Shown here in pieces: positions 1 to 64,000 of a stretch of DNA of 64,000 bases. Position numbers and translations under genes: made by a program. Origin of the DNA: Ectocarpus siliculosus. Its lineage: Eukaryota > Sar > Phaeophyceae > Ectocarpales > Ectocarpaceae. The notes beneath the pieces are model-generated. The model was given only the letters and a program-made list of their open reading frames with translations. It made no database searches and was not told where the DNA came from. Location: contig FN649734.1 in the NCBI GenBank assembly GCA_000310025.1, forward strand, positions 3,188,465-3,252,464, read 5' to 3'. The number at the start of each line of letters is the position of its first letter. Positions within the stretch are counted from its first letter, which is position 1.

Positions 1-67
1 AGGATCGTCTTGTCATTGCAGCTCTTTATCTGTGACTCGCGTCTTGTGGGAATTTCTTTCTGAACAG

Positions 68-3000
68 ATCAGCAGGACGACAATGTATCTGATCGATCTA
101 ACATCAACGGAAAACGGGATCAACGCCCTCAAAGACTCGAGGGAGGTGGTAGGCGAGTCGACCCTCGACCCTCAGCCGCTCGCTTTTTCGGCATACTTTG
201 TTTTTTCAGAACAGGTGCGCCATCGTTTTTCTTGTGGCCCCCACCACGTATCGACTAGCAATCTCTCAATCTTTGGCGCGACAGGGTTGACATCGTTTGC
301 CACCCGAAGAAAATACAGACGGTGACGAATGTTCATCATCTGAGGCTGTTTTGGAACTTTGAGATTGAGGCTTGCCCCTCGAAAACTACTTCTATAGGCC
401 TGAACGCCGGTCTCGCGATAAAATACGCATAGCCATTCTACTTAGGTTGGTTGTTGGCGTAATATGCGCGTGCGGTAGCGGGCGGACGGGCAGCAGGCTA
501 TCTATCGTGGTAGCGTCATTGCTAGAAACGCTAAATAGTTCACTTCGGTGCAGCGCCTCGGGCGCTGATGTTGGCCATTGTGGGGAGCGCACGACTTGGT
601 TCTATTGTGAACGACGTCGTCGCGAAAGATCCACGGGACACAATGACAACATCGAATGAGGCGCAAAAGTAGGACCAAGAGTCGTGGTCGAAGGAGACGT
701 TTTACCCTTTTGGTGGTCGTCAAGGACGTGGGTGGTGTAGAGAAAATTGAAGGATTGCTGAAGAACCGGTCTCAGGATGAGATTGGAAACACGCGCCTTC
801 TGTGTGTCCCCGAGCCAGTTATACAAAATGTTGGTTGCTCGGTAGGTACAGTGGTCATTGGATAGCAAGAACTCGATGGCTATCATTAGACTCCGGGCGA
901 ACTCGAATCAATGGGAACTTTGACGTACAATAGCTCGCACGCACCACGGTCGAATCTGGCAGTTTCTGGTCATCTACGACGAGCTCATGATGAACTTCGT
1001 CATGGCTCTTGTGGCAGTGGCCGTTTTCAGCGTCTTCATATTGGGTCGGTGGAAGATCATCGCCCTGGTATGCTTCACCTTGGTAAGGCACGGGTCCGCA
1101 AGAATAAGCATCCAGTTTTAGATTGAACTATATTCGTGGTTGACGCATCCGTCCTACAAGACGTACAGTAGAGGGCAGGAAAAACACGTCCGCTTACATC
1201 TAGCTGCTGAAACCGTGGACAGGCTCGAACGCCATTTTGTGACAAGCACGAAGTATCTGCGTTTCCCAGGGTCGACACTCTCCAGTGAGAAAGAGAAGAC
1301 GGCACGTAAGGCCCCTTCGAAGAACGAAGGCGACATACCGTTTGCTTGTAGATGCCTTTCGGTTCTATTTTCCTCTATCTACTTTCCGTCGCTCCATATT
1401 TCCGGCACCGTGGGTGGTCACACAGAGAAACCTGTCTGCGAAGCGTGGTTTGCTTGTTTCGCGGGACGGCGGTTCAGCCATTCTTCCCTCGCGAAACCTA
1501 CCGTGCGAACGTGACATCAACCAACGACGGCCCCAACATTCGAAGCAATGCCTCAATCGCCTTCAGTGAATTGTTTGGCTGAGTGGTCCAATGATATCCT
1601 CTCCTATCCCTTCAGGAGGTGTCATTTAACACCTCAGATCCTCTTGGGTTTGCATATGTAGTGTGCCACTTCATTGACCAACGTTTTGACCACGCACGAA
1701 AGCAACATTGCACGCCTCCACAAAATGTTATTCTCAGGCAATTTACTAACGCGGTCAATGAAGCGACTCAAAGCACATGCATGCACAACCAGTCACTTAC
1801 ACCCCTTACGCCAGGTTATTATCGACGTGGAGCTGCTGGGTTTTGTCTACCACTGGAGATTGGATGTTAACAGCTTAACAGTGATTGGTGAGGGGGTTGG
1901 ATTTTGTTTGTCTCGAACTTGCCCGGTACATGCTCACATCACATTGACTGTTGATGGAAACCTGTATTCAAGACAGAGTTGTAGTTTTGTAGCGTGGGGT
2001 GTTTGCTATTATCGCCTTCACGTACACCCCATTCTGCCCAGACAACTCCGCTCTGAAAACGGTGCGACGAGATGACTCAGCCGCACACGCAAAAACAAGA
2101 AAACAAGTGCGATGACGCCTTGCTTGCAATGACTCAAGGTCAAGTAGCCATTTGTTTCGGTTCGCTCCGTGTAGTTATCACGCATGATTTGCACCGTACG
2201 GTGTTCAAAGCCAATCGAGAGTGTCGCTTTCGGCTCAAGAGAGACCGCCACGCAAGTAACAATGAACATCCAGGATTTCGCTTGCGCTATTCACATCGGT
2301 GCCACTACACCTGTACGAGCAAACCTCATTACTCAAGCCACAAGAAATCTAGGCGACCGACTTTCTCGAGGATCGAAGAGAGTGGCGTTAGGATCTTGAG
2401 CCGCGCGAGGAAGTGCAAGGGGCCGAGTCGCGTGCGTGACTCCAAGCCAAATAGAGCGTGCACGAGACCGTGCTAGCGTAGAAGTCGGTCTTGACACGAC
2501 AAAGCGGACTCATGCTGGTCGCTTGACATACTTGAGCGGGATTGTATATTCTAGAGTAACGCCGCGGCAATACAACCCTCCATTTCTTTTCTGTGCGGTG
2601 CAACGTGTGCACCCGCAGAGTTGATCATGGCCGTAGGACTGGTGGTGGACTACATGGTCCACATCGTTCACTACTTCTTGCACCAGGTGACCTCTTGTGG
2701 GTGTCCGACGCTACCATTCTTGTTCTAGGTGGCACTTTGTTGCCATCATGTGGCTTTGTCCATGTCCTGACCCCGGGTGTGGATCGTAACCGTGCCGTGA
2801 AAGCACTTTCGATCGATTCAAAGTCAAAGAATGGTTTTTTATTCCTAAAGTAGTAACGTAAAAGCACGGGAATGAATGGAAGGACGCTGCTCAATCCTTG
2901 GCAGAATCTACACCAGAACGTATAAGCTAACGCTACTGTTGAGCTGAAGAAAATAATCGCGTGCTTCGAACTCGATGCGCCTAGGACAAGGCCATGATAA

Positions 3001-4435
3001 ATGGGAATTGTTTACAAGTACGATGGTCTACTGTACCACGTTTTATCCCACCGCTTCAACACGTTAGTTTCCTCTCTCTATCGAAAAAAACTGTTTTTCA
3101 ACAACAAAAAGGGATACGTTTCGATGCGGGGTCCGACGTGTCGACAACAGCATGGGATAACTCTTGCTGCAGGGCAATAAGGCAGGGATGGAAATACGCC
3201 GATACGGGTGGCCATGACACAGAGCAGTCGCTGAAAACGTTTCTCTGGGTGTCGCCTGGATTTCTCTTTGTCCGTCTTCTGCCTTACTTTCTGTCGAAAG
3301 CAATCCACTGTGTGCCCGTTGACGAGTTGCTCAAACCAGCTATTCAAAGCAGTGTTGCCCAACGCTCTGAAAGATTGGCCTTTCCTTAGCTCAACGATTC
3401 GGGCGGACGCACCACTACAAACCACTATAATAGGAAGGTTACCAAGAACTCAGACGTTCTGGAAGGTTGGTGTGAAACTTTCATGAGTCCATCCAGTAAA
3501 ACACCACGACAAACAGCATGATCTACAACGAACACGCTGTCGCATCCCCTCGCCCCGTCCCCTTACCCCACTGCTCGTTTCCACAACTAAAATGTCAGGA
3601 CCCCGACAGGGACAAAGACGTTCGGATAGCGGATGGACTCGGCGAGATAGGCCCGTCTGTAGTAGTTGGAGCGGCGACAACATTCCTGGGAATCACACCC
3701 ATGGCGTTCGCGGCCAACCATGTTTTTCGAGTTTTTTTCAAGATGTTTTTGATCATCATCGGCTTTGGGGTAAGACGCAGAGCCTCTCCCATACAGTACC
3801 CCCCAAGAAGTGGCCTAGAGGCATCGGCCGCAATCTAAACATGCTGCGTACCACGGACGAGAGCTCTTCTGTTTGGAAGGACGACCCACAACACGTCTAA
3901 GATAGGTAGACGCTGCCATCGAAGATAGTACAACCAGGCCCTATTAGGAAAGGTTTCGTTTCGTGAGTGCCAACGACCCGCAAGTCCCATTAGTGCAACG
4001 GTCTTCGTCAACTTGGGGGTCTAAACGCCACCACCGGTACCTAGACAATTCCGCCTGAAGTGATCGCGTGGCCGCTCGAGCACTATTTCGGCTGTACTGT
4101 CGTCGAAAACAAGGGTAGTCGGTAAAGAATGTTTTTGATCTGACTCAACTTCAATTTTCGGTGCCAACGTTTGTTTCGCGGCGATTGTACACGGCCCTTG
4201 ATTTCGCCTCGATGGGCAGTTCCAGGGTGGGAAATATGAAAACATGCAGCAAAAAGTGCAGAAATGTTCCTGGTAATTGCATCCTCTGCGCGTCGCGATC
4301 TGCTGCATCCCGCCCGTTGTATCTCTCCAGTTTTTTCACGGTGTGGCCTTTGTCCCGGTGGCGTTGTCGCTGCTGCCTCTGGACTCCCGGCCGTCGGGCG
4401 ACACGGGCGAGAGAAATTCGACCATGCACGTACCG
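68..4435 (+). CDS. RND/Patched-NPC1-like membrane protein, C-terminal part (5' partial)
   Basis: Six exons read in continuous phase: 68-214, 963-1082, 1815-1887, 2619-2686, 3599-3769 and 4331-4435, each bounded by AG and GT. The first carries the end of an extracellular loop (AFSAYFVFSEQ). The next four form the transmembrane block typical of the second half of Patched/NPC1/Dispatched proteins: FLVIYDELMMNF, then a hydrophobic helix, LIMAVGLVVDYMVHIVHY, GEIGPSVVVGAATTFLGI, and the FRVFFKMFLIIIGFG segment. The last exon gives FFHGVAFVPVALSLLP, the usual final helix, followed by a short polar tail. Such proteins move sterols or other lipids, or act as receptors, in membranes; the substrate here is unknown. 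The N-terminal half, including the sterol-sensing region, lies outside the window. The last exon ends in phase 0 at a GTAGG donor, so a further tail exon is expected but was not found. Family assignment is firm; sub-family is not. Confidence 0.85.
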
Positions 4436-5580
4436 GTAGGCTGAACGTCGTTGGAGGTGAAGGTTTCTATCGTCATCCTATACCATTCGACACGCCAGAC
4501 GCGTGTCGGAGACAAGGGATCGGTCACTGCTGCTCTAACCTTGCTACTGTACATGTGCATGAGAAGAAGGTACGCCTCAGCCCATAGACCAAGGCCGCTC
4601 ACAAGCTAAACGTCGAAGTCAACCAAGAAATCCCTCCTTTTCCGGGCCAGAACTGTACATAATTCAGCGAGTGATTGTCCCGTGGTCACAATAAAGCTTG
4701 CGATTTACTCACAGTTATGGTGGTCAATCGACGCCTACGCCTCGTGCGAAGAACACGAATCAGAATGAAGGTCGACAGAGACGGGCAACTTCCATCTTGA
4801 CCAGTAATCCACTGCAATTCGCTTGTGGTGTCGTCTTTGAATGTCTATTGATGCACTTTCCTCATCAAGGATGCACCTGCTGGTGCCGCTAAACAGGGGA
4901 AAGTCGTGCCGGCTGGGTAGGTCGGTCGCCCACCGAAGGTTAGCCAGGACCCCTTTGGGTGCACCGACGAAGCGGCTGTCAAGCACGGTTGAAGTGGTTT
5001 TCAACAATTGCCTGGTGGTCAACAGCGACAGCGGTCATCATCAGGCGCTCGGACCTGCTATGCGCCATCAATGATCTATGGAGCGTAGCCCACAGACCCC
5101 CCCCCCCCCCCGGCGACACTATGTAGATGTAGGCGAAGGAGTACGCTCTTTTTGATGCCTAGAGACAGCGTGAAAGGCCTTGTCGGCACGGTTTTGCGGT
5201 GTCAAGACAGCCAGCGATACTTCGGATTGGCGGTCACCACGTGTCTGCAAGTGTTACCTCCTCTGAGCGGCACAGGTCTGCAGGTCCGTGGAAGACGAAC
5301 CCCCAACGATGTTGTTCAGTATTGATTGATGTTGGTTTTGGTTTTGGAACCTCAGCGTAAAGCAAGCGCTTCAGTGTCGACGTCAAATCCGATGTGATGC
5401 ATGCGCAACGTACGCACATGACGTCCAGTCAGTTGTGACCACCAGAAAATATGGGAGGCGGGGGGGCGAATTACGGTAGAAGTCGGGGACACCTTTGTTA
5501 GCTTACCCTCGACCGATCGGAGAACCCTTGCGAAAAAGGGGGTTCTCATGCGTGTAATTTTTCGATGACAACTGTGTAAC
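4436..5580. other. No gene recognised downstream of the RND gene
   Basis: No exon with convincing composition and splice sites was found. The final tail exon and 3' UTR of the RND-like gene probably lie here. A poly-C run occurs near 5099-5110 and a poly-G/C tract near 5460. Confidence 0.4.
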
Positions 5581-5612
5581 CCCCGGGATGGAATTAACGA
5601 AGATCATGGAAG

Positions 5613-5951
5613 CTCGTCGAAGTCATGGAAGCCCTCATGACTTCTGTGAATGTATACATGGACGAGATCCTGCGGCAAACGTCGTCGACATTCGCCATGT
5701 CCACCACTCTCCACGGAACCCTTCACAGCGCAGCTTCCCTTGGCGGGAAAATATCCGAAGAAATCCGACGATCCTTTGGGTTCGACCCGACATCTGCATT
5801 TATCTGTTGTCCAAGCCTCAAACCGATTTCAAGCGTTGACTGCTACCCGTGCTACACCTTCACAGGGCAAGATGGGCAGTTCTTAGAAAGGGATGTCTTC
5901 TTGCCTACACCATTGATGGGGTACGCTCACCATTGGCACCCCATTGGTTGA
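5613..5951 (+). CDS. Unrecognised coding-like block
   Basis: An open frame reads through ATG at 5625 and ends at a stop before 5952. The first 65 residues have ordinary amphipathic composition (for example MEALMTSVNVYMDEILRQTS and GGKISEEIRRSFGFDP), unlike the random frames around it. The later part is less convincing. No domain is recognised. It could be an exon of a small + strand gene or a distal exon of the RND-like gene upstream. Confidence 0.25.
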   Translation, partial: LVEVMEALMTSVNVYMDEILRQTSSTFAMSTTLHGTLHSAASLGGKISEEIRRSFGFDPTSAFICCPSLKPISSVDCYPCYTFTGQDGQFLERDVFLPTPLMGYAHHWHPIG

Positions 5952-6538
5952 GCAAGCTTACCATAGGGAGCCCGTGGAAATTCCCACGACCAACAACCCA
6001 TTTACCCATGATGGGCACCCCTTGATGGGATTTCGGTTGTATGTCCATGACGGGAACCGCTTAGGGGGCATGCCTTAGAACGAGGATTGTCTGTCCAACA
6101 CATTCACCCCGCTGTTCGGTCGAGTGCCGATACGACTCCTCAAGAGGTACGCGCCGGTTCCGGAATGACATGTTTTTGACAGCACACGCATGGGTTTTTT
6201 CAACAGGTCCTCCTGGATTTATCTGTAATTCGTACAAAACAGGAAATCAGCGACATCCCTGCGAGAACGTAAGGTGGCGAGCGCATATTTTTGTACCTGC
6301 CATTATTTTTTTCGCCGTAAGTCACAAAATTCCGCAAGCCCTGTGTGACCGCCTGCCAAAGAAAACCGTTCCCCACGAACGAATTCCACCGTCACCCTGA
6401 TGTACTTACGTGTTCCTATCGAGCATACGTAGCACGATACAACATGTATATTGCAAATTACAGTACGCACAGTGTACAAAATTCACATCCCCACCTTGAG
6501 GAAAGCCCGGGACAAAAAGTACGCTGAATATGCAACTG

Positions 6539-6596
<58 letters not shown>

Positions 6597-6830
6597 TCTC
6601 TAGGTTCCCACCAGTATTGTTACAAGATCTGCACATAACGCCAATAATTTCACACGTGATGCCATATTACTTCGCGTTGCTAACCCGCCCCCGTCCCCGC
6701 ATTCGCCACGAGCATCGCAAAGATGTGCATTTTTAAAATGAAAGTGTGCCTGCTTCTGTCCTCAGAAGCCTTGAATAGCGCACGCTGGGCACCATCTACC
6801 GAATTTTTGATATCCCATGTGGTTGGAAAT
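5952..6830. other. Non-coding stretch with CT microsatellite
   Basis: No supported gene. Around 5910-6065 there are several near-repeats of ATGGG/CCCATTG words. A long CT dinucleotide run follows at 6541-6601. Confidence 0.5.
6541..6601. repeat. (CT)n microsatellite
   Basis: About 60 bp of CT dinucleotides, interrupted near the end by CCC. The Leu-Ser and Glu-Arg frames it opens on the two strands are artefacts of the repeat. Confidence 0.95.
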
Positions 6831-6929
6831 GTCACAGTCGTCTGGGAAAAAAAACATTTTTTCCTCCACTTGTTACTTGTTGCGGACGTTTCGTCCTTTG
6901 GAATTCCCGCGCATTCCCCGAACAGTCCA

Positions 6930-8987
6930 ACGTTTGTCCCGACAGACACCCAATTGACTCCTGGAGCAAGGTTTCTGCACGCGCACAGCTCAAGACGAGA
7001 GTCTTCGCTTCGTCTACTACAGCCATCGCCGACAGAGCTTGATCGCCCATTCTGACAATTCCCTCGTTCGGCGTTCGGCGTTTATTTCGATCCGCTCGTC
7101 CCCATCCCCGCCCCGGATCAAAACCACCGTGATCCCCCCATTTCTCTCCCATGCAACCCAAAACTTGGCTTGACGGATTATTCCGAAGTAGAAAGCTATA
7201 TAGTTTCAGCATCCGGCGTACCGCACCTATCGTCCCGTGCAGGTTGGCCAACCAGCACCACACCATTAAGGAACGAACAAGTCACGGTCAACCTCATAAA
7301 TCTGGATATCCATTGACTACAAAAACGCCACATATCGTGACCCCCGTGGAGTTCGCCCCCCGCCCCTCCCCTCCTAAGAAAGCATGTCGGAAACTCTTTC
7401 GCCACACCAAAAGCAATGGGCGTTTACAGGCCCCTCTTACCTGCGTGTCTGCTGAGAGAGCATTTGTCGTTGCTATAATACAACATTACCCCATGCTACT
7501 TCCCCTTCCCTCACGCTTTCGTGACGGTGTCCAGCGGGACCTTATTTTGCCGCATGCATGTCGACAGTTCTCCGAAGCAACCCCGGGACTGTCAGTAAAT
7601 CGCCTGATCCGAAACCACACGCAGGCAGAGAGCACACACGCCCACCCGTGGCAGTGCAAAGCCACACAAACCACGAGCTGGGCCATCAAGACCAGGGAGA
7701 AATCGGTGCGGGTTCAATCTGTGCCTCCGACCCCACCCGGCATGTCCCCTGTCAGGTAGTCGTCCTCCCGCCAAGGAGCCCCTCGCATTATCTTCGGATC
7801 CTCACCGTTGCTGCTGCTGCTGCTGCTGCTGCTTCTGCTGCTTCTGCTGCCCCTGTCGTTCCTACTGGAACAGGCCGGAGAAACAAGTGCGTCGTTGTAC
7901 ATCGCGACGGCCGACCGCCTGTCGTGCGGCTCAGATCGTCGACGGTGCGGGTCGCTAGGCGGCGCCTGGACCGTGAGCGGCCATTCGTCCAGGTCCCCCA
8001 TCAACGCGGTGCTGGCAACGCGAGCGGCGTGGTCGTCGGACCATCGCCGACGAGGAGACTGAGCAAGAGGTGATGGTGGCGGTGCCACCATGGGGGCGCG
8101 CCATGGGTTGCCCGGCCTCATCGCCATCGTCTTCGTGTTGTCATCGTTGTCGTCTTCGAGGATGACGTCGTACAACGGTTTGGTGTCCTCCGCTGCTACT
8201 TCTCCGCTCTCATTGTCGCCACTAGTGCTTCGAGCGCGACTCTCACCAGGCGGGTTGTGGTCGGAAAGGGGCGGTAGTGCTCCAGGCGTGCTGTCTAGCT
8301 CGTCTTCATAGATCCATGCCGGCGGATAAACACACCTGCCGCAGTGTTCGTAAACACGAAAGGTATCTGCTTCAGGGGATGACATTCGCGTGCGTTGTTT
8401 ACAAACCCAAATGCTGCGTGACGGCGGCAGTTCGAGAACCCTATGTTTTTCGTATGGACGTACAGTAGTCTGGAATCCCATACTCTGGGAAAAAAAGCCA
8501 TGCACGGCTGCTGTGTTGATTGATAGATCATAATTTTACGCTCACGAATACGCCCGCCGAGACGTATCCATGCGTGCATCGACGTCCACCGACATGTCCA
8601 AGAATGCATGTACGTTAGCAATTAAGTATATTGGCGCTTCAGCACCCTTCTCTGAAAGCTCCCTTCCCGGAGACATGCTAGAAAGCGCCTCGAGCGGGGA
8701 AAACCAAACCATTTTGGCAACAGCTGTCGCCCCAAAAGCGTGCGAAGGCATATCGATATGTTTCCTGTCTGTCTCGATTTGCAAATGTCAAACATACCTG
8801 TCAAAGGCGACGCAAAACAGGCGGCTGAATATGGCGTTGGCTAGAGTATCAGGCCCGGCATCCTCCTCATCAGCGTACAGGAGCTCGTCTTCATCGCTTG
8901 GGCAGCCAGGGCTCTGGAAGCCAGGGATCTGGCAGCCAGCGATCTGTAGGTTCGCACCGGCCGCCCTCCTTTGCCTCTCCACCATGA
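6930..8987 (-). CDS. Paralogue A of an unrecognised gene family, probably a truncated copy
   Basis: Two good exons lie on the minus strand. Exon 8987-8798 encodes VMVERQRRAAGANL and an acidic stretch ending AIFSRLFCVAFDR, closed by a GTATGT donor in phase 2. Exon 8335-7714 starts with the matching single base and encodes CVYPPAWIYEDELD, an acidic middle, the conserved RRRWSDDHAARVASTALMGD block, a poly-Ser tract written in CTG repeats, GEDPKIMRGAPWREDD and a stop at 7714-7716. Both exons, with the same boundaries and phases, occur in paralogue B at 21443-27193. Further homology to B lies at about 7660-7600, 7255-7205 and 7051-6930 (MGDQALSAMAVVDEAKTL), in the same order. A lacks the three B exons between 27805 and 29645, so it may be a decayed partial duplicate. 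No known domain is recognised. The duplication is clear; the function is not. Confidence 0.55.
7807..7850. repeat. Coding (CTG)n tract, poly-Ser on the minus strand
   Basis: CTG triplets, read as AGC on the minus strand, lie inside the second exon of paralogue A and encode its Ser-rich run. Paralogue B has only a short Ser run at the matching place, so the tract expanded after the duplication. Confidence 0.8.
8898..8946. repeat. Short tandem repeat of about 16-18 bp inside an exon
   Basis: Three imperfect units built on GCAGCCAGGGCTCTGG lie inside the first exon of paralogue A. They account for much of its extra length over the matching exon of B (62 against 52 complete codons). Confidence 0.6.
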
Positions 8988-9021
8988 CTGCAGACTGCTC
9001 CACGCGGGGTACCCACGGCAC

Positions 9022-9890
9022 GACGACGAGTTTTCACGTCGTAGGCAAAAATTCCAGCTTCTTGCAAAGCGGAACGCGCCCAATGCTGACCGCAAGAGAC
9101 GACGAGTGGCCGCTGGAAGTATTGGAGAGAGGCAGCAGGGGAGAGGGCGAGACGACGGCCGGTCTCCATTAGAGTCTAACTGCAACGATGTTACCGATCA
9201 GATAACAAACCACTGGAATAAATCCATGTACCCCCAACACTCCCTCCAGAGAATGAAGGTTGCTGCACACGAGTTCTTTGAGGTGAGAAGTTGAAATGGG
9301 TGGGGGTAGGGGCAGGTTTTCGTCGTTGTACAGGGCGTCGGTTGGACGGGTGGGTGTATATAAATATAGCTGGGGAAGGTGCACTGCTATCCGAATGTTC
9401 CAGACCAAATATACGCAACAGAAGAGCGTACTGAGGCTCACATTGTTTTTTTACACAGCAGTATTTCGACATGGAGGCCACCACGACCTTCGGCGGAGTC
9501 TTATCGCGCTAGCTAGTCCTTCCGCAGTGTCCGTCAAATAGAGAACACTGCACGTGGCATGTACATAGTGTACCGAAGGAAATATAAATTGCCTTGAAGC
9601 GTCTGCCAAGTGGGAACGAGATATTGAGTGTTGTATTATTTTGAAAATCGTATTCCGTTGATTATGGACACGTCCGTTTGATGACTTAAAGTACTGTGAG
9701 ACAAGCACAATCTTGTTGATACTGTTGTTATTGTTGTTGCTGTCTTCTTCGTATTAACGTATTAACAAAACGTTCCGGTCTCTATTTTGTTCCATCGAAT
9801 ATCCGCCGCTTAAACTGACACGTATACCAAGCGGTTCCGTGGATACCGACCAACCTATCCTACGAGGGCACACGCTCGAGAAACAAGACA
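9022..9890. other. No gene recognised upstream of paralogue A
   Basis: The upstream exon(s) and promoter of paralogue A should lie on the minus strand here. The minus-strand frame at 9484-9191 has no convincing splice sites or composition. From 9540 the stretch becomes AT-rich with TTG repeats. Confidence 0.4.
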
Positions 9891-9924
9891 ACTTCAAGTC
9901 GGCCATTCATCGCAACCTCCGCTG

Positions 9925-10100
9925 GTCCTACAGTTGTGGGACGTCCCATGGAACGATGGTGCAATTGGGAAGTCGCATTGGACGCGCGGGGCGTCCCATG
10001 GAAGGTCGCATGGGACGCCCCACGCGGACGGCTCACTGGACGCTTGGGTCGCCCCACCGGGACGTCCCTGGGGCATCCTCCGGGGCATCCCACGCGATCT
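9925..10100. repeat. GC-rich palindromic repeat block
   Basis: The block holds many CGTCCCATGG and GGGACGCC words in both orientations. Its centre, 9984-10026, is a near-perfect inverted repeat with arms of about 17 bp (GGGCGTCCCATG) and an 8-base loop. The word style resembles the palindromic MITE at 14923 and 19372 without being the same sequence. It may be a related DNA-element relic. Confidence 0.6.
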
Positions 10101-10346
10101 GTGACCCGGACGAATAGACTAGACATATATTGCCTACAAATATAGGTGGGTGGGGGCTACTGATCGTTTTTTTACTCACGGCGATGAATGACAGTTCATT
10201 GACGTCCTCCGCGTGTCCCATGGGCCATGGGTGCCTTAGGGTTAGGGTTCAGGGTTTTCGGCAAGCACGGCAATACTACACCTGTGTACCTTCTTTTGAT
10301 TCAGTATCCTTCGCAGTTTTTTTCTATTGTTGTTGTTGTTGTGGTC

Positions 10347-11012
10347 TTCCAGTCTCCGCTCAGTACCTTCTAGTATGTCGGTACTGGTCCAACTGACGCG
10401 GACGCCTTCCGTGGTCACAAGCCAACTACCCGCAAAAAAGGGACGACTCGTTTAGACTAGAAAAAAACAAAATAAAAATGGACCCCAGAAAGGTCCTCCA
10501 AGACGCGATTGCTGTGAAGCAAAATATCGGTCGCCCCGGTAGTCAGTTGGTATCCTCGAAAACCTTCTAATGGTCAGAGTCAGGGATTCGACTCCCGGCG
10601 TATGTATGCGAGCATTTCTTGCAACGTGAGTTTTTCTCTCGCTTCCGTTCCTGGCCCCGGTGGAAAGCGCTACAGTTCGTGTGTACACAGAGGGAAGAGA
10701 GTGCTGGACTCTTCTCGCATCAAAAATCGAAGGCAAAGTACCGACCGGTGGGTAGGGACCCCCAGGGAGAGGAACCCTTCTGTGTGACCACGGGTCAGAG
10801 CGTTGGAGCAAACGGCACAAACAAGTGCTGTGAGCGCTGATTTGAGCAAAGACAATAAAAAAACATGTTGGATGAGCATGCCTTAGGGTTTAGGGCTTCT
10901 AGCGAAGGCGGCCCCTTGATTCTTGGGTAGCTATTCTGCGACCACGGAAGGCGCCACGATAGTGTGACCAGTACAGGTGTTAAACGGTACTGACAGAGCG
11001 GAGACTGGGATG
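10347..11012. mobile_element. Inverted-repeat element carrying a SINE insertion
   Basis: The left arm (10349-10432) and right arm (10921-11010) are inverted copies of about 85 bp at roughly 75 percent identity. They share CAGTCTCCGCTC and GCGCCTTCCGTGGTC-type blocks. The interior is almost entirely SINE copy 1 (10529-10864). The simplest reading is a foldback or MITE-like element into which the SINE inserted. The exact ends and any target duplication were not found. Telomere-like TTAGGG words occur just outside the left arm (10232-10250) and inside, next to the right arm (10881-10897). Confidence 0.55.
10529..10864 (+). mobile_element. tRNA-derived SINE, copy 1
   Basis: About 335 bp. The head is tRNA-like: GTCGCCCCGGTAGTCAGTTGG resembles a pol III A box, and GGATTCGACTCCCGGCG about 35 bases on is a B box with T-arm symmetry. 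A family-specific body follows and the copy ends in an A-rich tail (CAATAAAAAAA). Body and order match copies at 20801-21125 and, on the minus strand, 37371-37708. The antisense open frame found in every copy is not a gene. Copy 1 is the most diverged in the A and B boxes. Confidence 0.8.
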
Positions 11013-11563
11013 GTAGTATGCTATGTACAGTAACTCCTGCTGTCTGTGGGAACGTGGGAACCCTATGTTACCCCGAAGAAGGTAACCCCAGCTGGTATGT
11101 ATCAAAAATACCCCGAAGCTACTGTAGAGCTTGGTGTTCAGTGCGATGACTACTGCTGACTACACAGCAGTGGTCTATGTCGTAGTGGTCATCGTGCTTC
11201 TTAACAAAAGTTTTGTGCCCGAATCCGTCAAGGGTTCTTTCAAGCCACGAACACGTCCCCCCAGGCAGGATTGCCATCCCTGTGATGCTGACAGATGGTC
11301 TACTACACTGCTGTGTAGTGGTCATCGTGCTTCTTGGCACTCAGGATATGTCGATGCGATGAAAATACGCACCAATGCAAGGAGTATACATTTCTCTAGT
11401 TGAAGTGCGTCACAGATTCAGCGGAAGGTGTGCATGTATTTGAAGGAGTCCTAATGTTTTCGAAGTTTTCGCGATTGCCGAGGCTGCAGATTGTCGAGAC
11501 TACTGCTGGACAAAAGCAGCACCCTGCAGTCTAGACTCACCAGATTCTCTAGACCAAAATGGA
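11013..11563. other. Non-coding stretch with a local direct repeat
   Basis: No gene is supported. Two direct copies of a roughly 55-bp tract, around 11145-11205 and 11285-11340, share TAGTGGTCATCGTGCTTCTT. Confidence 0.5.
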
Positions 11564-11739
11564 ATGCAGCACAGACGTTGCAAGATCGCCTTGTACGTAG
11601 GTACGATACATGTAGGTACGCACGTACGCCATCTCGTCGAGGTCAACAGTTACGAAGGAAAACCCTCCAATCCTCCGATGCGGCATCTGCTGTGTAGACT
11701 ATTAGACTATGAACACACAACGTGCGGAACGCTTTTTTT

Positions 11740-12088
11740 CTTCTCCGGTGGACCAAAAGAAGGTGGAGCCCACGTGGACAACGTCACGATCTCAATGGGC
11801 AATTACGTAGTGCAGGGTCGCAGGGAAGGAGAGACGGTAGTAGTAGAAGAAGACGGACGGCGTGTGTATTTATTTCCAGTTTAACTTTCGACTGTTGTGT
11901 ACGTCGATGCCCATGGATACAGGTGGAACGCGTTGGGAGACCCATGGGCAGCCCAGGTAACAACGGAGAAAGGGTTGATCCGCCGGATTTCCGTCATATC
12001 CTCAACCAACCGCACCTTTCAAGCTGACGTCCACGCAACGTGTACTCCGACTCAACCCAATGCCGGCTGCTCCGTTAACGTATGGTAG
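11740..12088 (+). CDS. Unrecognised coding-like block with an in-frame stop
   Basis: One frame gives protein-like sequence on both sides of a TAA at 11882-11884: GGAHVDNVTISMGNYVVQGR and VVVEEDGRRVYLFP before it, VYVDAHGYRWNALGDPW and NRTFQADVHATC after it, ending at TAG near 12088. A TTATTTCCAG acceptor-like site overlaps the stop and another acceptor-like site (GATACAG) lies 40 bp on, so the stop may fall in a short intron. Alternatively the block is a decayed exon. No family is recognised and no partner exon was identified. Confidence 0.3.
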
Positions 12089-14030
12089 GGCGTAGGCCCA
12101 GTCCAAACTTCCAGGAATGTTTGCTATGCATACGATCTATTCAAGCACCGACCGGCTCATCCGCGGTCGGTCACGTACTCACGTACGTACACGAGAACGT
12201 TCCTGGGAATGCATCATTGATCACATCATGCACGGAACTACTGACCACGTGCGGCGGAATTAAACAGGAAATTTTCTTGGTGCTGCTAGCGCGGCGCCTT
12301 TTTTTCCGCACGCTGCCGGAATTTATTAGAGCGTGCAGGTAGACCCGCCTTCTGCCACCTTCTCTCCGAAAAACGTGTAGATGCCCGGGGTATTTCTGAG
12401 ATCCGCGCCCATCAGACAGACCCGCTAGGCCTGTTCTTCAGCGACCAGCAGCTCCATACGGACAGAGCTGCCACTGTGTGATCGGGTGTTGTTCTCTTCT
12501 TCTCGCATTATCTTTCACTTCACTTTTTGGGGTACACAAATGCCCGAAGGCGACCAATCTATGTGTGAACTTGAAGGAGGTACCGTTTATGACATGCCGG
12601 TCACCATGAATGAACGTATTGCTTGCCGCCGGTACAAAGTATCAGTGCTCGTGATATGCCGGTCACCATGAATAGATTGCTTGCCACCTGCCGGTAAGCA
12701 TCGATCAGTGCTTTATATTTTATTCCGACGGCCAACACTGAACCTCACTGACTGGTTGGATTTGGTGGTGGCCTCCATTTCGCGGAGAGCATGGTACGGA
12801 TGACAACCTGCTTCCTCTAGACGGGCGCCTTTCGCGTGTTGCTGACATTCGATCTCTTCATCACTATCGCCTTGGCGGCCTTCGCTCCCCCCCATCGAGA
12901 AAATAAAGTAGTTGTATCGATCATCATTCGACACACTGACTGCTGGAGCAAATATATACTGCAGGGGGAGCGTTCCTGTCGTTTCCGATGATACAGGGAC
13001 TCTGGCCCGCCGAGGGACCACCACATACATCAGGTACGAATGTCCATCCATCGTTGTTGACACCCGCATCATCAACCGTTGACAAGATGTTTCAGAAGAC
13101 GGGGCACGTCGAACGAGCAGCCACTAGCATCGTCTGGCGTTTCCATCCCCTCCCCGATATGATGATACGTGCGGGTCTAGTTGCGGACTGCAAGTAGGAC
13201 TGCTGTATAGACTAGTAGAGAGAGAGAGAAAGACTTAAGTGCTTACCGAAGACGTTGTTGGCGGTCTTCACCACGCACGGGTAGTCTCTGTCGGAATGCA
13301 CACAAACGCCACCACAACAATTTGTACCTACTTAGTAGCGCGATCAGCACGCCGACCGATCTACGCATGTATGTACTATATAGTCTATCTATATATAGAT
13401 TGCACGTCAGATGCGTAATACTTCGCATCAACCGGGTACGGTGGTGTTTAGACTGTATTGGCTTGGGCCCTCTTTACGTACGTAGGGCTCCTCGAAAAAA
13501 GAAAGGAACGGAATGTATTACATGCAAAGAAGGGCCACACATATCGCAGACAAATATAGTTCTTCTTGCGCATATTTCTTCTCCGTGCTCCACCTTGCAC
13601 CTCGTAGTCTTTTTTGAGCGCGAAGCGGGCACGAAGGAATTCCATCCGACGCGACCGCACCAAAAGCAGTCTGAACCCGACTCACACACACCAGCCCCGC
13701 AATCGTCACCATTCGACTCCCTCGGTGCTATAAATAGCGCTTCGCTTCCAGGTAGGATACCAGCTGAACACCCTCCTCGTCGGCATATATCGGGTACCCA
13801 ACCTTCACAAACCTTGAATAGGGCGGGTGATCTGTTCGTGCGGTGGGTATAGACAACACATACATGCCGAAGGGCGAACCATGAAATCTAAACCGCTATT
13901 TCAAGTTTGATCTTCTACCAGTATGCATACAATATGTACTCCGGAGTATATATTTTCTAAAGTTTCAAAGAAGTTTTCTGGAAGATTCTTCCCATTCACT
14001 GCAAATACGAGCTGGCAAATACTTCAACAC
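12089..14030. other. No convincing gene; local tandem duplication
   Basis: Apart from the tandem repeat at 12591-12713 the region holds only weak frames. A minus-strand frame (13075-12713) has plausible local composition (SNDDRYNYFIFSMGG, DSDEEIECQQHAKG) but no clear splice sites, and it is not called. Confidence 0.4.
12591..12713. repeat. Two-copy tandem duplication, about 60 bp unit
   Basis: Units 12591-12650 and 12653-12713 share ATGCCGGTCACCATGAAT, then GATTGCTTGCC-type sequence and a CAGTGCT end. Confidence 0.8.
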
Positions 14031-14032
14031 CT

Positions 14033-14068
14033 TCCGTTCGACTGCTGTGGTAATATATCGAATGGGTA
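14033..14068 (+). repeat. Hairpin-bearing dispersed repeat, short copy
   Basis: CCGTTCGA, a short spacer and TCGAATGGG form an inverted repeat. The same hairpin ends the longer repeats at 21897-22058 (minus) and 37000-37172 (plus). Only the hairpin end is clearly preserved here. Confidence 0.45.
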
Positions 14069-14079
14069 GTCTCTCTTTG

Positions 14080-14226
14080 AATGTCTGTTTGGGTGCGGCG
14101 GCTTCTTCAGAGGCCTAGAGAGAAAGAAGGTTGACTCAAGACCCTATTTTAGAGAGTGCAGTGCAAGGCAAGAGGGGGGTCCCGCGACATCATATACATC
14201 ACACACACGTCATCCACGTAACCCCG
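14080..14226 (+). repeat. Dispersed repeat pair, copy 1
   Basis: Direct homology to 18498-18652. Shared blocks are TTTGGGTGCGGC, TCAGAGGCC, ACTCAAGACCC and CATCCACGTAACCC, in the same order and spacing. Family unknown; no intact open frame is shared. Confidence 0.65.
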
Positions 14227-14922
14227 GAGGCCCCCTCGTAAATCAGCACTCTTCGGAGCTCCCCAAGCAGCCCCCATGCTCGGCACGAGATACGATCTAC
14301 ATACTACAACACGTAGAGAAATAAAACCCCAAAGCCAACAATATATCCACCATTCCATTTCAAACAAATCTCCTACTAAAACAATGCTCTACGAAACCTA
14401 TCTGTTGATCACAAACTTGCTCTAAGAAACCGTTCAAATCTTCCGATGTCAAATCCCTATCTCCTAGATACAAGGTCTGTCAGTCAGAAAACAAACATCA
14501 ACCTCTCGAGAAAAGTACATAATTCTCAATTCTCAAGTAAAACACAAATAAATGTGAACCCTTGGAGAAATACCTAGCTAAGATCGGAATCGCGTCAGAA
14601 CCGGAACGGGTAACTCCGGGAAAATGTGTCAGCTCCTCAGAACAAATCCTCCGATAAAATGTTATGTTTCAACTCATTGACCAGCTCAAATAACCTTAAA
14701 CTTTCGGAAGCAAAGGCTACAACCATGACTGATCAACATTTGCGAAACCCTTCCTCCAACACATCCCTGTACAAAGGCAGAGTCAACAAAAACAAACTGA
14801 TGGAGCAAATCGCAGATGACGTGTTCGGAAACTAGCACCTGTAAAACGTCCATCTATGCTGTGATGCAGCTTCGATTCCTCCACATCATCTACTAATCCA
14901 TCCAACAGACCAATCTCCCACA
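14227..14922. other. AT-richer stretch without recognised gene
   Basis: No supported exon. One short + frame (14626-14835) has no splice or domain support. Confidence 0.5.
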
Positions 14923-15342
14923 CTACTGGCAGTTGCTAAACCGCCCATGGGACACCCATGGGGCAACCATGGGCCGCTCATGGGCACTTCAACTGAGAAC
15001 TTGTTCACCGGCACATCAACCTAGAACTTAGCCACCCAGCGCCAACCTAGCACGTATCGTGTGGGCTTGGGGATAGGGTCAGGGTTAGCGCTAGGGGTAT
15101 TAGCGGCTATAATATGCCCATTCGAAAGCAGATATAATCTATTGTTTCGGACTGCGTTGTTCCGGTTGAACGGCACTCATTGCGCGCCCATGGACTGCCC
15201 ACGGACTCCCAATGGGCTTGCCCGTGGGCACTCCCCATGGGTTGCCCATAGGCATGCCCATGAGCATGCCCATGAGCAGCACATGTGCAGCCCATAGGCG
15301 GTTTTTGCAAAACGGTAGAAAGTGTGGGGGACCCGCCGGGAC
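14923..15342. mobile_element. Palindrome-rich MITE-like element, copy 1
   Basis: About 420 bp with terminal inverted repeats of roughly 40 bp. The left end starts CTCCCACACTAC and runs to AAACCGCCCATGGG. The right end is its inverse, CCCATAGGCGG to AGTGTGGGGGA. The interior shares AACCTAGAACTTAGCCACCC and AATCTATTGTTT with copy 2 at 19372-19756 and holds clusters of GCCCATGGGC-type palindromes near both ends. There is no coding capacity, so this is a non-autonomous DNA element by inference. No clear target-site duplication was found. Confidence 0.75.
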
Positions 15343-16309
15343 ATACCAAATTGACGCAACGACAGTCCCATTCAACATCCGATTCCAAATTAATTCCTCA
15401 GGTAAAACGCGGAAACAATCGAAGTATCAACTAATACTACTATCAAACCCCATCGAAAGTCCCATCAACAATCAATTCCACATCAACCTTTTGCAGGTAA
15501 ATGCGAGAAACAGTTCAAACATCAACACAAAACCCAACGTCAGAAATACTGCTTGCTGTACTACGTCGGGCATCATGGCATCACATCACCCCCCCCCCCC
15601 CCATGATTTCCGACAGCGTCCGGCATGGCTGTTCTGCATTCCAAATCCGTCAGAAAAACTTCAAACCGAAACAAGAATCCAAAAAGTATCAAAGAAAAGA
15701 CGTCACACGCCAAGCATACCAGTCACAAAATCCGTGTCATCGCACAATTTGGCCTACTTCGGGAAGGAAAATTGGTACTTCCTCCGCAAGGATTGACTCG
15801 TCGGGTATCGGTACATCGGAGGGACGGAGAAGCAGTGCCCCTCACGACCTGCAGCATGTCGCCGGCAAACCAACGCCAACAAATATTCAGTATCACCAGA
15901 AAACATGGCGGAAACTACCATAGAGAATATGATCCCAACAAAGAACGTGGAACAAACCGTACGCAGCAATATTCTACCACCGCCATTTGAGATATGTTCC
16001 CTGGCAACAGCCCCCCTGCCGCAACATTCCGTTTGTCTCCCAGAAAAACAACAAAAACATATTAGTTCCATGGGAATTTCCTGTCATTTGGCCGTGGATA
16101 TCAGTGTCACTGCAACGCAAAACGCGAGTAGGCATCTCTACAAAGCAAAACCACGCCAAGCCCGCAAAAGCGCCAACGATTGGAAAAATGGTTTGCAGGC
16201 ACAGGAAACGGTTGAAAGTGCATCAGTGATATTAGATCATTAGACCAAAAAACACAAAAGCAACAGACTGCACAACACCGAATCAACGCAAAGCGAAAAA
16301 CATACGCCC
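15343..16309. other. No recognised gene
   Basis: Overlapping + frames at 15501-15990 are Gln/Lys/Asn-rich with no consistent splice sites or motif. A poly-C run occurs at about 15591-15602. Confidence 0.45.
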
Positions 16310-16622
16310 TCAAGCATCCCGTGCCTCGGGCGAGCTTGGAGACCCCAGCAGAAGTCGCGCTGCTTGCCGCCATTGTTGGAGTCGCCCGATCCTCCGAATT
16401 CCCTTCTCCGCTTTACGGTCCTCCCGCCCCTGCTCCGGCCGCGAAAACAGGCGCCCCGGTCTTTGCCCCCGTGACATCTTTCCAGGGTCGAAAGGGGTGT
16501 CCAATCCCAATACAGGCCCCCGAAACCCAGCCCTCATCAGCCGCCGTTTCCCCCGGTTGAAGGGGCGCAGCAGTGCCCGAACCCAGGCCACATACATGCC
16601 CTCCGTCGTCGTTGCTGCGGGA

Positions 16623-16662
<40 letters not shown>

Positions 16663-17284
16663 AATCTATCATCCAGGTCTTCTTCCCCGCAATCGCTGGA
16701 GTCGCGCAACCCCGCCAACACGGTGCAGGGATCGAAAGGGTGTGCGGGCGCCCTCTCGCCACAGCAGCTGTAATACAAGCCGTCACAAACCTCGCCGGCG
16801 CACACCCCACCATCATCGCTGCCATCGTCGATGTCGTCGATTGTTGCTGCTCCGTAAGTAGTGCGATTGCTCACTCACATTAGCGACGGCGGCTTCCTCC
16901 GCCGCTGTCGCTCTTGGTGTTCTCGCGGCAGTAGTGCGTGCACTGACTGCCCCCCCAATCGATACACCATCGCCGGTCACCGCCGTCGCTGCTGGTGCCG
17001 TCGCCGATGCCGCCGCTTCAACCGCCAACGCCGGCGCTCCGGTCGTGCTCCCCGCCACCGCCACGAATCGAACACCGCCGCCGGAGGCCCCCGCCGGAGG
17101 CCCCCGCCGTCGCCGCTGGAGCTGCTGCCGATGCCGCCGCTCCAGCCGCCACCGCGGGCGCTCCGGCCATCCCCCCTTACCGACCCCCAAGAACACCCAT
17201 CTTCCCCTGAAATCAAAGGTGCAGTGTTCGGAATACGTGGGCACCCCAACCGGCGTGATGATCTTGTGCGTCGCAGAGGAATGA
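16310..17284. other. GC-rich, coding-ambiguous block with a CTG tract
   Basis: High GC content keeps several frames open on both strands. The two longest are minus-strand: 16825-16310 (Ala-rich) and 16874-16413 (Asp/Ser/Cys-rich with poly-Ser). No motif or splice evidence chooses between them. The block abuts the copia-like fossil and could be its flank or part of an undetermined host exon. Confidence 0.35.
16624..16663. repeat. (CTG)n microsatellite
   Basis: About thirteen uninterrupted CTG/GCT triplets, reading as Leu, Ala or Ser depending on frame and strand. Confidence 0.9.
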
Positions 17285-18115
17285 TCATGACTTCAGGTAG
17301 AAGTATCGCCCCCTTGCTCTGCATCTCGGATGAACGTCAGGACAAGCCGGATCCTCCTCCTGCCGTACAGCGTAAACCCCCGGGCACCGCTTGTCTTCCA
17401 TGCTCACCTCCGCTGCGATGTTCAAAGAGTCGTTTATCCACGCGAAGGCCTCGGGCCAGATGGCCCAGAAGGACATCGCCTTGGCCGTGAGCGTTACTCC
17501 GGAGAAAGGCTTCGGGAACTCCAGCCACCCAGCCTTACCCTGGTGCAATCCTCCGCTCCACGCAACTCGGGCCCGTCGGCCGCCGTGAGCTTCCGTGCAA
17601 TGCAAGCTCCTTCAGCAGCCCCGGAAATCCTCGTTGAACCACTCGGTGCCATTGTCGGTCAAAACACCGTCCAGCCCACGGTGAGTAGCCAAGTGTGGCT
17701 TGATGGAGGCGCGCCACGCACGAAACGCGCCCACCAGTTTAGCACCGCTCTTCTCCCGTAGGAAGAACGTCCATCCGTAGTTGGTGTGGTGGTCAAGCAT
17801 CTCCATCAGGTACTGGAACCGCCACTAGATTGGCTGAACGGACCGGCTAACGTAGGTCCATGGTGACACGCCGAAGAGGCCGCGTCCTCCGGCGGAAAGG
17901 GGAGATGACCTTGGGGACCGAGCGCTGGAACGCCTTCGATTCCGCACATCCATCGCAGTATTCCGGAGTGCCGGATACCTTGGCGCCCATCTGCTTGGCG
18001 GTCTCGTATAGAGTATTAGAATTGGCATGACCGAGTGAGCAGTGGAGAACGTTGTTGTGCTGCTGCTACTGCTGCCGCCGGGCAACTCGCAGCTGGGATA
18101 GGGCACTCCATCGCT
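17285..18115 (-). mobile_element. Ty1/copia-like retrotransposon fossil (integrase region)
   Basis: A minus-strand fragment of a copia-type pol gene. The zinc-binding pre-integrase region is recognisable at about 18100-17960 and the integrase core, including its DNG-type signature, at about 17810-17610; the post-core segment reaches to about 17290. No protease, reverse transcriptase or LTR was recognised nearby. The fragment is broken, with several breaks, and looks old to moderate in age. It is treated as a fossil with no activity expected. Confidence 0.75.
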
Positions 18116-18497
18116 GCTGTTGTTATTGTGGTTGCTGCTGCCTAAGCCTCTCCGCCTCAGCCAGCGCCTCTTTTATTTTCTCTCGCATACTGTAGCTGCA
18201 ATCTCCTAATTGCGAAACTTCATTCATGTTCCGCCGTTCTCTCTTCTAATAGTTTCTTCTTCAAAAATATCGGGTACCCTAAGGCCCCAGCCCTGAAGCA
18301 CTGTCCCAGCTATACACCCTCAGCTGTCCTGGTCCCCGATGGCGACCGTCCCAGCTACATACCCACCGCTGTGCTTTCCCGTCCCCGTTGGCCACGTCCT
18401 AGCTTCGCTGTAGAAATCGTGTTCGTCGCCCCATTGGCCCGAGTCCCATGGCTCAGACGCCAATACCCCGCTGCCAACACCAGGCCTACTACTGTAA
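18116..18497. other. Short non-coding stretch
   Basis: No gene. It holds imperfect local repeats built on GTCCCAGCTA-type words at about 18300-18420. Confidence 0.5.
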
Positions 18498-18652
18498 TAT
18501 GTTGTGTTTGGGTGCGGCAGCTTCGTCAGAGGCCGAAGAAAAATATGGTGAACTCAAGACCCTTTTGAATAGAGAAGTGAGAGATGTATGGGCAAGGAAA
18601 AAGCTCCCCGGGCATCATATCCATCATTCACACATCATCCACGTAACCCTGC
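18498..18652 (+). repeat. Dispersed repeat pair, copy 2
   Basis: Matches 14080-14226 in order and spacing, as described there. Confidence 0.65.
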
Positions 18653-19200
18653 TACGGGATTTGAGTGCAAGGGTCTGAACAGCAGTATTGTAGTTCTATT
18701 ATAGGCCAGATATTTAGATCTGGCGGGAACTGCAACTCCCTAGGATTGCTGTTTAACCCCTTTAGGGCTGGATCGCCTTTTTTGGGGAACACTTTTCGTC
18801 CCCATCTTCTTCACCTGCTTTACCTCGCGAAGAATGGCATGATTGTCTCCTCCTTTGCACTACTCGACCAGGGGGGTGCCAGGGTACACAGGGACGACTC
18901 AAGTCTAGTATGGATGCTTTGTAGAGTGGAGGAGTGAGGGTAATGAACAGGTCGAATCGCGGGGCGATTACGCCGCGGGTTCAACAGCGAAGTTGCGCCG
19001 CGGAAGAAGTACCTAGCCCACCATTGATAGGAGGCACCGAGCAACCTAGGGCTTGCGTTAGAAGGTCTCGCTTTCCCTCTAGAGAAATATATCTTCATAA
19101 CCTCCTTTTCGTGCCCCGTTTACCACGCTCCCGCCAGTTGCTGTCTATAATCCCTATCAAATATCTCCTCGGTAAAGACAAGAGGCGGCTCAAGTGGGAA
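18653..19200. other. No recognised gene
   Basis: Nothing supported on either strand. Confidence 0.45.
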
Positions 19201-19207
19201 GGCAGCT

Positions 19208-19320
19208 TTGCACTTGCACCCAGGGATGGAACTGTCTGCATCATCCAATCAGCAGGCGTCGTTCGCTCTTTTTCTTACATTGCAGAAATTTCGCAAGAAC
19301 GCCGAACTTTCTGTGCGTGG
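19208..19320 (+). repeat. Dispersed repeat shared with 52.2 kb (copy 1)
   Basis: Shares GCATCATCCAATCAGCAGGC, AGAAATTTCGCAAGAAC-type sequence and TTCTGTGCGT with the reverse complement of 52226-52341. Confidence 0.7.
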
Positions 19321-19371
19321 TAAGGGGGTTAACAGTGGATATTGCCATAGCGGCCCCTTTTCCTGCACAAT

Positions 19372-19756
19372 CTCCCACACTACATTGGCAGTTTTGCTAA
19401 GCCCATGAAGTGCCCATGAAGTGCCCACCGTGGGCACTTCAACCTAGAACTTCACCACCGGCATATCAACCTAGAACTTAGCCACCCAGCGCCAACCGAG
19501 CACATAACGTGTTGTTGTGCAAACAAAAAAAGTTCCGTTCCCTCTGCCCGTTTGAAAGCAGCTGCATAATCTATTGTTTAGGAGTACACTGGTTCCGGTT
19601 AAGGGCACCCATTAGCCGCCCATGGGCTCCCCACGGGCTACCCATGGGCTCGCCCATGGGCATGCCCAAGAGCATGCCCATGGGCAGCCCATGAAACTAC
19701 GTGGTGCCCATGGGCGGTTTGGCTAAAATGTAGGAAGTGTGGGAGACCCTTCCTGC
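19372..19756. mobile_element. Palindrome-rich MITE-like element, copy 2
   Basis: About 385 bp. The ends are CTCCCACACTACATTGGCAG and the inverse AGTGTGGGAGA, and the internal layout matches 14923-15342. Its GCCCATGGGC palindromes are cleaner than in copy 1 and it lacks the copy-1 GGGTTAGCG insertion-like tract. Confidence 0.75.
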
Positions 19757-20800
19757 AAGGAGCGGTCCGCGCCCCCTTCTGCAAGGAGTGAGACCACTTC
19801 TTATACTAGGTCTGTAGTTCCTGAGATTTGGGTTCGTAGTGAGGCCGGCAGGACATTCCAACCTTCTTCTATTATTCGCCGAAAAACTGGGATTTCAAAT
19901 CGCAGATACCCCGGAATCGCATTGCCAGTTGTGAAAGAAAAACAAGAGAACAAGAACTCGAGAACTACATCCAGAGCAAGCTTGTGACTATGAATACTAG
20001 ATAGACTACAAGTATTCAGGGATTGCTATACGCGTGTGAACCTCGCAATAACCGCGAGAGGCCCCGAACAACAGTGCTCTGTCGAGCACCCCAAACAATG
20101 TCATGCGTATATACACTATACAAAATATGTGAAAAAAAACTACTCAACCCCCTCCGTCCACTCCACACATCACAAGGTTGACTCGGTACGTCCAAGCGCT
20201 TGACTACTATTCTGTTGTGGAGGAACAAGAAACCAATAATAGGGAAGGGAGCAACGTCCGGTCTCCTACTGTAGCTTGGTACTCACAGTTATTTGTTGTT
20301 TGATCTCTTGTTGTGGGCTGCTTAGCTTAGACCAGGGCCGCTCAGCGCTCACCCGGAAAGTGCGGGAGCGGGGCTTATATTATTATGCAGACGTCTCCAA
20401 TACCCCACAACGACGCCAAATAGCCGTACCCAACGAAAATTCAACGCATCCATTGTTGTATGCAACATGCAGTCCCACATCCACCACGACTCCGTCGGAC
20501 CTATTTTCGTGGTCTCCAAAGTGCCGCAGGTGCCCCGTTCTTTGCGTTCGGTGCAGTCAGAACTCAGTCGAACAACGGGGGGCATCAACAACAATGACGA
20601 CACGTCACACGAGACGCACACCCCCTCACCAACCAACCTACCTTTTTGTTGAGCGCAGCCACCTCAGCAACTCTCGGTGGTGAGTGTTGGGGTTGGTGCT
20701 AGCTACTGCTGTGATTAGAGTGTTGGCTGCTGTATGTTCACCACCCTTCATGAGGGGAAGAGGTTTCACGCCGGTTTTTCGTGTCCAGGTGTATATACAG
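19757..20800. other. Mostly unassigned; possible upstream exon of gene B
   Basis: A + frame from ATG 20276 begins with a hydrophobic segment (MVLTVICCLISCCGLL) and reaches a good GTGAGT donor near 20682. Only one of the three frames there would give the phase (1) needed by the first called exon of B, so the link is not asserted. Confidence 0.25.
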
Positions 20801-21125
20801 CCGGTCGCCCCGGTGGTCTAGTTGGTATCCTCGAAACCTTCTAGAGGTCAGGTGAGGGGTTCGAATCCCGGCGTGAGCGAGCTTTTCTTGCAAAGTGAGT
20901 TTTTCTCTCGCTTCCGCTCCTGGCCTAGTGGATAGCGCTAGTTCGTGTGTACAGAGAGACAGCGAGGGAAGAGAGTGCTGAACTCTTCTCGCCTTAAAAA
21001 ATCGAAGGCAAAGTACCGCAGAAGGGGAGGGGTAGTGAGGGGCTCCTCTGTGTGACCACGGGTTGGAGTAAACGGCACTAGTGCTGTGAGCGCTGATTTG
21101 AAGTGAAGCCAAAAAAATAAATAAA
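20801..21125 (+). mobile_element. tRNA-derived SINE, copy 2
   Basis: The best-preserved copy. The A box lies in GGTGGTCTAGTTGG and a perfect B box in GGTTCGAATCCC, followed by the family body and an A-rich tail (CCAAAAAAATAAATAAAA). It lies 318 bp upstream of the first called exon of gene B. Confidence 0.85.
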
Positions 21126-21442
21126 ATGCATACGAAAGTTACGAAAGTGACAGCAGTAGTAGATCTATTGTACTTCTGTAGTGTGCAGTTCGGGATATTT
21201 CCCACTGCAGCCGGAGATCGAGTACTAACTGTCTCCCTTTCCTTTCGCCTCTCTTCGGTATATTATGCGGAGCGGCCAGCGTGTGTAGGCTACAAGGTTA
21301 AGCTTGCTCGAGTGCTGCCCACCAAACAAGAAGTCCAGTACAGGAAAGCTCAATTGAAGCTCGACTCCGGCGGCGACTGCAGTCAAATTATAATTATTCA
21401 AGTCCCTCCGTCGTGGATATCTCGCTTGGGCTGACATTGCAG

Positions 21443-24400
21443 ACGTGATGCTCAGACAACGGAGTGCTGCCGGTGAGAATCTACCGAACTCCAGCTGCCC
21501 AAGCCACAGAGAGGAGAGCATGCTTGCTGGCCACGTCGATGTTGGCGCAGACACTGCCGGCAACGCCGTCAAACGCCGCCTGATGTTCGGGGCTTTGAAC
21601 AGGTGAGTGTGTGTGTGATGTGAACCTGCGGTACTTGTACTACTGAAGTGCAACACCCCGTCTGCATGCAAGCAAATCCGCGTCCTTTGCGTCATATCTT
21701 GTACAACACTAACTGCTGCTGTGCTATTTATTGGGTGCTTGGCGCATCAACCCGTATCTCCACCCATGGAATAGTCTGCCGATTGATGTCTGACGCATGT
21801 ATTTTGTATTTTGCGCCCCATTCACGTGTGGCCAACGGCAAGAGACTGTATTTTTCGCAAACACTGTATTTTTCGCAAACGCGTGGACGCCGTAATGAAA
21901 AATAAATACACACACACAAAGACTACAACCCGTTCGAGAAATACCCACATTCGAACGGGATGTGGGGGAGCCTTTTCAGTGAGTGGAGGAAACCGGCTGG
22001 GTATTGGACATATTTCGAGTCTATGTAAGTCTATGCACTGATGATGCAGCTGATCTGCAGGATAGAAGGTAGCAGTGTACAGTAGTCCGGTGGATCCCAT
22101 CGAAGGGCCAAATAACTACTGCTGTATCAACTGTATCGACTGTATGTAAATGTTAGTAGGAAACAACAAAAGCAGTCACCGCTGATCAGATATGTACGAG
22201 GACGCACGAAATCGGCGGGAGATCCTGAACAAGACAACAGGTGTATCGAGCCACAGCCAGCACGGAGTTTTCACTTTAGACCCTATTGTCTTATGGCAAG
22301 CGAGGGTGCTCGACTTCGCCATACAGTAATAACACAGAAAGCTAGGCTGAGCCTAATTTCCATTACAGAACGGGGCCGTTGATCAAATCATCAAAATCTG
22401 GTCGAGCCAAAGTCCTTATTTTGGGTCGAAGGAACATCGGCAGCCATACTTCGCCATTTTTTATCAGTGTCTCACCGAAAGACAGGGCCGGGGCCTGGGG
22501 GTTCATCTCTCCGTCCTCTCCGGCCCTCACTCCTATAAAGGAATCCAAACGCCTCCGTGAGTAGGAAAACCAGGCTGACCATATCCCGCTGGTCGCCGAG
22601 CTTGGATAGAAGACCTCCCCATCACGAAGACTAGTTCCTCTTGCTACCTTCGATCCCTCCTCACGCTGTCTTCCCCCATTCTGTCCCTTGCACCGGTTGT
22701 CTTTCGAAACTCCCTTCCCCTTCTTCCAACGCCGCCATTACCCAACTGGGTCTCACATAATCATTCGCCCTCACGAATGCCATAGAATGCGTTCGATGAC
22801 CACGACCCTTGCCTCTTTAAGGTCTCCGGTACCCTTTTTGCGGCCAATCTCATCCACCCGCCTATCCTCCCAGAGTGATATGCGAACACTTCCGACTTGA
22901 GCTTGCCCCTGCCCCTCTCCCTTCCTCCGACCACGTCTTTGCAACCGTTCCTCTCCCATTTCTATGTTATTCTGTCACCCTTCCCCTCTGCCAAATCCAT
23001 TTTCCCTTGTGCAACTCCACGGTGCCGTTGTTGCACCCAGTCCCTCGATTCCATATATCCCAAGAAGCTTCAGCATCAGTTCCACCTCTCCCTTCACCCT
23101 TTCTGTGTCCCTCACATCACCACTCCTTTCCTCCCTTGATCCCCCCTTCGGCCCTCTCATGTGCGCGTCTATCTTTTCTGTCATAAGCCTCTCCCGTCCA
23201 GGCAGCTAGTCCAATCCACAGCACCCTCCCCCCCGCCCCCTCCCTGCCATCACTCTGCTGCATGGTACTCAGCGTTCTTCAGGTCAAGGGTCTCGTCACT
23301 CTTGCTTGAGTACCGTTCTCCACGTGTACCCTCTGAATATCTTTCTATACACCTTTGATGTACTGATTACTCAACGGTGATGACATGTTCTGGGACCGTG
23401 GTTGTAGCGCCACCACTGCCGTTCCCGCGGTACATGTTCCCTCCCCCACTGCTGCCCCTCGCCACCCCTTCCGTCTCCCCCCCCCCGCCGAAAGTCGTCG
23501 CCAACGACGCCAAGGACAGCAGGCCGAACGTATCGGCATATTCCGGGTGCGGGATGCCGCCCAACGCCATTCCCCCCGGGATTCCCCCACCCCCCTCCTT
23601 CGCTTGCTCCGCCAGCGCGCTCGCGGTTATTGTAGGCTGGTTGAAACGCTGCGCTGTCCATCCTTCCCGCCTGGCCTGCTGTGTCCTCGTCGCGCTGCCC
23701 CACCTCTTGCCAGGCCTGCCCGGTGTTACCTGCCCCGTCCGCGCCGATCCCGGCGCCTCCCGCGCTTGCAGCCGCGCCCCCCGCCTTCAAATCATACCAA
23801 CTCACCGTGCTGGCGGGAATCATGTTTTGGGCGTGTGGGGTTGAAAGTTGCTGCGCGCTTTGTGGGTCGGGGGGGGGGGGGCTGACGAAACACGGGGACT
23901 GGGTGCGGTAATTAGCTACTAAAAGGGGAAACGCACGCGTCTGCCTAAACTCCGCGTGGGACGATCTTCTCCCTTAATATTCGGCGCAAGGTCACCGCGT
24001 ATCGACCCTCAACGTGCCCGTCCCTTCAACCCAGCTTCCCCTCCTCTCACCCTGGCTCGACGACCTCCTCTCACCTCCACCCTGCCGCAGCGAACCCCGG
24101 TTTCCCCCCCACTGGCGCCCCCGCCTGCCGCCTCTCTCCTGTTCCTCTGTGTCGCTGCGCCACATCTGTGTCAACATGCCCAGCCGTACGGCATTCGGCA
24201 TCGGACGCCACGTGCCGCAGGGTCCGATGGACGCTGCTGCTCTGCTCTGCTCTCCTCGTTCGCTCTAGACTCGAAAAAAGAACAGGCGACGCTCTTGTTC
24301 TCCCTCTCTGTCTGTCTCCTCCTCTCCGTATTCTCGCTTCCTTCATACTCCTCCTTCTTCTGGCCCTTCTCTACTCCTCCGGGTTTGCTTGGCTTGCTCC

Positions 24401-27400
24401 TTTGCGTTCGGATCCTTCTGCTGTGGGCAAGAGTCCATCTCCTTTTAACTTTTTCTCGTTCCTTAATCGTTTTATATATTTCCGCTTTACTTACCTATCT
24501 TTTTCCTCGGTGATTGACCTGTTTTGATACTTCTGACCGTTTTGACAAACCACCAGGTTACACAACACAACCTTAACACAACCTTGTACGTTTCTTAATG
24601 GGTTTCTTATTTGTTTGCGGCTGTCGCNNNNNNNNNNNNNNNNNNNNNNNNNNNNNNNNNNNNNNNNNNNNNNNNNNNNNNNNNNNNNNNNNNNNNNNNN
24701 NNNNNNNNNNNNNNNNNNNNNNNNNNNATTTTCTCCTTTCTTGCTAAGATTACAACAACCCCAAAAACTTGTTCAAGTCGTCAATAGAGGCAGTAAGGAG
24801 TGCAAACAAACCCGTACACATAGCAGAGAGCATGTGATGGTCGGCGACGTGTGGGAGTATAAACTTTCCGCAAGAGTAGCACAGCCCGCGGCGGGGCTCC
24901 GGCGCGAGGGCCTACAGCTGGGGTGGGACCAATTCTGACAGAAAAGTGGGGCATAATACACTGGACACGCTCCCCCAGCTATCCCACTTGTTTTTCATAT
25001 CTTGGGGGCATCGTATATGCCTGTTTCTTATCGGGATATTTTTGTTATTGGTCTCGATTGACGTGTGTTTCTTAGCCCTTTTTTCTTGTTTTTCGTGACA
25101 AATTGCGCCTCTGTTTCTTAACGAAATCTTGCATGACTGCAGGCCGCGCTCTGTATGTTGCGGTGGTGCGTAGGGGAATTGTGATCTCGTACACCGATAT
25201 TATATGTCCGAACTTGATTAGTCGCCTGCAATGCCCGATTGATGCTCGGTTCGGGCAATTTTTTACCAAGAACATTGCGCGTCCGGCGCAATGCGTTGAC
25301 AAACGACACGCCTCGCAACACGGTATTCCGCGGTACGACTACTCTCTTTAGATAGCTAAGGGATGATTGACTGCCTCCGAGTGCGGGGTAGCGTTGGCCG
25401 TGAAAAATAATGGGTTGCGAACTGTGAGGTTTATCATGCCCTAGTTTCTTAGCCATCAATACCACCAGTCCCCACACGATACGCCTTAAATGGTACGCAA
25501 TGGTTCTACGTGGGGACTGGGAAAGAAGAAGCTTGAGGATGCGGTGATGGGTCCAGAGAGGTGCGGAGATCGAATCTCTCCGAGGTGTCCCGTAATTTTT
25601 TTTGCTTTTCGTCTCTGGTACACCGTTCTGGTGTTGTCAGGCTCGTAGGCTAAGGCGTCCGTTTCTTTGCACGCAAATTAGCGTAGTTATTGTATGGATG
25701 AGCCGGTATTCATGATCCAATAGAGCATTCCACGAAAATCGGTAGATATAACCCCTCTCGGCGTGATTTACTTGGGCCTCTTGCGGGGTATTCCCCGATG
25801 AATGTTTCACGGAATGGACAACCAACCCTAGAAGGTTTGAATAGTGTTGACTTGCCGATGGTTCGCCTCGAGCGTTAAGTTCTTCGCGCTGGCAGGCAGG
25901 ATAGAAACAAATTACTTCGTGCATGCAGCAAACCGAACCGTGTCTTCGATGACGCCAAATAACTGGGGTTTTCCTAGCAGAGGGCCTTATGGTAACCATC
26001 GTGTCTCGCAGAAGGGCTCACACCTAGCCAGGCCAAGGAGAAGCCAATCAAACTAGCGGGCAGTGTCCTCCGTCCTGCCCAAGTTCAAATGTGTTACCTC
26101 GAATACTGGTCTTCTTTCATGCAATACACCCAAGTTTCTTCACCCAGCTTTCCGCGCGTGAACTGATCGGGTGAGGGATTGGGCTTTTTAGTTCCACGTT
26201 GCCTGAAGATGTTTTACAGTGGCCATGTGCCTGTAGACGTACACGGCACCAACGTCTGCATACGCCGCAGTGTAAAATTTAACGGCAACATTGCTTGTAG
26301 CTTCATCTGCCTGCTAAAATTGGGCTCACCACGGAAACGATGTGCAGAAAAGCGCTTGGGGTTTTATTCCTTCGGAACTGACACACGTTGATCTCTACGA
26401 AACCCACAGGAAGATCATGGATCTGTCGGCATGGATCCGCGTCGGTGGACCAGACGGCACGGCAGCAGCAGCGGTACTCGTACGGGATCAAGAGCTGTCA
26501 GATACAGGTCGTGTTCCGAAGAAATTGGGCACCACAGACCGCGAACGACGCGCGGTGGAGGGCGCCAAATCGTGGTGGGACGTCGACCGCGGAGACGGTG
26601 GAGATGATAGCACGAAGAAAACGGCGAGAGGAGGTAACCTCTCGCCCCTCACGGTGACACCACCACAACCACCACCTCCTCCCCCCCCTCCCCCTCTTTC
26701 TCCTCCCCCTCCTCTGTCTCCTGTTCGGCGATGGTCCGACGCCGACGTCGTACGCGTCGCCAGCACCGCGCTGATGGGGGACCTGAAACTGTCGCCGCTC
26801 ACGGTCCAGGCGCCGCCAAACAACCGGCATCGTCGACGATGTGAGCCGTACACCGCCAAACCGCCAGTCGTCGAGGTACACGACAACTCAGTCGTTTCTC
26901 CAGCCGGTAGCAGCAGCAGTAGCGACAGCATCGGCGGCGAGGATCCGAACGTTATGAGAAGGCGTCCTTGGGGAGAAGACGACTGGTTGGCAGCGGACTT
27001 ATCGGGCGGTGTCGGAGGCGGAGGGGGTAAAGTCCCGGCGCCACCGTGCGGGCCAGGCCTCGGCGCAAGTGAGACAGCACCGGCGGCAGCATCGGCGACT
27101 GCCGTAAGCAACAAGGAACAACGGGAGAAGCACTCGTCACGAAGAGCATCGAAACTACCTGTTGACAATGTTTCGATCGAGTCGTTACGTGAGGTAAGGC
27201 GATGCACTCCGACCAAAAATAATAGCATTAACAGTTGTGCTGGTCGTTGAAAAGTGGATAAATATGTCCGACTCTTCCAGACGACACCGTGGGCTTGATA
27301 GTGAGGGAGAGGGCGTACGATCGATAAAAAAACGAGGTTTTCCATACCTCCCTCAGGGCCTGGCGCTCGAATTTGTTAACCTGACCGTACCGTAACGGTT

Positions 27401-30400
27401 AAGTATCACTACATTTTTGAAGGAAAGACAGCCCCAACGACCGTCTGGCTTGGCTCCATAGCCTGGCCCGATTGATTCACCGTGCGTCATATAATAGCTC
27501 TGTTAAGAGGCCGTAATGGTGGAGAGAAGCACTATGCGAAGGAGCCATCCCGACCATCACTCGTCTTTCGGTGAGGCTCGTCGCCACGGTTTTAGATTCG
27601 AAAACAATCACAGATGATGCAAGAGGATGACCGTCAGATTATCATCAAGAGCAACCGGCTCTGTTTCGTGCGTGGAATCGAGGCAGTCGTGAAAGACAGT
27701 CAACCTATGAGCCGTACGACGAGGGCAACAAACTGAGCCTCGAACAGAGTAGTCTATCTTGCCGGGCGACGAGGACGAACAATCCCACAACATCTATACC
27801 GCAGGATTTCGACTTCGAGGGCCGCACGATTGAGCCGAACAAGCCGTCGGACTCGCCGTTCGCCGCGGCCTTCTCTGTGCCGCGTAGCGACGACGAGCAA
27901 CACCTCGTGTTCATCGGGCTAGGAGAGACGGGACGGCCGTTGCCAACGCTGGCAGCGAGGGCTCAGTTCTCGGCCAACCCCGGACGCAAAGCTGAGAGAA
28001 TGGTCGGGCCGTTGCAGGCAAGAGTCGGCAGAAGTTGCAAGACCGGCGTTTCCGCTGGACGTGTTATTGCCCCGCTAGAGACAAATCTACTGCCCCGGTA
28101 GACAGGCCTTTCAACGCCGCACGTTGCAACGAGACACATGTAAGATCATCGCCAGTTCTTTCAGCGGGCACAAGAAGTCCGAATGTACACGCTCTGCTCG
28201 AGAGCACGGCGTTAAAATGCCCGTTTCATTTCGAGAGGGTTGATGCTCTTGCTGGCACGACAGGCACACCGTCAACGCGTGATCTTGAGAACGTGCTTGG
28301 CAAACGAAGGCTGTTAATGGTTGAATACTGACGACGCCATCTCGTACTCGTTCGCTGTGTGCTTGCGAACAGGCCGGCAGCAATGGGCGTGTGTACGGGG
28401 CGGTGCAGTATCCGAGCATGGCAGAACTATGGCCGGAGGTGTACAACTCGACAGCCATTCGGGTTGTGAAGGTGCGTCTGTTTTTGTGTTTGGTCGTTTG
28501 TTTGGTGGCTCTGGAACCCATGTGTTCGCACCATCGCATCAGAGCTACTATTGATTTCGTCGAGGTATCAACACGAAAGAGCCAGGTCAGGCTGTTAGAG
28601 GCGTAACCCCGTGGTTCAATTTCGAGTAACGCGTGAAGAAACAACCTACAACAGTCCAAGCGTAAAAACATGAGGCCTCAAGAACGTTCCGCACGTTGCA
28701 AGTGCGGTAGACGAAAATGGTCCATTCCAGACGTCGGGGGCTCCGTGTCTCGGCGTACGTAGACACAATAACAACGTCATGAACTCCATGCGCGGTGTAG
28801 ACACGATAGAGCGTATCGGTAGCCGATGAGCTCCTACGCGGACTGCGCGGACAGAGGCTTTGATCCAACGCGATCAGCGCGCCTACGCTGCTCCGCTGGA
28901 AATATGGGCTCCGGAACAGTCGACTCGATCTGTGACCCCCCTCGACCCACAGCAAGTCCACGCGGTGGTGATCTAGCTTCTCCCACTCATTCGTGTGACG
29001 ACGACTTGACGGTCTTTAAAACAAGAGAAAACATTTGCAAAGTGCGAAATTTGTCTATTCCGAACGTGACTGGCAAGTCCGGCGCCCTTACGGTCTGCGA
29101 GGGGGTCATTAGACTTGGAGGAAAATAGTTGAATTGTGATGTCTCGCTCATTGGGATATAGCCTGCACCATCATCCGTGTGCGGCCAAGAGAACCCAGGG
29201 CTGTCGCCACGTGAGACTTTACAAGGTGTGTTGTTGTTGCTTGGTGGACACCGTGGAAAAGTCCTGTTACTGCTACACCGCCCCAAATGCCAGGCACAGA
29301 ACTCAACCGGAGGAGTGTGGAGAGCATATTTCGCACCAAAGGCAATCAGCCTTCCGCCCCCCCCCCCCCTCCCCTGGTCGGCGTTCGCATTTCCGCCGCG
29401 GACGAAAGAGCACGCGTAGAGCCGATCATCTCAACGGTGCCTCCATGGTTACATTCCGCACAACCACGTCCGCAAACACACTGATCACACCTCTGCGCCG
29501 TTGCCTTGCTGACATCCGGTAGTTTGCTTCCTTTCTTTTCGTGCGTCACGTGACACCGTCCTTGACTGAACCTGTCAAGGTGGACATGCTCGTGGAGGTC
29601 CGATCGCGCTACGGCGACTCGTTGTACCTTGCGACTGAGCTAAAGGTGGGCGCGACAGCTACCTCACCTTGATATGACCAACCTCTGAGGCGCGGGGGGT
29701 ATTTAGAGCCAAAAGACAACATCCAGCACTGACTGCGTCTCCCAAAATGGACAGGCAAACTGCCCCACGCGATTGGATGACGAACGATTGGGCGAAAACG
29801 CACTGTAAGGCGCTCGTTGGTGCACATACAACGGAAATCCTGTCCAACCAGGAAAATAACCTACTGTGGCTTGGGGGGAATTTACGCGGCAGGAAGGTTC
29901 ACATGTTTGATGTCCCTGTTCGTGATAATTGCTGTTCGCGTTTGGTGGATGTTCCCGCTCGTGCTTCGAGGGGTTGAGAACCTAGGTGCTCTCATCAAAG
30001 AAATTTCTGTGTCCTTGTCTTTGTACCGACCACTAATCTCTAAACACAGATAGCGCCTAGAATCATGTTCGTCCTTGCTGAAACTTTGCGTATCCAGTGG
30101 TGACCCTTTTCCTCCATCTCCCTCATACCAGGTACTTGCGCACAGGCCGCTTCATTGTCGTGAGTAATCCCTAATCACACATTGCCCAAGCCCTCCGCAA
30201 TTCCTTCCCTATCTGGGATGCCTGAATACACGATTCGTGCGGTTGAACCTTCAGCAATATTGATCTTTCATGTGTGTGCTCTCCGCCTGTATGTGCTTCC
30301 GGACCAGGCGATGTACCGTCGACCGCCAGGGGGCAGTAGGAACCAAGGCGCGTTATGGAGGCCGTAGATACGTTTATGGCGACGAAGGACGCACTGAACG

Positions 30401-30990
30401 CCGTCAAGTAGCACGGGATATTACAAAGCAACATACGCTGTTTCAACGGGCACGTAGGCAAGCACGAGGTAAAAGAGTCAGATACCTTTGGTTTTGCGGG
30501 TATTGTCCGGCAAATCTTCCTTCTTTAGTGGGTAGGAAACTTCCACTGCGGACTTCACAGAGGCCACGATAAGTGGCGTAGATGTATGTATTCCAGCCTC
30601 ATGGCCTCGATCGGCGTATGTAGGGTCCTTGTTGGTGCGGTATCGGTTGGCCATCCTGCGCGTGACTATGGGTGCCGCAAGGCTTCTACAACTTTAATTT
30701 CTGTTCGGACAAGTCCCTCTTCCGTTCATTTTAGATCAAGTAGAGGAATTGTCGTGGTGGTAGGTAGGGGGGAATACCGAAAGGTAAGGCGTTGCGAGAA
30801 TGCACGATCGAGTTCTATCGGCGATGTGTGCCGATGCGAAGACTGTCGCAAGGCGTTGTGCGTATGCAGAAACGGTGCTTCAGGTCTCTCTTGAATGTCG
30901 TGACGGATGGTGGGGTATGGTGTCTCAACAGCGAAAACCCGCGACGAAACCAAATATAAGAATGATTCCGTGGTCGGGATAGGTATGGTT
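21443..30990 (+). CDS. Paralogue B of the unrecognised gene family, multi-exon
   Basis: Five exons join without breaking frame: 21443-21602 (VMLRQRSAAGENL ... KRRLMFGALNR, ends phase 2), 26410-27193 (DLSAWIRVGGPDG, a long Pro run, VRRWSDADVVRVASTALMGD, GEDPNVMRRRPWGEDDW, ends SIESLRE phase 0), 27805-28097 (DFDFEGRTIEPNKPSD ... ETNLLP, phase 2), 28381-28471 (VYGAVQYPSMAELWPEVYNS, phase 0) and 29580-29645 (VDMLVEVRSRYGDSLYLATE, phase 0). Homology to paralogue A resumes at 30265-30325, 30643-30682 and 30799-30900 (MHDRVLSAMCADAKTV), so more exons are likely. The first two exons and their phases match A. The 4.8-kb intron holds an assembly gap. The last two exons faintly resemble the start of the extracellular loop of Patched-like proteins, but this is a guess. 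Exon structure is well supported; function is unknown. Confidence 0.6.
21844..21881. repeat. Tandem 18-bp duplication
   Basis: ACTGTATTTTTCGCAAAC occurs twice in a row. Confidence 0.9.
21897..22058 (-). repeat. Hairpin-bearing dispersed repeat, copy 2
   Basis: Homologous in inverse orientation to 37000-37172. Shared blocks are GACTCGAAATA, CAGCCGG, CCTCCACTCACTGA and CACATCCCGTTCGA. It ends in an exact hairpin, CCCGTTCGA / TCGAACGGG, at 21930-21960. Confidence 0.7.
22059..23366. other. Intron of gene B, pyrimidine-rich, no gene seen
   Basis: From 22600 the + strand is strongly C/T-rich. The Pro/Ser/Leu frames this opens are composition artefacts. Confidence 0.5.
23367..23660 (-). CDS. Possible C-terminal exon of a Gly-rich protein, unrecognised
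   Basis: One minus-strand frame reads TITASALAEQAKEGGGG, GGIPHPEYADTFGLLSLASL and a Gly/Ser-rich end, closing at a stop by 23367. The region is very GC-rich, all minus frames are open, and the start is not defined. It lies antisense inside the long intron of gene B. Confidence 0.25.
   Translation of the reverse strand, partial: WTAQRFNQPTITASALAEQAKEGGGGIPGGMALGGIPHPEYADTFGLLSLASLATTFGGGGETEGVARGSSGGGNMYRGNGSGGATTTVPEHVITVE
24628..24727. other. Assembly gap (100 N)
   Basis: A run of exactly 100 N, the usual placeholder for a gap of unknown length. It lies in the long intron proposed for gene B, so an exon could be missing. Confidence 1.
24728..26409. other. Intron of gene B, no gene seen
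   Basis: No supported gene. At 25573-25589 GGAGA / TCTCC closes a 7-base loop TCGAATC, like an isolated tRNA T-arm, but no tRNA could be built around it. Confidence 0.45.
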
Positions 30991-32136
30991 TAAATCGCTT
31001 TCGTTCCCTCTTGTGATGTAGGTTACCGCGAGTTGGCAGCATACCACAGTTAGGGCCCGGAGAGGAGAATTATTTATCGACTTTTCCGTCGAGACTCAAT
31101 TTCGTATTTCGCCGCCACGGTGGAGAAATATATAGATTCTAGTGTTGAATCCTCGGCAGAGCTATGCTTCACATAGCACCAATTGCAAAAAATTCGCAAA
31201 CGCTGGAAATATTCATATTTCTTGCGTTCTCCATTTGTCCTACTTTATATCGTAGAAGTATGTGACTAGCCACGTCTGACTGTTGGCTGGCTAGGGGTAG
31301 TTTAGTTCCTGTCGGCTTGTTGGTTCTGCTCTGCTTTCGCGTCTCTTCTTCTGGGTGCTTTTTCTTCTACCTTTTGGTTTCCTAAAGAAATGTCATTTTT
31401 ATGCAGATAGTCGTGGACCGCACAAGGGGGCCCCCTCCGTTGGACCGGTACAGATGCTAGAAGGTGATGAGCAGAGACCGGAGCGGTTCTTCATGTGAAT
31501 ACAACACAGCTCCTTTTCTAGGAGACGTTTTTCTTGACTGCGGGCCCCTCTAGAGAATACGCCGGAGGGACAACGAAAATAAGAATAGGCCGCCTGATGT
31601 AATGCGACATGGGTGGTGACACAATTTTGACGTCGAGCCATATTCGCGCAATGCAGGAAATGCTGGGCCGAGGGGGACTAGGCATTATTATGAACGGCGA
31701 GTGTGTAGATAATGTATGCAAAGTACGAGAGCGAGGTGGGGGGGGGGAGAGTTCGGTAAACCTTGTATTGTCGTGGACCTCGCATAAGGGGCGGGGTGCG
31801 AATCAAGTACCCGTGTGGCTGTAATATAGTATTGATCACACGCCGTGGGTATTTCATGTTTCCCTTTGGGCATCGACCACACGGCGGACCAAACGTTGAC
31901 TTCATTCCAGAGATCCCGCATGATTCGAGATGCCATCGTAGAAACCCATTGGATTCCAGGAGTCGGCCATTGTTTGTGGTCACGCGTGCTGGAAATTTAT
32001 TCGTGTGAGGGATGTGCACGCGGCAGTTATTGTACGTGCGTGTATTGGTGTGTGTGTGTCATTATTACTATCATCGACCACCGACTGTGTGTGGGTGTGG
32101 CCTCACACACACGCTGTGCATATGTGTTCTTAGACG

Positions 32137-32196
32137 ACATGGTACCCATACTCAACACCAACCACTGAGGGTGTTGGTGCCTCGAACACGATATAT
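32137..32196. repeat. Direct repeat with stem-loop, copy 1
   Basis: CCATACTCAACACCAACCAC, TGAG, then GGTGTTGGTGCCTCGAAC. CACCAAC pairs with GTTGGTG. Copy 2 is at 32795-32854. Confidence 0.7.
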
Positions 32197-32794
32197 CTCT
32201 AGTTGAGGCCTTTGTGCTTTCCGAATGCTTGTTTCTGTTGGCTAAGAAGTTGAGACGTTATCTTGTTTGAGTTTTTTGTCTTTTCTTTGAAGCTGTTTTC
32301 TTCAAAACTGTCCGTCACCGTTCCGACGCTTTCCTGATGTAGCGCTGGGACGCTTGTTGGGTACTTTTTCCGAGGATTGTTTCTTTGTGTTCATGGCGTT
32401 CAAAAATTCCAGGGACGAGAGCGTTTGGTAAACTGATGGAGACGCGTTGTGTTGAATGCATAGCCAGTTGTGTTGAAGGGGTTTCGTCACGTGGTATTTT
32501 CTGTGTTGGTCAGCTATTACTCTTGAAGCATGTCAAGGTTGTCTCCTACCTATATCAAGAAGGGGGGCTGTTTGTGGCACTTGGGTGCGATATCCGATCT
32601 GGGTAAATAGTATTTGTGTGAGGGGAATGTATGCGGTTGGGGTTCCGAGTGGGGCCCTCCCCGAGAGAGCGCACGCCGGCGTGCTCCCTGGCCGGTCTCG
32701 TTGTAGGTAGTGTGTGGTTTGTGTGTTTGTGCGTCCCTACATACCATGTTCACGAACGATATGTGGTTTGTTTTCTTCATCGGCCGTTCCTGAG

Positions 32795-32854
32795 ATAGCT
32801 TAGTGCCCACACTCAACACCAACCGCTGAGGGCGGTGGCGACTCGAACAGCCAT
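32795..32854. repeat. Direct repeat with stem-loop, copy 2
   Basis: CCACACTCAACACCAACCGC, TGAG, then GGCGGTGGCGACTCGAAC. Differences from copy 1 fall partly as paired changes in the stem. Confidence 0.7.
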
Positions 32855-34829
32855 CTGATGTTCATGCAGAGAGATTGCTGACGAGCTGTGGGGAAACTTC
32901 GGAGAAGTCGAGGCAGGAGGACCTGTTAGGGGACGATAAGTTCTGACAATATCGCAGAAAACGAAAATACACAAGTGTTACCTGTCGGACGCGGTGTATC
33001 CACGTTCGTCAGAACCACGGGGATGAGTGTACAATGTAGTGCAGATTTCCTTCGCAAGTGTAAGGGCAACGCCGGCGATGGTATTCACAAACGGTGACGC
33101 TTGGTGGAATGAGAGTGTTCTGTTGTTGTTTGATCTACCACACAAGTTGTCGTGTTCCACGTCGTACGTTGAACCTACTCGTCTACCTATGCATCAAACG
33201 TTGTATCCATGCGAGGGTACACTTCAACCCTCTCTGCATCGTATTCAGGCGTGGCGGCAGGCACCTTTTTCTCTCTCGCATAGAAAGTTCGGCAGTATAG
33301 ATATCAATTTAAAACCTCACTTCGTTTGAAGCTAACGGATAGAATCTGAAGGTGCCGCGCTGCAAGCCAAGCCCAAACTGCTGAAGCAACGACAAAGCCG
33401 GCAAAAGGTCCACAATCTCAATTATTGGTGGGCGTTGAAGCTCACCGTGTGTCCATGTCGGTCTCAGTTCGCGGGCGCGTTGTCGACTACGTGGAGAAGC
33501 AGTCGATCCGGCATCACCGTCTTCGTAGGCGACGGAAGCACACGCAGCCTCCCTTGGTCTTGTGAATTTGGCGGAGACCTCTCCACCGTTGGGTTGCATG
33601 CACCACAGCCGTCCACCTCGAACGCACCCTTGACTAGCAGAGAGTAGTCGAGCACGGCCGAGTCCTGCAAGCTCGAGTAGCTTTCCCTGCAGGTTGCCAT
33701 GATCTCTCTCCAACCGGACGGTACGACGGAGACCTGATTCAACGGCCCAAATGTGCCAAACCACAAAAACTCCAGAATCTTGTCAGAACTCTAGAATCGT
33801 GTAGTTGATCACCGCGGGTACGCCGTGTGTGGCGCAAGAGGCCCTCCAAAATAAACGGGACGATAAGGTGGAACGTGGGATGCAGGTATGTATGACGGCC
33901 GCCACCCGAGGTGCCTCTATGTTGGCATCACGGACGATCCCGTTGCAGAGTAAGCACGATACCACGTGGCATCTCCGTGCCCTTGTCCGTGTTGCCCGCA
34001 GGCGTTGTTCGATCTGATCGCCATTGGGAAGCCGTGAACGAACGGACCGCTCGGCCGACGCGGCACGAAGGAGGAACTGAGGACACCCCATCGGTGGAAG
34101 GGTTCGGCATCCACCGCCGCCGGTGTGGCCGGCTGGCTATTACCCCGGCGCGAATCGTGGCAGAGGTCTGGCCGCCTCGACGTCCCTCAAAGGAAGATTG
34201 TCCCAGGGAAATGGGCACATAATGCTTCCCACTTCCCAGGAGTTTTTACTCGCCTGGTCGGCCAGGCCGGTGCCGGGGTCAAAATGCATCCCGCGAAAGA
34301 GTCAAGATTCGCTCTCTGGTAGGCTTCGCGGAGGCCCTGCTTGCGCTGCGGAAGTCGCCCCCAGGAGATCGTGGCGCACCCTCGGTAGTATGAGACGCTT
34401 CTAGGCCAGCTTCGCTCAGGCGCGAATGGAGTGGGGAGGCCACCCGATCAAAACATCCTCTTGCAGGGCTGCACGCACGGCCTACATGTAGTGTGGTCCC
34501 CGATGGAACAAGCAAAGTGTTCTCACGCCTCGAACGGTCCCGCGCGGAACGGCGGGCGGATATACGGCTAGCCAAGCTACAGGGAGGCTAACCCTAACGC
34601 ATGGTAGGATGGGGTCTGTTGGGTACCCCAGAATGCTCCCTGCAAAAAGGGGGTGCTGAGACCAGCTCCAGTTCTTAAGGCCTGTTGGTGACTCTTGCCA
34701 TCTACGGGCTTTTACGCCCTCCGATTGGTCGAGCACTGGTTCGGGCGATCGATTCCATTCCATATTCCGACAACGCGGCGCAGCTGCGTTTTATCGCAGT
34801 TCGCGGCCGCTAGGCCGTGCGTTGATCAT

Positions 34830-34882
34830 GGGTTAGGGTTAGGGTTAGAGCTAGGGTTAGGGTTAGGGTTAGGGTTAGGGTT
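34830..34882 (+). repeat. Interstitial telomere-like TTAGGG array
   Basis: About nine TTAGGG units, one of them changed to AGAGC. It lies 1.05 kb upstream of the signal-peptide exon of the peptidase gene. The window continues normally on both sides, so it is interstitial. Confidence 0.9.
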
Positions 34883-35930
34883 GGATTCGGTTGGGTTGAC
34901 CACAGTGTGTGACACATCCCATGTGAGGGACCTAGGTTCAACGTCCGGTTAGACCTCGCTGAGACTCTTGTTTCTTGATGAGATCCTCAGGGGCACAGCT
35001 CGGTGCATTTCGTGAAAGGCGGGGCGGCAACCAAAAACCGCGTGGCACCGGAGCAAGGCGCAAGGCGGTCGGCAGATAATGGAGGTATGCCCGCGCGTGA
35101 ATCAAAGCCAAACTCGCGAGCGACTGGAGATCGAGAGGACCAGAGAAGCGGGGGGTAGACAACGGATCCACGTATGCATACAACATTTACGCATGCCTCT
35201 CACGTCCACAACAAGTTTATTGTGCCTGCCCGCACCTATCAGAAGCATCTTGCGTCCTTCGCAGCAAGCGAGTCTGTCACACATATACACGCACACAATA
35301 AAAAAAAATGACTGAAGAAATATTGGGCTCATAGCCGCCGGCGCCACACACCATATATCCTACACAAATTTGAACAGCCTGCTGAGCTCAATCATGTAGG
35401 GTCTCTAAGACTTTAAACCTTTCGGAATGAAGACACGGGTGGTGCAATTGTACAAATCCATAGCCATGTGCACATACCATCAACAAGCGCGGGCCAGCAC
35501 CGCTCATCATCTCGAAAAGGCCATAGGGAAAAATAGATACGGATACGCCATCAGCATGCGACACGATCGCACTCACACGCTGTCCCTAGACACTTCTCCC
35601 CACGTGCCCCTACTATGCCGGGGGTAGCCATAGTCCGATGTGTCGCGCCATCGGCGAGATGGTAACAAGTTAGTGCAAGATCTACCTACAGCCACAACGC
35701 CACAACACACCACACGACAAGAAATTTCGAAATTTCCGAGAAAAAATCACCGTACGATCCACGGAGTCCCCTTCCTACCCACTAGGCGTAAGCAATCTGT
35801 CGTGCCCCTCTCTCAACAAAAAGCGTGCAACACCCAAGCTATCATATCCTGCTGTGCGAGACCGCCAAGGCTCGCGCGAGGGGAGACAAAGTTGTTGCCA
35901 AGCCAGGCAACTACAGCAGCGCATCAAGCG
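34883..35930. other. Upstream region of the peptidase-collagen gene
   Basis: No gene is recognised. The promoter and 5' UTR of the downstream gene should lie here. The reading frame of its first exon is open back to 35640, but the peptide there has no signal-like or domain feature. Confidence 0.4.
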
Positions 35931-38900
35931 ATGGTCATGGCGCGGCTCGCGTGGATTGGCGCGACGGTCCTCGCGGCTACGGCGACCGCGGAGGAACCTC
36001 AACGGCGCTGGTACCCCAACGAGATCGTCCATCTACCCGGGCACACGATCACAGAGAAGGTGAGCGGATTACAGGATCGACCATGGAAATTTTGACGTGC
36101 TGGTGATCGCCAGCTGGGCTTGGAGCGTGCTAGCATGTCGGGCTCGCTGCGACCAAGCACGTGTTTCTGCCTCAGGAGCTCTTGGCGTCTCCCAGCGTGT
36201 CTGTTTTTGAAAACCTTGGGTCTTTGCCTTGTGGCACGCCCCCAACCTAAAAGAGTGCCGGTTCGCCCTCAAGTGTTCCCTCCTCATCCTTTTTTTATTG
36301 ATAATTTTGCATATTTGTACCACTCAGCAGTACATGCATCGGAGACAGCATATGCCATTGTTCCTTGAAGTCTCTCTGATGCATTGATGCTGGTGACCCT
36401 CTCTGTCGGAACTGCTCGGGGCTCAACATGCGGGTGACATTTATGCTGTGCCCTGGTTGTGAACGACCAGCAGACTAGCTTCAAAAACTCTGGTCTTCAG
36501 GAATAATAAAACTCTGGTCTGCATTCGCGCTTGATTTTGATCACGAAAAACGGCGGTGGACAAACCTTGAAAAGATTGAACGCACCTTGTTGTCTGTGTC
36601 TTTTTGGCAATTCACACGTACACCCGATGGCAGCTTCTCCCTGCCCTTTCCGTGACGGGCATGGTTCCGCGATCGTGGAGCACTCGATCAATACAGGCAG
36701 CAGCAGTGTCTATGCGTTTGAGTATGCTCAATTTCGGGCCCAAAAGTCGGGGTTGGCCTATTCAGATTTCAGAGTGCTGTGGAGCAGCAGTTGCATCAGA
36801 TCGGGTATTTGACAATCCAGCAAGCTGTCAATAGATACTGCGCCGTGTCCCCTGTAAAGATTATATTTTACAATACACGACACGACGAAGGGATTCTTCC
36901 CCGATATTTTGTCGTTGACCCAGTAGAGAACTACGGGGAATGTCGTATTGTAAACTGTAAGTTACCTATACAGATGTTTTTGTACTTAGCACCAGCTGGC
37001 ATCACTGATATAAATCATCAGTGTACAGACTTAAAAAGACTCGAAATAAGTCCAGTATTTATCCAGCCGGTTTTCCTCCACTCACTGAGAAGACTCTACC
37101 ACATCCCGTTCGACTGCTGCTGTGGGCATATCTCGAATGGGTACTCTTTCTCTGTGTGTGTTTATTATTCCTGAAGTATATACGTACTCTGTATGCACAG
37201 TCTGCAGCGCGTTCCTACACACACAGCGACAACGAAGAGTGATCCGCACGAGTTACCCAGACGTTCAGCACGATGCCGATTTCCGTGAAAAGCGCTGCCT
37301 ACAAAATGCATTTTAATAACGAATTCCCGCTATTTTGTACCATGTAAAGAAACCTTCGTCATTGTGACGTTTTCTTTTTTTTTTTGTCTTCACTTCAAAT
37401 CTCACGGCACTAGTGCGGTTTATTTAGCTCACGGCACTAGTGCCGTTTACTCCAACCCGTGGTCACACAGAAGGGCCCCTCTCTACCCTCCCCACCTGCG
37501 GTACTTTGCCTTCGATTTTTAATGCGAGAAGAGTTTGGCACTCTCTTCCCTCTGTGTACACACGAACTAGCGCTATCCACTAGGCCAGGAGCGGAAGCGA
37601 GAGAAAAACTCACTTTGCAAGAAAAGCTCGCCTACGCCGGGATTCGAACCCCTGACCTGACCTCTAGAAGGTTTCGAGGTTACCAACTTGACCACCGGGG
37701 CGACCGGCTGTGTGCATGCTGCTTGTAAATTGTTGCCCGATCCCCCTGGCAGTCGCTGCCCACCTTTGTGTGTGATCTATTTCTTATTGCTCCATCAAGG
37801 GAAGCCATAAAAATGCCGGTCTCCACCGTTCATCTCTGCCTTCCTGCTTGATGTGGCAGGTCTCAAACAGCAGTGATGCTCACTCCTAGGTATGAGTATT
37901 TTGGTCATGTCCAATGTCCAAATTCCCGCAGAGAAAATGCACTACCAAAAGAAACAGGAACGGCACATTACCAATTGCATCTATTGTGTGCGGTCGAGTA
38001 CGCATATGCATAGAAGAGATGAGCTTGTTGAGATAATTCCCAGAAATTGCGCTTTTACCTCTGCCGCGGCGGCATTGACTCTTCTCTGAGGGAACACGCT
38101 TCTGGGCCCGCCGTGATGAAACTCTACCTGCCACGTATGGTAGTATATCTACATACAACGCATTTACATTTCGTCACAAGCCAAAATAAGACGGAACCTA
38201 CCCACCGTGGCGCCAGACACCCCCCCCCCCTCCGAGGAGTAGACTACTACAACCTCTTGCCACGTACCTCTTCCCTTTTCGCGGCGGGTACGGTGTTTTT
38301 TTCCTGGAGTCGTCGGAGCGAGATGGAATCTTCTTCATGGCAGCTGCTGTACGTTGCTCCGACTGCTGTCTCAGACGAACTTTGTCCGGTAGCGCCAGCA
38401 GCGGGCCGTTCGGGGCGGCTACCTGCTCTGAGATACGTACCACATTGTGTGCAAACACGGTAGAGCAGTACCATGTTGCAGCTGTGCGTGATCAGCGTCC
38501 CGCCGGCACTCATATACAATAGAGCTTTTTCCTCTGTTTTTTTGCTGCGCGCGAGTTGCTGTACGCCCGTGTATCACACGCCTGATATCCCCGCTTCTTG
38601 TCCGTTACGACAAGAGCGCTCCTCTGCAGTGTATCGCGCTACAGCAGTATGTATAAATACAACCTTTGGTGTATTTTCTCGTCACGGTATTCTACTTCGG
38701 CTTTTTCGCCGAGAGAGCGTGCGCCGAAACCGTCGCGATCCCCGCCGAGGGTAGAACGAGTGCTGCTCGATCAGGTGGCGAGAGAGATGCATCGGGGACT
38801 ATGGAAGGGCCTCATACGATCACTATGCCAGTCAAGAACACAGGCACACCTCTAGTCATAATTATCGGTCAAAGCCCCAAAGTCTCCACTCGCTCTCCCC

Positions 38901-41900
38901 GCTTGATATTTTCCCCTCACCCACCGTTTCAGGTTTCCATTTTTTTTGCTGTGGTTTCGACGCCAGGGACATGTTGTCGTTTGAAACTCGTCCTTGTTGC
39001 ACGAAGCGCTTCGAACCCTGTACTTGCTGGCGGGGGATTGAACCCCCCTGCCCTCCATTCTTTGTAGAAGAAAGTTTGTTTGCATGCCATCAGACATTCG
39101 AGCGCACGTTTTATTCCTGAGGACGTAAACCCCACAAATAAGGGTTTTCATATCTACGGTATGGCATGATTTTGTCTCTGGGGGCGTTGTTGTTCCTCTA
39201 GGCTCCGCAGGCAAGGAAGGATGCGTTGAAAACCTCCGCGCAAAATCGTCTCTTGGCAAGCCTGTATGCAGCAAGGGTGTTGCCTCGTATCGAATTGTCT
39301 TGGGCGTCGTCCGCGCTTGACTGTTTTTGTTTTTGTTTTTGACCGCCGAGTGCGAACAACACGACGCGCCTGCCCGCCACTACCCCCGACCATCCCGGCG
39401 GACGCCCTCAGTGCGCAACGCCTGTGGCGGGCAAACCCCGATGTTTTTCCTCCGCCCGACCTTTGCAGGAGCGCGCGAGAAAGAGCTGTTGGCCCCGACA
39501 ACTGCAGCCGTACACGTCTCGTCGAGTCGTATTACTAGAAGTAAAAGATTCCTCGGCTTGCGTCATGATGACTCATGAACCCCCCCCCCCCCCCCTTTTT
39601 TGTTGTTCCTTGCGAGGTCAGGTCACGTCTCCGCTGCCCCACACGTACTTGGACCCTAGCGACCTGCCCCGGTTCTTCTCGTGGACCAATGTCGGAGGTC
39701 GATCGTACGTGACCAAGAACCTGAATCAGCACATTCCCCAGTACTGCGGGTCCTGGTGAGAGAAGAGAGAACCGATCATCAAAAAATGTTTGGTCGCTCA
39801 ACAACTGTGCTACAGCAGAAATGATATTATTGCGGATTGGATACCACGCTGCATACATGTGGTCAAATTCCACGCTTTGTGAAAGTGTTGGTCGCTCAAC
39901 TGCAGCAGGAAGAAATATATGGTCAGAAATACCGACATACTGATGTGGTCGATTTCCTGCCGCAGCTATTTAGATAGATAGCGCCATCGCCCGGTTCGAC
40001 ATGAACGTGGCGCGAATGGCACAGCGACGTCGTTGCGATCCTCGGCCCACGCTGTGTTGGTACCTCGGGCTCTCTGTGAGAACCGGCGATGGCGGTGCTG
40101 TCGGGGTCCGCCCGTCGCCGCCAATCGCCGGTTTTCACAGAGCGCCCCGAGGGCCCGAAGAGATGTGGCTACATAGGGCCGCGCGATGACGATGGGGTAA
40201 CGAGAGCGCCTGCGCGCGGCCGACTTTTGTCGATAACCGGGATGGTGCCATCCATCCAGCGAAAAGCTGCTGCTGCTGCTGCAGCGGCTGGAAGTCCTGT
40301 ATTACCACATGCTGTGAATTGTGACGCCTAGGAAAACGAAACCAGGAATGGAAATAGATGACGTGGAATACCACAAGAGACAAGCGACGTGAAGAGCACT
40401 GCAGCAGCAACGAACCACCACCGCAGTCGCATCCTTGAACGCACGGTGGCGGTGGTTTGTGTTGCTGGCGTAGCGGATGTCACGCCGTCAAGTGTTGTTA
40501 TTTCCTGGTTATTATTTTTGTGGGTGTCATCACTGCCTTGGAATTTGGGTACTTTTAGACTTTTTATTAAATAGTGATCCCTCCTCAGAATAGGCTCGTG
40601 AGAGCACAGCATTGTCATGAAGGGGTGCTGCAAGATGAAAATGGAAGCAGGCAGCACGGACCAACTGCCAGCTGCGGTGTGACTCAACAGCTCACACGGG
40701 TGACGTGCTTTTTGCTCGGAACAGCCGAGGGAACCTCATCGAGCCAAGAGTTGCAATCCTGTGTTTGGTTTTTACAGCAGTCTTGTTTTGTGGTTTTCCC
40801 TTTTTCTTCGCGACTGTTGTCCACTCCCTTTGACGTTTTTTTTTTTTTTGACAAGCCGGTCAGGAGTGACGCAAAAGGCAGGTAGACGCTCGGAGTCGTC
40901 TTCTTCGCCTCTGCGCTGTTCCCTGTCTGAGTGTTGACCTACATGCCTGTGCTGAGAAACTTGGCTTTTATTTCATGCTGGCGTTTGTCATCAAATGTTG
41001 CAACAAAAAAAAAGAGACTGCATCTCGTTCGCGTGCATTCCACTTGGCGCTGGTTCGCGCTGGCTTTTACCGTTTTACCATCAATGTTAACCAACAAAAA
41101 AAATGGATCGTACCTCATTTGTGTACCACTTGGCGTTGATTTCGCACCGGCTTCAGTCATGGGCACAACACAAAAAGGATCGTTGCACCTCATTCGCGTT
41201 GATTCCACGCGTGCGCCGGAGCCCCCTTGAGCACCACCGGGAGCGAACAGAGCCTGAGAGTGTCGAATGTATGCGCTTACATACGATGTTCAATGCCTCC
41301 GGGCATTCCTCCCGTTGCGCTGCTCTCCCCCTCGTGATTTTGGGCCGACTGAACCCGACAACAGCTGGGCCCACGGAGCGCTGAGCAGTCTTGCCGACCG
41401 CATCAAGATCATGCGCGATGGACGCGGCGCTGACATCAACCTCTCTGTCCAGGTGCGCGGCGTTATCCCACTGAAATACATACCGTTTCGGCGTCTTTTT
41501 GCGTGGTTTTTGTCCCCACCACCCCCCCTGCCTCCCGCCTGGTGACGTGGTATTCAGCTTGGTCCGGTGAAAACCCGGCGTACTCCGTCCCGGCTTTTGC
41601 GAGGTCTAGACCAGGGCTGCACTACTATGATTGCAATCCCCGCGCGCGCGTGCCCAACATCGTCCACCCTCTACCCTCTTTTTTCCGTGTTGCTGGTCTT
41701 GGGGCATTGTTTTATTTTTGCGGAAACGGCGTCAGTCACGCAACAGGGGCCGTTCCTCTGTTGTCCAGGAGTTTGGTGGCCGATGTCGTGGGTGTGGGTT
41801 GGGGACACATGGGGGTGTCTTCTGTTTCTGCTCCAATTTTGTTTTGCTCTTTTTTCTGAGTCTTGGGTACGCGTGATGTTTCTCACCTCTCTCTGGAATG

Positions 41901-44900
41901 TTTTTTGTTCTTGTCGCAGGCAATTTCTCGCTTTCTCTCGCGTCAGATTTTCAGCACCCACGCGTGCTTCGGACATGCCGCCATAGCGAGTCGACTGTAC
42001 AAGTAGTATGTACTCAAGTGTGGCAATCCACATACCGTGTGCCACGCTACTCAAAATACCCCCCCCCCCCACGAAACATGAGTATGAGTACACCCCCCCC
42101 CACGAAACAATCCCCCCCTCACCCTTCGGCACAACGTATTACACCCGGCGATATTGCTGTTGCGGCTCACAAGGCACAAACGTTTTTGCATCACCCAAGA
42201 TGCCACACACCAAACAACATCCCCGGTTCATATTTTTGGACGCATCCCCAAGTTTTTTTTCGGGTGTGTGGAGGATTATGGTGGGTATAGACGCATGTGC
42301 ACATTTGCCGTTTGGTCAACTGCTTCGGGCGCTCGTTGCCTCCCTGTAGGAGATGAACACGCCCTCACCCCACTCCCACCCCGCCCGCGAGCCTTGCGTG
42401 TGGTTGCGGTGAGGCTAATCGCAAGCGCTTGTTTAGGTGGTCCCGCTTGGTCCCATTGAGTTGTCCCGGCTCGTGGTGCTTAGTTTTCTCAACCAAACAA
42501 AGGATAAAACCGTGCTTCAAATTGTAGTTTCAGACGGGAATTGTTCCATCGTGTTGAACGATCTTCTGCGGTCCACATCCCCGACAATTATATAACTCCC
42601 TGCGTCCCCCCGTCCCCCGCCTACTGCTGCTGCTGCTTCTTAAGGTCATCCTCAACTGCGCCACCGAACTGGCCGGCTCTTGCCACGGTGGCTCCCACAC
42701 GGGCACCTACGAGTACGCGTCGAACAACCCCGTCCCCTTCGACACGTGCCAGCAGTACCAGGCCTCCGACAACACGTGCGACGCGATTGGCAAGTGCAAG
42801 ACGTGCTGGGTAAGTGAGGTCTCGACACATAAAATGGAGCACAACGCGCACCGTCTTTTCGTGCGGAGAGGGGGAATGTGGACGCGATGCGATGAACCAA
42901 CCGGGTTGCTTTTCTCTTCTTTTCTTTTCTCGTTGTTGTTTGGCTGAATCTGTGCCGGGGGCAACAGGCGCCAAGTCAGCATTCCTCTTCGATACCGTGT
43001 ACCGATACAGTGGATAATTATTTTCTGTCGTCGTGTTTCAATTGCGTGTGCATTGTCACATGCCACACCAGTCGACCCTTGGCGCAACGGGCGACCATGA
43101 TTTCATTTTCCGCGAAAAGTTCGTTTCGCAAGTCGATGATCATCATGTTTTGTAACGCTTGAGTACATTTTGGCCCGACCCGTGTTCCTCTCCGGACCCC
43201 TCGTCACAACGGGTAGGAAGGCTTGCTGTCCCTCGCGAATGCCCTGGCGTGCCCTATGCGGCTCTTTCTACGCAAAAGAGGTTCTCCCTTGCTTGCTTCG
43301 AATTCAACAGGACCCCTCGCCAACTTTTATTTTTCAACCGGCCCGCCACTTGGCCGATTCCCCACCCCCCCGGCGTAATACTCACGCTGTTTCTCGCTCA
43401 GAAGAGCGGGGGCAAAAGGGTTGCATCTGCAGTGCGCGTGGCTTCGGGGACCGTTTTTTTGTTGTTGTAGATTTGAACTCTACAAATCCATCTCTTTCAC
43501 ACAAGATTTGGAGTCCGTGATAAGATTAGGAATGAATTGATGGGCGTTGCAGTATTGTATTGTATTGTGAAGAAAAGTTGTTTCCATTCTGTCGGGGATG
43601 CGTGCGCATGCTCTGAGGGTGGTCCGCAGAACGCTGACGCCAAGATACGACGCCGTTTGTGAACACCCGAGGACAAGCAACTTTTCGAAACCGTCGCGCG
43701 TCGAGGGTGCGTGGTGGGCAACGAACGTTGATTTGGAAAGATTCCAACACGACGCACTAAAACTACATACTGTAGCACCGTTATGAACAACAAACGACAT
43801 GTAATTTTTTATTGTGTGTGATTTTGACGCAGAACTTCGACGAGGAGTGCGCGGCGGTCGAGAGCTTCCCCAACGCCACCGTCGCCGAGTACGGGACGGT
43901 CTCCGGGGAGGCGGACATCATGGCGGAGGTGTTCGCGAGGGGCCCCGTGGCGTGCGAGATCGACGCGTCCCCTCTCCGCGAGTACACGGTGAGAGCGGGC
44001 TGGCTTGTTCCTCCGCCTTTCGCCTGTACTGCCTCTCTCTCTCTCTCTCTCTGTCGCTCTCCGTCTCTGTCTCTGTCTCTGCCTCTTTCTCCGTCTCCCC
44101 CTCGCGGTAGAGGTGTGGTGTTTTTTTTTTGTTGCAGAAGGGGGTGCGGCTACGACGGCGGCTACGACGGCGGCGGCGTCAGTCAGTCTGCTGGCGTAGC
44201 CAGCCTTGTGTTGTACCACATCGGCGGTCGCGAGTGCTTACTGTCACACCCCCTTCTACTCGCGACGTCCGTCCTGCTTGTGACGATCTTCCTTCTCGTT
44301 TCGATTGCCAACAAAAACGTTAGGGAGGCGTGATCGACATTCCGGATGTCTCGGCGGAGACCGACCATATCGTGGCCATTGCCGGTTGGGGCGAGACCAG
44401 GGAAGGAGACAAGTGAGAGGAACAATAATGCCTTGACAGCAACCAGTGGCTGTTGTTTCTGCTGGTGTGTTTTGATACGTGTCGCCTTCCCGTTTGGTTG
44501 GCGGAATCTGTCAAGAGCTGGGTTTTTTTTCGTAGGTGTTCGCCGAGCACGCCTTCGTTGGCTTCGTGCTACCGCCGCCAAATCACTCTTCGCCCAGTGG
44601 TGTCTTTCGTGCGTGTGGTGCGGGGGATCTACGATGATGGGTGTGAGGGCTGCCTGTGCTGCTCACCGCTGCCCGCCTCTCCTCGGACGAAAAAAAAACA
44701 CAGTAACCTTGTCGTTTTTTTTTGTTTTTTCGACTAAGTAAACATGTTGGATAAACCATGCAATCGGGGAAGTTTTTTGGGTTCAGGGAATTGGATCTGC
44801 GTACCCCCTCCCTGTTCTGTTTCCTCAAAAAACAACAAGTATCATTACCGCGAAGGCGGTCCAACAAAAAGAAAACGACACTCACACACGCACCCGTCTC

Positions 44901-47900
44901 CGCCTCAGGTTCTGGATCGTCCGCAACTCGTGGGGAGAGTACTGGGGCGAGGGCGGCTGGTTCCGCCTCAAGCGCGGGGAGAACCAGCTCCTGCTAGAGT
45001 CCAACTGCGCTTGGGCAGTGCCCGGGTCATGGACGGAGCTCCAGCCCCCCCACCACCACCACGACCACCCCGATGACCCCGAGCGTCCCGACGGCCCGTT
45101 CGGTACGAAGACCATTTTTTTTTTTTTCACGGAAATGGGTATGGTGCAGTTTTTGGTTGGGGGAGGAGCCTCGGCGGCAGGCAACACAGCGATTCACAGG
45201 CATCCCTCGCGGTTTTTGAGGTGAACGTGTACATTGGTTGCATGCGTGTGCGGACGAGCTCGTCTCTGCCCGTCGTTGGTGCCAAGTGATAGGGCGCCTG
45301 GCGTCAAACGCGCCACCCGTCGCTTGTTTTACCCCGCCAAGATCAAGATGACAGCCTCGCACACACGGATATCTATCTCATATACTCATATATTGTACAC
45401 CACACGCGTCGGTCGTCTCACGTCGCGGGTCTTCACGCCGGTCCCCCCATCCGCCTGTCCATCGCGCGCAGGACCTAACGGCCCGTTTAGGCCCAACGGA
45501 CCCCCGGGACCCCCCGGACAAGATGGACCCTCGGGACCCCCGGGCCAATACCGACCCCAGGGACCCCCCGGCCAAGGTGGACCCCCAGGACCCCCCGGCC
45601 AAAACGGACCTCCGGGCCAGGACGGACCCCCTGGCCAAAATGGACCCCCCGGCCAAGGTGGACCCCCGGGACCCCCCGGCCAAAACGGACCTCCGGGCCA
45701 GGACGGACCCCCTGGCCAAGGTGGACCCCCGGGACCCCGCGGCCAAAATGGACCCCCCGGCCAAGGTGGACCCCCGGGACCCCCCGGCCAAAACGGACCT
45801 CCGGGCCAGGATGGACCCCCTGGCCAAGGTGGACCCCCGGGACCCCGCGGCCAAAATGGACCCCCCGGCCAAGGTGGACCTCCGGGACCCCCCGGCCAAA
45901 ACGGACCTCCGGGCCAGGATGGACCCCCTGGCCAAGGTGGACCCCCGGGACCCCGCGGCCAAAATGGACCCCCCGGCCAAAACGGACCTCCGGGCCAGAA
46001 TGACCCCCCTGGTCAAAATGGACCCCCGGGACCCCGCGGCCAAAATGGACCTCCGGGCCAGGACGGACCCCCTGGCCAAGGTGGACCCCCGGGACCCCGC
46101 GGCCAAAATGGACCCCCCGGCCAAGGTGGACCCCCGGGACCCCCCGGCCAAAACGGACCTCCGGGCCAGGATGGACCCCCTGGCCAAGGTGGACCCCCGG
46201 GACCCCGCGGCCAAAATGGACCCCCCGGCCAAAACGGACCTCCGGGCCAGGATGGCCCCCCTGGCCAAAATGGACCCCCGGGACCCCGCGGCCAAAATGG
46301 ACCTCCGGGCCAGGATGGACACCCTGGCCAAGGTGGACCCCCGGGACCCCGCGGCCAAAATGGACCTCCGGGCCAGGATGGACCCCCTGGCCAAGGTGGA
46401 CCCCCGGGACCCCCCGGCCAAAACGGACCTCCGGGCCAGAATGGCCCCCCTGGCCAAAATGGACCCCCGGGACCCCGCGGCCAAAATGGACCCCCCGGCC
46501 AAGGTGGACCCCCGGGACCCCCCGGCCAAAACGGACCTCCGGGCCAGAATGGCCCCCCTGGCCAAAATGGACCCCCGGGTCCCCGCGGCCAAAATGGACC
46601 CCCCGGACAACATGGATCCGAGGGCCCTGACGGTCCGCCGCCAGGTAACGAACCTCAATCGAATATGTAGCTCTTAACAGTCTTTCGAAAGGCATTACTA
46701 GCCACGATAGGCTAGGTCTTTGGGCAATAGTGTGATTGACCAATCCAAACACTTTTGTGAAATGAGGGGCCTCTGGTTCTCTGGCACGACCCTGTCAACC
46801 TCTGTACCGGGGACGGTTAAAGCGAATACCTCGGATAACCACCACCACTGGCTACCCTCGGCACACACTTCGTTGCATCTCAAATCAGACCCTAGTGCAA
46901 TGTCTGGACAGACTATTTGCTACGGTACATGGGAGCAAGATGGCAATAGAATTTACAGGCAAGCATTGCCTGCGTAGCAGCAACACAAGCGTGATGTTTG
47001 CAACCTCGCTCTCCCTCCCTGTCGCTCTCCGAAGGTCAACCCGAATGAATCTGGCATGTGATATGATACTGACTGAAACGCCAAAGCCACCGCCGCAGAC
47101 CGCTTATGCAGCTCTTGCGCAACCACACCGAGGTACCAGCTACAACCAACCAACACACCCCGGTTTTTCTGTTGCACGCCCACCTCGTTTGCCAGGACCC
47201 CCGGGCCCCAACAACGATCCTTCGAACCCCTCCGAAGATCCCGACCGGCCTGGACCCCGTCCCCCCGGTGAGTTGAAGAGCAGTGAGCTGTGACTGGAAA
47301 AAAGAAAGTGTATGCAAAAGCGTGCGTCTGCGTAACTTCGCGCAAACGAAAAGTCGTATGTTCGGCACCTCGCCCTCCCTCTCTTTTTCTCCAAGACTAA
47401 ACCCAATACATGTTGCATCGGGTTCTTGTCCCCCCGTCAACTTTGACCTGAAGGAAACGAAAAAGCCACCGCCGCAGACCGCCAGCTCTTCCGCAACCGC
47501 GGCAGCCAACCACTTTTAAACCAACCTACACACCCCGTTTTTCTTGTGCACGCCTGCCTCCATCGCCAGGACCGCCGGGGCCTCGCCCGCCTCCGCCCCC
47601 CCCTCCCCACGGCTCCCCCGCTCCCACCCCCGGTGGCACGGAAGAGGAGGAAGTGGATTTCAGCGTCGGTCTCATGAACTTGGGAATGAAGTCTCTGCGC
47701 GGCGAGAAGCCGGGCAGGAAGCTTCGCGCACAGGGTGAAGACAGGGCTGGAGGTCGCGACGATCCCTCTGGACCCCCGGGCCCACCTGGCCCACGCCCCC
47801 CCGGTGAGTTCAAGAGAAGGAAGGCCTGAGATATAAAAGTTGACTAGAAAAAAACCGTAGAAACGATGATGATGGGAATTTTGTCGTGAGGCACATTTCG

Positions 47901-49397
47901 GCTATACCCCTCGTCGTGTCGCAGCTCCTACTTGTTTTTTTTTTTGTTTTTTCCATCGCCGGATCCGTAGTGAAAATGAAGGCCACCGGGAGTGCTTTTT
48001 GCTTCTTGTGCTCGGGTCACTTTTTCCGTGCAATAGTGCATGCGTATCTAAAACAGAAGGGCAAAGTCGAGGTCTCCCGTTGCAAAATTTCACGTTGATG
48101 TCGCGCTGTTCAAAGAGCTGAAAGATCTTACCTCTATTGCGCGAGCAACAAAAGAACAATTGCAGGCGATAGGTCGTCTACGTAGCCTCGCATTTACCGA
48201 AAGCCTGATGTTTGCAAGTTCGCACTCCCTCTCCGATAATCAACCCGAACTCTGGCTTACTTCGCAGCTGATCTCCGCTCCCTTGAACATCGACCCGACT
48301 GAAAAAGCAAACGCCACCGCCACAGAACGCTCTAGCGTTTCACCCTCCACTCACCATTTCACGAGTCGCTTCAATAGTCAACCCAAATGCTGGCATAATT
48401 TCCAGCTGATCTTCGCCCTCGTCCGTACTGACCTGACTGAAATTGCCACCGCCACCGCCAATTTTTTCCCAATCGACCACTTACAATTAACCGATCGTCA
48501 CCTTGTTCTTTTTTCCGTCTCGCCTCGCCTCCGCAGGCCCCCCGGGGCCTCGCCCCCCCCCGCNNNNNNNNNNNNNNNNNNNNNNNNNNNNNNNNNNNNN
48601 NNNNNNNNNNNNNNNNNNNNNNNNCCCCCCCCTCCCCACGGCCTTTCCGCCCCGACCCCGGCCGGCACGGAGGATGAGTCCTTCATCTTGCATGCCGCGG
48701 ACCACGGCGGTAGCGTCCCGCGCACTTACGACATGAAGAAGGATCCTTCTGACGACCCTTCCGATCCGCCGCGCCCCCCGCCCCCCCCTCCCGGTCCTCA
48801 CCCCGGTAAGCGAGCGCTACGGTAGGACATAAGTTAGACCAATATTTGGGAAGAGCGGGGAGAACGTGTATGCAGTGCTAAGCGCATACTCCACACCTTT
48901 TTTTTGTGTTTTGGACGACATAGGTTGCTTGACTGGAGTCGACTCGCGTTGATTGTCGACCGGACGACACCCGGATGGGAGACGCATGCCTCTCCCCTTG
49001 TGTCTGCTGTACGTGTCGCCCAACATATCACACGCCATGGACCGATTTGTCGAAGGTCGAATTTTCCACGACGTAAAGGGCGCAAAAATATCAAACGATA
49101 AGGTCGTTTCGTTTTATCCGGGGATTTTTTTTTCGCTCTCACTGAGGGGGGTGTTGGCGTGCAAGGGAAAAATAATTCAGATCCGAGGACGCCCTTGTAC
49201 TTTCATCACCAAACACCCGTCCCCCTGCCCCTTTTCTGTGTCTCCCAGGGCCGCCCGGACCTGGACCCCACCCCCACCCTCCCGGCCCCCACCACGGCAC
49301 CCCCGCGCCGACCCCCGGTGGCACCGAGGAGGCTTCGGTCGTCGGTGAACCGATGAACTTGGGTGGAGATGTCCTCCGCCGTATGCGGCGAGGGTAG
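35931..49397 (+). CDS. CTSZ: Cathepsin Z/X-like cysteine peptidase fused to a collagen-like domain
   Basis: Thirteen exons in phase: 35931-36059, 39469-39540, 39622-39755, 41365-41452, 42645-42809, 43833-43988, 44324-44412, 44909-45102, 45472-46644, 47196-47267, 47570-47803, 48537-48805 (with gap) and 49249-49397 (TAG). About 970 residues. Residues 1-20 are a signal peptide ([21 protein letters not shown] 35931 or 35937). A short propeptide has the lone Cys typical of cathepsin Z (KSCWPR). The peptidase C1A domain follows from about residue 82: [15 protein letters not shown] with the HIP mini-loop and catalytic Cys112, [14 protein letters not shown] with His263, and [15 protein letters not shown] with Asn284. 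After a His/Asp hinge, residues 343-734 are Gly-X-Y repeats. Residues 735 to the end are Pro-rich modules (APTPGGTEE). Cathepsin Z is a lysosomal or secreted carboxypeptidase. The collagen fusion is unusual and suggests tethering in wall or matrix (inference). The peptidase identity is near certain. Confidence 0.93.
37000..37172 (+). repeat. Hairpin-bearing dispersed repeat, copy 3 (in intron 1)
   Basis: Homologous to 21897-22058 in the opposite orientation. It ends in the CCCGTTCGA / TCGAATGGG hairpin near 37107-37143. Confidence 0.7.
37371..37708 (-). mobile_element. tRNA-derived SINE, copy 3 (in intron 1 of the peptidase gene)
   Basis: Reverse-complement copy. The poly-T start (37371-37385) is the inverse of the A tail. 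The B box appears as GGGATTCGAACCCC, and the A-box half ends at GACCACCGGGGCGACCGG. The element is slightly longer than copy 2 because CTCACGGCACTAGTGC is duplicated near its 3' end. Confidence 0.85.
40063..40151. ncRNA. 89-nt intronic hairpin, possible small-RNA precursor
   Basis: The left arm (40063-40095, CCTCGGGCTCTCTGTGAGAA onward) and right arm (40119-40151) are inverse complements over about 33 bp, with one 2-base bulge and a few mismatches, around a loop of about 23 bases. It lies in intron 3 of the peptidase gene. Size and pairing suit a miRNA-type foldback or a tiny foldback transposon; sequence alone cannot decide. Confidence 0.4.
40975..41220. repeat. Intronic degenerate tandem repeat, three units
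   Basis: Three imperfect units of about 80-95 bp share an A-run, TCGT(G/T)...CTC(G/A)TT, and CCACTTGGCG(C/T)TG(A/G)TTCGC-like sequence. They lie in intron 3 of the peptidase gene. Confidence 0.6.
41559..41640 (+). repeat. 90-bp dispersed block, diverged copy (in intron 4)
   Basis: Starts GGTCCGGTGAAAACCCGGCG, continues CTCCGTCCCGGCTTT and GAGGTC, and ends in a C-run. It matches 57391-57497 and the reverse complement of 63181-63280. Confidence 0.7.
44034..44110 (+). repeat. CT-rich microsatellite in intron 6
   Basis: TCTC and TCTGTC runs within intron 6 (43989-44323) of the peptidase gene. Confidence 0.85.
45472..46644 (+). repeat. Collagen-like exon: 9-bp codon repeat with 108-bp higher-order unit
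   Basis: One 1173-bp exon (exon 9 of the peptidase gene) of GGA-CCN-CCN type triplets gives about 130 Gly-X-Y units, mostly GPP, GQN, GQD, GQG, GPR. Glycine is replaced three times: Arg in RPN and RPQ near the start, Asp in DPP in the middle. Units recur with a 108-bp period (CAAAACGGACCTCCGGGCCA near 45681, 45789 and 45897). The antisense frames of over 400 codons are artefacts of this repeat. Confidence 0.95.
48564..48624. other. Assembly gap inside exon 12 (61 N)
   Basis: A run of 61 N in a C-rich Pro-coding tract. Frame before and after the gap differs, which is uninformative because the true gap length is unknown. Confidence 1.
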
Positions 49398-52225
49398 GAG
49401 AAAAAAGCGCGGTTCTGAAGCTCACGCTTTGAAGAAGGAGGCGGCTCGTGCGGGGCATATGGCCCCACACCCGGACCAACGAAATGGCCCCCATGGGCTA
49501 GCCGTAAGATGGAGGACATATATAGTTGGGTGGTTTCTCTTTCATTGAAAGATGGGCTGGTTTTGTAATTGAGATGGATGCACGTCAAGTATCGTGGCTT
49601 ACTCGGAGTAGTCGATCATCCTGGCTGACGATAGGGATGGTGTTTGGGCACATGGCCTTCGGCAACCAGTCGGTAGGAAGGGGTAGTGGTATATATGGTG
49701 TGGCGGCGTGGCTGTATCTGAGCCTAGGGCTTCAATAGTGTCGATCATGAGGTTGTCCAATTTTCGGCGGGCCTTGTTGCTCTTGGCGTGAGCTTGAGCG
49801 TACTGAGCGCTGCTGTGCCTCGGTCTCACGGGGGCCTTGTGTCCCTTTCGAACGCCTTTTATGTAGCGAAACCCGAAGAAAAAAAAAATCTGAGAGACAA
49901 GCCTCAACTTGTAGAACGAAAACGCTTTTGAGACGGCGCATGCACTTTTTGGCTGCAGGAGTTAGCCTTGCCTCTGTCCGGTTTTGAAATCCGAATGTTG
50001 TTTGCTGTGATTGCTTTCATTTCGATCCCAGCTCCCTTGTTTTGAGAGCCTTGGATGGCGCTTTCGTGAAGAGAGGGATGGTGTGCGTAAATATCGAACT
50101 TTGCCAATCGAGACCGGAGCACCGCCTAACGTTGTATGGCTGTCGCGTGTATGTATGTCCTCTCTTCAAGTTTTGACTTGTCGAACGAAAGCATTCGAAA
50201 AGAACACAGAACGCAAAGTTTGTACCCTGTTTGGGTAGTGGGCGTGCGACCAGCGAAGGCGTCCGCGTCAGGTGGACCGGTGCACATGTTAACAGGCTAA
50301 ATTAACTTCAGAAATATGGCAGAGCCTGGAACGTGTTTTTGTGTGAAAACAAAATCAAGCCTACGAAGGCACCTACCTGACTCGACACAACAACCAAGAA
50401 CGAAGACGGTGCCCATGATGGAAGAGGGAGAGATAGATGTCTTGCTGGGGGCTAAATCTCATTCCCACCGGACCAGATGGGGAGCCTATCAAAGCGCTGG
50501 AGTGTCCCAGGACATCTGAAAGACAAAATAGACGGGAACGGACGAAACGGCACCCGGAGAGGTGCTTCGAAGTTCAGTTATTAACCGCTGAGGAACGAAT
50601 TTTTTACCACCGGCCAGCAAGATGGACTGGTTGGTGCGGCTTCATCACTTTTGGCGCTGGCGTTGAAGGGCTGTCGGCGGAGACAACGTAGCAAAACGTA
50701 TCGATGATCGACCGATCGATACTATGCGGCGGCGTAAAATTTTCCAAATAAATGTATCACAAATGTATATTCCATGCATCGTCAGTCTTGTACTTGCAAA
50801 ATATTTCATCGACAACTTACAATTCATACATAAATATCAGTCTATAGGAGGAGTAGAGACTGTTGTATTCACTCGGGGGCGTACAATTCGTGGCGCCTTT
50901 GTTTGAAAAGTTTTTTCTTGTATTTTCGTAATGATCCAACGAATCCATTTCTATCTAAGAAAATAGTCTACATGTAAGCCATCCAGAGATCCAGAGTTGG
51001 GAACTTCGCGAAGCGAGTTCATACATGTATTTAGGTAAAAGCTCTGGAAGCCACCAATCCAAAGTGACCCACTCACTTCCAAACTTTTGGAACGTGGCCA
51101 ATTTCCAAAGCAGTAGATATTGACGGCCGCATCATCGGTGAACGCCAGTCCACACATACATGGTCCATCCGCGGGAGGTGTCCATGCATGCATGTGATCA
51201 ATACTACCGCCATCCATAGGTGTTAGCGTTCGGCGATGAGTCCTGTGGTGCGCGCGGCTGTCCACGGACGTCCTCGGACTTGTCTACGGACCGGTCCACG
51301 GACCGGTTCACAAATGCAACAAACAAAGAATAACCACGGTCTGACAGGGGAACACCAGAGATCTCTCTCAGTCTGGAATCGTCTGCTGGTTGTCGCGCAC
51401 GGACCTCGGGTTCGGAACCACCCCTTTCGCAGAGGCCACTGGGGTTGCTGATACACACACCTACAAGCCCACGCGACCAGGAGGAGCATGCGTCAGCCCC
51501 AACGCCAGCTGTCATCAACATGTGAGTCGTTGCGCAGCTGTACAGCACGCATTCCACGGATAGACAAAACATATTTTGCAAAGAGCCGCCTTTTCATCAT
51601 GAAGAGAGCAGCAACGGTTGTGTTCAATTTGTTCAGGCCGCCAAAAGTTAAGAGCGCCCAATAAAACAGCAGCAGCGTGAGTGTCACGAGTCGACGGCAA
51701 CGGTGGTATTCATGGTCTTGCTCGACGGTGCAAGCACAGATCGATGCGAGATGCAGTACTCAAGACATAGACGAACTATGGATTCTTCCCGCGGTTCCGG
51801 CAAGTTCCGGTGCGTATTTTTGCCATTCCCCCGCACGCCGGCGGACCTTCCACAGAAATCCAGAAGGAACTGACGTGCTGCCCGCGCATCACAACCCTGC
51901 CGTTTGTGCCGTGCGTCAGCGTGTGGGGCGTCCAACACATTTCAAAACGATTCCGTCCAAGTAGGCAGGACACCCCCTACAGGTATTTTGTGCGTCCAAC
52001 TCTCTCCGTAGGGTTGGGCCGCCTCCGGAGACCACCCCAAAAGAGCAGCCTTGGAAATGGAAATTGTCCAGTGTTGACCTGCTGTTCACGCGGCCACTCG
52101 TCGTGTTCCTCCCGATGGGAAAATCTGGCTAAGACAATGATATGGCCCTTGGATACGCTGTGTGTTCGTCAGCCAAGTGCTTTGGCTCATTTGGGTCTAG
52201 GTGTGCCTGGTGAGAGGATGGAACA
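49398..52225. other. No recognised gene
   Basis: This holds the 3' UTR of the peptidase gene, then nothing supported. Tandem GGACCGGTCCAC-type words occur at about 51288-51312. Confidence 0.45.
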
Positions 52226-52341
52226 CGGACGCACAGAAAACTCGGTGTTCTTGAGAAATTTCTGAAACGGACGCAAAAAAGTAGGCGCCTGCTGATTGGA
52301 TGATGCGGACAGTGCCAACCCTGTGTGCAAAGCCTTTGCAT
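52226..52341 (-). repeat. Dispersed repeat shared with 19.2 kb (copy 2)
   Basis: Reverse complement of 19208-19320, including GCCTGCTGATTGGATGATGC. Confidence 0.7.
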
Positions 52342-52604
52342 TCGTGTGTACAGAGGGAACAGTACTGTATGTAGGTTGCCCGGTGCCTCCTTTCATCGAT
52401 CGGTGGGCGAGGTGATTCCGCGCCTGCCCCCAGTAGTAGCGCTTTCACCTTCAAGCACCCAGATAGACGCGTAGACTTCGTCTATAGCCCCTCCATCACA
52501 GCCCGCGATTTTGTTGCACCCTCTTTCTCCTCCCCTCTCCAAAGCTCCGACATCACAGGCTTCGGACTACACATGTATGTAGTTTTCTCCCTGCGTACCC
52601 CGGA

Positions 52605-54633
52605 ATGTACCCGAATCTCGTGTATTGGTTTTGTTCGATAGGTTCGCTCAGAGAGAGGTATTTGTTGCCAGGCGCATTTGGGAAGCAAGAGGATGGAACA
52701 GCTGACTGGGTCAATAAGCCGTTCCCAAAACCAATTTCAAACAATAATAACAATGAACTCACGCCACTCCCCCTTCACCATGAACCTCCCAATGTTTCAC
52801 GATCGATCGATGCAGATAATGTGCTTCACCTCAGCCCTTTGCTGTGGACCGTCGTTGCCTGGCTCTTGATTTGGTGCTCCAACACCAAGACCGTCAAGGC
52901 CTCCGAATGCCTGGTAGGATGCACGCTGTTAGGGCTGGATCCTTTCGACGCCGACATGCTGGTGGAGTGGGATGATCGCGGGAAATGCGACGACGGCGCC
53001 GCGTGCGAAGTGAATGCTGGGAACATCGAAGCTGCCTGGGCTGGCTGCGGCAGTGCCGATGCGTCCAGATGCCTATGGGCCGCCGGGTCTGGGGAGGAGG
53101 GCTCCACCGACTGCACGTGCTCCGTGTGTGGCGCCCCGGACACCTCTGCGTCTTCGTATATGAGCGACTACCCCACGTGGACTAGAGTTGCCTGCTACAT
53201 TGCGGGCATGGAAGCCATGGGATATGATGCAAGCGTTTGCGTCGCTGCGGTGGTCGACGATGGCGTCATGGCCTGCGTGGATGAACCGTACGAAGGACCC
53301 ACGTTCGAGCAGCTTAGCTGCCCTCCTACTTCACTCGTCCTCACTACGTCTAGTGATTGCTTGTTCGACGGATCCTTGAGGGAGGCAGAAGAAATGTTCG
53401 CAAGTATTGGGACCCCGGCGGATTTCGACCACGTCATCCATCGCCTAACTCGACGAGTTCAAGACGACGACGGCGGCGGCGACACATTCCCCGCAGATGG
53501 TGGTGAGCAATGCATGCGTGGAGATCCGGTGATGGTAGCATAACGTTACGGGGTGTTGCAACGAGGCTGTACTGTAATCAGTCGGCCCTTCACGATGCCC
53601 ACACCCTGTTTCCTTCCTCGTAACACCAACGAAGAAGACAGTGGCTGAGTTTCCTAGAATGTCCTCGTTCCCGTTTAAGGGGAAACTTTGCAGTAAATGA
53701 TACCAGGTTTTTGTCTCATTCCGTGCCACCAAGCGTTTAACAACAATTGACGTAGAACCTCTCCTCGAATGCTGATTGAGTTAAATGATTTGTAAGAGAA
53801 ACGGATCAGAAAATGTACAGAACAAATGTTGCAGCGGTAGTACTTTGTTGGGCTGTATTGCAAGGGAAAATGCTGAAAGCACGCCAGATTCCTCTGCAGC
53901 ATCTTTGCCAATGCCTTGCGATGCATGGCGATCTGATACTCGAGCACGTGTTGGGCTTCCAATTTCTCCGTGTCCTCTCTCATTCGTCCGAGGTGAAAAC
54001 ATAGTTCGAAGATAAAGTATGCCAAGTAGTGCACAATTTCCGGCAGAGTTGTGAACTACGTATGTTATTCGACACAGCTGCATAGACTATCTGCTTCGCA
54101 GACGACACCCAGCATCTTCAACAATTCGTTCTGCAATTTCGACTAGGGTTCAATGCTCTCTAAGTGAAGCGGGACAAACTTTTCGCTGAAATGGCAAGCC
54201 TGAACATTTATGTGCCCCGATGTCCTGAAGCGGCCCAGATGGTGCGGTTTGATTCGTTGTAAGCTGTGTGGAGTGGGGAGCGAGCTCGATGTCCTCCTAG
54301 CCAGCCGGACGTCATTTTGATATCAATTCTTGTACGCTCACGAACTCAAGGTTCCGTGCGGTTGGGTCTGATGAACGATTTCTCCGTGTAACCGAACGTG
54401 GTCGTTCTGCAGGTCGTACGGTGGATACGCCAGCCCCAACATCTAGGGAAGATACTGATGACGCCGGCGATGACAGTGAAGATATTCCGACATGGTGGAT
54501 AGTAGTTGGGTCTATTCTTGGGGCTGGGTTTGTCGGATGTTGTTGTAAGTATGGCTGTGGCGCCAGTTGTCAGATCTTCGACAACGAATGTTGCTGTTGC
54601 TGCAACAACAACAGCATCACCTGCGGTAGATGA
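52605..54633 (+). CDS. Cys-rich type I membrane protein, unrecognised family
   Basis: Two exons, 52605-53502 and 54413-54633, joined through a phase-1 intron of 910 bp (G|GTGAGC donor, TTCTGCAG acceptor). A hydrophobic signal-like helix (SPLLWTVVAWLLIW) is followed by a probable cleavage site before SECLVGC. The ectodomain of roughly 200 residues carries about 18 Cys, with ECLVGCTLLGLDPFDADML, DCTCSVCGAP and CVDEPYEGPTFEQLSC as landmarks. The second exon adds a Thr/Asp-rich stalk, one transmembrane helix (WWIVVGSILGAGFVG) and a very Cys-rich cytoplasmic tail with CCC and CCCCC runs, then TGA. The first in-frame ATG is 52605, but the signal begins about 80 residues later, so the true start may be in an unseen upstream exon. 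A decayed tandem paralogue lies at 58618. A surface role is inferred from topology only. Confidence 0.75.
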
Positions 54634-56881
54634 GAATCAGAGCGGTCTTCATCTGCGACGGGCGGCCCTATATTCTGTAAGCCCTTCTATTGGACCCTTC
54701 TGGCCTCTGTCCGAAAGACGACGAAATGACCGCCGCCGTACATTTACAACGGTAGTCTTTGAAGTGGTTCAGTGCTCTCGGTGTTTCCAACCTTGGTCTG
54801 TCGCAAATAGGGGCGCTAGCCTTCCCGGGGGGGCGGGGGTCCCTCAGGTGCAAGATCTGGAGAAAGTGCAAAACACAGGATCCGTCTCCAACACCTTGGC
54901 GTCCAGCTCGTCGGCCAATCACTTGGGCCCTTCGTCTATGGTAGACGCACTAGGGGTGTGGGGGTTCAAATTTGGAGCATGTTTCGGGGATCTGTTTATC
55001 TGCTCAGGCGTCTCAGATGACCACAGGGTATGGGAGTTATTTCATTTTTCCGCGTGATCCTTGGAGGTAGGGAGAAACTCTGCTAATATTAGTTTGTACG
55101 ACATAATCGAAGCTCGCAGCGGTGCAATTCCACCACAGGTTGGAAGAGTCCGTTGAGCTGGACATCTCGCCGTGATGAGGGGCACGTTGCGGGGGATCGC
55201 GAGGAACCACGTGGCTCTAGGCACCCCGCGTAGCTTGCGCGCACCCGTGTCCCGGAGTTTGTTTCGAGACGTGAAATGCAGGATCCCAAGCTGGCGAGCA
55301 GGAGGACGGGCGATGGGGCCGTGCCTGGTCTGAGTACCTTTTCTCCGATCTCTTTAACCTTTTTTTCTGCGTTAGCGATGCCCGTGTACATATCACAAGG
55401 GTCTCTCTGTCTCACGCGAGCAGATATAGCCTTGTTTTCGAGCAACAAGCATCTAGGTTCCCACAACTATCGCAAGGCAGAGAACACGGGAGCCACACGG
55501 GAGCCACACCCTCCTGCAGCGTCGCCGAAGAACGTTAATCACAATGGCGTGTACAATAGACCCCCACACGACTGAAAAACTTCGTCCTTCTTGTACATAG
55601 CAGACCACGCGGATCACGCCGCTCGCAATGGACTGAGTACCAACGCGCGCTATGAAAGAGGTACCTGCGCGGGTGCAACAAGAACAGCCACAAAGAGGGA
55701 GTATGAACGGTGCAGAGAAAACACAATTTCAACCTGTAAAAACTACGATAGCTAAAAACCTCGCCGTTGAGGACATTGGTCAACTACATACGAAGCTAGG
55801 CTTGGAGCGCTCGGGAACGAAACAAGAATCGCAATCTAGCGGCGGAAGGCGCATAGTCGGGCGTAAACACAGCAAGAGGGGAAGCGACAGCTGAACCCTT
55901 ATCAAGGGAAACAAGATGAGGCATGCACCGCAAGGAAAACATGGAGATTAACGTAAGAACTCCTCCAGTGCTTACGTCCTTCTGCGTGACCCCAACTGGT
56001 GCGTCAAACGCACCACACCGAAAGGTGAAGACTGGTGCCCAGATATGATGCAACGAAAAAAAACAGCAACAGAAATCGACGGCGACGAAGACGACGACTA
56101 CGCCAACAGCAACAACAAGAACCACAACCACACAACGCCAAATCAATGACAACACGTAAGATACAGTGGACACTGCACGTAAGCAGGCACACATTTTCCT
56201 TTCCGCGTTGCGAAGGAGGAAAACCGTTCCGGCCGGGAATAGAATGGGAGAAACGCGACGTTTCCGGTCGGAAGTTCGTCCATTGAGATGCTACGGAGGC
56301 CTTGCTGATGTTATATAGTGTCGACCTGCGTACTGGGGGTTATGTCAATGAAAACCCGAAGAGCCTAGCAACACGGTGACCCAGACCCCGGTATGTCTGC
56401 ACCATCATATTCATTTCCCGATGTTAGCCAATAAACGCGTCAAGCTTATAGGCTACCGTACAATGCTTCCTTAGGCCAGAAGAAGGAATTGGGCCGTGGT
56501 CGACTTCAGTCGTAGTGGGAACGCTTTGAACAAATCCGTGGCTTCCTGAGGACCTAACACGATCGAGTGCGGTAGTCTTCCATTGCTGGCCACGAAAATT
56601 GAAATATCCCGTAAGACCACGTCAAAGACTCATCCGACACATTATTCTACACAAACACATCCGTACTCCTGATGACCCTATCCCACAATTCCACATGCAT
56701 ATCTGGAGCAGGGTAATCAGTTTCTGACCCCACGCGTCTCGAAAGAGAATGCAGCGGCAACGAAAACGCAAATTGCGGTTCAGTTGAACTGACGATACCA
56801 CCGTACAACCGCAAAAGCTTGGCTCAGACTACGGGTGACCAGTCCAGGGCACCCCAAAACGTCACGGTATATTTTTGCGAA
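54634..56881. other. No recognised gene
   Basis: This includes the 3' UTR of the membrane-protein gene. The hydrophobic minus-strand frame at 56194-55796 comes from GTT/GTC-rich simple sequence and is not called. Confidence 0.45.
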
Positions 56882-57013
56882 CCCCCCCCCCCACCGATAT
56901 TAGCCATCGGGGTCGGGCTTTCGTCGCTTGGCAACGACGTTGTAAAGCAAGCCGCCTCCCCGGTGTTTGGAATCGGGGTTGGGTTTTCGTCAGCGATGTT
57001 GCAAAGCAAGCCG
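56882..57013 (-). repeat. 64-bp minisatellite, two-unit copy
   Basis: On the reverse strand, two units of the repeat seen at 63279-63532: a G/C run, AACCCAACCCCGA, then GTCGTTGCCAAGCGACGA (the second unit is shortened) and TTTACAA. Its orientation relative to the 90-bp block is the same at both loci. Confidence 0.8.
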
Positions 57014-57390
57014 ATCACTTCGTGAGCTCAGCAACCAGGTTACCGCTTTTTGTTTCTGCCTTTGTTTGTTTGTTTGTTTTTTGCGGCAACCATGAATGGT
57101 GGTCGAGTAGAATATGTTGTGCGGGGTCGAGGACCCTCACTCCGCGCAAGGGGGATGATCGCACCACATTGTGTTCAATTGGTCAAGCAACCCTTGAGGC
57201 AGTTACACAGTGGTTACAACTGTCTCTGGAAGTGAAAGCACCAGAAATAAACTAAGTCCTACGCAGCTGTCATCCGTACGCAAGGAAGCAAGCACAAGAT
57301 GCCGAACAGCCTTAGCAGGATGCAGCGCACCCTTCATCCGACTCGCCGAATACCTCACGGAGCTTCGCGATTGGTGATATGAGAGCCTGG

Positions 57391-57497
57391 TCCGGTGAAA
57401 ACCCGGCGTGCTCCGTCCCGGCTTTGTAGGGATGCGAGGTCAATGGTCTAACGACTACGGCATGCACGACTATGAGTACCCCCCCCCCCCCCCCCCG
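57391..57497 (+). repeat. 90-bp dispersed block, reference copy
   Basis: GGTGAAAACCCGGCGTGCTC through GCATGCACGACTATGAGTAC, ending in a long C-run. It matches the reverse complement of 63181-63280 closely and 41559-41640 more weakly. Probably the conserved end of an unidentified mobile element. Confidence 0.75.
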
Positions 57498-57617
57498 CCC
57501 CTTGTTGGCTTGTCGAAACGCCCTCCTCGAAGACGTACAGGGGAGCCCTACGAATACTCTCCTGTCACTACCCGGATGTCCACCGTTGCGGCGGTACGGC
57601 GGTACAGCTGTGCGCTG

Positions 57618-57675
57618 GTGCTGACTATTTTTTCCTCTGCCAAAACGTGCTGACTATTTTTTCCTCTGCAAAAAC
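57618..57675. repeat. Tandem 29-bp duplication
   Basis: Two adjacent units beginning GTGCTGACTATTTTTTCCTC that differ at one base. Confidence 0.95.
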
Positions 57676-58617
57676 GTATGGTTCTTTGGTGACACTTCTG
57701 TTCGCAACCACAGCCCGCACACCCATCGAAGGGCAGCAGGTCTTGAACAAGGGTACACGGAGAGGGAATTCAAGAAGCAGCGCCTCTCTCTTTCTCTCTC
57801 TCTTCTGACAGCCAATGAAGGATGTATCTGTGCAAGCTAGATATGTAGCCGCGCAAGAGGCGAAAATGTCCAAGGAAAACCCGCCGCGCACTGCTGCGCC
57901 CGAAACACGGGAAAGTTAAAAACGTGAAACGCTGCATTTCCCTTTTTTCACTCGCGTGCAACACCAAACAAACAGCAATACTATCGCATTCATTCATGAT
58001 GCATGTAAGCCTATCTACTACGCACTTGTGTTCTACATCTTATGCAGTATCGAAAATGACTCGAGCCACCTGGAACAAAGACACTGCTCCTTTCAGAGCC
58101 CCCTCCCAACCCAATGTTGAATCGTAGTTTCTGGTTACCATCAAGGCCAACAGAAATATTGTCCACGTTCGCGATGGACCCTGCTGCAGTATGTAGACAC
58201 CCCCTCGAAAAGAGGTCTTTTTCGGAAACTCGACTCCCGAAACATCGAAGGGACCAACCACCCCACCTTAGCGTCCCCCCGTTACCCTTTGGGACCCCCA
58301 CGAATTGATTGGGGGCCCCGTCCACCTTTGGGCATCTCTTCCCACGACACAACGTTGTTTAATCATATCATCCGTGCTATCCAATACGCGTCTGCATGTG
58401 ATTTGAAGGGTTGGAGATATCACGACGTATCAGAGGGGTGGCCGTATACAGGTAGCATCAGAGCGTGTGATCCACCACATCATCAGGGAGTGGGGGGGCG
58501 TGAACACAACAGTGTGGAGAAGGCATCATCATGGAAACACAATGATTTTCGTGATGATCGAAAGGGCTCGCTTGCATTTCTCCGTATGAAAGAGAAACAC
58601 GGCAGGTATTGGTCCAC
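57676..58617. other. No recognised gene
   Basis: Short frames on both strands lack motifs and splice sites. Confidence 0.45.
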
Positions 58618-59278
58618 GCGGCCTGCAAAGAAGTGCTTGGCACCGCCGCCTTGTGGCTCTTGATTAGGTGCTTTAACACCAATATCGTCGACGCTTCCGA
58701 GTGCCTGGTAGGCTGCACGCTGTTAGGGCTGGGTCCTTTCGACACCGACATCCTGGTGGAGTGGGATGACCGTGGGCAACGCGTAAACAGCGTGGGGCGC
58801 GAAGTGAGTACAGGGGGCACCGCAACTACCTGGACAGGCTGTGACAGTGCTGACGCCTCCGGTTGCCTATGGGCCGCTACCTCTTCCGGAATGGATGACT
58901 CCAGCGACGGCACGTGCTCAGCATGTGGCACCAGGAGCACCTCCGGCGCTTTGTCGTACGTGAGTGACTACCCCACGTAGACTAGAATTTCTTGCAACCT
59001 TGGTACAGTAACATGGAAGCCGTGGGATACGATGCAAGCGTATGCGTCACGGGCCATGGTCGACGATGGCATGATGGTTTGCGTGGATGAACCGTACGAA
59101 GCACCCACGTTCGAGCAAGTGAGCTGCCCGGCTACGTCACTCGTCCTCACTAGCCATTGTGAGTCGGACGGATCTATCAGAAGAAGGGCAGAAGAGATGT
59201 TCGAAACCGTTGGGACTTTCGCGGGATCTGACGACGCCTCCGTTACTGGGGCCGACGATGACGCCTACGTCCAAGACG
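58618..59278 (+). pseudogene. Decayed tandem paralogue of the Cys-rich membrane protein
   Basis: Aligns along its length with exon 1 of the gene at 52605: LWLLIRCFNT for the signal helix, ECLVGCTLLGLGPFDTDIL, CLWAATSS, VSDYPT, then VCVDEPYEAPTFEQVSC, ending at the same G|GTGAGC donor. It carries a TAG at 58978-58980 where the intact copy has Trp. A 5-base excess follows, then a 1-base excess near 59055 that restores frame, and several ectodomain Cys are lost. A matching second exon is not certain (see 60489-60784). Either a host pseudogene or, less likely, a gene with a short intron over the damaged part. Confidence 0.75.
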
Positions 59279-60488
59279 GTGAGCAGCGTATGCCGACTAG
59301 ATTTGCAGGGTATACTTGCAATGAGGGTCCGGCGAGATTGGCAGAGTTGGCATGCCTCTCTACCGTTCCTCTAGTTCATTACCGACCGAGAGGATTGTCT
59401 CCGTCGAGGAACGCTCACGACACCTTTTGTCAGTCGGCACTTCATCATTAGTGACCAGGAACGGTGCACATTCAATTTTCGTCTGCGCCAATAAGGGCAT
59501 AGACTTGTGCATCAACGCAAAATGGATGAAGAACGTTGCTATGTAACGAAAATGACGTGAGTGTATCATTGAAAATAGGGCTTTGATGGATGAACCCCTC
59601 CGTTTGCATTTTTTGGTGGGGTGCACGATCTCTGGGTTTGGGGGGGAACGTGATTTAGGCAAAACTCACTCAGGGTTGGGGCATTCCTATGGTCCGGTGA
59701 CAGTCGCAGTGAAAATGAGGGCAAGTAACGCAGGTTACTCTTCGATAAGGCTCGACCACGACACTCGATCACCGACAAAGCAAATTAAACGAAGAACGTC
59801 AAAGTTTCCGTATTGCATGGTGTTCAGACTCAACGTCGCTTTTGCTTCGATGTGAAATCGGAAGCTTTCGAGACGAATCATGTGTCGAATTTCCCCTCAG
59901 TTTGCTTTCGATCGCGTTCGATGTTTCTTTTTGTGCCTGTCATTATGCTTAGTAGCATTTTGCCGCCGCCACCGGTGACATGCCTGACATCTCGTCACAC
60001 ACTACTCCGAAAAGGGTGCACCTTGAATCAGCGGCGAGAGGACCCTGTTTTTTTCGTGGTTGTCAACCGTTCATGGTGAGCCGCGGGTATCACCACCAGA
60101 CATGACAGACCCCATGATGATGGCCCAGGCGCCCAAGTGCTATGACGCAGCTGGTCAACACGATAATGACATCACTTCGTGGACGGCTCACGTGCGCCTA
60201 GATCCAACGGCGTTCACAAGGGATATCTTGGCACCCCAGAACGACTGAGAGCATTCACTCACTTCATTTCAATGTTGGTAAGGGCAGTGAAGCTGAGCAT
60301 TCCTGGGTGTGATTTACTCCGATGGAACCGTTGGCGTTCGTTCGTTGGGCCAGCACGTTCTGTCTGGATTCACTTCGAGGCAGCACGACCATTATTGTTG
60401 TGTCATTCATTTGTCCGTTTTCGGTTTTCTTGCGGACGTCACGGATAATCGGCTACTCCTTTGGCGCGCTCCATGCTCTCTGTGCAAG
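59279..60488. other. Possible intron of the decayed paralogue; no gene seen
   Basis: Short frames only. Confidence 0.4.
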
Positions 60489-60784
60489 ACAAAGGCGTCG
60501 ACGCCACTAAAGACAGCGATGATAGCGACGATAGTTCGTCCCTCTCGGTTTTGACAATTCTTAACATTGTATGGCCGTTTTTTAAATCTTTATGGTGGTG
60601 GCACGGCGTATCGCAATCGCACGAACCAATGTTGTTCGAGAAATGGAACCAGCCCCCAAGACTCAGGTCCATAACCTGGACAAAAATAGACAATGCACCT
60701 ACAAATAGAACACTGGAAATTGATGAAATCATGGTTGCTGTGAATGGCCGTCGATCGTTGGATTACTCACACTGTTATGGCTAA
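60489..60784 (+). CDS. Possible membrane-anchor exon of the decayed paralogue
   Basis: After an AG acceptor in the right phase (1), the frame gives an acidic Ser/Asp stalk (TKDSDDSDDSSS), a hydrophobic helix (LSVLTILNIVWPFFKSLWWW) and a polar tail ending in TAA. The layout of stalk, helix and tail mirrors exon 2 of the gene at 52605, but the sequence does not, and the Cys-rich tail is absent. The link is a guess. Confidence 0.25.
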
Positions 60785-62193
60785 AGACCGAGCCGATCTA
60801 TCGTTAGACCAGCATGGCAATCCATATCGAGCTGCACGATCTATCGATAGATTCTGCGATGTCAAATGTGGCACGTACTTCACATCGATGGGCAGCGTGG
60901 GCAACCTCTTGCGACCAGCAACAGCATCGAGGAATTAAGGTCAAAGTCAACTTTCGCAAAGAAGTTTGCTTTTGTTTCGTTCCACGTGGCAGGTCTGTAC
61001 AATTGAATGAATATCTACAGTCAATTCTGTAAAGTCTCTTGTGCCAGCATGGATAGGCAGCCTGACATTAGGCCTGCAGATCAAAAAATTTGTGCAAAAA
61101 CACTTTTCGCTGACAGCGCCCAGATCGAGAATCTATTGCGGACAGCAATGCCCAAGTCGATGTGTAGGTAATGTAGTGTTGAGCATTCCATCGTGATGCG
61201 CACGGCAGGAAAGCCCTAGAATTGCCGTTGGAAACAAGCTCCGGACGCAGTCCGTTGTCGGAGTCCCCTTTGTATCATGAAAAAATGCCCGGGTGCACGT
61301 CATAGTAATATATCGGCGAGACGCACAATAAAGAAACATGATAAAAAACACATTTCAACAGCGACTTGGCAGCATCTAACAGGGACTACTACCGACGAGC
61401 ATCTAGCCATGTACATCCCAATCGTACAACTACACGTAGCAACTACAAGCACACAGCGTAGCCCACAATAAGCAAATGTGCACCTTAGACTCCGCTCGCG
61501 ACAACGCCTGGAGCCCTTCGTTCCTCTGACCCATCCCCTCCCACCTCTTTAATGCCCAGCACGTTGACTTTTTCCCGGGAAGAAGGGGTGCAAGACGCCG
61601 ACCACTTTTACTTACACCCCACCAATCGAATGCAACCAAAATGCGGAAGCAAGAGCACAACACCTAGAGCGCGCATCACGTCGTGTATTGGGAATCCCTA
61701 TGGCTGCTCCTCCATCTTCCATCCACGTTTCGCAACGCCATCTGCGCCTTCGCCTTTACGTCGAGCCTCTTATCGCTTTCGCGGTGGGCGCGAGTGTGCT
61801 ACAAAAGCACGCCTTTGTAGTCAGGCTTATCAAGCGATCCCCAGGCCACTAAAGTACTACAGGCCGTCGACCCGGAGCCAGTTGTCCCATCACCGAACGG
61901 GCCAACTTCTCTTCCAACTCGCCCCCGACACAAACCCTCGCCTCGCTCTCTCCGGCCTCCACGAGCCTCCTCTCGAAGAGCGCTCCCGGATTGCCCCGCA
62001 ATCAGACATGATGCCACACCCAGCTGTAGTCTCAAAACACGTCGGCTTACACCCCCCACGGTTCACACACGGGCATCTTTCGCCTCGCCACCTGGATGTA
62101 CTTTTGCATGAATTAATTATGGTATGCATCCCTGGTCTTGAAAGTCAGACCCCGGACAAAAGAGTCGACGGTCTTCGACGCACCACCGCTTAC
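60785..62193. other. No recognised gene; probable intron or 3' region of the minus-strand gene
   Basis: The + frame reaching 62391 is the Pro-rich antisense of the minus-strand GC-rich exon. No other exon is supported. Confidence 0.4.
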
Positions 62194-63869
62194 GGCAACG
62201 ATGTGGCAGGCCCGTTTTTCGCCTCGCTCCTGCCGTTTTCGTTGGCCTCTGCATGCGGACGTCTCTTCCCCCGGCCGCCACCGCCGCTGCCGCCGCCGCC
62301 TCTTCCTCCCGCCGCCACTGCGGCTGCCACCCCAGGCCCATTCCCCCTTCTCCTTTCGGCCGCAGTCGTCGCTGACGGCCCACCCGTTTAGACTGCTTCG
62401 GCACTCGCAGCGACGCCAACAAGTGATGTTGACGTCCCGTTCGCCGCTGCTGCCGCTGCTGCTGCTGCTGCTGCGGCGGCGGCGGCGGCAGCGGCAACGG
62501 TTGAGGTCGGTGCGGAAGCAACAGTGGGAGGCAGGGCCGTAGACTGGGCCCCGGATCGACGGCCACCGTCGGAGCACCCACCACCACCGCCAACGCCGTT
62601 GTCATTATCATCAACATCGTTCCGGGGAAGCCATGCCAGCGGCTTGAGTCCTTCCACCCGCCTCACATTTCTCTTCAGGAACAGCGTAGGCCCGCTGTTG
62701 TCCGCCGCCTTCTTCTTCTTCTTCCCGTCGTCGCCGGCAGCCACGGCGGTAACCACCGCCGGCGCGTTCCCGTTCGCGCTTCCCTTTCCTCCTGCGGAGG
62801 CGGCGGCGGTGGCGGCCGCGGTTGGTCCGGCTTGACCGCCCCCACCCCGTTCCACTTGCGGCGGCGGCGGCGGTTGCTTGAGCAGAGCGCCATTCTCGCC
62901 GTCTCGCGAAGATGCCTCTCCGCGATGACGTTTGCGTGGAACCTTTGCTGGCCCCCCGCCCGTCCCCGGTTTTGATGCGTCTCCTGCGCCGAGAGCCGGT
63001 GCCGCCGCCGTAACGCCTCCGGCTACTACGTCCCCTCGGCGGCTGGAGGAAACAGCGGCACCGGCGGCGGCGGCGGCGGAATCAAGAGGCAGCTCTTGGG
63101 AGGTAGACGTCGCTCCGCCCGCCACGTCTCTTACGTTTTTCACGAAGGTGTCCAGGGAGGCTGTTTCGGCGGGCAATGGAGGGGGGTGGGCTACTCATAG
63201 TCGTGCATGCCGTAGGCGTCAGACCATTGACCTCGCATCCCTACAAAGCTGGGACGGAGCACGCCGGGTTCTCACCGAGGGGGGGCTTGTTTTACAACGT
63301 CGTTGCCAAGCGACGAAAACCCAACCCCGACGGCAAACACCGGGGGGGGCAGCTTATTTTACAATGTCGTTGCCAAGCGACGAAACCCAACCCCGACGGC
63401 AAACACCGGGGGGGGCAGCTTGTTTTACAATGTCGCTGCCAAGCGACGAAAACCCAACCCCGATGGCAAACACCGGGGGGGGCAGCCTTGTTTTACAATG
63501 TCGTTGCCAAGCGACGAAAAACCCAACCCCGAACCACGGGAGTGTGGTGTGGGGGAGGGGGATGGAGGGGGGCGGCGAAAGGGCGATGTTTCGGAGTGAA
63601 GGCGGGAGGGGAGGCAAGAAGCGTGAGTACCTCACCCAAGAGAAACGAAGCTGCGGCTACACACCACGCAAACCAATAACAGGACTGACTCACCAGGGTG
63701 CTCGAACCGGTACCGGAGCTGGAACCGCTCGTGGCAGTCGCAGGCGCAGGCGACGCAGAGGTGGCACTGTCGGCAAGACGGCTCCTTGCAGTCGCACTTG
63801 GACGCGGGGAACACCCCGTGGCTCCGCTGGGACCTCGACACACGCTCGCGCTGCTCCAGGGTCCTTCCG
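62194..63869 (-). CDS. Cys-cluster protein with Ala/Gly/Lys-rich region, unrecognised (5' partial)
   Basis: Minus-strand exons 63869-63694 and 63160-62194 join in phase 1 (CACCCTG|GTGAGT to AACAG|CC). Exon 1 encodes TLEQRERVSRSQRSHG and a dense cluster, CDCKEPSCRQCHLCVACACDC (Cys at spacing 1-4-2-2-2-1-1), likely to bind metal. Exon 2 encodes ASLDTFVKNVRDVAGG, then Ala/Ser/Gly-rich sequence with basic motifs (PRKRHRGE, KKKKKAA), TLFLKRNVRRVEGLKPLAWL and a long poly-Ala run. A TAA at 62390-62388 could be the true end. Yet the same frame stays Ala/Gly/Arg-rich for 64 more codons to a GTAAGC donor at 62193, so the stop may be a polymorphism, an error or a sign of decay. The basic motifs suggest a nuclear protein. 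Upstream exons probably lie beyond the window edge. Confidence 0.6.
63181..63280 (-). repeat. 90-bp dispersed block, minus copy
   Basis: Reverse complement of 57391-57497 with few differences. It lies in the intron of the minus-strand gene, directly next to the minisatellite. Confidence 0.8.
63279..63532 (+). repeat. 64-bp minisatellite, four units
   Basis: Units start near 63279, 63341, 63407 and 63473. Each holds a G-run, (T)TTTACAA(T/C)GTCG, TTGCCAAGCGACGAAAACCC, AACCCCGA and GGCAAACACC. It lies in the intron of the minus-strand gene. Confidence 0.95.
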
Positions 63870-64000
63870 CTGTGTTGGTGTGTAGCGGTTGCGAAACAGA
63901 GGAGGTTGTTGAGGCGATAGCGTACTGTTGGTCACGTATAGAGCGCCCAGCGTGGTATCTCGAGACTCCAAGGTGCCTGGCGCGAGCCAATGGCTGGGGT

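Follow-up and report, generated by a model that had tools for sequence, protein, structure and literature searches.

Does a single gene of the brown alga Ectocarpus siliculosus encode a cathepsin Z/X peptidase that continues into a collagen-like domain, as proposed in an earlier note on a 64,000-nucleotide stretch of its genome (hereafter the window)? We find that a chain of 12 exons on the forward strand, spanning positions 35931 to 49397 of the window, joins in phase apart from an assembly gap in exon 11. The encoded order is a signal peptide, a cathepsin X/Z domain, an exon of Gly-X-Y triplets and four proline-rich tail exons. When the joined protein, which comprises about 950 residues (~95 kDa) with the gap filled as X, was searched with Pfam, Peptidase_C1 (E = 1.2e-41) and Collagen (E = 1.9e-43) were both found above the Pfam cut-offs. 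Given this in-phase chain and the presence of both domains, the sequence is best read as the proposed fusion, and the placement of the cathepsin X domain and the Gly-X-Y exon in one gene is probably real. We infer that these exons are spliced into one message.

No Met precedes the start codon at 35931 within the open frame, and the most hydrophobic 11-residue stretch of the amino terminus begins at residue 6 and is followed by ATATA-EE, which is signal-peptide-like and agrees with the secretion signal originally claimed. Exon 1 (35931-36059) carries this signal and the start of the propeptide, and ends in phase 0 at the donor AAG|GTGAGC. Exon 2 (39622-39755), which aligns to procathepsin X (PDB 1deu), encodes the end of the propeptide, the HIP mini-loop and the residues CGS. 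The remainder of the catalytic domain was assigned by alignment to cathepsin X: exon 3 (41365-41452) completes the codon for catalytic Cys88 and proceeds into a helix, exons 4 (42645-42809) and 5 (43833-43988) extend the domain, and exon 6 (44324-44412) supplies catalytic His239. Exon 7 (44909-45102) contains catalytic Asn260, the end of the domain and a His/Asp/Pro-rich linker, and exits in phase 1 with a split Gly codon.

Several features identify this papain-family domain. The cathepsin X motifs are present as HIP (residues 80-82), CGSC (85-88), His239 and NSWG (260-263), and the mini-loop region aligns without a gap to both 1deu and 1ef7, as expected from its earlier description. The catalytic Cys, His and Asn are likewise all in place, but at positions 88, 239 and 260 rather than at 112, 263 and 284 as had been reported, since the latter numbering needs 24 more residues. 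Among 174 matched sequences of solved structures, the best were procathepsin X 1deu (E = 2.9e-69) and 1ef7 (1.1e-61), with cathepsin S as the next family (1.9e-23). By these match scores, which do not amount to a tree, the domain appears to resemble cathepsin X more than it does other C1A peptidases, and carboxypeptidase activity is predicted from this identity. The domain also shares with cathepsin X/Z (EC 3.4.18.1) nine non-catalytic Cys residues within positions 43-275. In contrast to the known enzymes, whose 1deu and 1ef7 entry chains are 277 and 242 residues long, the predicted protein extends far beyond the alignment, which stops at residue 275 of about 950.

Cathepsin X has a short propeptide whose Cys blocks the active site. 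The earlier note had listed such a residue, but the direct join of exons 1 and 2, which is our simplest model, lacks any Cys ahead of the active site and differs from the known enzymes in this respect. Intron 1 holds three open, phase-0 candidate exons of 72 bp that include a Cys, and the best of them by acceptor plus donor (39469-39540, forward strand) has a good acceptor and a poor donor, GAA|GTAAAA, that fits only four of nine consensus bases. Its GC3 is 0.54, compared to 0.81 for exon 1 and 0.82 for exon 2. Perhaps the Cys and the residue numbers given earlier rest on this weak exon, which we have omitted from the model. Because the residue is absent from the exon 1-2 join and the candidate exon has a poor donor, we rejected the propeptide Cys as an established feature.

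The Gly-X-Y exon was found with the 1173-bp length originally given for it, as exon 8 (45472-46644). It is equal in length to 391 codons, runs from phase 1 to phase 1, and yields the Pfam Collagen match. Gly occupies the first place in 127 of its 130 triplets (the exceptions are RPN, RPQ and DPP), and the triplet types include GPP (59), GQN (27), GQG (13), GQD (10) and GPR (10), with neither Lys nor Cys anywhere in the rod. Across the window there are 13 copies of the pattern GGNCCNCCNGGNCCNCG, of which 10 lie in exon 8 and three in exons 10-11, whereas 100 dinucleotide shuffles produced none. Also as proposed, the intron phases lead from the last catalytic exon into the collagen-like exon, passing from phase 1 at 45102 to phase 1 at 45472, such that exon 8 begins inside a Gly codon. 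Exons of metazoan fibrillar collagens start with a whole Gly codon, and these proteins possess a C-propeptide. Pfam at E values up to 1 detected no further domain in the first 820 residues, and for this reason, together with the mid-codon start, we rejected an animal-type fibrillar collagen gene.

The collagen tail is present in the form of this exon, but what follows is longer and more modular than had been claimed, comprising four further exons. Exon 9 (47196-47267, phase 1-1) is a proline-rich module that carries repeats D7 and D8, whereas exon 10 (47570-47803, phase 1-1) includes the sequence MNLGMKSLR and is related to exons 11 and 12. Exon 11 (48537-48805) is interrupted by a run of 61 N at 48564-48624 and thus has an uncertain true length, and exon 12 (49249-49397) contains APTPGGTEE and ends in the stop codon. 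At each of the five tail junctions, a Gly codon is split in phase 1. Four of these junctions can be read directly, and for the fifth (11/12) the split holds in the one frame that stays open beyond the run of N; with its printed length of 269, exon 11 keeps the frame only if the gap has been given the wrong size. The introns are related as well. Intron 8 (46645-47195) matches intron 9 (47268-47569) at 75% over 132 bases (blastn E = 3e-18), intron 10 (47804-48536) matches introns 8 (E = 1e-5) and 9 (E = 0.006), and repeats D4, D5, D8, D10 and D11 link the three. Since the tail exons and introns are in part duplicates of one another, the tail seems to have grown inside the cathepsin X gene.

Is exon 8 truly coding, and does it belong to this gene? 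It is a tandem array of a 63-bp unit in 15.1 copies, and two of its three forward frames are free of stops. An open frame alone proves nothing here, and we rejected it as proof of coding. With the assembly gap in exon 11, these features could point to a GC-rich non-coding minisatellite or an assembly artefact that is open by chance. Against this stands the pattern of change among the copies. In the predicted frame dN/dS is about 0.16 (1203 synonymous and 503 non-synonymous differences), whereas the two remaining forward frames give 1.66 and 1.90; an antisense frame, at 0.17, is as low as the sense frame. On a minimum spanning tree of the copies, 28 of 45 changes fall at third positions (p = 7e-5), and because of this preference exon 8 behaves unlike a silent minisatellite. 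Furthermore, all nine spacings between GPR blocks are multiples of 9. We therefore regard the minisatellite or artefact as highly improbable. Only slightly less improbable is a separate collagen gene having a promoter and start codon of its own, for which a frame open from 45225 to 46670 provides an in-frame ATG at 45348 and a stop ending at 46670. Between this ATG and the exon, GC3 is 0.61 and visual inspection shows no hydrophobic signal, and exons 9-12 would require another 5′ partner. In addition, the phase and the split Gly agree with exon 7, and a repeat spans the exon 7/8 junction: a 10-base word is common to the last 40 bases of exon 7 and the first 40 of exon 8; in a post hoc test, shared words this long arose in 22 of 5000 base shuffles.

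If exon 8 is coding, it might still be optional, with most messages skipping it or ending in intron 8 to leave the usual enzyme with a proline-rich tail or some other end. Its symmetric phases mean that it fits the gene and yet is also skippable, and joining exon 7 to exon 9 keeps the frame and gives an intact protein of 559 residues. Read-through into intron 8 meets an in-frame stop from its 24th base, for a product of 717 residues. Using a matrix trained on six introns only, donor 8 (CAG|GTAACG) is weak, with rank 87 of 875 GT sites, and the acceptors of exons 8 through 12 rank 100 (middling), 304, 39, 43 and 510 of 695. The coding constraint, however, implies that exon 8 is translated often enough for selection to act, and so we consider an optional exon unlikely. 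Somewhat more credible, though still doubtful, is that the fusion is real and the Gly-X-Y part is a monomeric, extended and possibly glycosylated stalk resembling plant-type wall glycoproteins, with no triple helix. GPP and GPR triplets favour triple helices, and their abundance, with Gly at nearly every third place, speaks against such a stalk. In its favour, Gln, Asn and Gly are frequent at X and Y, Pfam revealed no trimerisation domain in the first 820 residues, and exons 9-12 are proline-rich with only short Gly-X-Y pieces, in keeping with a tail that is a proline-rich stalk as a whole. Selection on Gly in particular is also barely visible. Although Gly codons in the exon core are intact in 115 of 116 cases despite GGA/GGC/GGT variation, non-synonymous changes number three at Gly, three at X and 11 at Y, and Gly is thus not clearly below X. 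Finally, one account credits brown algae with arabinogalactan-protein backbone motifs and describes them as lacking the matrix partners of animal integrins, collagen among them (PMC8307928).

Taking these alternatives into account, we lean towards a single gene that would encode a secreted or vacuolar cathepsin X carboxypeptidase continuing into a Gly-X-Y rod and a modular proline-rich tail. Weighing against this reading are the GC3 of exon 8 (0.53, versus 0.86 in the catalytic exons), the equally low dN/dS of the antisense frame, the three breaks in the Gly pattern and the lack of Lys and Cys in the rod. Such an enzyme could reasonably be taken to be oligomeric or matrix-tethered. Less certainly, prolines would be hydroxylated and three chains would wind into a triple helix, which at the axial rise of 0.286 nm per residue would be about 110 nm long (390 residues). 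Also less certainly, the rod and tail motifs of the MNLG...LR type might hold a trimeric carboxypeptidase in the wall or matrix, while the proline-rich tail might resist C-terminal trimming by the enzyme itself. The rod could have originated when a phase-1 proline-rich exon of the tail array underwent tandem amplification of a 63-bp unit. That a symmetric proline-rich exon in a cathepsin X gene expanded as a minisatellite and gave rise de novo to a collagen triple helix, yielding a trimeric, matrix-anchored carboxypeptidase, is a tentative proposal that we put forward as speculation. If true, a lineage said to lack collagen would have gained a peptidase that acts outside the cell, may be multivalent and carries a collagen-like rod of its own, and the locus would exemplify how such a domain can form from duplicated proline-rich exons and a tandem repeat, independently of animals.

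Known systems offer partial parallels. In collagen-tailed acetylcholinesterase, the ColQ collagen rod holds the enzyme in the matrix, but the collagen is a separate polypeptide, whereas here it is predicted to be part of the same one. Phage hyaluronate lyase HylP does combine an enzyme with (Gly-X-Y)10 in one polypeptide, although, as far as the available text describes it, the stretch is short and N-terminal and the enzyme is unrelated (PMC4585773). Cathepsin Z is found in the extracellular skeletal organic matrix of red coral sclerites, with no collagen part mentioned in the accessible portion of that report (PMC7853314), and the stramenopile Blastocystis has secreted Gly-X-Y proteins, for which the corresponding excerpt names no enzyme domain (PMC5608401). 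Among the open-access matches listed, no title or abstract beginning described a cathepsin-collagen fusion.

A long-tailed relative may already be in the databases, to judge by mass. UniProt D8LCL2, an E. siliculosus cathepsin X, is given as 81.367 kDa in an excerpt of the paper that cites it (PMC3880103), far above the roughly 30 kDa quoted for cathepsins in part of another (PMC10380794), and a long extension is therefore implied. This protein could be an orthologue, but its mass equals none of those computed here (95.1 kDa in full, 59.4 without exon 8 and 81.1 without exons 11 and 12).

Searches for relatives of this architecture, made with the whole catalytic part, returned nothing from phage records, and its pattern matches in viral contigs (0 of 2) and genome contigs (0 of 59) were not confirmed. 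With the exon 2-4 piece, six loci were confirmed from 129 stretches in genome contigs and none from eight in viral contigs, and the exon 6-7 piece gave 13 confirmed of 21 in viral contigs. On tblastn with the whole catalytic part, 16 of the 19 loci gave a row, and the HIP loop was seen in one alone (L001). The L001 contig is catalogued under a Verrucomicrobiaceae MAG, but its coding frame is interrupted in the way that short introns would cause. The frame stops 13 residues past the aligned end, after EEACSWFHPFCSSLTQVGQPLS, and Gly-X-Y runs of four or more triplets are absent from the locus. L001 thus appears to be one relative without the tail, unless a splice was missed there. A long Gly-X-Y frame (107 triplets) accompanies only locus L014, on the strand opposite to its C1-like match, and the other 18 loci have 0-5 triplets.

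An NCBIfam search produced zero matches. In the window, Pfam identified nothing at E 0.01 in 10 other open frames, and ARAGORN and Rfam likewise found zero matches. The GC content of the window is 0.53 and the introns are long, and Ectocarpus is given, in the available part of the source, as 54% GC with a mean intron length of 740 bp (PMC6418280).

Rebuilt from the raw sequence, the cathepsin gene has 12 exons on the plus strand (35931-49397), and all of its introns are of the GT-AG type. Exons 1-7 encode 318 residues, in which a signal-peptide-like N-terminus is followed by a cathepsin X domain. When compared with the sequences of solved structures (best 60 of 174 matched), residues 43-275 align with procathepsin X (1deu) at E 2.9e-69 and residues 58-275 with mature cathepsin X (1ef7) at E 1.1e-61, and the best match outside cathepsin X lies at E 1.9e-23. 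This alignment bears out the HIP mini-loop described in the earlier note. The catalytic triad that it named is likewise complete, and nine further Cys within the aligned region are in place, but the triad residues are Cys88, His239 and Asn260, each 24 below the numbers it gave (112, 263 and 284). A constant offset of this size points to an additional exon of 72 bp. Among three candidates for it, the strongest, at 39469-39540, combines a poor donor with low GC3, so that the propeptide Cys which it would supply is doubtful.

The claim that the reading frame passes in phase from exon 7 (44909-45102) into a Gly-X-Y exon also held up: exon 8 (45472-46644, 1173 bp) is entered in phase 1, and the split codon yields Gly. 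Glycine comes first in 127 of its 130 triplets, which comprise GPP (59), GQN (27), GQG (13), GQD (10), GPR (10) and eleven others found once apiece. The exon consists of tandemly repeated units of 63 bp. Because two of its three forward frames are free of stops, an open frame by itself is weak evidence of coding, and so we asked instead at which codon positions the array copies differ. In the predicted frame there are 1203 synonymous and 503 non-synonymous differences (dN/dS about 0.16), versus ratios of 1.66 and 1.90 in the other forward frames. The antisense frames give 1.13, 1.88 and 0.17; the test therefore leaves the last of these possible, and it is the position of the exon within the gene that sets the strand. 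Since copy pairs overlap, changes were also counted along a minimum spanning tree, where third positions account for 16/29 with 9-base words (p 0.013), 22/40 with 18-base words (p 0.004) and 28/45 with 27-base words (p 7e-5). Together with the intact Gly codons of the exon core (115 of 116, with GGA, GGC and GGT all in use) and the GPR blocks, whose nine spacings are all multiples of 9, these tests indicate that exon 8 has probably been maintained as protein. They give little sign of selection for a triple helix in particular, with tree changes at Gly, X and Y of 3, 3 and 11 (non-synonymous) and 9, 4 and 15 (synonymous).

Several features bear on whether this exon belongs to the cathepsin gene. 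All five tail junctions are phase 1 with a split Gly codon, four of them read directly and the fifth (11/12) in the only frame that stays free of stops beyond the exon 11 gap. That gap is a run of N (48564-48624) that disrupts the exon's printed frame; another lies at 24628-24727. A single hexapeptide repeat runs from the end of exon 7 into the start of exon 8, and the two ends have a 10-base word in common, a length reached in 22 of 5000 base shuffles in a test run after the repeat had been spotted; the ten other neighbouring exon pairs give 4-9. Exons 10 (47570-47803), 11 (48537-48805) and 12 (49249-49397) share APTP.GTE and the residues after it, and introns 8, 9 and 10 are partly related (8 versus 9, 75% over 132 bases, E 3e-18). 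These resemblances indicate that the tail grew by duplication of exon-plus-intron units inside the cathepsin gene. Counting against the model, intron 7 showed no such kinship with the introns of the tail when the two were compared. So do a weak donor 8, the low placing of acceptors 9 and 12 by a rough splice matrix, and a GC3 of 0.53 in the collagen exon versus 0.86 in the catalytic exons, although this GC3 difference would be in keeping with tandem growth of recent date. On balance, a cathepsin X with a collagen-like tail is likely real at the gene level.

The predicted product would be a secreted carboxypeptidase borne on a rod. If the GPP prolines are hydroxylated and three chains wind together, a trimer with a rod about 110 nm long would result; otherwise the tail would be an extended Pro-rich stalk. 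Either form would keep the enzyme away from the surface or within the matrix. A membrane anchor is not apparent, since the tail has no Cys and the C-terminus is not strongly hydrophobic (best 15-residue mean 0.65). The symmetry of exon 8 means that alternative splicing could yield rod-bearing and rodless forms.

Among the open-access matches listed, no title or abstract opening describes a cathepsin-collagen fusion, and the word 'collagen' is absent from the main text of a papain-family study (PMC10380794). Red coral sclerites are reported to contain a cathepsin Z in their organic matrix (PMC7853314), a precedent for an extracellular-matrix location but not for the tail. An Ectocarpus cathepsin X of 81.367 kDa is mentioned in PMC3880103, so that databases may already contain a relative with a long tail. 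In-phase exon shuffling in brown algae is described for the LRR exons of ROCO genes (PMC11378527). Among 19 related loci, the HIP loop is present in one (L001), whose reading frame ends shortly after the domain. This cathepsin X gene (7878-8876) is interrupted as if by short introns; its contig is assigned to a Verrucomicrobiaceae MAG and has the look of eukaryotic sequence placed in the wrong bin. The minus strand of a viral contig (L014) carries a Gly-X-Y frame of 107 triplets, with a C1-like peptidase match on the opposite strand.

A repeat some 300 bases long, perhaps a tRNA-derived SINE judging from a tRNA-like box (GGTTCGAATCC, minus strand, near 37640), occurs in dispersed copies at 10528-10835, 20797-21091 and 37427-37711, the last within intron 1 of the cathepsin gene; the copies are 79-92% alike, and ARAGORN found no tRNA in the window. 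An interstitial telomere-like array, (GGGTTA) x 8.8 (34830-34882), precedes the gene by about 1 kb. Two further pairs of open frames are without Pfam matches: Cys-rich copies at 52860-53413 and 58654-59216 (77% alike over 569 bases), and an inverted pair at 7723-8063 and 26712-27019 (70% over 345 bases) with the common motif VASTALMGDL. Finally, a 66-bp tandem array (63273-63532; 3.9 copies, 93% matches) has an inverted relative at 56888-57012.
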